This document shows positions 1 through 64,000 of a stretch of 64,000 bases of DNA, one piece after another; positions within the stretch are counted from its first letter, which is position 1; every line of letters begins with the position of its first letter. A program made the translations under genes and the position numbers. Below the pieces are notes generated by a model. It saw only the letters and a list, made by a program, of their open reading frames with translations. It did no database searches and was not told where the DNA came from. This DNA comes from Neocallimastix lanati (nom. inval.) (lineage: Eukaryota; Neocallimastigomycota; Neocallimastigomycetes; Neocallimastigales; Neocallimastigaceae): assembly GCA_016946835.1 (NCBI GenBank), contig JACVTC010000141.1, positions 416,388-480,387 on the forward strand. The letters are read 5' to 3'.

Positions 1-1327
1 ATGTAATCCTGGTCGTTGGTTACAATTAAAGAATAGCGCTTATTGGTATCATAAACAATTCTTCCATGGAATTTCTTCAGTTTCTGGTAAGCTATTTCAT
101 CCACCAGTAGCCACAAAAATTTTAGATTATTCAGAAATGCTTGAAGTTATACGTAAGTTAGAAAGGAAAAATATGAAGGAAAATCTCTTAGATAATAAAT
201 ATAATAAAATAGATACTAAGATATCTGGTTCATCTACTCAAAGTGATAAAAATGAACCATCAATCATTGCAAGTACTGAAGAATTTATGAAAGCATTCAA
301 AAATTTAATAGCTGAATCCACAATTAATCTTCCTAATGAATTAGATCTTAATGACAGTATTTTAAAGTTTGTTGTTGGTCTTTGTCATCATTGTAAAGAG
401 TGGATTCCATTAATGATTACTAAAAAGAAAAGTTCACAATTATTTACAAATATTTTAAAATTTAAGCAAAATGATAACATTTTAAATGAAAAAAATAAAA
501 AAAATGGAAAACCAATAAATAAATATTATTTAAAGAAAAAATACAATATGTATAATGATAAAAAAAATATTACTGAAATTATTATATCTTATCTTCAACA
601 AGTTAAACAAAATAAAAAAGAAATCAATGATATCATTAAGAATAATGGTATGACTATTTTATGGTATAGACATGCTCATAAGTGTCATCAATATTTAAGA
701 CCAAAATTAAATATAGAAAATCATGCTAATAAAAATGAAAATTGTACTAATACAACTTTTAATTCTAAAACTATAACTACATCAGATTCAAATAATAGTA
801 CAAAATTTAAAGAAATTACTGAAACTAAAAATGAAAATGCATCAATAGAAACTATCAATATAACTACAACAATAGCATCAGCATTGAATGAATCAATGGT
901 AAATACAAATACAAATACGAACACAAATATAACATCATTCAAAATTAATGTAAATTCTACAAATGAAAATATATTTAGAAATTCAATTCATCCCATAACA
1001 ACATCTTCTACATTAATTTATTCAGATATAGCAAATGAAAATAAAAATACTTTTTTCCCTTCTTCTTCTTCAATAACATCTTTAATTGTATCAAATACAA
1101 ATACTGATAATTCATTAATTAATAATGAGGGATATTCTTCAAGCAATAATAATCATGTTGTTATTCAAAAACCTTCATTAATAAATAATATTCAATCCCA
1201 AACCCTTACATATATTAATAGTAACTGTTCTAATTATGCTGTTAGCAAAAATATTATAAATGATAATAATAAAAGAATTGATTCAATCTATGATTATAGA
1301 CAAATTAAGAAAGAAAAATTGAATTAA
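1..1327 (+). CDS. Rua1-type transcription regulator, C-terminal part (5' truncated by window edge)
   Basis: The reading frame is open from base 2 of the window to the stop at 1325-1327, so the gene starts upstream and the first ATG in the frame (137) is internal. The first residues contain C-N-P-G-R-W-L-Q-L-K-N-S-x-Y-W-Y-H-K-Q-F-F-H-G-I-S-S-V-S-G, then G-L-C-x-x-C-x-E-W-I (about 363-405) and W-Y-R-H-A-H-K-C-H (about 661-690). That order of a GRW..YHKQ..HGISS block, a Cys pair and a RHAHKCH block is what I know as the C-terminal zinc-binding domain of fungal Rua1-like transcription regulators. The domain is interrupted by a Lys/Asn-rich insert of about 75 residues, and the last 200 residues are low-complexity Asn/Ser/Thr with no recognisable domain. 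The role, nuclear DNA-binding regulation, is inferred from the family; targets are unknown. Confidence 0.72.
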   Translation, partial: CNPGRWLQLKNSAYWYHKQFFHGISSVSGKLFHPPVATKILDYSEMLEVIRKLERKNMKENLLDNKYNKIDTKISGSSTQSDKNEPSIIASTEEFMKAFKNLIAESTINLPNELDLNDSILKFVVGLCHHCKEWIPLMITKKKSSQLFTNILKFKQNDNILNEKNKKNGKPINKYYLKKKYNMYNDKKNITEIIISYLQQVKQNKKEINDIIKNNGMTILWYRHAHKCHQYLRPKLNIENHANKNENCTNTTFNSKTITTSDSNNSTKFKEITETKNENASIETINITTTIASALNESMVNTNTNTNTNITSFKINVNSTNENIFRNSIHPITTSSTLIYSDIANENKNTFFPSSSSITSLIVSNTNTDNSLINNEGYSSSNNNHVVIQKPSLINNIQSQTLTYINSNCSNYAVSKNIINDNNKRIDSIYDYRQIKKEKLN

Positions 1328-2129
1328 ATATATTGTTTTTAAAGGAAATTTAAATGTTGATTTTATATATATATATAACTTATTTAAAACATTTTGAATT
1401 ATATCTTTCATTAATATTTATATAATATATAATATATAATATATAAAAAGTATTTTAATATTATAATTAAATATTATATGTGTTAATATTTAATAATATA
1501 AATAAAAATATTCTTTATTACAAAAAATTAAAAAAAAAAAATATTATTGATATATTAAAAGAAGTTTTAAATTTAAAGAATTATAATAAAATAAAAAAAA
1601 AAATATTATTAATATTAGTAATTTAAAAATTGAAAAAAAAAAAAAAAAAAAAAAAAAAAGCTTAAATAATAATATAAATAAAATTACATTTTATTAAAAA
1701 AATTTAAACTTCTTTTTTTAATTTTTGTATTACTGATATTAATAGTTTTTTGTAATAAAAAGTGTTTTTTATTTATATTATTATTCATTAAATTTAAAAA
1801 TATATTGATATAATTAATACATAATATTATATAAGATAAAAGAAAAATTAAAAAATAGCAGTTAAAATTTATTTTAAAGATTAAATTTTTTAAAAAATAT
1901 TATAATAATAAATGATCAATAAATAATTAATTAAATAATTTTATTTAATATAATATATAAAGAAATGATTGGCTAAGACCAAAAATTTTTAAAAAAAATA
2001 ATACAATCTTAAAAAAAAAATAATAAAAATAACTAAAATAAAATAAAATAAAATAAAATAAAATAAAATAAAATAAAATAAAATAAAATAAAAAATATAC
2101 ATATCATAGAAAGTTAAATAATTTAAACA
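1328..2129. other. AT-rich intergenic region with (AAAAT)n upstream of PDCD2
   Basis: No coding potential is seen. The stretch holds A runs (for example 1634-1659) and a perfect AAAAT pentanucleotide array at about 2034-2092, ending some 40 bases before the PDCD2 start codon. It must contain the 3' end of the upstream gene and the PDCD2 promoter, but no defined motif can be pointed to. Confidence 0.6.
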
Positions 2130-4080
2130 ATGGCTACAGGAATACAATTAGGTTTTGTATCTAAACCAGACAGACCATTTTTACCGGATATTAATGATTT
2201 TCCATCAAAGATCGGAGGAAAACCAGTAATATATTATTAATTATTAATAATTCAATATGACATTAATTTTTTTTCGATAAAATTTAATTAATAGTATAAA
2301 TATTTTATATATATTTTGTAGGTTTGGTTAAATCCAGAATATCCATTAGATGTTGAAGAAGTAAGATGTGGTATTTGTAATAAACCAATGGTTCTTCTAC
2401 TTCAAGTATATATTATTTTCATAATCATTATAATAATTATTGTTATTTTAATAAGAAATTTTTAACTCTATACTTTTTTTTTTTTTTTTTTTTGTTATAA
2501 TATATTTTCAATTTCAATAAGATATATGCTCCAGAAGATGTACCTGCAGAAGCATATCATCGTTGTGTATACTTATTCTGTTGTAAAGATGGAAAATGTC
2601 ATAAACAATCTCAAGAAAAAAGGTAAATTTTATAGGAAAGATAAAAATAAAGCAAAACAGAAATAATAAGTATATAATAAGAATTTTAATTTAAAAAATT
2701 TTTAAAAAAGTTTCAAGGTTTATAGAAGTCAATTACCAAAAATTAATAAATATTATCCAGAATCACAAAAATTACCTGCTGGTCAATATCCAAAAGGTAT
2801 ATATAATTAATAGAATTATGTTATATAATATAGATTTCAATTTTAATTTTACTCTTTTATTAAATTTATTTTTATTGCAAAATCAAATGAAAAATTAATA
2901 ATATTAATATAAAAATAAAATAAATAAATAAATAAATAAATAAAACAATTAAATAAGATGTAAAAGTTGCACCATTATGTAAAGTTAGTGGATTCTTGGG
3001 TTCTAAGCAATGTTCAAAATGTAAATCAGAGAATTATAGTTGTAGAGATTGTCAAATTTTTCATTGGAATAATGCATACCATAAAAGAATTTGTTGTAAT
3101 ACTAATGAAAAAGAATCTTTAATACTTATGCAATTAGAGACCAAAGCTTTAGAAAGTTATTTATTCCCAGAATATGAATTAGTTTCTGAAGAAGAGCCAC
3201 CATCTGATATTTTAAAAGAAAATGAGAAATATGATATATCAAAATTTTCAAACGGTATAATTAACTATATTTAATATATTATATTTTAATTTTTTTTATA
3301 ACTAAATATTAAAATAAATTGTCAGTAATCTAACATATATTAAATAATTAATAATGAATGTCATTTAAAATATATAAAATATACGAAATTGAATAGCCAT
3401 TGATCCAAAAATTCTTAAAGATTTCAATGTAAACGAAGAAGATTGCGAAGATACAGAAGTAGATGTTGATAAAGCATTTTTAAAATTTGAGAAAAGAATA
3501 GCTAGAGAACCATCACAAATTTTAAGGTATAAATAGAAATAAATATTTATATGTACTTATTTATTATTATTATTATTTTTATTTTTATTTTTTACTATTT
3601 GTTTAATTTAATTTTATCTTTTAATAAAAATAATTTTTTTATTAATAAATATTTTTAATTATTTAATTAAGATATGCCCGTTTACATTATAATCAAGAAG
3701 ATGCTGAACCATTATGGGTTTGCCAAGATAATAAACCAACCGAAATTAAAAATTGTCCATATTGTGGTGAAAAATGTACTTTTGAATTTCAAATTATGCC
3801 TCAATTATTAAACTATTTAAATCTCGATAATAAAAACCCAGATTCACTTGATTGGGGTACGGTAGCTGTTTATACCTGTAATGCAAACTGTCAACCAAAG
3901 GATAAGCATTATATGGAAGGATACGTTTATCATCAATATTTCAGTAACGATGGTTTAAATAAACGTTTCAAGGCCATTGATATAAAACAAAAAATTGAAA
4001 GTGGTGCACTTACAAAAGAAGAAATCGAAAGAATTATGAAAATTAAAAAGGAAAAGGATGCTGCTAAAACTAATAATTAA
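2130..4080 (+). CDS. PDCD2 / Tsr4 family protein, seven exons
   Basis: Exons are 2130-2225, 2322-2405, 2522-2622, 2711-2796, 2958-3254, 3397-3526 and 3672-4080. Every intron is GT...AG and joining them gives one 400-residue frame. The N-terminus reads L-G-F-V then W-L-N-P and the paired cysteines C-G-I-C-N-K-P-M-x-L-L-L-Q-I-Y-A-P, then H-R-C-x-Y-x-F-C-C, as in PDCD2. A MYND-like finger spans about residues 130-168; its second cysteine is Ser133, so the first zinc pair is incomplete. The C-terminal PDCD2_C domain (from about residue 280) carries P-L-W-V-C-x-D-N-K, C-P-Y-C-G and F-E-F-Q-I-M-P-Q-L-L-N-Y-L. Yeast Tsr4 and metazoan PDCD2 are dedicated chaperones of ribosomal protein uS5 and act in 40S biogenesis; the same role is inferred here. 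The start is the first ATG, giving M-A-T-G-I-Q-L-G-F-V. Confidence 0.92.
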
Positions 4081-4474
4081 ATTTATATTAAAAATATATC
4101 AGATTTTGTTTTTATTAGTACAGTTTTTATTAATAAACTTTTTATTAGAATTGGAATTAATATATCTATATATATATTTTTTAGAAGAAAATAAATAAAA
4201 ATAAAATAAAAAAAAATGAAAATGAAAATGAAAATGGAGTATTTAATATTAAAAGAAATTGTTTGAAATATATTTTTTTTTAAATAATTACACTTATTTT
4301 TATTTTTGTATTATATTTGTTCATGAAGTATAAAATAATTAATGAATAAAATTTTATAATTAATAAACCAAGTTTTTCTTTTGTGTATTAAATTTATATT
4401 TCTTTTTATAATAAATAATAGAAAAAAATTTAACAGTGTAGAATAAAAAATAAAAAATCTAAAATCTTATATTA
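4081..4474. other. 3' flank of PDCD2, AT-rich
   Basis: No gene is seen. The stretch contains AATAAA-like signals after the PDCD2 stop, for example around 4192 and 4345, and ends at the LINE target site. Confidence 0.5.
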
Positions 4475-4489
4475 AGTTTAAAATTAAAA

Positions 4490-5841
4490 GAGATCCTACT
4501 TTTTATCTTGCTGGTCAACCAATTCCAATAACTAAATGTTATACCTATTTAGGTATACCATTTGATAAAAGCTTATCGTTGAAACCTATTATTAAATTAC
4601 TTAACTCTAAAGTAACTAAAGCTCTCTTTTCTGTTAGTAAATTTCTTTCAAATTCCAAAATTCCTATTCCATTTAAGAAGATTATAATTAACTCATATGT
4701 ACTTAGTAAAGTCTCTTACTTTGCACCTTTACTTGGTTCGAATAAAACGAGAACAAATAATACTCAGAAATTAATTAATAAAGGATTAAGATGGATTGCA
4801 GGTATACAAAAAGCCAAATCATTTATTAATGTATATTCTATTTCAAAAGATTTACATATTCCTCCATTGTCAGCTAAGTGTGCTTTGTCTCAGGTCAAAT
4901 GTTTTGATAAATGGAAAAATTCAAATTGTATTATTTCCTATTTAGTTAATAATATTCCAAAATCTAGAAAATATACATGGACAAAAGAAAGTAGAACTCT
5001 TAAACGTAAACTAGAGAAAAGAGGTAATAACGATAATAAAATCAAGGATTTTTATTGGAAAAGAGATATGAAAATCAATTCTATTAAAGCTGAGTTTTAT
5101 GACAAAAACAAATTCGAAGAAACATCAAAATTTATAAAACTTTGTTATGACTATCCTGATCTTTCATATGGTTTCTATTGGCTATTGAGAGCACGAAGCG
5201 GATATAGATTAGATGCTAGAATTGCTAAAGCTGCAAAAATAGTGGACCAAATGTGTCCTAATTTTTGTCCCTGTTGTAAAAGTAATAAACAATGGATAAG
5301 TCATTGGTTAATTGATTGTCCCTTTTTCAATCATACTCGTAGTAAAGTTAATGATAAAATTTTATTTTTATATAATGCTTTTTACCGTGGCAACCTAACA
5401 AATGATATTGTTAATAGTAATAATGATAATAGTAATAGTAATAATAGTAATAGTTATAATAGTAATAATAATATTAGTAATAGTATTTTTAGTAATGTTA
5501 GTAATAGTATTGAAAATAATGTGTATATTGATTCTAGTGTGTGTGAAAAAGTGTTTAATTTCCTTCTTGGAGGTCGAAGTATTAATAACAGTACAAGGGA
5601 ATGGAAGGATCTATTTAAGTGCCAGATGAAATCAGGTGCTTATTCTGATACTCCGTTCTTAGTGGTTACTGCGGCACTTCTCCAATCGATTATACCTATT
5701 GCTATTGGCCAGCAATGGTCTTTGTTCAATAGGTTCAAATCGAATCGTACTACTACTACCAAGAGCGTCAATGCTGAAGAAACAGTAAGACAGGCCAGCA
5801 GGGCTAGCGCAACCAATGAAGATCATAATTTTGTATCTTAA
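4490..5841 (+). pseudogene. LINE ORF2 C-terminal fragment (RT thumb and zinc-binding region)
   Basis: The frame is open across the 5' junction; the methionine at 4579 is not a real start because coding similarity begins upstream with P-T-F-Y-L-A-G-Q-P-I and Y-T-Y-L-G-I-P-F. This is the typical LINE sequence after the catalytic YxDD, followed by the thumb (A-L-F-S-V...F-K-K-I-I-I-N-S-Y-V-L-S-K-V-S-Y). A C-terminal zinc-binding motif of the RT-associated type follows: C-P-N-F-C-P-C-C, then H-W-L-I-D-C-P at about 5254-5325. After it comes an Asn/Ser repeat tract (5401-5520). Endonuclease and polymerase active sites are absent, so the fragment cannot act alone. The retained frame is otherwise uninterrupted, suggesting a fairly recent insertion. 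Confidence 0.87.
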
Positions 5842-6075
5842 AATTATGATTAACATTGCGAAGTCAAAGTTAATTATTATACTTCAGTATAATAATGCCC
5901 TTGTGAAGTCTTACAAATATTAATTAAATGAAACTAGAATATATTATACCATTATTTTATTTTTATTTTGTGTTTTATTTTTTGTTTATTTTTTTATCTT
6001 TTTTTTTTTTTTATTATTTTATTACATGTATTTTATCAAATATTTAATTAATAAAGATGAAACAAGTTTGCTGCC

Positions 6076-6110
<35 letters not shown>
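4490..6110 (+). mobile_element. 5'-truncated non-LTR (LINE) retrotransposon copy
   Basis: The copy starts abruptly inside an RT reading frame at 4490 and ends in a 32-base poly(A) tract (6079-6110). It is flanked by a perfect 15-bp direct repeat, AGTTTAAAATTAAAA, at 4475-4489 and 6111-6125. A 5' truncation, a 3' poly(A) and a long target-site duplication are the hallmarks of target-primed reverse transcription. It lies between PDCD2 and AVEN in the same orientation. The 237-bp 3' UTR after the stop codon contains no recognised element. Confidence 0.93.
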
Positions 6111-6115
<5 letters not shown>

Positions 6116-6163
6116 AAAATTAAAAAAATCTAATAAAAAAAATTTAATAATATATATATATAT

Positions 6164-6202
<39 letters not shown>

Positions 6203-6242
6203 CATTATTATTATTATTATCTTTTAAAGGAAATATATTAAA

Positions 6243-7083
6243 ATGAGACCCGATCCATATAAACAAAAGAAAAGTAGAAGATATCAACTTACTCATAAGA
6301 ATAAAATTACAAATAAAGATAATAAAAATGATAATAAAGATAGTATCGCAATAAATAAAGAGAAAAATAACAGTAAAGAATTAAATAATAATAATAATGA
6401 TAATGATAATAAAAATAATAAAGGATCTTTATTCAATAAAAAATCAAATAAAAAATTTGATGAAGGTATATGTCATTTATTACATTTATAGCAAAAAAGG
6501 TCATTATTATTATTTTTTTTTTTTTTCTTTTTTTTTTAACATTTTTTTTATATTAATTTCAATCATTCAATAATATTTTATTTAAAAAAAATAATAATAA
6601 AAAAAAAAAAAAAAAAAAAGAGAATTCTAAATCATATGGTAGAAGAAAAATATTTGATAATTCTTATAGATATGAAGAGCCTACCTATGAAGGTAAATTT
6701 TTTTTAAAAAATATATATGTATTTGTTGATTAGTTAATAGTAATAACCCTAATAATAAAGTAAATAACTAATAAAAAAAATATTATTGTTTTGTATTTGA
6801 TAATCGACTTAAACATTCTGAAAATTATCATTTTAATACATAGAACAACTGGAAGCAGAAGCAGAAATTGATGTTGAAGTAGAAGATGCACTTTTATTAA
6901 TTAATTCTCAAGGTAAATTAAATGAATATTTAAAAACAGCAGAAAAAAAATATATTAAATGTTATTAAATTAAATACAATTTAATAAATAGAGAATACAA
7001 TTTATGATCCATCATCATATTTTAAATTTAAAAAAGAAAATTGGATAAATAATGAAGAATTTGCTGAAAATGATAACGTAATA

Positions 7084-7120
<37 letters not shown>

Positions 7121-8057
7121 TTAATAATAATATAATATTAAAATTTTATTGTATATTATTAATGAAATTTATATTATAATTACAAAACATAAGAAAATGG
7201 AAGAAATTTTTTATTTAGATTTCAATAAATTAGATAATTCATTTAAAAGAATCTCTATATGGGATAAAATAAAGATTAAAAAAGATTTCATCATTGAAAA
7301 TGTAAATTAAAGAATACATAATAATAACAAACATATATAATAATAAATACATAATTGATAATTGATGATTATTATGATTAATAATTAAATATATATATAT
7401 TATATAATATATAACCAAAATTGTTTGTCATATATAAATGTAGGATGACAATGGTTATGTAAATGAATCTAAAAATGTTAACAAAATAATTCCAACTTAT
7501 AATTATATTCATAAGCAATCAATAAATTTAAATAACAAATTTAATTTTAATATTCCAGCTGAAGTTGATTATTCCAAAGTAGTTCCTAATAATACAAATA
7601 ATCCTGCTACTGAAGCAAATAATAATATTTTTAAAAAAAAAGAAAATGAAATTGATAAAAAAATAATTTCAAACCCTTCTAATGATATTGATTTTGAAAT
7701 TGATGAACTTTTGAACAATTCTAAACCAAGAAAAACTCAAATAACAAAAGAAACTGCAATTGAAGGTAATAATAATTATATAGATAAATATAATATATGC
7801 CTTTTATTTAATTATTAATTTAAAATATCTATTTTTATAAAATAGATGAATTAGATATGCTTCTATCGTTAGAAACAAATAAACTTAATAATGATTCAAA
7901 TATTAAAAATAATATTAACAACGTTACAATTTCCAATAATAATAGCAGTAATAATAATAATAATAATAATAGCAATATCAGTAATAACGGCAATAATAGT
8001 ACTAATAATAATAATATCGATAATCTTCAAGATTGGTTAGATGATTTACTATCATAA
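6243..8057 (+). CDS. AVEN-like protein, seven exons
   Basis: Seven GT...AG-bounded exons join into one 363-residue frame: 6243-6465, 6621-6692, 6844-6912, 6992-7077, 7194-7301, 7444-7765 and 7846-8057. Animal Aven is known from apoptosis inhibition and DNA-damage checkpoint control. Blocks that correspond in order are: a basic start, R-R-K-I-F-D-N-S-Y-R-Y-E-E, then S-Y-F-K-F-K-K-E-N-W, then F-Y-L-D-F-N-K-L-D-N-S-F, then D-E-L-D-M-L-L-S-L-E, and the extreme C-terminus L-Q-D-W-L-D-D-L-L-S, which matches the Aven ending D-W-L-D-S-M-I-S. For exon 5, the acceptor at 7191-7193 was chosen because the later TTTAG acceptor leads into a stop. The rest is Asn/Lys-rich. No catalytic domain is visible. 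The family call rests on short motifs in the right order and is moderate. Confidence 0.6.
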
Positions 8058-8699
8058 AACGGTTAATATTTACAAAATGTAAATTAATATATATATCAAA
8101 GAATTTAATACAATATATGAAACTAAAAATGTTTATAGATATTATTTTTAATTGTATATATGAATATCATATATTAATAAAAATAAATCAAACATAAATT
8201 TAAGTTATTTATTATTATTTATTATTATTAAATTATCATATATTATTTTATTACGATTTTGTTCCTATTAGTATCATTTTCCATTCAGATAATTATTATA
8301 ATATAATTATAATATATCTCAAATTCAGAATTTCGTATTGTTATTATATTTTACAAATAATAAAAAATAAATAGTGTTTATACATCTTTCTTTAAATTAA
8401 CAAAATTAATATTTTTTTAGGAAAATTTATAAAAGTATTGAATTCAATTTACTCATAATTAGTTATATTAAAAGAAATAAAATAAATAATACGATTAACC
8501 AAGGTTAATTTAATTTTTTTTTTTTTAAAAAATAAAAAAAAAAAAAATTAAAGGGAAATCGTATTTTGGAAGAAAGAGAAAATTTTATTTTTATTAAATA
8601 TTTATTTATAGTTTTAATATGATTGATCATTTTTAAAGAAAATATTTAGATGAATAATTTTAATTATTATTATTTTTATTATTATTATTGTCATTTTAT
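8058..8699. other. AT-rich intergenic region
   Basis: This is the 3' flank of the AVEN-like gene. Homopolymer runs and short inverted repeats are present; no gene or RNA is recognised. Confidence 0.5.
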
Positions 8700-9882
8700 G
8701 AATGTGGTTCATTTCGCCAATTTTTATAATACAAATTTTCAATACGCCGTTTATTTTTAATGACTTGCAATATTTTTTGTTAACTCCATAAAAATTTTAA
8801 TAAAATTATATGTAAAAAAAAATAAATGTATAAATAAATAAGCAAACAAATAAATAAATAAATAAAGAATGTAATAAGTATATAAAATAAAAATAAATAG
8901 TAGAATATGAATATAAGTACAGATTGAATAAAATAAAATAAAATGAATAGTAGAATATAAATATAAGTACAGATTGAATAAAATATAATAAAATAAAATA
9001 AAATAAATAATAGAAATATGAATATAAAATACAGACTTAATAAAATAAAATAAAATAAAATAAAATAAAATAAAATAAAATAAAATAAAATAAAATAAAA
9101 TAAAATAAAATAAAATAAAATAAAATAAATATTGAATGTAATAGTATAAAAGTACTAATATATAGAATAAAATAAATATTGATCATTATTTTTTATTAAA
9201 GAATATTAAAGACAATTTATTTTTAAAAATAAAATGTTTTATTTAATTATATATGTTAGAAAGCAAAAAAACATTTATATTTAATGAGATTATTAACAAA
9301 CAATAATATTGTTTTATATATTAAATTACATAATCAATTGAATGCAATAAAATGTAAAAAATTTTCATTTCTAAAACATTGATCTGTAATATTCTTTAAT
9401 AAAAAATTATTAGATATTTATTTTATTTTATTTTATTCAATCTTTACTTTATATTCATATTTCTACAATTTATTTTATTTTATTTTATTTTATTAAATCT
9501 GTACTTTATATTCATATTTCTATTATTTATTTTATTTTATTTTATTAAATCTGCACTTTATATTCATATTTCTACTATTTATTTTATTTTATTTTATTAA
9601 ATCTGTACTTTATATTCATATTTCTACTATTTATTTTATTTTATTTTATTTTATTCAATCCGCACTTATATTCATATTCTACTATTTATTTTTATTTTAT
9701 ATACTTATTACATTCTTTATTAATTTATTTATTTGTTTGTTTATTTATTTATACATTTATTTTTTTTTACATATAATTTTATTAAAATTTTTATGGCGTT
9801 AACAAAAAATTTTACAAGCCATTAAAAATAAATGGCGTATTGAAAATTTGTATTATAAAAATTGGCGAAATGAACCACATTC
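8700..9882. mobile_element. Foldback (long inverted repeat) non-autonomous element with internal tandem repeats
   Basis: The two ends are long inverted repeats of each other: about 430 bp at 8700-9130 against 9420-9882, with only scattered differences. The outermost bases read GAATGTGGTTCATTTCGCC on the left and its complement on the right. Each arm carries TGGCG-type motifs near the end (9795, 9832 and 9862 on the right) and then tandem ~50-bp units built around GAATATGAATATAAG and (AAAAT)n. The middle (about 9130-9420) is not palindromic and has no ORF. No target-site duplication is found, so the exact ends are uncertain. The right end of the element at 28954-29657 belongs to the same family. 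Confidence 0.78.
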
Positions 9883-9952
9883 GATATACGGGACTTTTAT
9901 GTGCTATATTTTAATTATAATAATAAAGTTATATATTTAATTTATTATTACT

Positions 9953-10213
9953 TGTTAGAAATAAGTTTAATATAGTTAATATAAAATTAATATATAATTA
10001 ATAAATATAAATATAGTTAATAATAAATAATTATAATATCATAAACATAAAATATATGTATAAATGTTAGTGGCGTATTATATCAGATGATATATATCAC
10101 ACATATATATATGTAAAATTATTATAAAAATGTATGTTATAAATAATCAACAACGTAATATTTTAATATACGGAACTTTTAATAATAAATAAATAAAGTG
10201 TAATTTTATAACA
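9953..10213 (+). repeat. copia-1 5' LTR
   Basis: The LTR is TGTTAG...TAACA, 261 bp, repeated at 16435-16695. It contains AGTGGCGTATTATATCAG and a late AATAAATAAA that could serve as a polyadenylation signal. Confidence 0.95.
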
Positions 10214-10227
10214 GATTAAGAGTCTCA
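10214..10227 (+). promoter_or_regulatory. copia-1 primer-binding site, half-tRNA type
   Basis: GATTAAGAGTCTCA begins at the base after the LTR and is identical to the site in copia-2. Its complement is TGAGACTCTTAATC, which reads as the anticodon arm of tRNA-Lys(CUU), with loop CTCTTAA, and not as a tRNA 3' CCA end. Downstream GACTCTAC can add pairing to a D-arm GTAGAG. Confidence 0.75.
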
Positions 10228-10350
10228 AGACTCTACGTTAATAATAGTGGATTTATATATGTGTTTTTAAATTTTAAAAAGTGTGTGTTTTAAAGTTCTA
10301 AATAGTGTATTTTAGAGTGAAATAAATTTTAATAAAATTAAATAAGTAAA

Positions 10351-11268
10351 ATGAGTAATAAGGAGGAGAATGGAACTAAAGATATTTTAGATAGTTCCAA
10401 CTACAGATTATGGAAGCAACAATTATATTTGCTTCTAAAAGAAAAGAAATTAGAACAACATGTTCTAAGAGAATTAATTAAAAAAGTTTCAAGTGATAAA
10501 CTTAGTGAGGAAAAGAAGAGATCATTAACCTTAGTTGATGGAACAACAGATATTTACTACAGTGAAGATACTTCAGAAAAATCTATCACTGATGATGCTA
10601 CCGCTAAGAAATTTCTCATGAATAGTATTTCAAATGATTTAGCAAGTAAAATAGATTTTATATCATCAACTGCATATGAAATTTTCAAATTAATAGCTAC
10701 ATTAAATCAACGTAGTAGAAGTGAAAGAATAGAAGAAATTAAAGAGGAACTAATAAAGTTAAAATATGATCCAGATAATGATGGAGCCTTATCTATATTC
10801 ATATCTGATATGAATTTAAAATTCAAGGAATTAGAAAATCTTAAAGAAAAATTAGAATATCAAGATAAATTTAATTATTTATATAGTGCTATTCCAGAAG
10901 ATTTAGCTATAAAATCAAATATCTTGAGTTGTGAACCTAATTGGGAAGAAACAACTTCACATCTAATTAAAGTTTCTCAACAATTAAAGAGCATACAAGA
11001 AATTATTATTAAAAAGGAAGAAAGAGCCTCTACTTCACTAAATGTTGAAACAAAAATTAAATCTAATTATATTCGTGATAACCAAAATAATAATAATAAT
11101 AAAACTCGTAATAATTATAATCAAAATCAAAAAGGTTATAATTACAGTCAAAATCAGAAAAGAAATACCTATTATGATAATAATAATAATAAATCAAGAA
11201 ATTATAATAATAATAACCAACAAAATAAATTAAATAAAAATAATATTAAATGTTGGAATTGTGGAAGG
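10351..11268 (+). CDS. copia-1 Gag, N-terminal part up to the interrupted zinc knuckle
   Basis: The start is ATG 10351, about 120 bases after the primer site. The first 230 residues are a Ty1/copia capsid-like helical region (N-Y-R-L-W-K-Q-Q-L near residue 20, then the pattern R-S-x-x-R-I-E-E-I-K-E-E-L-I-K-L-K). An Asn/Lys/Arg-rich nucleic-acid-binding tail follows. The frame ends inside the CCHC knuckle, after C-W-N-C-G-R, where foreign DNA is inserted; the remaining G-H-F-S-D-E-C lies at 12041-12070. Without the insert the gag frame would run straight into PR and IN, so this element had no gag/pol frameshift. Confidence 0.88.
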
Positions 11269-12038
11269 TATAAAGTTTTGGTAAAAAAATAGATTATAAA
11301 TCAATACTTCAATAATAACACTAAAACACAAAATAATAGTTTTAAAGAACAAGTTTTATTAATTTTTTAAATATTAAAATCTTTATTTATTTTAAAGTGT
11401 TATTAACAAGAAATCGTTAATAACAATTCCATCGATTAAAATACATGAAATTTGATAACTATTTATATTTTTATCTTATTACATTTATAATATATAATTC
11501 CTATTGAATTATATTATATAGCTATTTATTTAAAAACAATACTAACCTAAACTAATAATAAATAATTAACTATTACTAAATAAAGAGAATTATAATTAAT
11601 AACTAAAATAAATATAATCAATTCTAATTGAGTTCATTTATTATTTATTTATTATTTAAATATTATTAGTAAATTTATTATATATTTTCTATTTAAAAAT
11701 AATATAAAAGTTGTCATAATTATTTAATATAAATTTAGCATAAAATGCCGTAAGTTTCAACATGACTATTGCATAGTTTCATGTTGTTAATTTATCTTGT
11801 GAAAAACCTTAACTCTTATTATTTAAATTAAATTACATAAAAAGAAATGATTTTCAAATACTAGTTTCACAAGAGAAATTTTTAATTTATTAGTATGATT
11901 GGGAAAAAATCGAAATTATGTTAAAAATATTTTCAATAATTTTATACACGTGATTTCAAATAAATTTATTTTAATTTTACTTAAATTTATGATTAAATTT
12001 AATTAAAATTATTTAAAGATATTAATAATATCTTTACA
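11269..12038. mobile_element. 770-bp insertion inside the copia-1 zinc-knuckle codons
   Basis: The insert is bounded by a 5-bp direct repeat, GAAGG, at 11264-11268 and 12039-12043; one copy restores the CCHC spacing. Ends are TATAAAG... and ...CTTTACA, so the inverse complement begins TGTAAAG, a 6 of 7 match that hints at very short terminal inverted repeats. It contains a perfect hairpin (11397-11424) and a CACGTG. No ORF is present. It could be a small DNA transposon or an atypical solo LTR; the class is unresolved. Confidence 0.72.
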
Positions 12039-13693
12039 GAAGGTTTGGTCATTTTTCTGATGAATGCAGATTTAAAGATAATAGTTACAAAAATAATAAT
12101 AAAAGAAATAAGAATCAACAAAAACGAAATAACTATAATAGAGGGAGGCACCATATAAACAAAATACAATGCAAAAATGCCGAAGTAAATAATATAAATA
12201 AAAATTATATTGATAAACACGAAGAATATTTCTTCGAAGATTATAATGATTCATATAATTTTGAATCAAATAATATTTTTTGCAATTATTCAAAAAACCT
12301 TTTGCCAATGCAAAAATTAAAATATTACACATGCAGTAATTCATCAGAAGATAAGAAAAACAATAAAAATGATAAAAACAAATTGAACGCGTGGACACTT
12401 GATTCCGGAACTACCTACCATATGACCGGAGATTTAGAATGTCTATCCAATATAACAAAGTTTAATAAAAGAATATATTTCGCCAATGGAGAAAATGTAA
12501 AATCAAAATTTATAGGAACATATAAAGGATACATTAATGATAATAAAATAAATTTAAAAAATGTTTTATATGTACCTGTATTCAAGAGAAATTTAATATC
12601 AATAGACTGTCTTAGTGATCAATATTTTAAAACAATTTTTCAAAAGATTAATAATAAAAATAATGTAACTATTTACAACAAAAACAATAATAAAATATAC
12701 AGTACCAGTGCTAATGAATCCAGAACTTACACTATATGGACCTCTAAAAGAAAAATTGAATTTACAAATAACTCACTTTGTAACAATATTTCTTCTGAAT
12801 CTGAAAAAGATGATAATATGAATACATGGCATCGGAGATTAGGTCACTTTAATATTAATAGTTTAAAAAATATTTTATCAAAAATTGAAAATAAAAATAA
12901 ATGTAAAATATGTGCTCACTCCAAATTAAGAAATTTTCCGTTCCATACTAATGAAAGAAGGGCTTCTGAACCATTTGAAAGAGTCCATATGGATACAGTC
13001 TCCTTGAAACAAAGTTCACTTTATGGAAATAAATGTTTTTTAACTATTCTGGATGACTATTCTAGATACGGATGGGTCATCTTTTGTAAATCTAAGAGTG
13101 AAGTTTTTAATATTTTTCTAATTTGGTATAATAGAGTTAAAAATATTTTTAATAAAACTATAAAATATTTACATTCGGATAATGGTACCGAATTTATAAA
13201 TAATAAATTTAATGAATTTTGTAATATGAACGGTATTATTTTTGAACATACTATTCCTAACAACCCGCAACAAAATGGTAGAGTTGAACGTCTTCATGGA
13301 ACTTTATTACCTAGTGCTAGAGCAATGTTAGAAGACGCTCATTTAAATCATGTATTTTGGGAGGACGCTATTACTACAGCTAATTATATACATAATAGAA
13401 TCCCTCATAAAGGTAATAATAATAATATTCCTTACGAACTTTTATATAATGAAAAAGTGGACTTTAAAAAATTTAAAGTTTTTGGATGTCAGGTTTTCTA
13501 TTACGTTCCTAAACAATTCCGTAAAAAATTGTCAAACTCTGCTCTTCCAGGTATTTTTATCGGTTATGATCAAAATCCCTCTGCTTACAAAATATACGAT
13601 ATTACTAATAATAAAGTTATCCTTTCCCGTTCGGTTGTCTTTTTTGAGGATACTCCAGGTAATTGTAATTCTCCTTCTTCTATTAATTTATAA
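12039..13693 (+). CDS. copia-1 Gag C-terminus, protease and integrase
   Basis: The frame runs from the second half of the CCHC knuckle (F-G-H-F-S-D-E-C) through a basic linker, the aspartic protease (W-T-L-D-S-G-T-T-Y-H-M-T-G at about 12393) and integrase. Integrase shows the zinc motif (H-R-R-L-G-H...C-K-I-C), catalytic aspartates in H-M-D-T and H-S-D-N-G-T-E-F, and the glutamate in N-G-R-V-E-R-L-H-G-T. Frame 12302 has an ATG but it is internal. The frame ends at TAA 13691-13693 in the linker; the RT frame continues one base back (-1). The overlap, ATTAATTTATAA, is not a canonical slippery heptamer, so a small indel is more likely than programmed shifting. Confidence 0.88.
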
Positions 13694-16413
13694 ATTTTAC
13701 TCCATATTATGAAATCGGGGGAGACAATAATGATGATGACTTTGACTTTCATTTAAATACTGATAATACTGATAATAACATTAATAATAATATTAATAAT
13801 GACAATAATAATATTAATAACGATAATGATACTAATAATTATAATAATAATAATAATATGAATACTAATAATAATAATAATGATTTAAGTAACACATATA
13901 ATAATATAAATAATTTTATAAATGAAAATAATAATAATAATATAAATAATTTAAATAATTTACCATATTACTATAATAGTAATATAAATTATTATGATCC
14001 TTCTATTTATGGTAAAAATTTTTATGGCCAATATAATTATAATACTCCAAATTATTATCTGCCATATTATAATTACAATAATTTAAAACAAATTTTTTCT
14101 TCTCCTGTTTTAAATTATCCTCATTTAAATTTTCAAAGTGGCCATTTAAATAATTTAAATGTAAATTTTGAAAATGATAATAATTTAAAGGATTATAATA
14201 ATAATAATTTATTTTCTGAAAATGATAAAATTAAAAATATTAATTTAATTAATAATAATAATTTAAATAACAATAATGACAATTCTAATTTAAACATAAA
14301 CAATGAAAATTTAAATTCAAATTTAAAATTTAAAAATAATCAAAATAAAATTCAAGAACATACAATAAACAATTCAGGAAATAATACCAATTTAAATAAT
14401 AATCAGGAAATATTAAATAACATTGATAATAATAATAATATTAATAATAAAGGTAATTATTTTGAATTAAAAAATTTAATTAAAGATAATTTAAATATAA
14501 ATAAAGTAAATAATAATTTAAGAAATGTAAACAAAGAATTAAATTTAAATAACAAAAATGTAAGTAAAGAATTAAATTTTAATAATAATGTGAATAATAA
14601 TATCAATAATAATAATGGTAAAAATGGCGAAATTGTAAGTATAAATTTACATAATGAAATTAACTCTGTAAATGAACAATTAAATTCAAAATTAAAAAAT
14701 AATTTAAATTCAAATAAACAATTAAATGTAAACAAACATTTAAATTCAAAAATTGAAAATTCCGAAAACAAAAATTTTAATAAACTTAATGCTGCTAAAA
14801 GAAAATTCAATGGAGAAATTGAAAATGATATTAATAAAAAAATAAAAAATTTAGCTAATTTTGAATTATTTTCATGTAATAATGAAGTATTAAAACCTCC
14901 TTTAAGTTTTAAAGAAATTTATGGACGACCTGATGAAGAATTATGGCTAAAGGCTGTGGAGAACGAATTAAATAATATGAAAAATAAAAGGGTATATAAA
15001 TATGTTCCTTATATTCCAAAAGATAAGAATATAATATCCTGTAGATGGGTATTTACATATAAAAAGGACGATAAAGGTAAAATAAATAAATATAAAGCTA
15101 GATTAGTTGCAAGAGGTTTTTCACAAATACTAGGTATAGATTATAGAGAAACCTTTTCGCCAACTTTAAAACAAGACTCATTAAGAATAATAACAGCTTT
15201 AGCTGTTTATTACAATTTTAATATTTATCAATTAGATATAAAGGCAGCTTACTTAAATGCCGACTTAGAAGAAGAACTATACATGGATATTCCACAAGGT
15301 GATAAAAATTATAATAATGGATTCCGGAAATTAAATAAAGCTATATATGGACTTAAACAGGCAGGTAGAATGTGGAATTTTAAAATTAATGATACATTAC
15401 TAGAATTAGGATTTAATAGATGTAAAAGTGAGCCTTGTGTATATATTAAAAAGGATAGAAATAATAATATTATATGTATTTTAGCTATTTATGTAGATGA
15501 TATTTTAATAGCTGGTAAAAATAAAGAAATAAATAAAATTAGAGAAGAAATTAAAAGTAAATTTGAATTAAGTGACATTGGTGAAATAGATTTCATAATA
15601 GGAATAAAATTTGTTAAATGTAATGATGGTTATATATTACATCAATCACAATATGTAGATAAAATATTAGATGAATTTAAAATTGATAAATATGATGAAA
15701 TATCAAACATGATGTATTATAAAAATGAAAAACTTAGTAAGAAAAAATTCAACCAAAAATTATATATGAAGGCTGTTGGATGTTTATTATATTTGGCTAT
15801 AGGAACAAGACTAGATATAATGTTTGCTACTAGTAAAGCTTCAAGAAAAAATCAGGATCCCACTTACGAAGATTGGTTCAACATTTTAAAAATTTTTAGA
15901 TATTTAAATGGAACCAAATATTATGGATTAAAATTTACTAACAATATTGACTTAAATATTTTTGTTGATGCTGATTTAGGTGGAGACGAAAGAACAAAAA
16001 GGTCAACTACTGGTTTTCTAATTTTAATGGGTTCTACACCAGTCTCATGGTATTCCAAGCTTCAACAATGTGTGGCTGTGTCAACAGCTGAAAGCGAATA
16101 TTATAGTTTAAATGAATGTGCTCTTAAATGCTTATGGATAAAGAATTTCTTGGATGAATTAAATATTAATACAGGATGTATGACAATTAAAATAGATAAT
16201 AAAGCTGCGATATATAACAGTAAAAACGAAACAATTAATCCCAAGTCAAGACATATAGATTTAAAGTATCACAAAATTAGAGAATTGGTAAAAGAAAATA
16301 AAATTGATTTAAAATATATAAAATCACAATATAATTTAGCTGATGGACTAACTAAATATTTAAATGGTACTTTAACTAATAAATTTAGAAATACTTTACT
16401 ATATAAAATTTAG
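13687..16413 (+). CDS. copia-1 reverse transcriptase and RNase H with Asn-rich linker
   Basis: The frame is open from 13687. The first ~400 residues are a low-complexity Asn-dominated linker homologous in position to that of copia-2. RT follows from about 14930: W-L-K-A-V-E-N-E-L, K-A-R-L-V-A-R-G-F-S-Q, Q-L-D-I-K-A-A-Y-L-N-A and the catalytic Y-V-D-D-I-L-I-A-G (about 15490). RNase H includes V-D-A-D-L-G-G-D, S-T-T-G-F, S-T-A-E-S-E-Y, and R-H-I-D-L-K-Y-H-K-I-R-E near the end. All catalytic blocks look intact. The stop at 16411-16413 lies about 20 bases before the 3' LTR. Confidence 0.92.
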   Translation, partial: FINFTPYYEIGGDNNDDDFDFHLNTDNTDNNINNNINNDNNNINNDNDTNNYNNNNNMNTNNNNNDLSNTYNNINNFINENNNNNINNLNNLPYYYNSNINYYDPSIYGKNFYGQYNYNTPNYYLPYYNYNNLKQIFSSPVLNYPHLNFQSGHLNNLNVNFENDNNLKDYNNNNLFSENDKIKNINLINNNNLNNNNDNSNLNINNENLNSNLKFKNNQNKIQEHTINNSGNNTNLNNNQEILNNIDNNNNINNKGNYFELKNLIKDNLNINKVNNNLRNVNKELNLNNKNVSKELNFNNNVNNNINNNNGKNGEIVSINLHNEINSVNEQLNSKLKNNLNSNKQLNVNKHLNSKIENSENKNFNKLNAAKRKFNGEIENDINKKIKNLANFELFSCNNEVLKPPLSFKEIYGRPDEELWLKAVENELNNMKNKRVYKYVPYIPKDKNIISCRWVFTYKKDDKGKINKYKARLVARGFSQILGIDYRETFSPTLKQDSLRIITALAVYYNFNIYQLDIKAAYLNADLEEELYMDIPQGDKNYNNGFRKLNKAIYGLKQAGRMWNFKINDTLLELGFNRCKSEPCVYIKKDRNNNIICILAIYVDDILIAGKNKEINKIREEIKSKFELSDIGEIDFIIGIKFVKCNDGYILHQSQYVDKILDEFKIDKYDEISNMMYYKNEKLSKKKFNQKLYMKAVGCLLYLAIGTRLDIMFATSKASRKNQDPTYEDWFNILKIFRYLNGTKYYGLKFTNNIDLNIFVDADLGGDERTKRSTTGFLILMGSTPVSWYSKLQQCVAVSTAESEYYSLNECALKCLWIKNFLDELNINTGCMTIKIDNKAAIYNSKNETINPKSRHIDLKYHKIRELVKENKIDLKYIKSQYNLADGLTKYLNGTLTNKFRNTLLYKI

Positions 16414-16434
16414 TATATTAAACTTACGAGGGAG

Positions 16435-16695
16435 TGTTAGAAATAAGTTTAATATAGTTAATATAAAATTAATATATAATTAATAAATATAAATATAGTT
16501 AATAATAAATAATTATAATATCATAAACATAAAATATATGTATAAATGTTAGTGGCGTATTATATCAGATGATATATATCACACATATATATATGTAAAA
16601 TTATTATAAAAATGTATGTTATAAATAATCAACAATGTAATATTTTAATATACGGAACTTTTAATAATAAATAAATAAAGTGTAATTTTATAACA
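16435..16695 (+). repeat. copia-1 3' LTR
   Basis: This is the direct copy of 9953-10213. The one difference seen is C in the 5' LTR (ACAACGTAAT) against T here. Confidence 0.95.
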
Positions 16696-17207
16696 TTATT
16701 TTTCCTAAAAACTAAAAACCCCTTTTCTAAATTAATTTTATTAGAAATTGGTTATTATTAAGAAATTACATTTTAAAATTATAAAATTTAATAATATGAA
16801 ATATATTTTAAATATATAATATAAATTATATATATATAAGAATACAATATCTATATTTAAATAATAAATGTATATTATATGTAAAATATAAAATAAATAT
16901 AAAATAATACATAATAATATATTATATAATATAATAAAAAATCCTATTAAAGTTAAATATAAGAATATTGTTATATTTTAATATAATAATATATAATTAT
17001 AAAATAAATATATAATTTAATATATTATAAAATAATATGTAATTTAATATATATTATAATAGTAATTATAATATAATAATGAATAATTAATAATATATTA
17101 TAAAAATTATTATCAAAAGATATAAATTTAATATTTAATAATTATTATTAAATATACAAATATGTTACTACACATATTTGTTTTAGATCATAATCAATAA
17201 CATATAA
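16696..17207. other. AT-rich spacer between copia-1 and copia-3
   Basis: This is almost pure A/T with no ORF. No LTR or gag of copia-3 is found here, so the 5' end of that element was lost. Confidence 0.55.
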
Positions 17208-19967
17208 AATAATAATAATCTAGAATTAAACCTTATTGGTAACAATAAATTAGTAAAACCTCATGATAGTCCACTCCCACCTATGATTCCAAACATAATT
17301 ACAAACGACCTAAATAGAAAAACTATATATGAATTCATTATCAATCATAAATGTCATCAAGATTATAATAATGGTTATGTAATATCCATAGATTCTGGAG
17401 CATCTTCAAATATCACGGGATCACTTAAAAATCTATGTAATGTTAGAGATTATCATACTAATATGATCCTACCAACAAAGGAAAAAGAAATAGTACAAGT
17501 TTCAAAAATTGGAGATCTTACGGGATACATCAATAATATTTACTTCATAATAAAAAATGTATTATATTCAGAAGATATTAATGAAAATAAAACATTAATA
17601 TCATTTAACGATCTTAAAAGACAATACTTAGCTGATGTTATCATTATTGATAACAATGCATACTTTAGATTAGCAAAATTAAACGGTCAACTTTTATGTA
17701 TAGAAAAAGAAAACTCAATTAAAATTTGTAATATTTACGTTAATAATAAACAAGGAAATTATAAAACAATATACAGTTTACAAAGTAACAATCTAGACCA
17801 ATACTCCTTAAGTATATGGCATAAAAGACTGTGCCATTTCTATAATAATAATCTTATTAAATACTTAAATGGCCATACTATTAACAAAACTCACTGTATT
17901 GGCTGTAAAATTTCAAAGCTGAAGAAAGAACCTTTCAGAAAAACATTAAATGCAAGAAGCACAAGACTATTGGAACTAATTCATTCGGATATTATTGGAC
18001 CTCTTAAAGAATCAAGGAATAATTTCAAATACATTTTAACTTTCCTTGATGACTTCACAAGAAAAAGTTGGATATATCTACTGAAAAGAAAATCGGAAGT
18101 TCCAGAAATTTTTGAAAATTTCATACGAATGGTAACAAACGAATCAAATTTAACAATAACCAAAATACAAAGTGATAATGGAAAGGAATATACTTCAAGG
18201 AAATTCATAGATATCTGTAACAAAGCAGGTATACAAAGAAATCTTATTGTTCCAAGAAACCCACAAAGCAACGGAAGAGCTGGAAGATTAAATGGAACAA
18301 TAATTAATGCTACAAAAGCATTATTAAATCAAGCAAAGTTTGATAATTTTAACAAATCAAATGAAAATGTTAATATCGAAAATGAAACAAATCAAACAAG
18401 CAATGAAATAAATAAACAAATAAATAGTATTGATTTAGATACTCCACAAACATTCATAGAAGCAGTAACTAGTGATGAAAAGGATAAATGGATAGAAGCA
18501 ATATCAAACGAACTCGAAAACCTCTACAACAACGAAACCATGTCCTTAGTAAAAAGGCTACCCGAAGGAAGAAAACCTATTGAATATAAATGGGTATTCA
18601 CAAAAAAATATAACGATAAAGGAGAACTTGAAAAATACAAGGCTAGACTAGTGATCAAAGGATTTAAACAAATTGAAGGAATTGATTATGACAAAACATA
18701 CTCTCCCACGTTATCTGTTGAAAGTATGCGTTTAGTCATCGCAATAGCTTCATTACATAATTGGAATATACAACAATTAGACATTAAAGCTGCATATCTA
18801 AATGCTCCTCTTAATGAAAAAATATATATGACAATTCCAGAAGGAGATCCAAACTACAAAAACGGTTTTTGGAAACTGAACAAAGCCTTATACGGATTGA
18901 AACAAGCAGGAAGAATGTGGAATATAACAATATCTAATTTTCTGAAGAGTATAGGTTTTACTCAACTAAAAAGTGAACAATGTTTATTCTCAAAATCAAA
19001 CTCTCAAAAAGAAACTACTTGCATTGTTGCATTATATGTAGATGATATGCTTATTACAGGCTTAAATAATGAAATAAACTCCACTGTTGAACTAATTAAA
19101 AACAAATTTAAAATATCAAAATGTAGTCCAGTAAATCATATACTTGGAATAACTGTCGAACCTACTGAATATGGATATAATATTTCACAAAAGAAATATA
19201 TTAACGATATTTTAAAAAGATTCAAAATAAATGAAAATCAAAAATCCTCTACTCCTTGTGTAGGTGAAAACATTAAAGAAATTAACAATGAACCATTCGA
19301 TAATAGTATCTATCAAAGCGCAGTAGGCTCTCTCATACATTTAGCAAAATGCACAAGACCTGATATTGCTTGTGCAGTAAACAAAGCATCAAGAAAAAAT
19401 AAAAATCCAAATATGACTGATTGGAAAAAGGTATTACAAATATTTAAATATATTAACCAAACCAAAGATTATTATTTACAATATAAAAGAGATGGAAATC
19501 TTAAAGGCTATACCGACTCCAACTTCGCTGAAGATATAACCAATAGTAAATCTACATCTGGAAATATCTACTTCCTAGCTTCAGGACCAGTTTTATGGAT
19601 GTCAAGACAACAACAATGTGTCTCAAGATCCACTGCCGAAGCAGAATATGTTGCATTATCGGAAGCCGTTGCAAATGGCTTATGGTTAAAAAGTATTCTT
19701 GAAGAACTATTCAATAAAAAATTCAAAATAAATCTCTATGATGACAATAAAGCCAGTCTATATTCCGCCGAAAATTTCGCTATTGGAAAAAGACTAAGAC
19801 ACATACGTGTAAGTTACCATTTCTTCAAGGAACATGTTGAAAATAATAACGTTATTTTACAACATATCAAATCCGAAGACAATCTTGCTGATATACTCAC
19901 AAAAGATGTCAATAGAAATAAAATGTTATTCTTCGCAAACAAAATTTTCAAGAAAAATCTTGTTTAG
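17208..19967 (+). pseudogene. copia-3: Ty1/copia pol remnant lacking gag, 5' LTR and part of integrase
   Basis: One open frame (ATG at 17283; open from 17208) encodes PR (I-D-S-G-A-S-S, residues 36-42), a truncated integrase, RT (Y-V-D-D-M-L-I-T-G) and RNase H (R-H-I-R-V-S-Y-H-F-F-K-E). Integrase has the HHCC finger, D236 and D298. The third catalytic residue is Gly334 (codon GGA, 18282-18284) in N-G-R-A-G-R-L-N-G-T, where copia-1 and copia-2 have Glu. After residue 353 the rest of integrase is missing and the RT linker begins, an in-frame deletion. No gag is present. The frame is nevertheless clean over 2.7 kb, so decay is recent or RT has been kept. Bases from 19200 on are duplicated in inverted orientation at 51542-52309. 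Confidence 0.88.
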
Positions 19968-20227
19968 GGGGGAATGTTAAAATATTCACATTTTATTTTA
20001 TATCTTTATATTATTAATATTATACTTTTATATTCTTATATTATTATTAATATTATATTCTTATCGATATTATATTCTTATCTTATATTAATATTTTATT
20101 ATTATATTTTTATGTTGTGTAACATCTATCTATGTGTATTAATTCATAGAATAATCACATGGTTAAAGATGTAATTTTACTATAAATTAATTATTTTTAT
20201 TATCTTAAAAAAGTGAGTTCTTAAACA
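19966..20227 (+). repeat. copia-3 polypurine tract and 3' LTR (3' limit uncertain)
   Basis: AGGGGGGAA (19966-19974) directly follows the RNase H stop and is a typical polypurine tract; the LTR begins with TGTTAAAAT at 19975. The end is either at TTAAACA (20227) or at CTATCA (20315); no second LTR is available to decide. Confidence 0.6.
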
Positions 20228-20382
20228 TTAATAATTAATAAAAATTTATGTATTAAATAAATACAAAAATAAATAAAGTTTATTATAAAAAACACATATA
20301 CTTTTCTCACTATCAAAAAAAAAATTTTTTTTGTTTTAAATTATATATATTTCATTCATATATTGTTTATATTAATTTTATT

Positions 20383-20421
<39 letters not shown>

Positions 20422-21409
20422 TAATTATTTATTATATAAAATATATAGTTTTTAAATTAAAATTAATTAAAAAATATATTCAAATTACATTATTATATTA
20501 TAATATAAACAATAATAATAAAGTTTGATAAAAATTTTTTTTTTTTTAAATTGTTTTATTATAATAGTAAAATAATGAATAAAATATGTATTATAATTTT
20601 GTTTTATAAAAAAATAGGTATAAAATATGTAATACAATATACTATTTAAATTTGTTCCTTTTAATTAACAATTAAAAAAATGTTTTTTATACAAAAAATC
20701 ATTGAAGACTTTTAAAAGTTATTTTTAACTCGTAAAAAAGTAATTATGTTAATAGAAAATATCATTACAAATAAGATATAATAATAAGTTTTTTTTTTTA
20801 TTCAATAAAAACTTTAATAAACTAGTATAGATATAACTTATAAAAAGAAAATTGTATTATTGGAAAATATAATTTAAAATAAGATATTATAATGAAAAAA
20901 AAAAAAAAAAAATATAAAATGGTAAAAAATATTTTTTTTTTTTTTTAAATAAAAAACATTATAATGAAAGAAAAAGAAAAGTCTCAAAAAATTAAAAACT
21001 ACAGTAAGTTATTTACCTTTAATAAGTGTTATGCTAACACTTTTCTAATGGAAAAGTAATTTGAGATAAGAAAAAATATTATAAACGAAAAAAAAATTTT
21101 TTTCCATTTGATTAAACTTTAATAAGTCATTAATGATTTAATTTATAAAAGATATAATTAATGAAAAATACTATTTAAAATAAAAAATTATATTAATAAA
21201 ATAAAAAAAGCTTCTTTAATTAACAATAAAAAGTTAAAAAAAAAACATTTAGTAAACAATAAAAAGTTGAAAAGAAGTTTTTCTAATAAACAATAAAAAT
21301 TAAAAAAGTCTCTTTAATTAACAATAAAAAGTTTCTAACAATTATAAAAACTTTAATAAATTATTAAAGATATAATACACTAAAAGATATGTGATTTTTT
21401 ATTTTTAAC
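20228..21409. other. AT-rich non-coding stretch of the left arm
   Basis: The stretch has poly(T) at 20385-20419, A/T runs and repeated AACAATAAAAAGTT-like units at about 21225-21330. No coding region is seen. It is mirrored at about 50100-51281. Confidence 0.5.
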
Positions 21410-21640
21410 TTTCAGTGCGTATCCCTTTGGTCTCCCTCAAGGCATGGGAATATTGAAGTAGTCACAACACTTTGGTATGCTTTCACATAGACAGATATTG
21501 TCCCTGCTGGACGGCCTTACTGAGTGTTCAGTATTGGCTCTCTGACATGCATATTATTACTGAGAATTTTCTTAGAATGCCTCTCAAGTTCTATAATTCC
21601 CTTTGAAGCGAGGCCAGTATAACCTAACCTAATGATATAC
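21410..21640. other. Unidentified G+C-richer island (left copy)
   Basis: Roughly 230 bases are visibly G+C-richer than the surroundings. All frames have stops. One frame contains G-L-P-Q-G, reminiscent of an RT motif, but nothing around it supports RT. No tRNA, snRNA or rRNA signature was recognised. The end carries two TTAGG-like units. The mirror copy is at about 49869-50099. Confidence 0.5.
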
Positions 21641-22200
21641 ATACTAGCTCACTTTGTAATTTTATATTAGTCAGAAAGATTGCTTTAGTAGAATATATCT
21701 ACATGCATATAAAAGGTAAGTGAATATATTAATATTAATAAAAATATCATTTAAAATAAGATAATATATAATGAGAAAAATATACAATAAAAAGCTTGAA
21801 CAATTAAAAAATTATTTAATGGACTATTGACTTGACTCAGGTAAGATTAATAAAATAAACATAAATAATACTAAACCTTAATTAATAGTATTATATAAAA
21901 TTAAATAAAAAAAATTATTTTCTTAAAATAATTATTATTATTATTATTTTTTAATATAACATATTTATAGGTATTTTGATATTATAAAAAATAAAAATAA
22001 TGGTAAAATAAATTGAACAATTATATGTTGAATAATATAAAAAAATTTTTTTTTGTTTTATTTAAAAATAATTAAATAAATATTTATAAAAATTAAAAAT
22101 ACATATATATATTTTAATTGTTTTAATATATAAAAACAACAGAAAAAAATTTTAAATGAATAAAAAAAATAATAAATTTATTAAATTTTTAATTTTTTAG
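21641..22200. other. AT-rich non-coding stretch
   Basis: No gene is seen; the mirror is at about 49309-49868. Confidence 0.45.
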
Positions 22201-23319
22201 CTAACAAAATTCACAAACATAATTTGAGAATTTTGTTATCTTTGGTCCATTAATATTTTTAGTCAAAGCATTAGAAAGCATATTTTCAGCGTTTATGTAT
22301 TTAATATAATTCTTTATTTTTAATATGATCCTTACTAAAATAGAATTTTATATTTATATGTTTTAATTTTTAATATTGTCTATTTTCAGTTGTCGTTTTT
22401 CTTGAAATATTGTCAGTGAATATTCTTATTGATTTATTAAAATCAAATAATTCGAATCAAATAATTCGAATCAAATATTTCTTATCCATAATGTTTTCTT
22501 AACACATTCAGAAGTATTAATGTTTTCAGCTTCCATAGTAGAGAGTATGTTTTCTAACTAATTAAACTGAGGAATGAAGTGTTTATAATTATGTTTTTAA
22601 ACTGTTTTATTTTTGCAATTGTTTCTTTCATTTTCGGGTTTATACCTATAATAATCATTTTATCTATATAAATATCAATGATGCAAATGGACTTTATTAT
22701 TTCTTACCTTTTTAAATATACATGGTTCAAATATTAATTGATGAACCCAATACTAATAAGAAAGTTTGTCATTACCAGCCTGATTATCTCAAGCCATATA
22801 AAGTTTTGTTTAATTTCCAGAAACCCTTTTTATATCTTTTGCGGTATAGTAATAAATATTTTTGTTTAAATCTGTAATTAAATAGGCAACCTTTATATCT
22901 AATTAATAAATGACCCAATGAAATGTCGCTGCTAGAGAAATTATAAGTTTAATATTGTCGATACTTAATGTTAGTAAGAAAGTTAACTCGTAATCGAGAC
23001 CTATAATTTGACTGTAGCTTTTTGCTTCAAGCCTTTCTTTGATTTTAATTTTATTATTATTACTATCTCTTTTGATATTAAATATCCATTTTACTTTAAT
23101 TGGTATTTTACTATTGGTTAAGTCAATAACAAAAGTCATAAAAATATGATTATCATATAAACTTTTTAATTCATCATATATTGCATCTAGACACTTATTG
23201 AAGCTTAATGGAACTTCCAATTGAATACTTAATACTTCATTACTTGTATAAGATTTTTTATTTATTTCCTTTTTTACTGAGGATCCTGGTCTCTTTACTG
23301 AGAGATTATTTTAAATTTA
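22201..23319 (-). pseudogene. Degenerate Ty1/copia RT-RNase H fragment (left copy)
   Basis: On the minus strand a 105-residue piece (22903-23220) reads C-L-D-A-I-Y-D-E-L-K-S-L, K-V-K-W-I-F-N-I-K-R and the pattern L-D-Y-E-L-T-F: an RT N-terminal region with the usual basic and aspartate positions eroded. Further 3', after stops and frame changes, come Q-L-D-I-K-V-A-Y-L, the RNase H-like T-M-E-A-E-N and the C-terminal A-E-N-M-L-S-N-A-L-T-K-N. It is far more decayed than copia-1 to copia-3 and has no LTRs. Confidence 0.8.
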
Positions 23320-23601
23320 ATTTTTTATGTCCAACCTTTAAAATTTTTTTAATAAATTTAATATTTAATTAAATTTTTAATTATTATTAAATTAAATATA
23401 TAAAGAAAAAAAATTTTTTCTTTTTTCTTTTTTTTTTTTTTATTCTATTTTTAGTCTTATTTTTTATACATATGTATAATTAAAATATTTTAAAGAATAT
23501 CTATAACATTTATTATTTATACATATTTTTATTTATTAATAAAATAAAAATTAACGAAAAATTAATAATAAAACAAAATAAAAATAAATAAAAAAAAATA
23601 A

Positions 23602-23637
<36 letters not shown>

Positions 23638-23666
23638 AAAAAGTCATAGTAGAAAATAAAATAAAT
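23320..23666. other. AT-rich non-coding stretch with A/T homopolymers
   Basis: No gene is recognised. The poly(A) tract near 23604-23636 accounts for part of the indel between the arms. Confidence 0.45.
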
Positions 23667-24728
23667 ATGAATAACAGTATAAATAAGAAAGATAAATTAT
23701 TGGAAAAATATAATGAAAAAAAAACTTACACCTAGAGTATTAGAAATTCTAATAAATAAAAATCATAATGATTTATATATATCTTCTTCTTTAATAAAAT
23801 TATTAATTGAAAAGAATGAAATGGTTTTATTAAAAATTATTTTTAAGATTTATGATAATGATTTTATTAAATGGTTACTTTTTCTATATAAAAATAAAAT
23901 CTTCTATTTCTACTGAAAAATTAAATCAAGAGATCTCTGAAGATAAATATAAAATAATAATAAATTATGTAAAAAAACATATTCTTTTTAACAGGGATAC
24001 TTATAAAATTGAAAATATGAATAAAAATTTAATATATTATTTAGTTGAGCATGGAGTAGATATAAATAAAGATAATATGTTTAGAGAAACACCTTTATTT
24101 TATGCATGTAAAAAGTGGAAATAAAGATTTAGTACAATATTTGGTGGAACATGGAGCAGAAATAAATAAAGAAAATAAAGATGGTGAAACACCATTGTTT
24201 ATAGCATTCCTTAGTGGAAATAAAGATTTAGTAAAGTGCTTGGTAGAACGTGGAGCAGATATAAATAAAGAAAATAACTATACTAATGAAGCACCATTAT
24301 TTTATGTCTTTAAAAGTGGAAATAAAGATTTAGTAGAATACTTGGTAGAGCATGGAGTAGATATAAATAAAGATAATATGTTTAGAGAAACACCTTTATT
24401 TTATGCATGTGAAAGTGGAAATAAAGATTTAGTACAATATTTGGTGGAACATGGAGCAGATATAAATAAAGAAGATAAAGATGGTGAAACACCATTATTT
24501 AGAGCATGTGGAATTGGAAATATATATTTAGTAAATATCTTGCTGAAATATAAAGCAGATATAAATAGTAGAAATAAAGATTTAGTAGAATACTTGGTGG
24601 AACATGGAACAGATATAAATAAAGAAAATTGGAATGGTGAAATACCATTATTTAAAGCATATAAAAGTAGAAACAAAGATTTAGTAAAATACATGGTGGA
24701 ACATGGAGCAGATAAAAATAAAGTATAA
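23667..24728 (+). pseudogene. Ankyrin-repeat protein pseudogene (left copy)
   Basis: The probable start is ATG 23667 (M-N-N-S-I-N-K-K-D-K-L-L-E-K-Y), after which the frame breaks three times: in the A run at 23711-23722, between about 23880 and 23905, and in the A run at 24110-24114. The third is clear because the repeat copy at 24406-24416 has one base fewer. The last 208 residues hold about six ankyrin-like units of the form G-N-K-D-L-V-x-Y-L-V-E-H-G-A-D-I-N-K-E-x-x-x-x-E-T-P-L-F. Ankyrin repeats mediate protein binding; the partner is unknown. All three breaks are in or near A runs, so sequencing error is possible, but they occur identically in the right arm. Confidence 0.82.
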
Positions 24729-25249
24729 AAAGATGGTAAGCCATCACTATATTATAGAAATTATGATATAGAACATTATTTATTAAAATATATCACAAAT
24801 ATTATATATATAAATAAAAGCAATTAACAAAGAAAAAAAAAAATAAAATAATATAAATAAAGAATTACTTTATTTATTATATATAAATAAAGATAATAAT
24901 TTATCAGTTTATTTTTTTTTTTTTTTTTTTTTTCATTTGACTATTGCATCATTAATCTAAAAATTGATATTTATATATAATATACTATAATTTATTTTTT
25001 ATTTTAATTATTTTTTTATTTCTATAATAAATATATATAATATTTGTTTATTATTATTTTACATAATTTTATTTTTAATTTTTAATTTTTAATTTTTACT
25101 TTTAAATTTTTACTTTTAAATTTTTACTTTTAAATTTTTACTTTTAAATATTTATATGAGATTATAAAAATATTAAAATTTTAAAAATTACAATTTTATA
25201 TATTTCATTTCTTGTAAAAATGAATTCCTTGGAACTATTATTAGACTAA

Positions 25250-25285
<36 letters not shown>

Positions 25286-25514
25286 AAAAAGAAAAAAAGA
25301 ACTTCTCTTCACATTGAATGATTTTCAATGTAAAAATATTAGAAATTGAACATATCCAAAAAAAAAAAAAAAAAAAAAAAAAAGGCAATTAACAAAAGAT
25401 TATTCATTTTTTAATTGAATAGATATGGTTATTCTTTATTAATATTTCAAGTAATAATAATAAAAATGAAAATGAAAAAATTTTTTAAATTAAAAACATT
25501 ACTTTTTAAGTTTA
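24729..25514. other. AT-rich non-coding stretch with short tandem repeats
   Basis: The stretch contains TACTTTTAAATTTT units (about 25095-25150) and several A/T homopolymers. No gene is seen. Confidence 0.5.
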
Positions 25515-25794
25515 AATTTTTAATTTTTAATTTTTATTTTTATTTTTATTTTTATTTTTATTTTTATTTTTATTTTTATTTTTATTTTTATTTTTATTTT
25601 TATTTTTATTTTTATTTTTATTTTTATTTTTATTTTTATTTTTATTTTTATTTTTATTTTTATTTTTATTTTTATTTTTATTTTTATTTTTATTTTTATT
25701 TTTATTTTTATTTTTATTTTTATTTTTATTTTTATTTTTATTTTTATTTTTATTTTTATTTTTATTTTTATTTTTATTTTTATTTTTATTTTTA

Positions 25795-25825
<31 letters not shown>

Positions 25826-25855
25826 TTTATTTTTATTTTTATATTTATTTTTTTT
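25515..25855. repeat. (TTTTTA)n hexanucleotide satellite (left copy)
   Basis: About 55 nearly perfect units are present. A translated Tyr-Phe repeat frame exists across it but is an artefact of the satellite. The right copy at 45656-45985 differs by a few bases in length and in one irregular unit. Confidence 0.97.
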
Positions 25856-26058
25856 TTTGATAGGATAATGATCAATTTTTTTTTATTTGGGTATTAACCA
25901 GTTTGTTAAATTGTTATTAACATAGTATTTTTTAAGTTTCCTTTTTTTTTTTTTTTTTTTTTTTTTGTAAATATTTTTATTTTTATTATTTTCCTTTGTT
26001 TCTATATATCTAAAAATTATATTTTTATTATCATATATATTTTATAAGAATATACTGA

Positions 26059-27219
26059 TTAAATGCCATTGGGTACAAACAATTGTTTATTGACAATAAA
26101 AGTAAAACTTATCAGAAGGATATAGAAAATACTTATATAAAATGGAAATACGATCATTCCAATAAGTTGTCCTAATAAACCACAGAGAATTGGAACAATC
26201 ATAAAAGTTAAACTACTAATAGCCATTTCCATACCGATAATGGAGGGAGAACTGGTTTCTCCATAGATAATCGGGGTGATAAAACTAAAATTAGGAAAAA
26301 GTGGACCATTCCCAAATCCTATTAATGATAATCCCAGTCCAGCAAGAATTAATGATTTTGAAAATATAATAAATAAAATTCCTGCACCTAAAATAAGCTC
26401 ACCAAGAAATATTATTTTTTTAGAACCTAATTTGTGGGCTATTAATCCAGAAATAAATCTTCCTAAAGCAATACCAAGGTAATAAAATATGATTATACTT
26501 GCAGCAGTTTCGTCAGCAATATTTTTCGTTTCCACTAGATAAGTACTACCATAACTACCACTAGATACTTCAATAGCACATGAACCAACGAATAAAACCA
26601 ATAAGGTTAATACACCTTTAATTTTTACAATTTTTTTGATGGGAAGATCTTCAATGTCTTCTTCCGTTAATTTACTTTCTTTCTTTTTCCATAAAAATAG
26701 AGTTGTAAAAAGAATGATGGTAATTACCGCAAGAATGATACACACAATCAAATAACCTTTTCTCCAACCTCCTTCTTTTTTTAATACGGAAGAAAAAATA
26801 TATGGACTTGCTACTACGCCTACCCCATAAAATGAATGCAAAAAATTTATATGATGAGCTTTATAATTAATGGAGACATAATTATTCAAAGCCGTATCTA
26901 TAGAACCAGCACCAAGACCAAGCGGAATAGCGCACAGGCATAACATCAAAAAATTTTTTGAATAAGAAAATGCAAGAATGGATACTGTTGTTAATGCCGT
27001 ACTAAATGCAGTGACATTTCCAGTACCAAATCGTTTTATAACCTTAGCACTCATCAAACTTGAAACCATTGTTCCACAATATACTATTGTAATTATAAAG
27101 CTTCCTAAAGATATTGGAAGATTCCATTCTTTATAAATAGCAGGCCAAACCGTCCCAAATATAGAATCGGGAAGTCCCAATCCAATAAATGCAATATATA
27201 TAACAGCTAGTAAAAACAT
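26059..27219 (-). CDS. MFS transporter, bacterial type (left copy)
   Basis: This is a 386-residue intronless protein with about 12 hydrophobic segments, so an inner- or plasma-membrane carrier of the major facilitator superfamily. Visible MFS features are G-L-P-D-S-I-F-G-T-V-W-P in TM1, K-V-I-K-R-F-G-T-G in loop 2-3 (the R-x-G position), L-G-L-G-A-G-S-I-D-T-A-L-N-N-Y-V in TM4, G-R-F-I-S-G-L-I-A-H-K-L-G-S-K in loop 8-9, and G-F-G-N-G-P-L-F-P in TM10. The pattern is that of uncharacterised Firmicutes MFS permeases; the substrate cannot be told, sugar or drug both being possible. Base composition is less A+T-rich than its surroundings, there are no introns and no Asn tracts, all unlike the host genes here. 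Acquisition from a gut bacterium is inferred. The identical protein is encoded at 44283-45443. The start is the first ATG, followed by a typical TM1. Confidence 0.9.
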   Translation of the reverse strand: MFLLAVIYIAFIGLGLPDSIFGTVWPAIYKEWNLPISLGSFIITIVYCGTMVSSLMSAKVIKRFGTGNVTAFSTALTTVSILAFSYSKNFLMLCLCAIPLGLGAGSIDTALNNYVSINYKAHHINFLHSFYGVGVVASPYIFSSVLKKEGGWRKGYLIVCIILAVITIILFTTLFLWKKKESKLTEEDIEDLPIKKIVKIKGVLTLLVLFVGSCAIEVSSGSYGSTYLVETKNIADETAASIIIFYYLGIALGRFISGLIAHKLGSKKIIFLGELILGAGILFIIFSKSLILAGLGLSLIGFGNGPLFPNFSFITPIIYGETSSPSIIGMEMAISSLTFMIVPILCGLLGQLIGMIVFPFYISIFYILLISFTFIVNKQLFVPNGI

Positions 27220-28053
27220 AATCCTTTAATATGTCTGTGGAATATTGAAAAATTAATAAATATATAATAAATATGAAACAATATATAATTATATATTATC
27301 TTTACTATTTGACTTTTAATATGCTTTAATTTGCTTTTATTAACTATTTATTATCTTAGTGTTTGGCTTTTAATTTGCTTTTATCCATTCATATTACTTA
27401 TTATATTTACAAGTTTTGTTTTTATTTTGCTATTAATAAATTAAAATATTTATTATCGCAAATAAAAAGTACTTGAAAAAAAAAAAAAAAGCAATAATAT
27501 TTAATAAAGGATAAATATATATATATGTAATTTTCTATAAATATAATAAGGGTAAGAGCTTATATTTAGAAATGTTATTATCTAAATATTTGTTTATTTG
27601 TAAAATTTAAAATTTTATAATAATGGTGGCTGGCTGATAATTATTAGTTCGATTAAATCTTAGAGAGATTATCAATGGATGTTTTATTAAATGTTCTATA
27701 ATAGTTTGTTTAAATAGTTTAATATATACTTAGCAAAAATAAATTGTAAGTATGTAGTAATATAAAAATTAATTTTAAATACTTTGTTATTCCTAAATAA
27801 ACTAAAATGATAACATAATTGAAAAGAAATTATTAATCTTTAAATTATATATATTTTTATTTAATTGAAAAGAAATTATTAATCTTTAAATTATATATAT
27901 TTTTATTTTTATTTTTATTTTTATTTTTATTTTTATTTTTTAAATTAAAATTTAAAAAAAAAAAAAAAAAAAAATTATTGGGTATGATAAAGAATTATAA
28001 AAATTTCATAAATTTTTATAAAAATGTACAAATTTTATACAAATTATAATATG
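27220..28053. other. Transporter upstream region, AT-rich
   Basis: No ORF is seen. A 40-bp tandem duplication (AATTGAAAAGAAATTATTAA units) lies at about 27818-27900. It is mirrored at 43449-44282. The transporter promoter should lie here. Confidence 0.5.
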
Positions 28054-28314
28054 TATTAATATCATCAAAGGTTCCAAAATGCCAAATTTTCACGTGATAT
28101 ATCAAATTTTGAGGCAGTTATATGATACTATTTTGTTGTATTATTAATTTGTAATTTTTTTCTTAAAATTTACTAAGTAAATAATTAAATAAATTATAAT
28201 GGTTAGATAAAAATAAATATTTTTTTACAAAAAAAAAATAAAATAAAATATTCAAACAATTTAAAGGTTTATTTTTTGTAAAAAAAAAAAATATATATTA
28301 ATAAAATACTTTAA

Positions 28315-28566
28315 TAGGGAGAGTTGCATTTCCCCAAATTGCATTTCAACAGGTTACATTTCACCAGGTGGCGTAGTATTAAAATGTTGCATTTCCCCAA
28401 GTTGCATTTCCACAAGTTTAATTATAAATATTAATAATAAATATAAATATATAAAAATATAATATTTATTAATAATAAAATATAAAAATATAAAAATATA
28501 ATATTGATATTAATAATAAAATATAAAAATATAGGATAATTTTTTTTAAATCAATCTATATAATTG
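28315..28566. repeat. Loop of the giant palindrome with TTGCATTTCC repeats
   Basis: The 252 bases between the inner arm ends (28314 and 28567) are not palindromic. The first 110 bases contain five imperfect direct repeats of GTTGCATTTCCCCAA (about 28324, 28340, 28355, 28385 and 28401) and one GGTGGCGTAG. The remainder is AT-rich. The motif resembles the GTTGCATTACGCC end of the foldback element at 28954. Confidence 0.75.
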
Positions 28567-28767
28567 TTAAAGTATTTTATTAATATATATTTTTTGTAAA
28601 AAAAAAAAAAAAATAAACCTTTTAATTGTTTGAATATTTTATTTTATTTTTTTTTTTTTGTAAAAAAATATTTATTTTTATCTAACCATTATAATTTATT
28701 TAATTTATCACTTAGTAAATTTTAAGAAAAAAATTACAAATTAATAATACAACAAAATAGTATCATA
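28567..28767. repeat. Innermost part of the right palindrome arm
   Basis: It is the reverse complement of about 28121-28314, with small changes. It is cut at 28767 by gypsy-1, and the arm resumes at 42797. Confidence 0.9.
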
Positions 28768-29932
28768 TGATATAACTCGATTCTAATTTCCACTTTTTGG
28801 GAGAAGCGATTATATTCTTTTTAATATTTATTTTTATTTATTTAGTAATAATAATTAGTTAATTAACAACTTAACAATTACATAATATAAAATAATTTAC
28901 ATTTATACTTATTTATAATAAAGTTTTCATATGATAAAATATAAAGTTTAATAGGGGAAGTTGCATTACGCCAATTTTTTCACGTGATATATATATATTT
29001 GTGGCTATAGCTATATTATACTACATAATATTATTTTATTGTATTATTTTGTTATTTCAATTTTTAAATTAATTATTAAGTGAATAATTAAATAAATCAT
29101 ATAATGGTTAGATTTTATGATTTTAATTCTTTTTTTTTAATAATAATTCTTTTATTTAAATGTTATTAAAAATATAAATATTATTAATTATTTTACTTAA
29201 ATGTTATTAATAAAAAAACATATTCTACTATTTATTTTATTTTATTTTATTAAATATGTACTTTATATTCATATTCTACTATTTATTTTATTTTATTTTA
29301 TTAAATATGTACTTTATATTCATATTCTACTATTTATTTTATTTTATTTTATTAAATATGTACTTTATATTCATATTCTACTATTTATTTTATTTTATTT
29401 TATTCAATCTGTACTTTATATTCATATTCTACTATTTATTTTATTTTATTTTATTCAATCTGTACTTTATATTCATATTCTACTAATTATATTCTTTATT
29501 TATTTATCTATTTATTTATTAATTTATACATTTATTTATTTTAAAATTAATTGTATTATAATTTTTTATGGCGTTAACAAAAAATTTTACAAGCCATTAA
29601 AAATAAATGGCGTATTGAAAATTTGTATTTTAAAAATTGGCGAAATGAACCACATTCAGTTTAATAAAATATATATACATAATTAAATGTTATAAAATAT
29701 AATAAATATTAGAAATAAAATAAAAGTTATTTAATATAATAAATTATTAATAATACACAATGAATTTCATATTTTTATGTTATCATTAATTTCCTAAATT
29801 CTAATGATATTTTCACTAGCCACAATTATAATAATTTACCAATTTGCAATTAACATAATTTTTAATATATTTATGTGTTTATAATAAATTAATTTTTATA
29901 TTAATTAAAGTTTTTATTTATATTCTATATCA
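28768..29932 (-). repeat. gypsy-1 3' LTR, split by a foldback element
   Basis: It matches 42345-42796 outside the insertion 28954-29657 and one copy of its 9-bp duplication. Next to it, 29933-29947 read on the minus strand is TAAAGGAGGGACGTA, the probable polypurine tract. Confidence 0.93.
28954..29657. mobile_element. Foldback/MULE-like non-autonomous element in the gypsy-1 LTR
   Basis: The 704-bp insert is flanked by the 9-bp repeat AGTTTAATA (28945-28953 and 29658-29666); the undisturbed LTR at 42345-42796 has one copy. The left end begins GGGGAAGTTGCATTACGCC and the complement of the right end GAATGTGGTTCATTTCGCC, which share GCATT-CGCCAATTTTT-like cores. The right half holds five tandem 51-bp units (29222-29480). 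The right end matches the 8700-9882 family; the left end resembles the palindrome core near 28075. A 9-bp duplication is typical of Mutator-like elements. No transposase is encoded. Confidence 0.87.
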
Positions 29933-29967
29933 TACGTCCCTCCTTTAGATACAACTATACCATAGTT

Positions 29968-30266
29968 TGTTAGAAATAAAGTTTAATATTATGATACTAT
30001 ATTATAGTTAGTTATATAATAACTTAGAATATAATATTATTAATATATTAAATAATTAAATATATATTGTTATGTAAATATATTGTGGCGCATATATGAC
30101 GTACATCATATACTTACATAAACAACCAAATATAGTTATATTAAATGTAATAAATAATGTTTATATAATTGTATTATACAATTAATTATAAACAATAACC
30201 TTATTAAATAAAGATATTATTAAAAGTAGAGATCGAAATCTCAATTTCAAAGAAATATTTTTAACA
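29968..30266 (+). repeat. copia-2 5' LTR
   Basis: TGTTAG...TTAACA, 299 bp. It includes TGTGGCGCATATATGACG, which parallels the TGGCG block in the copia-1 LTR. Confidence 0.96.
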
Positions 30267-30280
30267 GATTAAGAGTCTCA
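30267..30280 (+). promoter_or_regulatory. copia-2 primer-binding site, half-tRNA type
   Basis: GATTAAGAGTCTCA is identical to copia-1 and has zero offset from the LTR. After 14 bases the two elements diverge, apart from a GACTCTAC complementary to a D-arm GTAGAGTC. Confidence 0.75.
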
Positions 30281-30452
30281 GTTTGACTCTACTAGTGTTT
30301 TATAATATTATATAACGAGTTTTTAATATTAAAATTAAGAAATATTTTTTTAAATAAAGATTAAATCATTTATTGATTATTTAATATAATAATTACATAT
30401 TTTATTTAGTTGTCTTTTAAAAAAAAAAAAGAATAAATAAAAATAAAACAAA

Positions 30453-31532
30453 ATGAGTGAATCATTAACAATTTCATCTAATGTCAAAATATTAAGTAAA
30501 AAGAATTATCCTTGTTGGGCCTCTGATATGGAACTGTTACTCGTCACCCATGAATTAGAATCTTATATTTACGAAGATAATGTTAAGATGATACATAAAT
30601 CAGACAGCGAATACGAAGAAGGATGTATTCCAATTATGTGCACTAAGGACCTGTACTACGCAAAAGGAGTGACTAAAAAGCAAATAAAAAATGATGCAAT
30701 GACAAAAAGAATAATAAGTCTTAATCTTGATGACTCAATCAAGATTAAAATAGATTTCAGAACAAAATCAGCACATCAAGTTTGGAAGCTGATTGAATCT
30801 ACCTACTTAGAAAGTGAAGAGCAAAGGAAAATAAATTATAGAAAAGAATTGGAAGTAATGTCTTTTAACAAGAATGAAGATTTTGAATTATTTTTGTCTA
30901 ACATGATAAATATTTTTAATAAACTCAAGGATTTAAATGATGAGGTTAGTGACGAAGCAAAATATAATTATCTTTATAAATCGTTACCTTATGACCTCAT
31001 ACATGCGACCAACATTATTAGCTATCACGATAATTGGGAAGGATGCTGCAAGCATTTAAATAAAATAATTCCAAAGTTAAAATTCTTAAAGGAATATAAA
31101 AATAATCAATATAACACTAATGCCTTGTTTAGCAGCACTGAAGAAAATAAACATAAAAATATAAATCATAATTATATAAACAAAAGAAATAATACGTACA
31201 ATATTAATAAAAATTTCAAATGTTATAATTGTGGCGGTTTCGGGCACATTGCAAGAAATTGTAGCAGTAAACGTCACATTAACAATGGTAAAAATTACAA
31301 CTTAAATAAATATAAGCACAATAATAAAGGAAAAGAGTATTCATACAAAAATAAAAAATACAATTCTAGAAAAGGACGTACATATGCGAACAATGCAGAA
31401 GAAACAAAATATGAAGAAAATTATAAAAACATTTATGATAACGTTTTAAATACAGACTACAACGATAATGAACATTGTGAATCCAATAGTGCGATTGTAG
31501 AGAAAAAGATAAATAATAAAAAGGATTTTTAG
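30453..31532 (+). CDS. copia-2 Gag
   Basis: A 359-residue Gag with an N-terminal copia capsid-like helical region (N-Y-P-C-W-A-S-D-M-E-L, then H-Q-V-W-K-L-I-E-S-T-Y) and the zinc knuckle C-Y-N-C-G-G-F-G-H-I-A-R-N-C at about 31219-31260. A basic Lys/Asn-rich tail follows. It ends at TAG 31530-31532. Pol continues in the -1 frame, which is open from 31520, and a candidate frameshift signal covers the stop. Confidence 0.92.
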   Translation: MSESLTISSNVKILSKKNYPCWASDMELLLVTHELESYIYEDNVKMIHKSDSEYEEGCIPIMCTKDLYYAKGVTKKQIKNDAMTKRIISLNLDDSIKIKIDFRTKSAHQVWKLIESTYLESEEQRKINYRKELEVMSFNKNEDFELFLSNMINIFNKLKDLNDEVSDEAKYNYLYKSLPYDLIHATNIISYHDNWEGCCKHLNKIIPKLKFLKEYKNNQYNTNALFSSTEENKHKNINHNYINKRNNTYNINKNFKCYNCGGFGHIARNCSSKRHINNGKNYNLNKYKHNNKGKEYSYKNKKYNSRKGRTYANNAEETKYEENYKNIYDNVLNTDYNDNEHCESNSAIVEKKINNKKDF

Positions 31533-33169
31533 GTAACGGCAGTGTACTCCCTATGCAGAATATTGATTATTATACTGCCGATAATTTAACAATAAATTTA
31601 CCTAATAAAATCAATAATGACGTTACTGAATGGACTTTAGATTCTGGAGCGTCATATCACATGACTGGAAATGTTAATAACTTAGTCGACTCCCAAAAAC
31701 ATGAAGTAAGCATCCACTTCGCAATTAATCATATAATTAAATCAAAATTAATTGGAAAATTTGTAGGTTATATTAACGGTAACAAAATTACTCTTAATAA
31801 CGTCTTGTATATACCTACATTCAAGAAAAATCTTCTTTCAATTGACCATTTGAGCAATGAAAACTTTAAGACAGTATTTTATAGATACAAAAATAAAAAT
31901 CATGCTGCTATATTTAATAACAAAAATAAAAGAATATACACATCAATATCAAATAATTCTAAAACATATAAAGTAATAATGACTAGAAAAAATATTAATA
32001 TGCCCAACAGATACACTTGTAATAATTTAGAAAAAGCCACAGAAGATAATAATATGGAATTGGGGCACAGACGTATGGGTCATTTTAATATTGATTTAAT
32101 TAAAGATAAATTATCCAAAATTAACATCTCGAAAAGATGTAAAATATGTTCAAAATCAAAACTAAAAAATTTCCCTTATCCACCTGCAAAAAATAATACC
32201 AAAGAAACATTCGAGCTTATCCATATGGATCTAGTATATGTACCAGACTACTCTGTTTATGGAAATAAATATTTCTTAACTATATTAGATGACTACTCAA
32301 GATACAGCTGGATTTGTTTTATAGAAAATAAAAGTAAAACATTTGATGCATTTATCAACTGGTACAATCAAATTAAAAATATTTTTAATAAAAATATAAA
32401 GTATATTAAGACTGACAATGGTACTGAATTCTTTAACAATAGATTTAGAGAATTTTATGATAAAACCGGTATAGTACATGAGAGTACTATTCCTTACAAT
32501 CCTCAACAAAATGGAAGAGTTGAGAGATTACATGGAACTTTGATTTCTAATGCAGAGGCAATGCTTGCAGATGCAAAGTTAAATCATAAATTTTGGGAAG
32601 ATGCAGTTTCAACTGCTAATTATATCCATAACAGGTTACCACATAAAGGTAACAATAATAAGATCCCATATGAAATATTATATAATGATAAAGTTGACTA
32701 TAATAAATTTAGGGTATTTGGGTGTTTAACATATTTCTACGTACCCAAACAATTTAGAAAAAAGTTTTCGAATACCACTTTACCAGGTATATTTTTAGGG
32801 TATGATGAAATTAATCATACAGCCTATAAAATATATGATATTACAAACAATAAAATAATTCTTTCAAGAGCTGTAGTATTCATAGAAGATGAACCAGGAA
32901 ATATGAATTCCCCTTCTACTACTCCAGACACATTAAATTTCTTACCATATTGTGAAATCGAAGAAAATAATGATAAAATTGAAGATAATAATATTATTGA
33001 TAATAATGTTAATAATAATTATAATAATAATATAGGTGACAGTAACAATAACTATAATTATAACATTTATAATGATAATAATACAATAGATAATATAGAA
33101 AATATGAGAAAATCAAACAATGATAATTATAATAATTATAATTTAAATGAAAAATTTATTAATCCATAG
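31520..33169 (+). CDS. copia-2 protease and integrase (-1 frame relative to gag)
   Basis: The frame is open from 31520; the ATG at 31553 is downstream of the shift site and need not be used. Protease motif W-T-L-D-S-G-A-S-Y-H-M-T-G lies at about 31630. Integrase follows with H-R-R-M-G-H...C-K-I-C, catalytic D in H-M-D-L and K-T-D-N-G-T-E-F, and E in N-G-R-V-E-R-L-H-G-T. It ends at TAG 33167-33169, within an Asn-rich linker; the frame then continues without interruption into RT. Confidence 0.92.
   Translation, partial: KGFLGNGSVLPMQNIDYYTADNLTINLPNKINNDVTEWTLDSGASYHMTGNVNNLVDSQKHEVSIHFAINHIIKSKLIGKFVGYINGNKITLNNVLYIPTFKKNLLSIDHLSNENFKTVFYRYKNKNHAAIFNNKNKRIYTSISNNSKTYKVIMTRKNINMPNRYTCNNLEKATEDNNMELGHRRMGHFNIDLIKDKLSKINISKRCKICSKSKLKNFPYPPAKNNTKETFELIHMDLVYVPDYSVYGNKYFLTILDDYSRYSWICFIENKSKTFDAFINWYNQIKNIFNKNIKYIKTDNGTEFFNNRFREFYDKTGIVHESTIPYNPQQNGRVERLHGTLISNAEAMLADAKLNHKFWEDAVSTANYIHNRLPHKGNNNKIPYEILYNDKVDYNKFRVFGCLTYFYVPKQFRKKFSNTTLPGIFLGYDEINHTAYKIYDITNNKIILSRAVVFIEDEPGNMNSPSTTPDTLNFLPYCEIEENNDKIEDNNIIDNNVNNNYNNNIGDSNNNYNYNIYNDNNTIDNIENMRKSNNDNYNNYNLNEKFINP
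31523..31580 (+). promoter_or_regulatory. copia-2 gag-pol -1 frameshift signal
   Basis: Slippery heptamer G-GAT-TTT (31523-31529) is in the gag frame directly before the TAG. A 7-nt spacer (31530-31536) leads to a 10-bp stem, CGGCAGTGTA (31537-31546) with TATACTGCCG (31571-31580), containing one G-U pair and a 24-nt loop. GGAUUUU is a known plant-virus type of -1 site. The -1 frame reads directly into the protease. Confidence 0.82.
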
Positions 33170-34324
33170 TTTAATCCAAATATTCCTTATAATGATGTTA
33201 ATTTTAATAATTACCAAAATAGTAATAATAACTTTATTTCCCCAATCAATTACAACTATCCTAATGTACCATTTTATAATATTAATGTACCAAATTATTT
33301 AAATTCTAACTTTAATCCTCAATTAATAAATTCACAAAACGTTAATCCTTCATTTATAAATAATAATAAAAATAATTTAAATGAACTAAATTCAAATAAT
33401 AATTATAATTATTTCCAAAATGAAAATAATAAATATTTTTTAAATGGAAATAAAAATTATAATTATAATAATGATTATCTGTTGAATGATTATAATAACA
33501 ATTTAAATAATGTTAATTATTCAAGTAATTTAAATAAAAATATTGTTAATTATAATAATAATAAATTTATAGGTAATTCGAAAAATGTGATCAGGAATAT
33601 TCAGGATGATGAAACAGATAATATTGATAATACTAACGTTGATTTCAATAAAGCAAACATTATTAATCAACCCATTGAGAATAATAATAATTCATTCAAT
33701 ATTAATAATCTCCTTAAGGATCAAGATTCAAATAAGATAAATACTAATTCAATTCAAGAAAACTTAAATTTTGAAGTAGATAATGTAAACAAACCTTTAA
33801 AGGAAAATGCATATACAGGAATAAATAATAATGGAAATATTACTAATAATTTAAATTTTAATTATAATAATAATTCCAATGAAAATATAAATAAACATAA
33901 TTTGAATAATGATAATGAGTTATATGGGAATAATTTTGATGATAAATATAATCATAATTTAAATGTTAACAACCAAGAAAATATAAATCATACTACAGGT
34001 AATGAAATAAAAGTAAGTAATATAACTCATGATAATATTAGTGTAAATGAATCAAATGTTAATTCAAATAATTATTTAAATCCAAATACGAATGAAAGTA
34101 ATGAGGAATATAATAATTTAAATAAATCTAAAGATATTTTGAATAATGCTATTATTGAGAAAATAAATATAAATAATAATATGAATAAGAATAAGAATGA
34201 TATATATTCAAATAAAAATAAAAATAGTAATATTAATAATTCAAATGTTGATGATGAATTTGCTGAATTAAGAGAACACTTAAAAACCAATTATAATAAT
34301 AATATAAATGAAATATATCATATA

Positions 34325-34360
<36 letters not shown>

Positions 34361-36433
34361 TACTTAAAACGTTATGGAGATTATATTAAGGATACATACA
34401 TTAATAAAAATAATAATGTTAATATGAATGATAAATATAATTACAATACGTTTAATAAAACTAATAAAGAAAAAGTTAACATTGTTAACACTAAAAATGC
34501 TGACAATAATAATGCAACTTCAAAGAAGTCAGCATGTAACAAAATTAAAAAGAAAAATACAAAAAATAAAGTAAATAAAATATTAACTAATAAATTGAAT
34601 GAAGTAAATAAGAATATTAAACATACTGAACGAGATAAACAAACTAATTCTTTTTATAAAAATAAAAACAAAAGTACTTATGTAAATAAACAAAATAAGC
34701 AACAATCTAATGTGTTAAATAATAACGATAATAATTCGAAATTAAACATTAATAATAACCAACAAATAAGTTTATTAGGTACAAAAAGAAAAATTAGATA
34801 TAACCCAGGAAATAATAACAAACGGTTAAAACCTTTTAGTATAGATAACATTTTAAATAATTACATGGCTCTTATATCTATTGATAATAATAACTTAAGG
34901 GAACCAAACAACTATAGAGATATTTTTAATTTAGAAGATAAAAAAGAGTGGTTGAAAGCTGTCGATGAGGAGCTAAGTAATATGAAAAAAATGAGAGTGT
35001 TTACATTAATAGATAAAGTACCTAAAGGAGCAAATATTGTTTCTACTAGATGGGTCCTTAAATATAAAAAAGACTCAGAAGGAAATATAATTAAACGAAA
35101 AGCTAGATTAGTAGCAAGAGGGTACTCTCAAATATATGGTGTGGATTATAGAAATACCTTCTCCCCCACACTTAAACAGGATACACTCCGAATAATTATA
35201 GCTATTTCAGTTCACCATAAATTTAATATTCATCAAATGGATATTAAAGCCGCCTACTTAAATGCCGAACTAAAGGAAGATATATACATGGAGCTACCTG
35301 AAGGTCTAAATAAAAAGGGTTTTTGTAAATTAAATAAAGCTTTATACGGCTTGAAACAATCAGGTAGGATGTGGAATGAAACATTTAATAAAGTATTAAT
35401 AAGTTTAAACTTTAAAAGGTTCATTAGCGACCCATGTGTATATATTAAAAAAGATAACGATAGTAACATAAAATGTATTGTAGCCGTATATGTAGATGAT
35501 ATCATTATATCTGGAACTGATGCCGAAATTAAGAAAACCAAAAAATTAATTAAAAATAATTTTGAAGCTACCGATGTAGGTGAGATTGATTTTATAATTG
35601 GTATAAAATTCGTTAAATGTGATGACGGTTATTTTATACATCAAATAAAATATTTAGAAGATATTCTAAATAGATTTGACATAAACAAATATAGTCCAAC
35701 GTCGAACATCATACCTATTGAATATAAAGAATTAAGAAATAAATATTTTAATCCTACAAGATATAAACAAGCAATTGGAAGTTTGCTTTATCTGGCTTTA
35801 AGTACTAGACCTGATATTCTATATTCAGTCAGTAAGGCTTCTAGGAAATCTGAAAAACCCACATACGAGGATTGGTATAACTTATTAAAAATATTTAGAT
35901 ACTTAAAAAAGAACCCAAATTATGGTATAAAATTTTCGTATAACGATAAAATTAACCTTGAAGTATATGTTGATGCCGATTTAGGTGGCGACAAAGAAAC
36001 TAGGAGATCAACTACTGGATTTCTAATGTTAATTAATTCAGCCCCAACAAGCTGGTTCTCTAAGCTTCAACATTGTGTTTCTGTATCAACAGCAGAGAGT
36101 GAATATTACGGTATTCATGAATGCGCAAGACAATGCTTATGGTATAAAAATATATTTAAAGAATTTGGAATCAAACATGAATGTATAACAATCAACACAG
36201 ATAATATAGCAGCAATTTATAATTGCGAAAATGAAACAATTAACCCGAAATCAAAACATATAGATTTAAGATATCATAGTATTAGAGAACTGATAAGAAA
36301 TAATTATATAGGTTTAAAATATATTAAATCTGAGTATAATTTATCAGACGGTTTAACTAAATACTTAAATACTACTTTAATGAATAAGTTTAGAAATAAC
36401 ATTCTTTCTAGCTTTAATGATCTTAAACTTTAG
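33170..36433 (+). CDS. copia-2 RT and RNase H, with long Asn-rich linker
   Basis: It is in the same frame as integrase, separated only by the single TAG. The first ~560 residues are an Asn/Tyr/Lys low-complexity linker. RT (from about 34910) shows W-L-K-A-V-D-E-E-L, K-A-R-L-V-A-R-G-Y-S-Q, Q-M-D-I-K-A-A-Y-L-N-A and Y-V-D-D-I-I-I-S-G (about 35488). RNase H shows Y-V-D-A-D-L-G-G-D, S-T-A-E-S-E-Y and K-H-I-D-L-R-Y-H-S-I-R-E-L. All catalytic aspartates are present. The TAG could be a single nonsense change or a leaky stop; the LTR identity favours a young element. Confidence 0.92.
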
Positions 36434-36439
36434 GGGGAA

Positions 36440-36738
36440 TGTTAGAAATAAAGTTTAATATTATGATACTATATTATAGTTAGTTATATAATAACTTAGA
36501 ATATAATATTATTAATATATTAAATAATTAAATATATATTGTTATGTAAATATATTGTGGCGCATATATGACGTACATCATATACTTACATAAACAACCA
36601 AATATAGTTATATTAAATGTAATAAATAATGTTTATATAATTGTATTATACAATTAATTATAAACAATAACCTTATTAAATAAAGATATTATTAAAAGTA
36701 GAGATCGAAATCTCAATTTCAAAGAAATATTTTTAACA
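36440..36738 (+). repeat. copia-2 3' LTR
   Basis: It is identical by eye to 29968-30266 and is followed by the TAGTT duplication. Confidence 0.96.
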
Positions 36739-39700
36739 TAGTTGTATTAAATTTTATAACATTTTTGAGATGCACTGGACGTTCTAATTTTAATTTCAAA
36801 TTAGGATCTTCTAAACTAACAGTATTAAATTGTTTCCTAATAACTTTATAGGGTCCGACAAAATAAGGTTCCAACTTATGTCTTGTAAAATTTTTGACTT
36901 TAACTAGATCTCCAACGTTTATTTCATTTTGTTTATTAAAACGAGTTTCTTGTTCTTTTCTTTGAGTCCAATATTGATTATTTTTCTTCAAATTTTCACA
37001 TGCATCTAAGACTCATTTGTGATGGTCGATAAATTTCTCAATTAATTGTTCTTCTTTGGATCCTAATACATTTGAAGTTGGTAGTGTAGTAGCAAGTTCA
37101 AATGGTTGTAAATCCTTTCGACCATAAAGTAATTCAAAGCTAGAATATTTCGTTACCGAATTTTTGGCAGTCCTTAAGGCCCAAAGAGCAGAAGGTAAAA
37201 TTAAGTCCCAATTTTCTTCTTTAGCTCCAAGAAGTCTTAATAACTTACCAATTTCTCTATTTCTGTTTTCAGTCAGACCATTAGATTCTGGATGATATGT
37301 TGTAATAAAACTGATATATACATCATATAAATCCAAAAATATTTTTGTATTATCAGCAGAGAATTGAGTACCATTATCCGTAGTTATCACACTTGGAGTA
37401 CCATGTCTAGCAAAAACTTTGGTTAAGAAATATACTACATCTTTTGCAGATACAGTTGCTGTGGGTTCTGCTTCAACCCATTTAGTGAAATAGTCTACAA
37501 TTACTATAATATACTGATTATTACGTTCAGTAATAGGCAGAGGACCTATTATATCTAATCCAAGATGCGTAAACGGCGCTTCCACTTGAGTCGCATATTT
37601 TTCTGTAGGGTCCGGTGTTTCGTTCTTTTTCTTTAACTGGCATGTTGTACATTATTTTAGAAATCTTCTTATATCATTCGTCATGCCCTTCCAATAACTT
37701 GTCCTCTTCAGTCTCTCATATGTTTTCTCAAATCCTTCATGGCCTATTGAGTGTGCTTTAAGAATTAAATTAAATTTATCTTCTTCTTTTTCTATGATTT
37801 TTCTATATTGACCGCTATCAATAATATATTTTTCTCCATTTTCTTCAACAATATTTTCCTCTAAAAACTTTTCCATAAATTCAGTTACATTTAATTTGGA
37901 TTGTTCCTCTTCATTCTCCATATTCACCGTGGATATTTTATAATTATAATTTTCATTAATTTTCTTTTGTTCTATATTATTAATGTATTCTAATATGTTA
38001 TTCCTTTGTTGGTAAAGTTTATCTTTATAATCCTTTAATTCAGGAGGAGTAACATCATTGTATTTATTTTTATTAAATTCTAATATATAAGATTCTATAT
38101 TATCCAGTTTATTATTCACATAATCTTGTACTATTTGTTTTAATCTATTCAACTGATTTATTTCTTTATTACATTTATTTACATTTATTTCAAATATATG
38201 TATTTTATGATTAATACGACTATATATTTTATCATTAACCTGTAATATATTATTAATTATATTATTTAATTCATTTGGACATATATTAATAGTAGTATTT
38301 AGTATATTAACATGGTTGTCTCCAATCGAAAAATTTTCGAAGTTTCCATTTTTCTTTTTAGGATCCTGAAAATTTTCTATATACCCATAATTTTCCCTCA
38401 TATTTTTATTTTTTGAAATTTTTGAAATTTTTGAAATTTTGTCTGAAAAATTTTTTTCTTTGATCGCAATATTCTTATCCTTTCTTGAATCACAGTCCAT
38501 CTTTTTAGATTCGTCTAATTCATTGATCTCTTCTATTTTGCTTTTTATATCTATATTATCTTTTAGGTCTTGTTCTATATTTTTATTTTTATTTTCTTCC
38601 ATTTGTCCTGGTTCAGTATTTATAATTTTATGAGCTGTTTTGTTTATATCCTCATTTAGTCTTTTAATTCTGGATAGAGCATCAGCTAAAGAATTCTTTT
38701 TCCCTGGTTCATATAAAATTTTTATCTTTAACATACTTATTAATATGCACCATCTAATATGACGCAAATTATTGGGTTCTTTGTTTTTAAATAATCCCAC
38801 CAGTGGTTTATGATCAGTGTATAATAAAGTTTCATACATGTTTCCAGAAATATAGGGTTTAAATTTTTCAGCGCAATAATATACAGCAGTGCCTTCTAGG
38901 TCTGTAGTGCTGTAGTTTCTCTCCGCCTTTGTTAGTGTCCTACTAACATAATGAATAGGATATTCCACTCCGTCATCTTCGTCCTTTTGTAATAGAACAC
39001 CTCCAATTCCTTCAGCGCACGCATCAGTTCGTATTATAAATTGTTTACTGTAGTCCGGGAATCTTAATATCGGAGCATTGATTAAAGCAGATTTTAAAAT
39101 ATCAAAAGCAGACTGTTGTTCTTCCCTCCAAAAGAAAGAACAATTTTTTTTTAAAAGAATTGTTAATGGAGCAGCTAACTTAGAAAAATTCGAAATGAAT
39201 TTTCTATAATAACCAACAGTACCGAGGAAAGAACGAACTTCATTGATATTACTAGGGCGATTCCAATTTTTAACAGCCTCTACCTTACTCTCCATTGTAG
39301 TTAAACCGTCTTTGGTAACCATATGGCCCAAAACTTCTACTTTTTCTTTAAAGAAGTGACATTTACCTATATTAAGTTTAACTTTGTGTTTCCTGAAGAT
39401 ACTAAAAACTTGCTCAAGGTGAATTAAGTGTTCTTCTTTACTTTTGGAAAATATTAAAATATCATCAAGAAAAACGAATACAGACTTTCCTAATAGTTCT
39501 ATAAGAATGGAATTCATTTCTCTTTGAAAAGTCGCTGGGGCTCCGGTGAGACCAAATGGCATGACTTTATATACGAAATTACCAAATTTTGTAGTGAAAC
39601 CTGTAATATCGATGGAATCCTCAGCCATTAAAATTTGATGATATCCTGAGAATAAATCTAGAGTGGAGAAAATAATTGCACCAGCCAGACTATCGAATAT

Positions 39701-41360
39701 TTCTTCTATATTTGGAAGCGAGTATACGTCTGGGACAGTTAAATCGTTAACTTTCCTGTAGTCACTACAAAGTCGCCATTTTCCGTTTTTCTTACGAGCT
39801 AGTACAATAGGTGAAGACCATGAAGATTTAGCAGGAGCAATTAAACCATTTTCCCAAAGTTTGAGAATTTCTTCTTTAACAATATCTGATTTAAACTTAT
39901 TTAATTTATAAAATTTACTTTTCACAGGTTTAGCTCCCTCCACTAGTTGTATATGATGAGGACCTAAATCTGAAAGTGTCAAATTTTCGGATGAAGTAGC
40001 AACTATATCTATATATGAATTTAATAGATTGACTATATCACTTTTACAATCTTCGTCTAAAGATAAAAGAAATTGTGGTGAATTTATGTATTCTTTAGGA
40101 CTTAAAATATCATTTTTCTTTGATGAATTTGATGTAGGAGTGAATTCATCATTATCACTTAATTCTTCAAGTCTAAAAGTATTAATCAATTTTTCGTGTC
40201 TTTTGCATCTAAGAAAACATATAATTATATCATCATCTTGTTCTACAATAAGAGGCGCAATAGTTTCAAAATTAGATTTATCTATGAATCGACAAAGAGT
40301 AGCACATAAGGGGTGGATAAATAAAGAATTTGAAAATATAGTTTTCAGACCAATTAACAAATCAAAGTACATAATATCATGTTCTACCACACAAAAATTA
40401 GCGGTAAAAGAAAAATTATTAATATGTAAAGTTAAACGAACAACTATTGCATCTGCCACAGTATTATCTCCTAAGGCTTCATAAATACGTCCACGACAGT
40501 AACCCACTTGTTCGTATTGACCTGGAAGACTATTTAAATAAGAGGTAGATACTAGATTTAAATTACTACCAGAATCAATAAGAAGTCTACCTGAAGTATT
40601 ATCAACCTTGCAACTGACTAGTCCAATATCCTCATCTTTAATAATTCCATCCTTATTAGGTGTTTTATTGGCCTCCTCCGAAAAATCTATGGAACTCATT
40701 AACTTAACTTTATCTGCTCGAAGGCTTTTGGTTAGGTCACTACGTGCTTTAGGAACCAAATCTAAAAGTTGTCCCATATTAATGTTACATTTGGTATTCG
40801 CAATGTCCTCAATTAAGTTATATGGTTTAATATTTAATTTTTGAACCATATTAATATGTTTTTCCACTCTAGTATTACCATGGGGAACATCAACAAACGT
40901 TACCTTTTTGCTTTGTGTAACCTTCTTTATATTTGTATTTAAATTTGAATCAGAAATCTTTTGATGGTCACCTGACATTTCATTTGATATAATTTCGGAG
41001 TTAGAATTTATTTTGTTTATTTCCATAATATTATCATTATTATTTTTAGCATTTGAAATGTTTATTGAAGGCGCGTTTTTATTATTATTATTTATAAACA
41101 CTGAATTTTTATAGACACTATCGGAACTTTTAATATAATTTTGATTATTATTTTTATTAATTTCTTTATGGTCTTTTACAGAATTCAAATTATTATTATC
41201 TATTTCCTTTAATAAGTTAGGAGAAGATGGTCTACTATTTAATTTTTTGTTTGAAATTTCTTCTTGATCTTCTAAGGGAAGTCTTTTTCTTTTGGTAGCA
41301 TCTACAACAAATGTTCGAGCGTTTTGATTAACGAGAGGTCGCGAACTCTCATTTAAAAGT
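36739..41360 (-). pseudogene. gypsy-1 Pol (PR, RT, RNase H, IN), with two nonsense codons
   Basis: The frame is -1 to gag and open from the slip site. It encodes an Asn/Lys-rich leader, protease (L-L-I-D-S-G-S-N-L), RT (A-P-A-T-F-Q-R-E-M-N and catalytic F-L-D-D-I-L-I-F-S), RNase H (R-T-D-A-C-A-E-G-I-G, T-D-H-K-P-L-V-G-L-F) and integrase (V-D-Y-F-T-K-W-V-E-A-E-P, T-T-D-N-G-T-Q-F, N-G-L-T-E-N-R-N-R-E, then G-P-Y). A TAA at 37652-37654 interrupts the integrase zinc finger. A TGA at 37013-37015 replaces a Trp conserved in gypsy-2. Between RNase H and IN, about 215 extra charged, probably coiled-coil residues (about 37880-38640) are present that gypsy-2 lacks. The final codons are displaced by copia-2. 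No chromodomain is seen. Confidence 0.93.
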
Positions 41361-41365
41361 TTAAA
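41313..41365 (-). promoter_or_regulatory. gypsy-1 gag-pol -1 frameshift signal
   Basis: On the minus strand, T-TTA-AAC (41359-41365) lies in the gag frame, one codon before the stop. After a 7-nt spacer comes the stem TGAGAG (41346-41351), the loop TTCGCGAC, and CTCTCG (41332-41337). Fourteen bases on, CGAAC (41313-41317) can pair with loop TTCG, giving a possible H-type pseudoknot. The layout is identical to gypsy-2. Confidence 0.88.
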
Positions 41366-42162
41366 GAATCCTTTTTATTTTGATCTAATTTTTCTACTAA
41401 CTCTTTATATCTTAAATATTCTTGTCTAATGAATTCAGGACATTCAGCTTTAAAATGTCCAGAATCTCCACAACAATAACAAGCATTAACTTTAATTTTT
41501 GGTTTAGTCTCCAATGGATTCGTAGAAAAATTTTTTGTTTTATATTGACTATTAAAATTTTTCTGATTATTAGGGTTAGGGTTAGATTTTCTTTTTACTT
41601 CCATTTTTTGTTTATTTTTAATAACAAAATCTTCATGTCTTTCGGCAATTTCCATGGCTTTTGGAATTTCCATTTTTCCAGCTAACCAGACACCTTTATA
41701 CGCTTGATGTTTATATTCAATAGAGTTCAAGTAGTCTTTATAAGTAATAGCTAATTTTTCTGAAATGGATAATTTGTTATAAAGATCTAAATATTTTAAA
41801 TTAAATTCCTTGAGATTATCATCGACTGAAATTTTCATGTCTTTAAGCTGGTCAATGATATCTTCCGGCGATACGTCCATATTGTATGCTTTCAGAATAT
41901 GTTCTTTCATTTGTTCTAAACTTGGATAAGAAATTTCTGTGTCACTGACTCTGATAATATTGTCTGTGATACTCCTGAGACCTTTACCTTGCACAGTCAT
42001 AGCACAGTATCTATAAAGCTCTTCACCTTTAGATATTTTATGCATATCTTTGAAGGCTTTCATTTGAATATACCACGTCTCGACGTCATGGTTTTCGTCA
42101 TTGATGTGGATGATGTTTTGAAGCATGCTAGATAGCATGTTCATTTTTATAAATTCTTCCAT
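41353..42162 (-). CDS. gypsy-1 Gag
   Basis: A 269-residue Gag with a capsid-like helical region of Ty3/gypsy type (E-T-W-Y-I-Q-M-K-A-F near residue 30, D-N-L-K-E-F-N-L-K-Y near 120) and the C-terminal knuckle C-Y-C-C-G-D-S-G-H-F-K-A-E-C. It ends S-L-N-F-stop, the S-L-N codons being the slippery site. The first in-frame ATG lies about 180 bases from the LTR. The homologous gypsy-2 Gag is longer because of an acidic insert. Confidence 0.92.
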   Translation of the reverse strand: MEEFIKMNMLSSMLQNIIHINDENHDVETWYIQMKAFKDMHKISKGEELYRYCAMTVQGKGLRSITDNIIRVSDTEISYPSLEQMKEHILKAYNMDVSPEDIIDQLKDMKISVDDNLKEFNLKYLDLYNKLSISEKLAITYKDYLNSIEYKHQAYKGVWLAGKMEIPKAMEIAERHEDFVIKNKQKMEVKRKSNPNPNNQKNFNSQYKTKNFSTNPLETKPKIKVNACYCCGDSGHFKAECPEFIRQEYLRYKELVEKLDQNKKDSLNF

Positions 42163-42206
42163 TTTAACTTATAATTAATATTCTTAAACTTCAATTTCTT
42201 CAAAAA

Positions 42207-42243
<37 letters not shown>

Positions 42244-42324
42244 ATTAAATCAATAACCAATTATTTCTATAAAATCAAAAAAAAATAATATTCTTTATTT
42301 TAATATATCCTTCCTCCTCAAAAA

Positions 42325-42342
42325 GAACCGATATCGCCACCA
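42325..42342 (-). promoter_or_regulatory. gypsy-1 primer-binding site
   Basis: On the minus strand, TGGTGGCGATATCGGTTC starts two bases after the 5' LTR. The TGG start, complementary to a tRNA CCA end, fits a tRNA 3'-end primer; the tRNA is not identified. Confidence 0.78.
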
Positions 42343-42344
42343 AT

Positions 42345-42796
42345 TGATATAACTCGATTCTAATTTCCACTTTTTGGGAGAAGCGATTATATTCTTTTTA
42401 ATATTTATTTTTATTTATTTAGTAATAATAATTAGTTAATTAACAACTTAACAATTACATAATATAAAATAATTTACATTTATATTAATTTATAATAAAG
42501 TTTTCATATAATAAAATATAAAGTTTAATAAAATATATGTACATAATTAAATGTTATAAAATATAATAAATATTAGAAATAAAATAAAAGTTATTTAATA
42601 TAATAAGTTATTAATAATACACAATGAATTTCATATTTTTATGTTATCATTAATTTCCTAAATTCTAATGATATTTTCACTAGCCACAATTATAATAATT
42701 TACCAATTTGCAATTAACATAATTTTTAATATATTTATGTGTTTATAATAAATTAATTTTTATATTAATTAAAGTTTTTATTTATATTCTATATCA
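42345..42796 (-). repeat. gypsy-1 5' LTR (uninterrupted copy)
   Basis: 452 bp, TGATAT...ATATCA. It gives the undisturbed reference for the 3' LTR. Confidence 0.94.
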
Positions 42797-42867
42797 CATA
42801 TAACTGCCTCAAAATTTGATATATCACGTGAAAAATTGGCATTTTGGAACCTTTGATGATATTAATA

Positions 42868-43439
42868 CGGGGAGAGCGCGTTTCGGAACCGCACGTGAAT
42901 AGATATAAGCCACATGCTTTTTGAGATGGCGTATTATATATAAAATTTTTTATATAAATAAATAATTAAATAATAATTAAATAAATATTTTATTTTATAA
43001 TAATTTCATAATTTAATATATATTTGATAATAAAAAATAAAAATATAAAAAAATAAAAAAATAAAAAAAATAAAAAAATAAAAAAATAAAAAAAATAAAA
43101 AAATAAAAAAAATTAAAAATAAAAAAAAAATAAAAAAAATAAAAAAGATTAAAAAAATAAAATACAAAAAAAATAAAATAAAATATTTTCATTTTTATTT
43201 ATATTTATAACTGTAATTTTTTATTATATAAATAAATAAATAAATAAATAATAATTAAATAAATATTTTTTTTTATAATAAAAAAATAAAATAAAAAAAA
43301 GAAAAGATAAATATTTTTTTAGTAATTTAAATATTATATTCATAAATAAAAATTTATAAAAAAAATAATATAAGCCACATTCCGAAATGAAAATTTATGT
43401 AAAAATATTTAAAGCCACATTCCGAAACGCACCACCCCC
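42868..43439. mobile_element. MULE-like non-autonomous element, 572 bp
   Basis: It is flanked by the 9-bp repeat ATATTAATA (42859-42867 and 43440-43448); the left arm has one copy (28054-28062). The ends are CGGGGAGAGCGCGTTTCGGAA and, complemented, GGGGGTGGTGCGTTTCGGAA. Inside each end is AAGCCACAT(T/G), and the middle is A/T simple sequence. No ORF is present. The 9-bp duplication and long G-rich inverted ends suggest the Mutator superfamily. Confidence 0.88.
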
Positions 43440-43448
43440 ATATTAATA

Positions 43449-44282
43449 CATATTATAATTTGTATAAAATTTGTACATTTTTATAAAAATTTATGAAATT
43501 TTTATAATTCTTTATCATACCCAATAATTTTTTTTTTTTTTTTTTTTTAAATTTTAATTTAAAAAATAAAAATAAAAATAAAAATAAAAATAAAAATAAA
43601 AATATATATAATTTAAAGATTAATAATTTCTTTTCAATTAAATAAAAATATATATAATTTAAAGATTAATAATTTCTTTTCAATTATGTTATCATTTTAG
43701 TTTATTTAGGAATAACAAAGTATTTAAAATTAATTTTTATATTACTACATACTTACAATTTATTTTTGCTAAGTATATATTAAACTATTTAAACAAACTA
43801 TTATAGAACATTTAATAAAACATCCATTGATAATCTCTCTAAGATTTAATCGAACTAATAATTATCAGCCAGCCACCATTATTATAAAATTTTAAATTTT
43901 ACAAATAAACAAATATTTAGATAATAACATTTCTAAATATAAGCTCTTACCCTTATTATATTTATAGAAAATTACATATATATATATTTATCCTTTATTA
44001 AATATTATTGCTTTTTTTTTTTTTTTCAAGTACTTTTTATTTGCGATAATAAATATTTTAATTTATTAATAGCAAAATAAAAACAAAACTTGTAAATATA
44101 ATAAGTAATATGAATGGATAAAAGCAAATTAAAAGCCAAACACTAAGATAATAAATAGTTAATAAAAGCAAATTAAAGCATATTAAAAGTCAAATAGTAA
44201 AGATAATATATAATTATATATTGTTTCATATTTATTATATATTTATTAATTTTTCAATATTCCACAGACATATTAAAGGATT
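43449..44282. other. Transporter upstream region (right copy)
   Basis: Mirror of 27220-28053; no gene is seen. Confidence 0.5.
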
Positions 44283-45443
44283 ATGTTTTTACTAGCTGTT
44301 ATATATATTGCATTTATTGGATTGGGACTTCCCGATTCTATATTTGGGACGGTTTGGCCTGCTATTTATAAAGAATGGAATCTTCCAATATCTTTAGGAA
44401 GCTTTATAATTACAATAGTATATTGTGGAACAATGGTTTCAAGTTTGATGAGTGCTAAGGTTATAAAACGATTTGGTACTGGAAATGTCACTGCATTTAG
44501 TACGGCATTAACAACAGTATCCATTCTTGCATTTTCTTATTCAAAAAATTTTTTGATGTTATGCCTGTGCGCTATTCCGCTTGGTCTTGGTGCTGGTTCT
44601 ATAGATACGGCTTTGAATAATTATGTCTCCATTAATTATAAAGCTCATCATATAAATTTTTTGCATTCATTTTATGGGGTAGGCGTAGTAGCAAGTCCAT
44701 ATATTTTTTCTTCCGTATTAAAAAAAGAAGGAGGTTGGAGAAAAGGTTATTTGATTGTGTGTATCATTCTTGCGGTAATTACCATCATTCTTTTTACAAC
44801 TCTATTTTTATGGAAAAAGAAAGAAAGTAAATTAACGGAAGAAGACATTGAAGATCTTCCCATCAAAAAAATTGTAAAAATTAAAGGTGTATTAACCTTA
44901 TTGGTTTTATTCGTTGGTTCATGTGCTATTGAAGTATCTAGTGGTAGTTATGGTAGTACTTATCTAGTGGAAACGAAAAATATTGCTGACGAAACTGCTG
45001 CAAGTATAATCATATTTTATTACCTTGGTATTGCTTTAGGAAGATTTATTTCTGGATTAATAGCCCACAAATTAGGTTCTAAAAAAATAATATTTCTTGG
45101 TGAGCTTATTTTAGGTGCAGGAATTTTATTTATTATATTTTCAAAATCATTAATTCTTGCTGGACTGGGATTATCATTAATAGGATTTGGGAATGGTCCA
45201 CTTTTTCCTAATTTTAGTTTTATCACCCCGATTATCTATGGAGAAACCAGTTCTCCCTCCATTATCGGTATGGAAATGGCTATTAGTAGTTTAACTTTTA
45301 TGATTGTTCCAATTCTCTGTGGTTTATTAGGACAACTTATTGGAATGATCGTATTTCCATTTTATATAAGTATTTTCTATATCCTTCTGATAAGTTTTAC
45401 TTTTATTGTCAATAAACAATTGTTTGTACCCAATGGCATTTAA
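44283..45443 (+). CDS. MFS transporter, bacterial type (right copy)
   Basis: The 386-residue product reads the same as that of 26059-27219, in opposite orientation, so the two genes diverge outward from the palindrome centre. The flanking upstream and downstream DNA is duplicated as well, so both copies have the same promoter region. Absence of any visible difference suggests recent duplication or gene conversion between the arms. The reasons for calling bacterial origin are those of the left copy. Confidence 0.9.
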   Translation: MFLLAVIYIAFIGLGLPDSIFGTVWPAIYKEWNLPISLGSFIITIVYCGTMVSSLMSAKVIKRFGTGNVTAFSTALTTVSILAFSYSKNFLMLCLCAIPLGLGAGSIDTALNNYVSINYKAHHINFLHSFYGVGVVASPYIFSSVLKKEGGWRKGYLIVCIILAVITIILFTTLFLWKKKESKLTEEDIEDLPIKKIVKIKGVLTLLVLFVGSCAIEVSSGSYGSTYLVETKNIADETAASIIIFYYLGIALGRFISGLIAHKLGSKKIIFLGELILGAGILFIIFSKSLILAGLGLSLIGFGNGPLFPNFSFITPIIYGETSSPSIIGMEMAISSLTFMIVPILCGLLGQLIGMIVFPFYISIFYILLISFTFIVNKQLFVPNGI

Positions 45444-45655
45444 TCAGTATATTCTTATAAAATATATATGATAATAAAAATATAATTTTTAGATATATAG
45501 AAACAAAGGAAAATAATAAAAATAAAAATATTTACAAAAAAAAAAAAAAAAAAAAAAAAAGGAAACTTAAAAAATACTATGTTAATAACAATTTAACAAA
45601 CTGGTTAATACCCAAATAAAAAAAAATTGATCATTATCCTATCAAAAAAAAAAAT

Positions 45656-45985
45656 AAATATAAAAATAAAAATAAAAATAAAAATAAAAATAAAAATAAA
45701 AATAAAAATAAAAATAAAAATAAAAATAAAAATAAAAATAAAAATAAAAATAAAAATAAAAATAAAAATAAAAATAAAAATAAAAATAAAAATAAAAATA
45801 AAAATAAAAATAAAAATAAAAATAAAAATAAAAATAAAAATAAAAATAAAAATAAAAATAAAAATAAAAATAAAAATAAAAATAAAAATAAAAATAAAAA
45901 TAAAAATAAAAATAAAAATAAAAATAAAAATAAAAATAAAAATAAAAATAAAAATAAAAATAAAAATAAAAATAAAAATTAAAAA
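45656..45985. repeat. (TAAAAA)n hexanucleotide satellite (right copy)
   Basis: About 54 units; the complement of 25515-25855, with a slightly different length. Confidence 0.97.
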
Positions 45986-46223
45986 TTAAAAATTTAAACT
46001 TAAAAAGTAATGTTTTTAATTTAAAAAATTTTTTCATTTTCATTTTTATTATTATTACTTGAAATATTAATAAAGAATAACCATATCTATTCAATTAAAA
46101 AATGAATAATCTTTTGTTAATTGCCTTTTTTTTTTTTTTTTTTTTTTTTTTGGATATGTTCAATTTCTAATATTTTTACATTGAAAATCATTCAATGTGA
46201 AGAGAAGTTCTTTTTTTCTTTTT

Positions 46224-46259
<36 letters not shown>

Positions 46260-46779
46260 TTAGTCTAATAATAGTTCCAAGGAATTCATTTTTACAAGAA
46301 ATGAAATATATAAAATTGTAATTTTTAAAATTTTAATATTTTTATAATCTCATATAAATATTTAAAAGTAAAAATTTAAAAGTAAAAATTTAAAAGTAAA
46401 AATTTAAAAGTAAAAATTAAAAATTAAAAATTAAAAATAAAATTATGTAAAATAATAATAAACAAATATTATATATATTTATTATAGAAATAAAAAAATA
46501 ATTAAAATAAAAAATAAATTATAGTATATTATATATAAATATCAATTTTTAGATTAATGATGCAATAGTCAAATGAAAAAAAAAAAAAAAAAAAAATAAA
46601 CTGATAAATTATTATCTTTATTTATATATAATAAATAAAGTAATTCTTTATTTATATTATTTTATTTTTTTTTTTCTTTGTTAATTGCTTTTATTTATAT
46701 ATATAATATTTGTGATATATTTTAATAAATAATGTTCTATATCATAATTTCTATAATATAGTGATGGCTTACCATCTTT
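45986..46779. other. AT-rich non-coding stretch (right copy)
   Basis: Mirror of 24729-25514; no gene is seen. Confidence 0.5.
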
Positions 46780-47841
46780 TTATACTTTATTTTTATCTGC
46801 TCCATGTTCCACCATGTATTTTACTAAATCTTTGTTTCTACTTTTATATGCTTTAAATAATGGTATTTCACCATTCCAATTTTCTTTATTTATATCTGTT
46901 CCATGTTCCACCAAGTATTCTACTAAATCTTTATTTCTACTATTTATATCTGCTTTATATTTCAGCAAGATATTTACTAAATATATATTTCCAATTCCAC
47001 ATGCTCTAAATAATGGTGTTTCACCATCTTTATCTTCTTTATTTATATCTGCTCCATGTTCCACCAAATATTGTACTAAATCTTTATTTCCACTTTCACA
47101 TGCATAAAATAAAGGTGTTTCTCTAAACATATTATCTTTATTTATATCTACTCCATGCTCTACCAAGTATTCTACTAAATCTTTATTTCCACTTTTAAAG
47201 ACATAAAATAATGGTGCTTCATTAGTATAGTTATTTTCTTTATTTATATCTGCTCCACGTTCTACCAAGCACTTTACTAAATCTTTATTTCCACTAAGGA
47301 ATGCTATAAACAATGGTGTTTCACCATCTTTATTTTCTTTATTTATTTCTGCTCCATGTTCCACCAAATATTGTACTAAATCTTTATTTCCACTTTTTAC
47401 ATGCATAAAATAAAGGTGTTTCTCTAAACATATTATCTTTATTTATATCTACTCCATGCTCAACTAAATAATATATTAAATTTTTATTCATATTTTCAAT
47501 TTTATAAGTATCCCTGTTAAAAAGAATATGTTTTTTTACATAATTTATTATTATTTTATATTTATCTTCAGAGATCTCTTGATTTAATTTTTCAGTAGAA
47601 ATAGAAGATTTTATTTTTATATAGAAAAAGTAACCATTTAATAAAATCATTATCATAAATCTTAAAAATAATTTTTAATAAAACCATTTCATTCTTTTCA
47701 ATTAATAATTTTATTAAAGAAGAAGATATATATAAATCATTATGATTTTTATTTATTAGAATTTCTAATACTCTAGGTGTAAGTTTTTTTTTCATTATAT
47801 TTTTCCAATAATTTATCTTTCTTATTTATACTGTTATTCAT
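46780..47841 (-). pseudogene. Ankyrin-repeat protein pseudogene (right copy)
   Basis: It carries the same three frame breaks as the left copy, so the breaks predate the duplication, were homogenised, or reflect a shared A-run miscall. About six ankyrin-like units lie at 46780-47400. Confidence 0.82.
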
Positions 47842-47870
47842 ATTTATTTTATTTTCTACTATGACTTTTT

Positions 47871-47907
<37 letters not shown>

Positions 47908-48189
47908 TTATTTTTTTTTATTTATTTTTATTTTGTTTTATTATTAATTTTTCGTTAATTTTTATTTTATTAATAAATAAAAATATGTATAAATAATAAA
48001 TGTTATAGATATTCTTTAAAATATTTTAATTATACATATGTATAAAAAATAAGACTAAAAATAGAATAAAAAAAAAAAAAAGAAAAAAGAAAAAATTTTT
48101 TTTCTTTATATATTTAATTTAATAATAATTAAAAATTTAATTAAATATTAAATTTATTAAAAAAATTTTAAAGGTTGGACATAAAAAAT

Positions 48190-49308
48190 TAAATTTAAAA
48201 TAATCTCTCAGTAAAGAGACCAGGATCCTCAGTAAAAAAGGAAATAAATAAAAAATCTTATACAAGTAATGAAGTATTAAGTATTCAATTGGAAGTTCCA
48301 TTAAGCTTCAATAAGTGTCTAGATGCAATATATGATGAATTAAAAAGTTTATATGATAATCATATTTTTATGACTTTTGTTATTGACTTAACCAATAGTA
48401 AAATACCAATTAAAGTAAAATGGATATTTAATATCAAAAGAGATAGTAATAATAATAAAATTAAAATCAAAGAAAGGCTTGAAGCAAAAAGCTACAGTCA
48501 AATTATAGGTCTCGATTACGAGTTAACTTTCTTACTAACATTAAGTATCGACAATATTAAACTTATAATTTCTCTAGCAGCGACATTTCATTGGGTCATT
48601 TATTAATTAGATATAAAGGTTGCCTATTTAATTACAGATTTAAACAAAAATATTTATTACTATACCGCAAAAGATATAAAAAGGGTTTCTGGAAATTAAA
48701 CAAAACTTTATATGGCTTGAGATAATCAGGCTGGTAATGACAAACTTTCTTATTAGTATTGGGTTCATCAATTAATATTTGAACCATGTATATTTAAAAA
48801 GGTAAGAAATAATAAAGTCCATTTGCATCATTGATATTTATATAGATAAAATGATTATTATAGGTATAAACCCGAAAATGAAAGAAACAATTGCAAAAAT
48901 AAAACAGTTTAAAAACATAATTATAAACACTTCATTCCTCAGTTTAATTAGTTAGAAAACATACTCTCTACTATGGAAGCTGAAAACATTAATACTTCTG
49001 AATGTGTTAAGAAAACATTATGGATAAGAAATATTTGATTCGAATTATTTGATTCGAATTATTTGATTTTAATAAATCAATAAGAATATTCACTGACAAT
49101 ATTTCAAGAAAAACGACAACTGAAAATAGACAATATTAAAAATTAAAACATATAAATATAAAATTCTATTTTAGTAAGGATCATATTAAAAATAAAGAAT
49201 TATATTAAATACATAAACGCTGAAAATATGCTTTCTAATGCTTTGACTAAAAATATTAATGGACCAAAGATAACAAAATTCTCAAATTATGTTTGTGAAT
49301 TTTGTTAG
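48190..49308 (+). pseudogene. Degenerate Ty1/copia RT-RNase H fragment (right copy)
   Basis: Mirror of 22201-23319. The readable RT piece is 48289-48606; the RNase H end A-L-T-K-N lies near 49240 and the last stop at 49306-49308. Confidence 0.8.
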
Positions 49309-49868
49309 CTAAAAAATTAAAAATTTAATAAATTTATTATTTTTTTTATTCATTTAAAATTTTTTTCTGTTGTTTTTATATATTAAAACAATTAAAATAT
49401 ATATATGTATTTTTAATTTTTATAAATATTTATTTAATTATTTTTAAATAAAACAAAAAAAAATTTTTTTATATTATTCAACATATAATTGTTCAATTTA
49501 TTTTACCATTATTTTTATTTTTTATAATATCAAAATACCTATAAATATGTTATATTAAAAAATAATAATAATAATAATTATTTTAAGAAAATAATTTTTT
49601 TTATTTAATTTTATATAATACTATTAATTAAGGTTTAGTATTATTTATGTTTATTTTATTAATCTTACCTGAGTCAAGTCAATAGTCCATTAAATAATTT
49701 TTTAATTGTTCAAGCTTTTTATTGTATATTTTTCTCATTATATATTATCTTATTTTAAATGATATTTTTATTAATATTAATATATTCACTTACCTTTTAT
49801 ATGCATGTAGATATATTCTACTAAAGCAATCTTTCTGACTAATATAAAATTACAAAGTGAGCTAGTAT

Positions 49869-50099
49869 GTATATCATTAGGTTAGGTTATACTGGCCTCG
49901 CTTCAAAGGGAATTATAGAACTTGAGAGGCATTCTAAGAAAATTCTCAGTAATAATATGCATGTCAGAGAGCCAATACTGAACACTCAGTAAGGCCGTCC
50001 AGCAGGGACAATATCTGTCTATGTGAAAGCATACCAAAGTGTTGTGACTACTTCAATATTCCCATGCCTTGAGGGAGACCAAAGGGATACGCACTGAAA
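49869..50099. other. Unidentified G+C-richer island (right copy)
   Basis: Mirror of 21410-21640, with no difference noticed. Confidence 0.5.
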
Positions 50100-51087
50100 G
50101 TTAAAAATAAAAAATCACATATCTTTTAGTGTATTATATCTTTAATAATTTATTAAAGTTTTTATAATTGTTAGAAACTTTTTATTGTTAATTAAAGAGA
50201 CTTTTTTAATTTTTATTGTTTATTAGAAAAACTTCTTTTCAACTTTTTATTGTTTACTAAATGTTTTTTTTTTAACTTTTTATTGTTAATTAAAGAAGCT
50301 TTTTTTATTTTATTAATATAATTTTTTATTTTAAATAGTATTTTTCATTAATTATATCTTTTATAAATTAAATCATTAATGACTTATTAAAGTTTAATCA
50401 AATGGAAAAAAATTTTTTTTTCGTTTATAATATTTTTTCTTATCTCAAATTACTTTTCCATTAGAAAAGTGTTAGCATAACACTTATTAAAGGTAAATAA
50501 CTTACTGTAGTTTTTAATTTTTTGAGACTTTTCTTTTTCTTTCATTATAATGTTTTTTATTTAAAAAAAAAAAAAAATATTTTTTACCATTTTATATTTT
50601 TTTTTTTTTTTTTTCATTATAATATCTTATTTTAAATTATATTTTCCAATAATACAATTTTCTTTTTATAAGTTATATCTATACTAGTTTATTAAAGTTT
50701 TTATTGAATAAAAAAAAAAACTTATTATTATATCTTATTTGTAATGATATTTTCTATTAACATAATTACTTTTTTACGAGTTAAAAATAACTTTTAAAAG
50801 TCTTCAATGATTTTTTGTATAAAAAACATTTTTTTAATTGTTAATTAAAAGGAACAAATTTAAATAGTATATTGTATTACATATTTTATACCTATTTTTT
50901 TATAAAACAAAATTATAATACATATTTTATTCATTATTTTACTATTATAATAAAACAATTTAAAAAAAAAAAAATTTTTATCAAACTTTATTATTATTGT
51001 TTATATTATAATATAATAATGTAATTTGAATATATTTTTTAATTAATTTTAATTTAAAAACTATATATTTTATATAATAAATAATTA

Positions 51088-51126
<39 letters not shown>

Positions 51127-51281
51127 AATAAAATTAATATAAACAATATATGAATGAAATATATATAATTTAAAACAAAAAAAATTTTTTTTTTGATAGT
51201 GAGAAAAGTATATGTGTTTTTTATAATAAACTTTATTTATTTTTGTATTTATTTAATACATAAATTTTTATTAATTATTAA
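50100..51281. other. AT-rich non-coding stretch (right copy)
   Basis: Mirror of 20228-21409; no gene is seen. Confidence 0.45.
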
Positions 51282-51541
51282 TGTTTAAGAACTCACTTTT
51301 TTAAGATAATAAAAATAATTAATTTATAGTAAAATTACATCTTTAACCATGTGATTATTCTATGAATTAATACACATAGATAGATGTTACACAACATAAA
51401 AATATAATAATAAAATATTAATATAAGATAAGAATATAATATCGATAAGAATATAATATTAATAATAATATAAGAATATAAAAGTATAATATTAATAATA
51501 TAAAGATATAAAATAAAATGTGAATATTTTAACATTCCCCC

Positions 51542-52309
51542 CTAAACAAGATTTTTCTTGAAAATTTTGTTTGCGAAGAATAACATTTTATTTCTATTGA
51601 CATCTTTTGTGAGTATATCAGCAAGATTGTCTTCGGATTTGATATGTTGTAAAATAACGTTATTATTTTCAACATGTTCCTTGAAGAAATGGTAACTTAC
51701 ACGTATGTGTCTTAGTCTTTTTCCAATAGCGAAATTTTCGGCGGAATATAGACTGGCTTTATTGTCATCATAGAGATTTATTTTGAATTTTTTATTGAAT
51801 AGTTCTTCAAGAATACTTTTTAACCATAAGCCATTTGCAACGGCTTCCGATAATGCAACATATTCTGCTTCGGCAGTGGATCTTGAGACACATTGTTGTT
51901 GTCTTGACATCCATAAAACTGGTCCTGAAGCTAGGAAGTAGATATTTCCAGATGTAGATTTACTATTGGTTATATCTTCAGCGAAGTTGGAGTCGGTATA
52001 GCCTTTAAGATTTCCATCTCTTTTATATTGTAAATAATAATCTTTGGTTTGGTTAATATATTTAAATATTTGTAATACCTTTTTCCAATCAGTCATATTT
52101 GGATTTTTATTTTTTCTTGATGCTTTGTTTACTGCACAAGCAATATCAGGTCTTGTGCATTTTGCTAAATGTATGAGAGAGCCTACTGCGCTTTGATAGA
52201 TACTATTATCGAATGGTTCATTGTTAATTTCTTTAATGTTTTCACCTACACAAGGAGTAGAGGATTTTTGATTTTCATTTATTTTGAATCTTTTTAAAAT
52301 ATCGTTAAT
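51542..52309 (-). pseudogene. copia-3 RNase H end (right copy), truncated by an LTR
   Basis: It encodes the last 255 residues of copia-3 pol, from I-N-D-I-L-K-R-F-K, identical to the left copy. Upstream residues that read M-L-R-I-I-I-D-S-Y-T-T-I-R come from the inserted LTR and are not copia. The LTR and polypurine tract of copia-3 follow at 51282-51543. Confidence 0.88.
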
Positions 52310-53322
52310 GTAACGAATCGTAGTGTAAGAATCTATAATTATTCTTAACAAAATAATTATATTTTCTTAGTTAGGTTATAATTAATATAACTTTTATTTA
52401 ACTCATATTTCATTTATACAATTAATTATAATTAATAATTTATTTAATTATATATTAAAATTTTATTTAGTTTAATATTAAAAATTTATTTAATTAAATA
52501 ATTTTTATACATTTAAAATAATATTAAATTTATTTAATTATTCACTTAATTATTAAATTTATTAGTTTTAGTTTTCTCTCACTTATTAAATCATAAACTA
52601 AAACACTATTCTGTATTTTATCATGTATTCTGTATTCTATCATGTATTCTGTATTGTATTAATCATGTATTTTATTATTAATGTATTGTTTTATATTTTT
52701 TATGTAAAGTTCTATAAAATAGAACTAAATAGATTAAATTTTAAATTTTATGATCGAAATAATTTTCATTATTTTATTCTTTCATTTTCGATCATTATAT
52801 TAGATTAAGTAATCGGTTAATTAAGGTTTTTCCAATTACTTCTTAAAAGTAATCGGTTTTACTTAATTAACGCGATGATCGATATGGATAGAATATCGAT
52901 CAAAAAACTTATCTAGGTTTTTCTTCTAGTCTTTTCCTAGATAAGAGATTTGTTAAGATTAGAACCCCTTTTGATTTTAACCTTATTTTGACAAAAAAGT
53001 ATAAATAAGGCTCTTGAGTTCTCTTTGAGAAATCAAGAGTTATTATTATAACAATTATAATATAATAATAATAACAATAAGTTTTAACATTTAAAATTTT
53101 TAATAAATAATAAAACAAATTATTTTAATAAAACAAATTTTATAATTAAAACTTTTCCTTATCAATTTTAGTGTTTCGTCTATTATAATTCGTTATAATA
53201 AACTCGATAATTAGAAAGAACCATAGGTAAGTATGATTCTTTTCTAAACCTTTAATATTAGCAGTTAGAGCTAATATTAATGATTAATAATTTAATTATA
53301 ATTTTTTAATTAAATTATTACA
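52309..53322 (+). repeat. gypsy-3: 5' LTR of an LTR retrotransposon (1014 bp)
   Basis: It begins TGTAACGAATCG exactly where the palindrome match stops and ends ATTATTACA, so the ends are 5-bp inverted repeats TGTAA/TTACA. Inside are TATAAATAAGG (53000-53010) and a 7-bp hairpin, CTCTTGA/TCAAGAG (53011-53039), a likely promoter and start of the R region. A primer site follows at 53335. The second LTR is not in the window. Confidence 0.7.
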
Positions 53323-53334
53323 CGTAGAATTTTA

Positions 53335-53349
53335 TGGTTTGGTTCGGGG
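53335..53349 (+). promoter_or_regulatory. gypsy-3 primer-binding site
   Basis: TGGTTTGGTTCGGGG, with the TGG start and G+C content of a tRNA 3'-end complement, lies 12 bases after the LTR in otherwise AT-rich DNA. The tRNA is not identified. Confidence 0.6.
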
Positions 53350-53509
53350 TTTTTATAAAAATTATTCAAAAATTATAAATAAAATTAAAACAATAATAAA
53401 AATAAAAATAAAAGATTAATATAAACAAAAAAATAAATAAACAATATAACTTTTTAAAATTTGATTTTTATAATTCTTTTATTAATTTTTTTTTATTTAA
53501 AAATTATAA

Positions 53510-53950
53510 TGTTAGAATTACAATATAAAAAAAAAATACAATTTTTTTACTGTTATTTATATTTTTTTCTTAAAATAATAGAAATGGTAATGCCATTTCT
53601 TTGTATAATAAAAATTAATTATTATTAATAATTTTTATATTATTTTTTTTTTATTGTTAATATAATTATTATTTACTTATAATAAATAATGCTTATATAT
53701 TAATCTATTACTAATTATTTATTACTAATCTACTTAATTATATATTTTAAAAGACAATTTTTTTATTTTACAGAAATTAATTCTGTGGTTTAGTAATATT
53801 TATTTAATCCTAAAGTTTAATTTTACTAAGTTTAGAAAAATAATATTATTTAAATTGTTAATATAAAATTTATAATCATTTCATCAAATTTATAATATAA
53901 TATTTATAATAAAACATATAATAATAATATAACTATTTTCTTTTATGTTT

Positions 53951-54009
<59 letters not shown>

Positions 54010-55237
54010 TAATCATTAATACAATTTTTAATCTGGAATTTTCCAAAGAAATAATTAATATTGATAAGTTTAATATTAATAAAAGAATTATTGATAAGAT
54101 TTTGATAAACTATTAAGAAAATTGATAAAATAAACTATATAATATTGATAAGGATTTTAATAATAATAAAATATAGATAAGAATAATAAAAGTAGTATAG
54201 ATAAGGAATTAATATTAAATACACTTTTTTAAATAGTATAATTTAATTTGTACTAATTAGGAATATAGATGAATTTATTAGAATATAGAAAGTTCCAAAA
54301 GAATAAAGAATCAAATAATTTATTTAAGGGTTAAATAAATCATTTAAGATGAATAACCAAAAGAACATTATTTGGGCATTCTTTATCATAGATGGTACAA
54401 GATCTGAAGATTTTATTAATAAAATAATATATTCTAATAATAAGGAAAAATTTAAAATATTATTCTCTAATTCTAAACCTAAATTAATTAATAAACTACT
54501 CTAATTTTAGTCTAAACTATCCTAATCTAAAAGAATCTAAACTAAGTTAAAATAACTTAAACTAATATCTTAATCTAAACTATTCTAATCTAAACTAAAC
54601 AATTTCTCTAAATCTATTACTATTTCTATAAAATGTTTAATACAACTAATCTATTACTAAACTAATTTTATACTATACTTATCTTAATATTATACACTAA
54701 ACACAAAAAACTATTAATTAAACACTTTTAAAACATTAAATTTAGAAAAACTATTTAATAAATTTTAATTTATTTTAAACTATTTAATTTATTATTTAAC
54801 TTTTAGAAAATATTAAAAAAATAATATAATAATAAAGTCGTTAGAAAAAAAGGGAGAGAACAAAAGTATTGTGTTACTTTGTTCTTTTTTATACTAATAA
54901 AATATTTATTTGATTGGATTAAAAATAAAAATAAAAAAATTAATAATAAAAATTTAATAATAAAAATTTAATAATAAAAATATAGTAATAAAAATATAAT
55001 AAGCTTAAATTTTCTAAATTATTAAAATATTATATAAAAATTTTACAATATTAAATAATATAATTAATACATGATTTTTTAATACATCTAATTATTTTTA
55101 TTTAACTTTATAATATTCTATAACTAATATTTTAATATTCAATTTTTTATTATTTATTTATAATTGTTAATGATATTTTTTACTTTAATATTTTCTTTAA
55201 ATAGTTTAATTTTTCTTTATTTAATTGTACCGTAACA
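53510..55237 (+). repeat. Possible LTR of element X
   Basis: The right end, CCGTAACA (55230-55237), is followed by TAGAGT and, after removal of gypsy-2, by a primer-site-like TGGTAGACTCGGGG. A start at TGTTAG (53510) would give ends TGTTA/TAACA and a 1.7-kb LTR. No second copy is in the window, so the start is a guess. The stretch includes a 54-bp T run (53948-54007) and a 51-codon ORF at about 54349 of unknown meaning. Confidence 0.4.
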
Positions 55238-55243
55238 TAGAGT

Positions 55244-55546
55244 TGTTAAGGTTTTAGAGAATTAAATAAAAATAAAGTAAAGAAACACAAATTTTATTTA
55301 TTTATTTATTTTATTTATTTATTTTATTAAATTTATTTGATTTTATTTGATGATATTTAAAAATTAGTAGCAAAATTTACAACTATTTATACTTTTTTCA
55401 AGGCATAAAAGTTGTTCTTGCCACTAAATTACATTTTATTTATTTTTTTTTATAAAAACTATTAAATTTAAATTGATTTTTATAATTAATTATATAAAAT
55501 TTAATTATAACAATATAAATAAAATACATTTATAATATTAATAAAA

Positions 55547-55594
<48 letters not shown>

Positions 55595-56087
55595 TTATTT
55601 AAAAATATCTAAAATATTACTAATAAGAATTTATTTAATTGGCTATAATTTTTATTACAATCTGTTAAAATATTCAAATAAAAATAAAAATACTATTCTA
55701 ATATAAAGGTTTTTAATAAAATAAAATATTTTTCAATATAAAATAAAACATTTCGATATAAAATTTTATAATAAAAAGTTAAAATATAATATATAAATTT
55801 TTAATTATCAATATATAAAAATATTATTAATATAAATTTTCATTATTAATATAAAAAAAAATAAGATTTATTATTAATATTGCTAATATAAGTTTTAAAT
55901 ATATAAAAATATTACTATTAATATAAGATTTAATATAAAAATATAAAGTTTAATATAATTTTTGATTTAATTTTTGATCTTTGGATTTAAAAATTTATTA
56001 AAGTACAAAAATAATAATGTACACATAATGTATTAGAAATAAATCGTAGATTTAATTAAGAATGCATTATTTAGTACATTCTTATCA
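55244..56087 (-). repeat. gypsy-2 3' LTR
   Basis: 844 bp, matching 62483-63339. The G-rich CGGGGCATCT on the minus strand next to it is a weak polypurine tract. Confidence 0.95.
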
Positions 56088-56105
56088 AGATGCCCCGACG
56101 AAGAC

Positions 56106-59100
56106 TCAAGCTTCTCTGTAAGCGGAGTTAAACTTTACTAAATTTTTAAAGTGAACATTCCTATCGAGTTGCTTTCCAGTCTTCTGATCGATTAGGGTTG
56201 CCGTGTTGAATTGAATTTTTAAAATTTTAAATGGTCCATTGTAATATGGTTCTAGCTTAGTGCGGCTAAAGTTTCTAACAAGAACAAGATCACCAGCCTT
56301 TAATTCTTTTCCTTTTTTCATACTTATTTGTTCTTCTCGTCTTGTTGCCCAATACTTGTTAGCATTCTTCACATTTTCGCATGCTTCTCTAGTCCATTGA
56401 TAATGACGAACAAATTTTTCCATTAAAATTTCATCATATGATTTACCTGCATTTTCAATTGTTCTTATGGCTATATCATAAGGCTGTTGGTCTTCTCTTC
56501 CATATACTAATTCAAAACTAGAATGTCCAGTAGCTGTATTTTTGGTAGTTCGAAGTGCCCATAAAGCAGAAGGTAAAACTTCATCCCAATCTTGATTTTT
56601 CCTTCCTAATAAACGGAGTAATTTTCCAATTTCTTTATTTCGATTTTCAGTAAGGCCATTTGATTCAGGGTGGTAAGTAGCTACAAATTTAACATATACA
56701 TCATAAAGATCAAGAAAGATTTTAGTCATATCAGAAGTGAATTGGACTCCATTATCAGTAGTAATAACTTGAGGTACACCATGTCTTGCAAAAACGTTTA
56801 TTAAAAATTTAATTATATCAGAGGAAGTTATGTTTTCAGTGGGTTCGGCTTCAACCCATTTGGTAAAGTAATCAACAGTTACTATAATATATTGATTATT
56901 ATTTCTTGTTTTTGGTAACGGTCCTATAATATCTAATCCTAAATGCACAAAGGGACCCTCCACTTTAGTTGGATGGTTTTCGGTTGGTTCTGGATATGGT
57001 TGAGGACGATTTAACTGGCATTTTTCACAATTACTAACTATTCTTTTGATATCTTTAATCATATGATTCCAATAAAAGTTTTTCTTAAGTCTTTGATATG
57101 TTTTGTAATATCCTTCGTGGCCAATATTATGAGCTTCTAAAATTAATTTAAACCTTTCATTTTCGTCCGTTATTAGTTTTCTATAATTTCCATTGTCGAT
57201 AAAGTAATCTTCACCATCAATAACAGTAAACTTTTCATTAATAAATTCCTTTATAACCTTAGATAATAATTCTTCATTATTTCCATTAGTAATTTTTGTT
57301 AATAATATCTTTCTCTCTTCCTTACTTTTCATTCTTGAAAGAGCATCAGCTAACACATTCTTTTTGCCTGATTCATATTTTATATTAATTCCAAGCATAC
57401 TAGCGGTTAGACACCATCTTGTTTGCCTTGCATTCAAAGGTTCTTTATTCTTAAATAAACCAACTAATGGTTTATGATCTGTGTAAATAGTTGTAGGTAA
57501 TGGATTTCCTTCAATATAAGATTTAAATTTAGTCATACAGTAAAACAAAGCGGTTCCTTCCAAATCGGTAATACCATAATTCTTTTCAGCTTTCTTTAAA
57601 CTTCTACTTATAAAGTGTATTGGATGCTCCTTACCGGTTTCTTCTTCTTTTTGTAAAAGAACTCCACCAATTCCATTATACGAAGCATCAGTTCTAATGA
57701 TAAAAGGTTTGTCAAATGACGGAAATTTTAGAATAGGTGCATTGATTAATTTTTCTTTTAGGAGTTCAAAGCTTTCTTGTTGTTCTTTATTCCATTCATA
57801 TTTAGTATTATTTTTCAATAATTTACATAAAGGTGAGGTAATTTGAGCATATTTAGGAATAAAGTCACGATAATATCCTATTGCTCCTAGAAATGATCTT
57901 AATTCATGAATTGATGAAGGGGCTTCCCACTTCTTAATAGCTGTTATTTTACTTTCCATGGGACTTAATCCTTTAGTAGTAAGTTTGTGACCTAATACAT
58001 CAACTTCAGTTTGAAGAAAATGGCACTTTTCAATATTAATTTTTAACTTGTTTTCTTTAAATACTTCTAATACTTGTTTAATATGAATTAAATGTTCTTC
58101 GATACTTTTTGAATAGATCAAAACATCATCAATAAATACGTAAACAAATTCACCAATAAAAGGGAATAAAATTTTATTCATTTCTCTTTGGAAGGTTGAG
58201 GGAGCTCCAGTAAGTCCAAAAGGCATAACCTTAAATTGATAATTTCCAAACTTAGTAGTGAAAGTGGTTACTTCAACGCTTTCTTCATCCATTAAGATTT
58301 GGTGAAAACCAGAAAATAAATCAAGAGTTGTAAATATTTTAGCTCCTCCGAGACTATCAAAAATTTCATCTATATATGGAACTGAATAAGAATCTTTTTC
58401 TGTCATATCATTGACTTTTCGGTAGTCAATGCACAAGCGCCACTTTCCATTGTGTTTTAGAATAAGTACTACTGGAGATGACCATTCTGAACAGGATGGT
58501 TCTATCAATCCTTTCTTAATAAGTTTTGTAAGTTCTTCTTTTAAGATATCTGATTTTAATTTAGTTAACCTATAACTTCTTAATTTTACTGGCTTTGAAT
58601 TTGCTTTTAAACGGATCTTATGTGGTGAAAGTTTAGAAGGAGTTAGTTCTTCTGTTGAAGTGGCAACTATGTCAATCATTTCTTTGAGAATTTTAATAAT
58701 TTGTTCTTTATAATCTTTATTTAAGGTACTTAAAAATTCATCACTCTCAATAAATTCCATTGGAGTTAATTCCTTTATAATTTCCTTTTCATTATTCGTT
58801 TCTTTAACTTTTCTAATAGTGCAAATTATACTTTCTTCATCATAATATTGATTATTTATTTTAGCTATTTCTTCGTATTCACTTTCTGACAAAAGTTTAC
58901 ATAAACTGTTTAAGGTCGGATGAATAAATAAACAATGATCGATTTGAGTTTTAAAGTTTATTAACATATCATAAAATGAGTCTTCTTTCTCAATAATTCT
59001 AAAGTCCGCATTAAATTCATAATTATTAATTTTTACTGATAATCGAACAATAATTCCTTCCGAGTATTCTTCATCTTGTGTTGCTAGTTGGATTCTTCCA

Positions 59101-59495
59101 CGACTTTTTCCAACTGTTTCATATTCACCAGGTAATTTATCAAAATACTGCTTAGTAACGATGCTTAGGTTACTACAAGAATCAATTAAAAGTTTTCCTA
59201 GTACTCCGTCAACACTTGCATCAATCATTGCTAAGTCTTCTTCGGCTACTTCATTACTTTTACTTATGTAGCTATGATCATAGTTATTCACTAATAAAGT
59301 TCGTGCTATTACATTGTCTACAGTTCCAATTATTTTAGATTTTTCTAACTTTAAACCTTGAGTTAATTGTGAACGAATTTTCGGACATGCATTCAAGAGT
59401 TGACCTATCGTAATACTGGATTTAAGATTATTTAAATCATCCATAATATTGTAAGGTTCTTTATTATTCATCATTTTGATATTCCTTTTTACTAA
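56106..59495 (-). CDS. gypsy-2 Pol: protease, RT, RNase H, integrase
   Basis: The stretch downstream of the TAG starts at 59495; the first ATG (59474) gives 1122 residues, to which numbering refers. Protease is at residues 96-103, where the active-site triplet reads D-S-C and not D-S-G. RT is about 290-490, with catalytic F-I-D-D at 447-450. RNase H is about 590-705 (T-D-A-S 595-598, T-D-H-K-P-L). Integrase has zinc residues H782, H786, C816 and C819 and the catalytic triad D848, D907 and E943 with D-35-E spacing, then a G-P-F module near 1080. No chromodomain follows; the end lies 19 bp from the 3' LTR. This is the best preserved gypsy Pol here, although the DSC protease is suspect. Confidence 0.94.
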   Translation of the reverse strand, partial: LVKRNIKMMNNKEPYNIMDDLNNLKSSITIGQLLNACPKIRSQLTQGLKLEKSKIIGTVDNVIARTLLVNNYDHSYISKSNEVAEEDLAMIDASVDGVLGKLLIDSCSNLSIVTKQYFDKLPGEYETVGKSRGRIQLATQDEEYSEGIIVRLSVKINNYEFNADFRIIEKEDSFYDMLINFKTQIDHCLFIHPTLNSLCKLLSESEYEEIAKINNQYYDEESIICTIRKVKETNNEKEIIKELTPMEFIESDEFLSTLNKDYKEQIIKILKEMIDIVATSTEELTPSKLSPHKIRLKANSKPVKLRSYRLTKLKSDILKEELTKLIKKGLIEPSCSEWSSPVVLILKHNGKWRLCIDYRKVNDMTEKDSYSVPYIDEIFDSLGGAKIFTTLDLFSGFHQILMDEESVEVTTFTTKFGNYQFKVMPFGLTGAPSTFQREMNKILFPFIGEFVYVFIDDVLIYSKSIEEHLIHIKQVLEVFKENKLKINIEKCHFLQTEVDVLGHKLTTKGLSPMESKITAIKKWEAPSSIHELRSFLGAIGYYRDFIPKYAQITSPLCKLLKNNTKYEWNKEQQESFELLKEKLINAPILKFPSFDKPFIIRTDASYNGIGGVLLQKEEETGKEHPIHFISRSLKKAEKNYGITDLEGTALFYCMTKFKSYIEGNPLPTTIYTDHKPLVGLFKNKEPLNARQTRWCLTASMLGINIKYESGKKNVLADALSRMKSKEERKILLTKITNGNNEELLSKVIKEFINEKFTVIDGEDYFIDNGNYRKLITDENERFKLILEAHNIGHEGYYKTYQRLKKNFYWNHMIKDIKRIVSNCEKCQLNRPQPYPEPTENHPTKVEGPFVHLGLDIIGPLPKTRNNNQYIIVTVDYFTKWVEAEPTENITSSDIIKFLINVFARHGVPQVITTDNGVQFTSDMTKIFLDLYDVYVKFVATYHPESNGLTENRNKEIGKLLRLLGRKNQDWDEVLPSALWALRTTKNTATGHSSFELVYGREDQQPYDIAIRTIENAGKSYDEILMEKFVRHYQWTREACENVKNANKYWATRREEQISMKKGKELKAGDLVLVRNFSRTKLEPYYNGPFKILKIQFNTATLIDQKTGKQLDRNVHFKNLVKFNSAYREA

Positions 59496-60116
59496 CTAAG
59501 TATTTTCATTATTAGTTTCTTTAGTTTTTGTTGAAATTAATTTTTCCAAAGTATTAGTTTTATTTTGTTGATTATCTTTATTCATTTCTATATCTTCTAT
59601 TTCATTATCGATTACAAGTATATCTTCAGATTCAACTTTTTTCTTTCCTTTTGATGAATAATTGTTGTTTTCTTCTTTACTTTCTCTTACTCTTGTTATA
59701 TTTCTTAATTCCTTTTCTTTTTGTTTTTCTTTGTTAATATTTGGTTGAGTTAAAATTGAAGGAAGTATTTGATTTTTATAAACTTTATTTGGTTTATTAT
59801 GTAGCTCATTTTCTTTCTTCTTTCTTAAAGCAGGAGTTGCGAAAGGACGTGGATTATCTTTTAAACTTTTATGTACTTTCTTGGAATTATTTTCTTCTTT
59901 TTCGCTGTTATTATCATTCATTTTTCTTTTTATAGCATTTATAATGATATCATCCTCACTTTCAGTTGTGTCACTAAAATCAGATTCTTCAGATTCTTCG
60001 TTAAAGGAATTATTATCAATTGGAGTATTCTTAGTAAAAGTATTATTTTGTAAATTATTTAATGAAGCTATTGTTTTGTCATTGGGAGTGCTTCTGCTCC
60101 CATTTAGAAGTTTAAA
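59496..60116 (-). CDS. gypsy-2 Pol N-terminal linker, from the frameshift site to an in-frame TAG
   Basis: After the -1 shift the frame reads L-L-N-G-S-R-S-T-P-N-D-K and continues, open, through an acidic Ser/Glu stretch and a Lys/Asn/Glu-rich linker to TAG 59496-59498. Pol resumes in the same frame. Gypsy-1 has a continuous equivalent linker, so the TAG is either a single nonsense change or a second leaky stop. The ATG at 59921 is not needed. Confidence 0.8.
   Translation of the reverse strand, partial: FKLLNGSRSTPNDKTIASLNNLQNNTFTKNTPIDNNSFNEESEESDFSDTTESEDDIIINAIKRKMNDNNSEKEENNSKKVHKSLKDNPRPFATPALRKKKENELHNKPNKVYKNQILPSILTQPNINKEKQKEKELRNITRVRESKEENNNYSSKGKKKVESEDILVIDNEIEDIEMNKDNQQNKTNTLEKLISTKTKETNNENT
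60064..60116 (-). promoter_or_regulatory. gypsy-2 gag-pol -1 frameshift signal
   Basis: On the minus strand, T-TTA-AAC (60110-60116) is in the gag frame, one codon before TAA (60104-60106). A 7-nt spacer precedes the stem TGGGAG (60097-60102), loop CAGAAGCA, and CTCCCA (60083-60088). After 14 bases GCTTC (60064-60068) is complementary to loop GAAGC, an H-type pseudoknot. UUUAAAC is a canonical -1 slippery heptamer. Confidence 0.9.
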
Positions 60117-61015
60117 GACTTTTTGGAATATATTTCTTTTTTATTTTTTTCCATAATTTTATTTAATTGAGGGCAATAGTATGAGTAATGACCTTCTTCC
60201 TTACAGAAGAAGCAAGTTTTAACAGATAAATTTCTCATTTTCTGGGTTGATTCTTCTATAATATCTTGAGGTTTCAGTTTATTATTTGTTTGACTTGTTT
60301 GGAAAGTTTCGTTTCTTCTTTTAGGATAAAGTCTTGAAGTAGTACTGTTTTGATTATTTTGATTATGTTGGGAATTATTAACATTATAGGTATTAATATT
60401 ATTGTTCCTTACAGAAAGTCTATCTACTTTCTCGGCAATTTTGAAAGCTTTCTCCATACTTATATCATCTTTAAGGGATAATTTCTTCCAGGCTTCATAA
60501 TTATTTTGAATAGAATCAATATAATCTAGTACACCAATGCGCTTTCTTCTCTTTTTATCAAGTTTAGTGTACAAAGTTCTATATCTTACATTAAAGTCTT
60601 TAATCTTTTCGTTTCTTTTAATTCGCATTGCACGAAGTTCTTTAAGAAGTAAATTTTGGTCTTCTTTAATACCGTAAAAATTTTCAAGACTTGAAATAAT
60701 TTTTCCAAGAGAAGGAAATTTAATATCATCATCAACATTTTCTTCTTCATCATCTTCTTCTTCTTCATCTGATGAATCATCACTTTCATCATCACTATCT
60801 TCTCCCAAATCTTCAATAACGCGTTGTACTTCACCAGAGCTGGTAAGTAAACAAGCATTAAATATTGTTTCTGGATCTGTAATACCTTGTATCTTGATCC
60901 AAAGTTTTAATTCAGTAGCCCAGGACTTAATATCTAAATTGTCCTTGCTAAGTTTCACAATATCTCTTAATTCTTTTTTCAATTCTTTAAAGCTCAAAGT
61001 TGTTTCCTTGGACAT
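60104..61015 (-). CDS. gypsy-2 Gag
   Basis: The start chosen is ATG 61013-61015 (M-S-K-E-T-T-L-S-F), since the upstream in-frame residues look like leader. Capsid-like helices are followed by an acidic tract of about 30 Asp/Glu/Ser residues (around 60700-60800). A second helical block (M-R-I-K-R-N-E-K-I-K-D-F-N-V-R-Y) matches gypsy-1, and the knuckle C-F-F-C-K-E-E-G-H-Y-S-Y-Y-C is near the end. It ends S-L-N-F-stop at the slippery site, as in gypsy-1. Confidence 0.92.
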   Translation of the reverse strand: MSKETTLSFKELKKELRDIVKLSKDNLDIKSWATELKLWIKIQGITDPETIFNACLLTSSGEVQRVIEDLGEDSDDESDDSSDEEEEDDEEENVDDDIKFPSLGKIISSLENFYGIKEDQNLLLKELRAMRIKRNEKIKDFNVRYRTLYTKLDKKRRKRIGVLDYIDSIQNNYEAWKKLSLKDDISMEKAFKIAEKVDRLSVRNNNINTYNVNNSQHNQNNQNSTTSRLYPKRRNETFQTSQTNNKLKPQDIIEESTQKMRNLSVKTCFFCKEEGHYSYYCPQLNKIMEKNKKEIYSKKSLNF

Positions 61016-62459
61016 TTTGTTTAAATATTTCTTGTTGTATATTAATGAGGTGATTAAATAAGAATAAATTTGGAAATACAACTTTAAAAATATAATTTAA
61101 TAGGTAATTTAATATCGAATCAATTTTTAAAACAATATATTTTAGTAACTTTTGAAAATAATAATTTTATTTGCTTTCTTTAGTAGATATAAGCTCGAAA
61201 TCCTTATCGACAACTTAGTAGAAATTATAAAGCACGAGGTTCTTTTCGACTACTTTATTAAGAATAATTTTTAAGTTCGAAATCTTTATCGACAACTCAA
61301 TAGAATAATTTTTAAGTTCGAAATCTTTATCGACAACTCAATGGAATAATTTTAAGTTCGAAATCTTTATCGACAACTTAATAGAATAATTTTAAGTTCG
61401 AAATCTTTATCGACAACTTAATAGAATATTTTTCAAGCTCGAAATCTTTATCGACCACTTGAATTTTGTAATTTAGTATATTTGTAGTAATAAATTTAGA
61501 AGCAAAGTTTTATTTATTATTTTCACCTTTCAAAAATTTTTCTTTTTAAACGATAAATATTGTATTGTTATAGCTAATAAAATTATTAATTAATTATAAT
61601 TATTAAACACAAAAAATAATCTTTATTGTCGTACAATCTGATAGTACACACTGTCTGACGTGCAGCTTACCTAATGGTGTCATGCCACGCGTGTGCCACG
61701 ATTACTATATTCAATATAAAATATAGCAGTTCAGAGCCTACTAGCCCAATTACTATGTAGGATAAACTTAATCCGATAATCTATGTACGGAATAAAAAAA
61801 ATTTTAAAAGTATTCAATAATATTTTTATTAACTAATAAAAATTAACTAAAAACACAATATTTTCAAAGTAAATTAAGATTCTTTTACAGGAATTATTAA
61901 ACAAATAAAGTATCAGTAATAAAAAAAAATAAAAAAAATTTAAATGGCGAAGTTAGTCAAAGTCTGATACTTTATATAATAAAGTGCCTTATAACTAGCA
62001 CAAAGAAAAATAAAAAAAATATAAAAAAAAACAATCTTACGCCTTCGGTGACGTAAGCTCCTTATTCGCCAGTGCTTGGAAAGTACCCGCACCTTCGTGT
62101 GTTGAAACGTTGAAGGCTGAACTATTATTACCGGGTCGGTAACCAAATACCTTCGTCTACTTTCCAATTAATTCCCAAAATAACTATTATCCAATAACCT
62201 ACTATGAATAATAGATATTTTGTTGTTTTCTGGAAATACACTGTGTATGAGCTCTATCCGCTCCTTGTTATAATTTACAATCTTTTTTTTTTTTTAGAAT
62301 CTTAATTTTACTTATTTAAAAAAATTTTTTTTTTATATATATATCAAACAAGCGCCATAGGTTAATCAAAGGATTAACGACTTACTTGTTTATCAATATA
62401 AAATAAAAAAAAAAAAATTAAAAAAAATCTATGTTATTTACTATTATTTCTATTTAATT
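61016..62459 (-). other. gypsy-2 leader: tandem repeats and G+C-rich structured segments
   Basis: 1.4 kb lie between primer site and gag. About 61272-61460 holds five ~40-bp tandem units containing TTCGAAATCTTTATCGAC, with degenerate units from 61190. About 61625-61790 and 62038-62160 are clearly G+C-richer. The second has three CGAAGG motifs and short hairpins such as ACCG/CGGT. No convincing ORF is present; a packaging or dimerisation role is possible. Confidence 0.7.
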
Positions 62460-62476
62460 CCCCGATATCTTCACCA
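62460..62476 (-). promoter_or_regulatory. gypsy-2 primer-binding site
   Basis: On the minus strand, TGGTGAAGATATCGGGG lies six bases after the 5' LTR; it shares GATATCGG with the gypsy-1 site at the same distance from TGG. The tRNA is not identified. Confidence 0.78.
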
Positions 62477-62482
62477 TATAAA

Positions 62483-62795
62483 TGTTAAGGTTTTAGAGAA
62501 TTAAATAAAAATAAAGTAAAGAAACACAAATTTTATTTATTTATTTATTTATTTATTTTATTTATTTATTTTATTAAATTTATTTGATTTTATTTGATGA
62601 TATTTAAAAATTAGTAGCAAAATTTACAACTATTTATACTTTTTTTAAGGCATAAAAGTTGTTCTTGCCACTAAATTACATTTTATTTATTTTTTTTTTT
62701 ATAAAAACTATTAAATTTAAATTGATTTTTATAATTAATTATATAAAATTTAATTATAACAATATAAATAAAATACATTTATAATATTAATAAAA

Positions 62796-62846
<51 letters not shown>

Positions 62847-63339
62847 TTATTTAAAAATATCTAAAATATTACTAATAAGAATTTATTTAATTGGCTATAA
62901 TTTTTATTACAATCTGTTAAAATATTCAAATAAAAATAAAAATACTATTCTAATATAAAGGTTTTTAATAAAATAAAATATTTTTCAATATAAAATAAAA
63001 CATTTCGATATAAAATTTTATAATAAAAAGTTAAAATATAATATATAAATTTTTAATTATCAATATATAAAAATATTATTAATATAAATTTTCATTATTA
63101 ATATAAAAAAAAATAAGATTTATTATTAATATTGCTAATATAAGTTTTAAATATATAAAAATATTACTATTAATATAAGATTTAATATAAAAATATAAAG
63201 TTTAATATAATTTTTGATTTAATTTTTGATCTTTGGATTTAAAAATTTATTAAAGTACAAAAATAATAATGTACACATAATGTATTAGAAATAAATCGTA
63301 GATTTAATTAAGAATGCATTATTTAGTACATTCTTATCA
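62483..63339 (-). repeat. gypsy-2 5' LTR
   Basis: 857 bp; compared with the 3' LTR the visible changes are an extra ATTT unit and longer T runs. Confidence 0.95.
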
Positions 63340-63343
63340 GAGT

Positions 63344-63362
63344 TGGTAGACTCGGGGTTGAC
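63344..63362 (+). promoter_or_regulatory. Primer-site-like sequence of element X, separated from its LTR by gypsy-2
   Basis: TGGTAGACTCGGGGTTGAC directly follows the GAGT duplication. With gypsy-2 removed it lies six bases after CCGTAACA, the LTR end of X, which is the spacing seen in gypsy-2. Confidence 0.6.
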
Positions 63363-64000
63363 ACTTAGATATTTAAAATCAAGCAGGGGGGGACGGGTAT
63401 TACCCTGCTTTGATTTTAAATAAAAAAAAATTATTTCTTTATTAAAAGTTATTTATTTTTTTTATTAATATAAAATTTTATTATTTAAAGTACACATATT
63501 TAATTTTTAAGAAATTGTTACAATATTTATATTTTTTTATAAATTTAAAGTATAATTAATTGTTTATAATTTAAGTAATTTTATAGAATTATTGAATTAA
63601 TTTTATATCAATAATTCATTTTTGTTTTAATTTTTATAAATATAATAATATAATATTCAAATATAATTTAATTAAAAATAATTATAAAATAAATATATAG
63701 AAAATAGTTTTTACTATTTTCTTTGATATTTTTAAGTTAAATAAATTGTTTTTAAAGATTAATATAATAAATTTAATAATCTTTAATTATTTTAAATAAT
63801 ACTTGTAATTATTTTCAAAATAAAATAAAATTTTTATAATATTTAATTAATAAATTTGATAATATTTAAATAATAATTTTTATAATAAGTAAAAATTTTT
63901 AATAATAATTTTTAATAATAAATTTAATTAATAATCTTAATAATTTTATAATAATATTTAATAGTTATAATATATAAATTTTTATAATAATATTTAATAA
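63363..64000 (+). other. Leader of element X with a strong hairpin, running off the window
   Basis: 63372-63388 (TTTAAAATCAAGCAGGG) pairs with 63403-63420 with a single bulge, around a G-rich 14-nt loop. The rest to 64000 is AT-rich with no ORF. Confidence 0.6.

Follow-up and report, generated by a model that had tools for sequence, protein, structure and literature searches.

Putative programmed -1 frameshift signals with family-specific stimulators at the gag-pol junctions of Ty3/gypsy elements in an anaerobic gut fungus

We propose that Ty3/gypsy elements of the anaerobic gut fungus Neocallimastix lanati carry a genuine programmed -1 frameshift signal that sets the ratio of Gag to Gag-Pol, with stimulators that differ from family to family; judged from sequence, the probability of this reading is about 0.9. 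The window, meaning the whole stretch of DNA that was analysed, comprises 64,000 nucleotides (GC about 20%) of a 199 Mb genome and holds two such elements, gypsy-1 and gypsy-2. Most ribosomes would read the slippery heptamer T_TTA_AAC through and terminate zero to one codons further on, yielding Gag. In a minority, the leading edge would meet a GC-rich stem while tRNAs occupy UUA and AAC; these tRNAs would slip back by one base to UUU AAA and the ribosome would enter pol. We infer the shift, and its rate, from the anatomy of the junction and from established knowledge of -1 frameshifting, which together make simultaneous slippage of two tRNAs the natural account; readthrough is rejected, since it gives no access to the -1 frame. 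The loop of the hairpin would pair with a downstream strand in family E, and probably also in gypsy-2 and family F, giving a compact H-type pseudoknot with the dimensions of betaretroviral ones. For gypsy-1 and class B the evidence extends to a hairpin and no further, and clade D would combine A_AAA_AAC with a 7-bp tetraloop hairpin.

What does such a set of junctions offer? It adds a family of -1 frameshift signals to the anaerobic gut fungi; among the matches listed from the open-licence PubMed Central literature, none deals with gag-pol frameshifting in these fungi by title or abstract. Since the families share stem 1 and differ in stem 2, and others fuse gag and pol, one genome provides ready-made natural variants, which bear on what a stimulator requires and on the gain, rebuilding and loss of recoding.

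Anatomy of the gag-pol junctions

By their RT, RNase H and integrase, gypsy-1 and gypsy-2 are ordinary Ty3/gypsy elements, with RT-RNase H ahead of integrase and a zinc knuckle in gag. An earlier note on this DNA had described them as divergent, as sharing one minus-strand layout base for base, and as having pol open in the -1 frame. All of this is borne out: the pol products are 51% identical across 748 aligned positions and the gag products 24%, direct reading of the letters gives the same layout in both, and both junctions have an open pol in the -1 frame, with a later pol stop in each window copy (Table 1). The heptamer has the form X_XXY_YYZ in the upstream frame, as expected of a -1 frameshift signal, and the gag stop follows one codon after it in both elements; in gypsy-1 the spacer reads TTTTAAA, with the stop at 41355-41353. 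A predicted stimulatory structure begins after 7 nt, or 8 where the first pair is open. The 8-nt loop is CAGAAGCA in gypsy-2, whose linker is ATGACAAAACAATA, and TTCGCGAC in gypsy-1, where the second stem arm and a 14-nt linker follow. Neither of the window stems stands out in its folding energy (z -1.67 and -1.12).

Table 1. Features of the two Ty3/gypsy elements and their gag-pol junctions, in window coordinates
Feature	Position	Strand	Remarks
gypsy-2 slippery heptamer T_TTA_AAC, gag frame	60110..60116	-	sequence and genome-wide patterns
gypsy-2 7-nt spacer TTCTAAA	60103..60109	-	contains gag stop TAA 60106-60104
gypsy-2 stem 1, 5' arm TGGGAG	60097..60102	-	
gypsy-2 stem 1, 3' arm CTCCCA	60083..60088	-	
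gypsy-2 putative stem 2, 5' arm GAAGC	60090..60094	-	within 8-nt loop
gypsy-2 14-nt A-rich linker	60069..60082	-	would cross stem 1
gypsy-2 putative stem 2, 3' arm GCTTC	60064..60068	-	complementary to loop GAAGC
gypsy-2 gag ORF	60104..61096	-	330 aa, zinc knuckle C-x2-C-x4-H-x4-C, stop TAA 60106-60104
gypsy-2 pol, -1 frame	56106..60140	-	RT, RNase H, integrase; broken in window copy by stop 59498-59496
gypsy-2 LTR, element's 3' side	55236..55831	-	partner 62475-63083
gypsy-1 slippery heptamer T_TTA_AAC, gag frame	41359..41365	-	sequence
gypsy-1 stem 1, 5' arm TGAGAG	41346..41351	-	
gypsy-1 stem 1, 3' arm CTCTCG	41332..41337	-	
gypsy-1 proposed stem 2, 3' arm CGAA	41314..41317	-	4 bp only, p 0.31, without statistical support
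gypsy-1 gag ORF	41353..42168	-	271 aa, zinc knuckle
gypsy-1 pol, -1 frame	37652..41374	-	RT, RNase H, start of integrase; stop 37654-37652

The LTR pair of gypsy-2 consists of three blocks that are 97-98% identical and one repeat-rich block at 90%; for gypsy-1, no LTRs of at least 90 nt were found in 35500-44200. The gypsy-2 pol stop lies at offset +618 and is most simply a private lesion of the window copy, since pol stays open beyond that point in 14 of 15 rows of the same family. The gypsy-1 pol stop falls outside the stretch compared among rows, and past it integrase resumes at 37013-37651. The protease active-site motif is D-S-C in the gypsy-2 window copy and in P0001-P0003, and D-S-G in gypsy-1. 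The closest named relatives are Orpsp1_1, which we take to be Orpinomyces, Neocallimastix lanati and Anaeromyces robustus.

Pairing and codon use at the predicted stimulators

The module recurs throughout the genome. Slip site, spacer and 5' arm (TTTAAACN7TGRGAG) gave 665 matches against 6 for the reversed pattern, and slip site, 21 nt and 3' arm (TTTAAACN21CTCCCA) gave 678 against 9; in the 100 places listed for the latter, where the 5' arm was free to vary, 98 have GGGAG, one AGGAG and one an unrelated sequence. Pattern matches are not all junctions, three loci (L002, L051, L064) having no hairpin. In the gypsy-1 family, 15 of 17 places also match slip site plus TGAGAG. Family G has TTTAAAT in place of TTTAAAC with stem and loop position unchanged in 8 of 10 fetched relatives at 65-77% identity (L125-L128, L130, L134-L136); the site is altered in L129 and missing from L131.

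The earlier note had called for a covariation test and had pointed to a compensatory change between TGGGAG/CTCCCA and TGAGAG/CTCTCG. The change is real, a G-C to A-U replacement at pair 3 in gypsy-1, and a version of the test run on relatives from the same genome, judged by shuffles, slid pairs, strand swaps and codon use, gave a score above shuffles but few independent events. In 27 rows, 95.1% of cells are paired over the six pairs of stem 1, a figure inflated by the way the rows were selected: the search patterns kept one arm constant, and a filter required 4/5 core pairs. The covariation score is 0.418 versus 0.171 (sd 0.029) for shuffles and at most 0.142 for slid versions. Both sides change at 5 of the 6 pairs; the number of further pair types (7) was equalled by 113 of 500 shuffles and is not unusual, and pair 1 is open in 7 of the 27 rows. 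These rows were drawn from 50 distinct hairpins listed with at least 4/5 core pairs. The 23 omitted comprise 7 chance matches, 8 near-duplicates and 8 family members in which a core pair is broken (L003, L039, L055, L060, L062, L070, L123, L136), so that half of the omitted family members (8/16) have a broken pair; one further locus, L045, failed the filter with two.

Apart from gypsy-1, stem 1 is changed in family E (U-A to A-U at pair 1), in clade D (three pairs) and in 7 rows of class B (G-C to G-U). Clade D may have a separate origin, and without it the compensatory events number two (gypsy-1 and E). Stem 1 covaries, with a modest number of independent events. When more families were sought that combine an altered third pair with a loop of 8 nt, 30 matches came up against 9 in the control, none of them adding a compensatory family at this pair: 15 belong to the gypsy-1 family (14 intact, one with another core pair broken), 9 to one unrelated repeat, and the 6 singletons look like chance.

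Stem 2 was assessed in the same number of rows, 27, by matching the loop against the downstream strand, with shuffled downstream sequence as control. The p values are 0.022 for gypsy-2 (family A1), 0.017 for A2, 0.079 for A3, 0.001 for E, 0.007 for F, 0.071 for F2 and 0.137 for G; in gypsy-1 the value in Table 1 belongs to the best helix open to the loop, which differs from the proposed CGAA helix. Four rows, two of them of one family, fall below 0.05, and E alone survives correction for 27 rows. The earlier claim that loop and distal strands stay complementary in both elements is thus fairly supported for gypsy-2, short of that correction, and is not supported for gypsy-1. The broader claim, that retained structure with changed sequence argues for selection, is supported except for its gypsy-1 stem 2 part. 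The gypsy-2 pseudoknot gains support from families beyond the earlier note; the gypsy-1 pseudoknot gains none.

It is possible, though on balance we find it unlikely, that all families rely on a plain hairpin as stimulator and that matches between loop and downstream sequence reflect coincidence or coding constraint, with no pseudoknot at all. The hairpin folds on its own, and stem 2 is missing from class B (none of 14 rows below p 0.25) and clade D (none of 5 below 0.35) and not above chance in gypsy-1. Gypsy-2 and F fail the correction. In a matrix of swapped strands, A1, E and F each match their own partner best, but some chance combinations between other families come to -8.5 and -8.3 kcal/mol, close to the -8.8 of gypsy-2. 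The peptide I-A-S is common to A, F and G where the 3' arm of stem 2 lies, with synonymously differing codons, so this strand is also constrained by coding; the family F helix sits on these codons in another register, and the F copy with the low p value is decayed, with a pol stop at +102 and a displaced gag stop. Against a hairpin throughout stands family E, whose predicted stem 2 has 7 bp in an H-type arrangement and keeps both arms in 19 of 20 fetched copies, most of them nearly identical. Moreover, A, E and F have three unrelated complementary helices in the same place. With the register set by hand for each family, A1, E and F pair at all loop positions 3-7 (15/15), whereas exchanged strands pair at 6-11 of 15, and no one of the five pairs is identical in all three. 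The case for a predicted pseudoknot that would form on the mRNA is good in family E and fair in gypsy-2 and family F.

Codon use gives a cleaner argument for stem 1 than covariation does, and it bears on the idea that the stem is kept for a pol N-terminal peptide, N-G-S/R-x-x-T/S-P, with RNA pairing as a by-product. The G and T/S-P residues do recur across many families. However, GGG is the stem codon in all 8 representatives that were retrieved without it as a search requirement (A2, A3, F, L024 and L036 through the 3' arm; E, F2 and G through similarity), whereas it accounts for 2 of 98 Gly codons in the rest of the two pols. These counts cannot be multiplied as independent probabilities because the representatives share ancestry. 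In class B the second arginine is AGG in 14 of 14 rows versus 13 of 90 in the background, and gypsy-1 has E-S in place of G-S with pairing retained. We therefore regard the peptide account as very improbable beside selection on the RNA stem. A count of GGG in 21 of 21 GGGAG-type representatives was set aside as support, most of these having been found by a pattern that demands GGG.

Gag termini and reading frames

No relatives from outside the genome were found at the DNA level among viral contigs or in the whole-genome set, so that DNA-level covariation is confined to one genome and the outside evidence is at the protein level. A gag reading frame that ends in T_TTA_AAC gives a Gag ending in L-N plus zero to one residue or so, and the residue before L needs a codon ending in T. 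In other datasets, 64 gag relatives were recovered, 48 with a zinc knuckle, and 44 of these 48 end in LN or LNx against a background of about 1-2%; relatedness overstates the independence of this count, identities in this first set reaching down to 34% with a median of 52%. Two relatives without a recognised knuckle have the same ending, and four with one lack it (P0138, P0143, P0151, P0162). The residues ahead of LN are S, R, H, P, N and Y; K, E, Q, M and W occur in 0 of 46, compared with 34% in the 30 residues before. These 46 (among P0121-P0184) end only in LN, LNH, LNQ, LNY or LNF, which makes the base after the slip site a pyrimidine.

Among clade D gag relatives, 56 of 72 end in KN, and the knuckle was found by pattern in none. 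The preceding residues are S, T, A and P; none of the 56 comes from the eight amino acids without an NNA codon, whose background is 60%. Of the 16 misses, four terminate where expected but in KK (P0237), NN (P0242) or RN (P0248 and P0251), and several others look truncated.

The conserved termini also bear on whether pol might be made by reinitiation coupled to the gag stop, with no slipping. Gypsy-2 and gypsy-1 do have an ATG directly after that stop (TAAATG), but it is in the gag frame rather than the pol frame, which disfavours this route, and it is missing from A2, A3 and E; with the slip heptamer conserved at the protein level elsewhere, reinitiation seems to us slightly less probable even than the peptide account. 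That the split is decay or an assembly artefact has a negligible probability: both window copies have a later pol stop, and pol stops occur within about 1.5 kb in 13 of 47 rows with intact hairpins (from fetched loci, three places counted twice), but the same split with frames intact over that length is seen in 34 of the 47 and in several RT lineages, and the gag stop is at the identical place in 46 of the 47.

Other junctions and known systems

Clade D emerged from loci picked by their RNase H, independently of the motif. In it, A_AAA_AAC and an immediate gag stop precede GGACTTC-NNNN-GRAGTCC, a predicted 7-bp tetraloop hairpin stimulator. The full pattern of A_AAA_AAC, 7 nt and hairpin gave 183 matches against 0 in the control. 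One locus, L077, has A_AAA_AAC with a different stem, by eye TGAACA/TGTTCA, and a longer loop. Across 20 RNase-H-anchored loci, a slip site lies at the gag/pol overlap in 9 (L077, L079, L081, L083, L084, L088-L091), six of which are copies of one family; the zinc knuckle is in frame with protease in 6 (L080, L085, L092, L093, L095, L096), and 5 were not judged (L078, L082, L086, L087, L094). Eight integrase-anchored loci were fetched, 7 of which have a gag-like N-terminus opening the frame and no overlapping upstream gag, L103 being truncated; they are a contrast to the frameshift module and not support for it. For an RT tree 15 stretches were fetched; those of A2, B_L001, B_L005, B_L057 and E missed the RT and were dropped. 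In this tree of 12 sequences, the four with A_AAA_AAC lie nearer to a pair of single-ORF families, at 62-73% identity, than to the gypsy-1/2 clade, at 38-51% identity, and the support for grouping the four is only 75. Frameshifting would either have arisen more than once or have been lost by fusion.

How do these junctions compare with known systems? The gag-pro pseudoknots of SRV-1, MPMV, SMRV and MMTV, as tabulated in PMC3835772, have a spacer of 7, S1 of 5-6, S2 of 6-7, L1 of 1, L2 of 8-14 and L3 of 0 or 1. Families E and F fit these ranges (spacer 7, S1 6, S2 7, L1 1, L2 11, L3 0); the corresponding values for gypsy-2 are 7, 6, 5, 2, 14 and 1, and it would carry one unpaired junction A, as MMTV does in the same source. 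The betaretroviral slip sites are GGGAAAC or AAAAAAC at gag-pro, whereas here a putative UUUAAAC slip site lies at gag-pol in a fungal host. According to PMC5175198, minor-groove triples made by the loop that crosses stem 1 are important for shifting in SRV-1, and by analogy the A-rich linker here could form similar triples. Coronaviruses and arteriviruses use the same UUUAAAC heptamer, but their class differs in S1, which has 11-14 bp in 13 of 15 UUUAAAC rows in PMC3835772 and 5 bp in two, compared with 5-6 bp here.

PMC5009743 counts A_AAA_AAC and U_UUA_AAC with the heptamers most prone to shifting on mammalian ribosomes. It also describes a 2003 survey of LTR elements, in which many animal elements have heptamers and a pol in -1 and fungal elements are discussed. 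Our elements share with those of animals and fungi a pol in -1 and a tandem heptamer near the gag end. The section of that source on LTR retrotransposons names no anaerobic fungi, and here several families with different stimulators occur in one genome. PEG10, treated there too, is alike in its Ty3/gypsy origin and its frameshifting with a pseudoknot, but is a domesticated single mammalian gene rather than a multicopy element.

In class B (L005, L007, L057, L059 and others) the loop contains GG in 14 of 14 rows, and 13 of the 14 have ACC as a downstream codon; no stem 2 is recognisable. The nearly invariant CC sits about nine bases past the stem, and a two-pair contact between it and the invariant loop GG is possible. 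We tentatively suggest, while considering it doubtful, that the gag-pol solutions in this genome form a natural series comprising fused single ORFs, hairpins without a pseudoknot, compact pseudoknots whose three stem 2 helices are unrelated, and the minimal GG/CC contact of class B. With stem 1 as an unchanging chassis, pseudoknots might have been built anew repeatedly and have converged on betaretroviral dimensions; class B might be a new, extremely small stimulator.

The window also contains a copia element on the plus strand (30447-36433), in which gag (30447-31532) is overlapped in the -1 frame by pol (from 31520). At the junction (31520-31580) the sequence is G GAT TTT TAG, which recalls the slip sites of some plant RNA viruses, and a 10-bp stem, CGGCAGTGTA/TATACTGCCG, begins 7 nt on; its folding energy is -13.8 kcal/mol (z -2.1), and 5 of 200 shuffles did as well. 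Relatives L160-L162 (78-83% identity) keep GGATTTT, in which L160 seems to be one T short, and their predicted folds differ; the more distant L163-L167 have no such slip site. This junction is a candidate second -1 frameshift module. Finally, the window harbours a large inverted duplication (about 21509-28062 and 43440-50000), its outer edge limited by the region searched and its arms about 15 kb apart. The four longest arm pairs are 96-100% complementary, an MFS transporter gene is present in both arms together with an ankyrin-repeat ORF, and gypsy-1 and a copia element lie between the arms.
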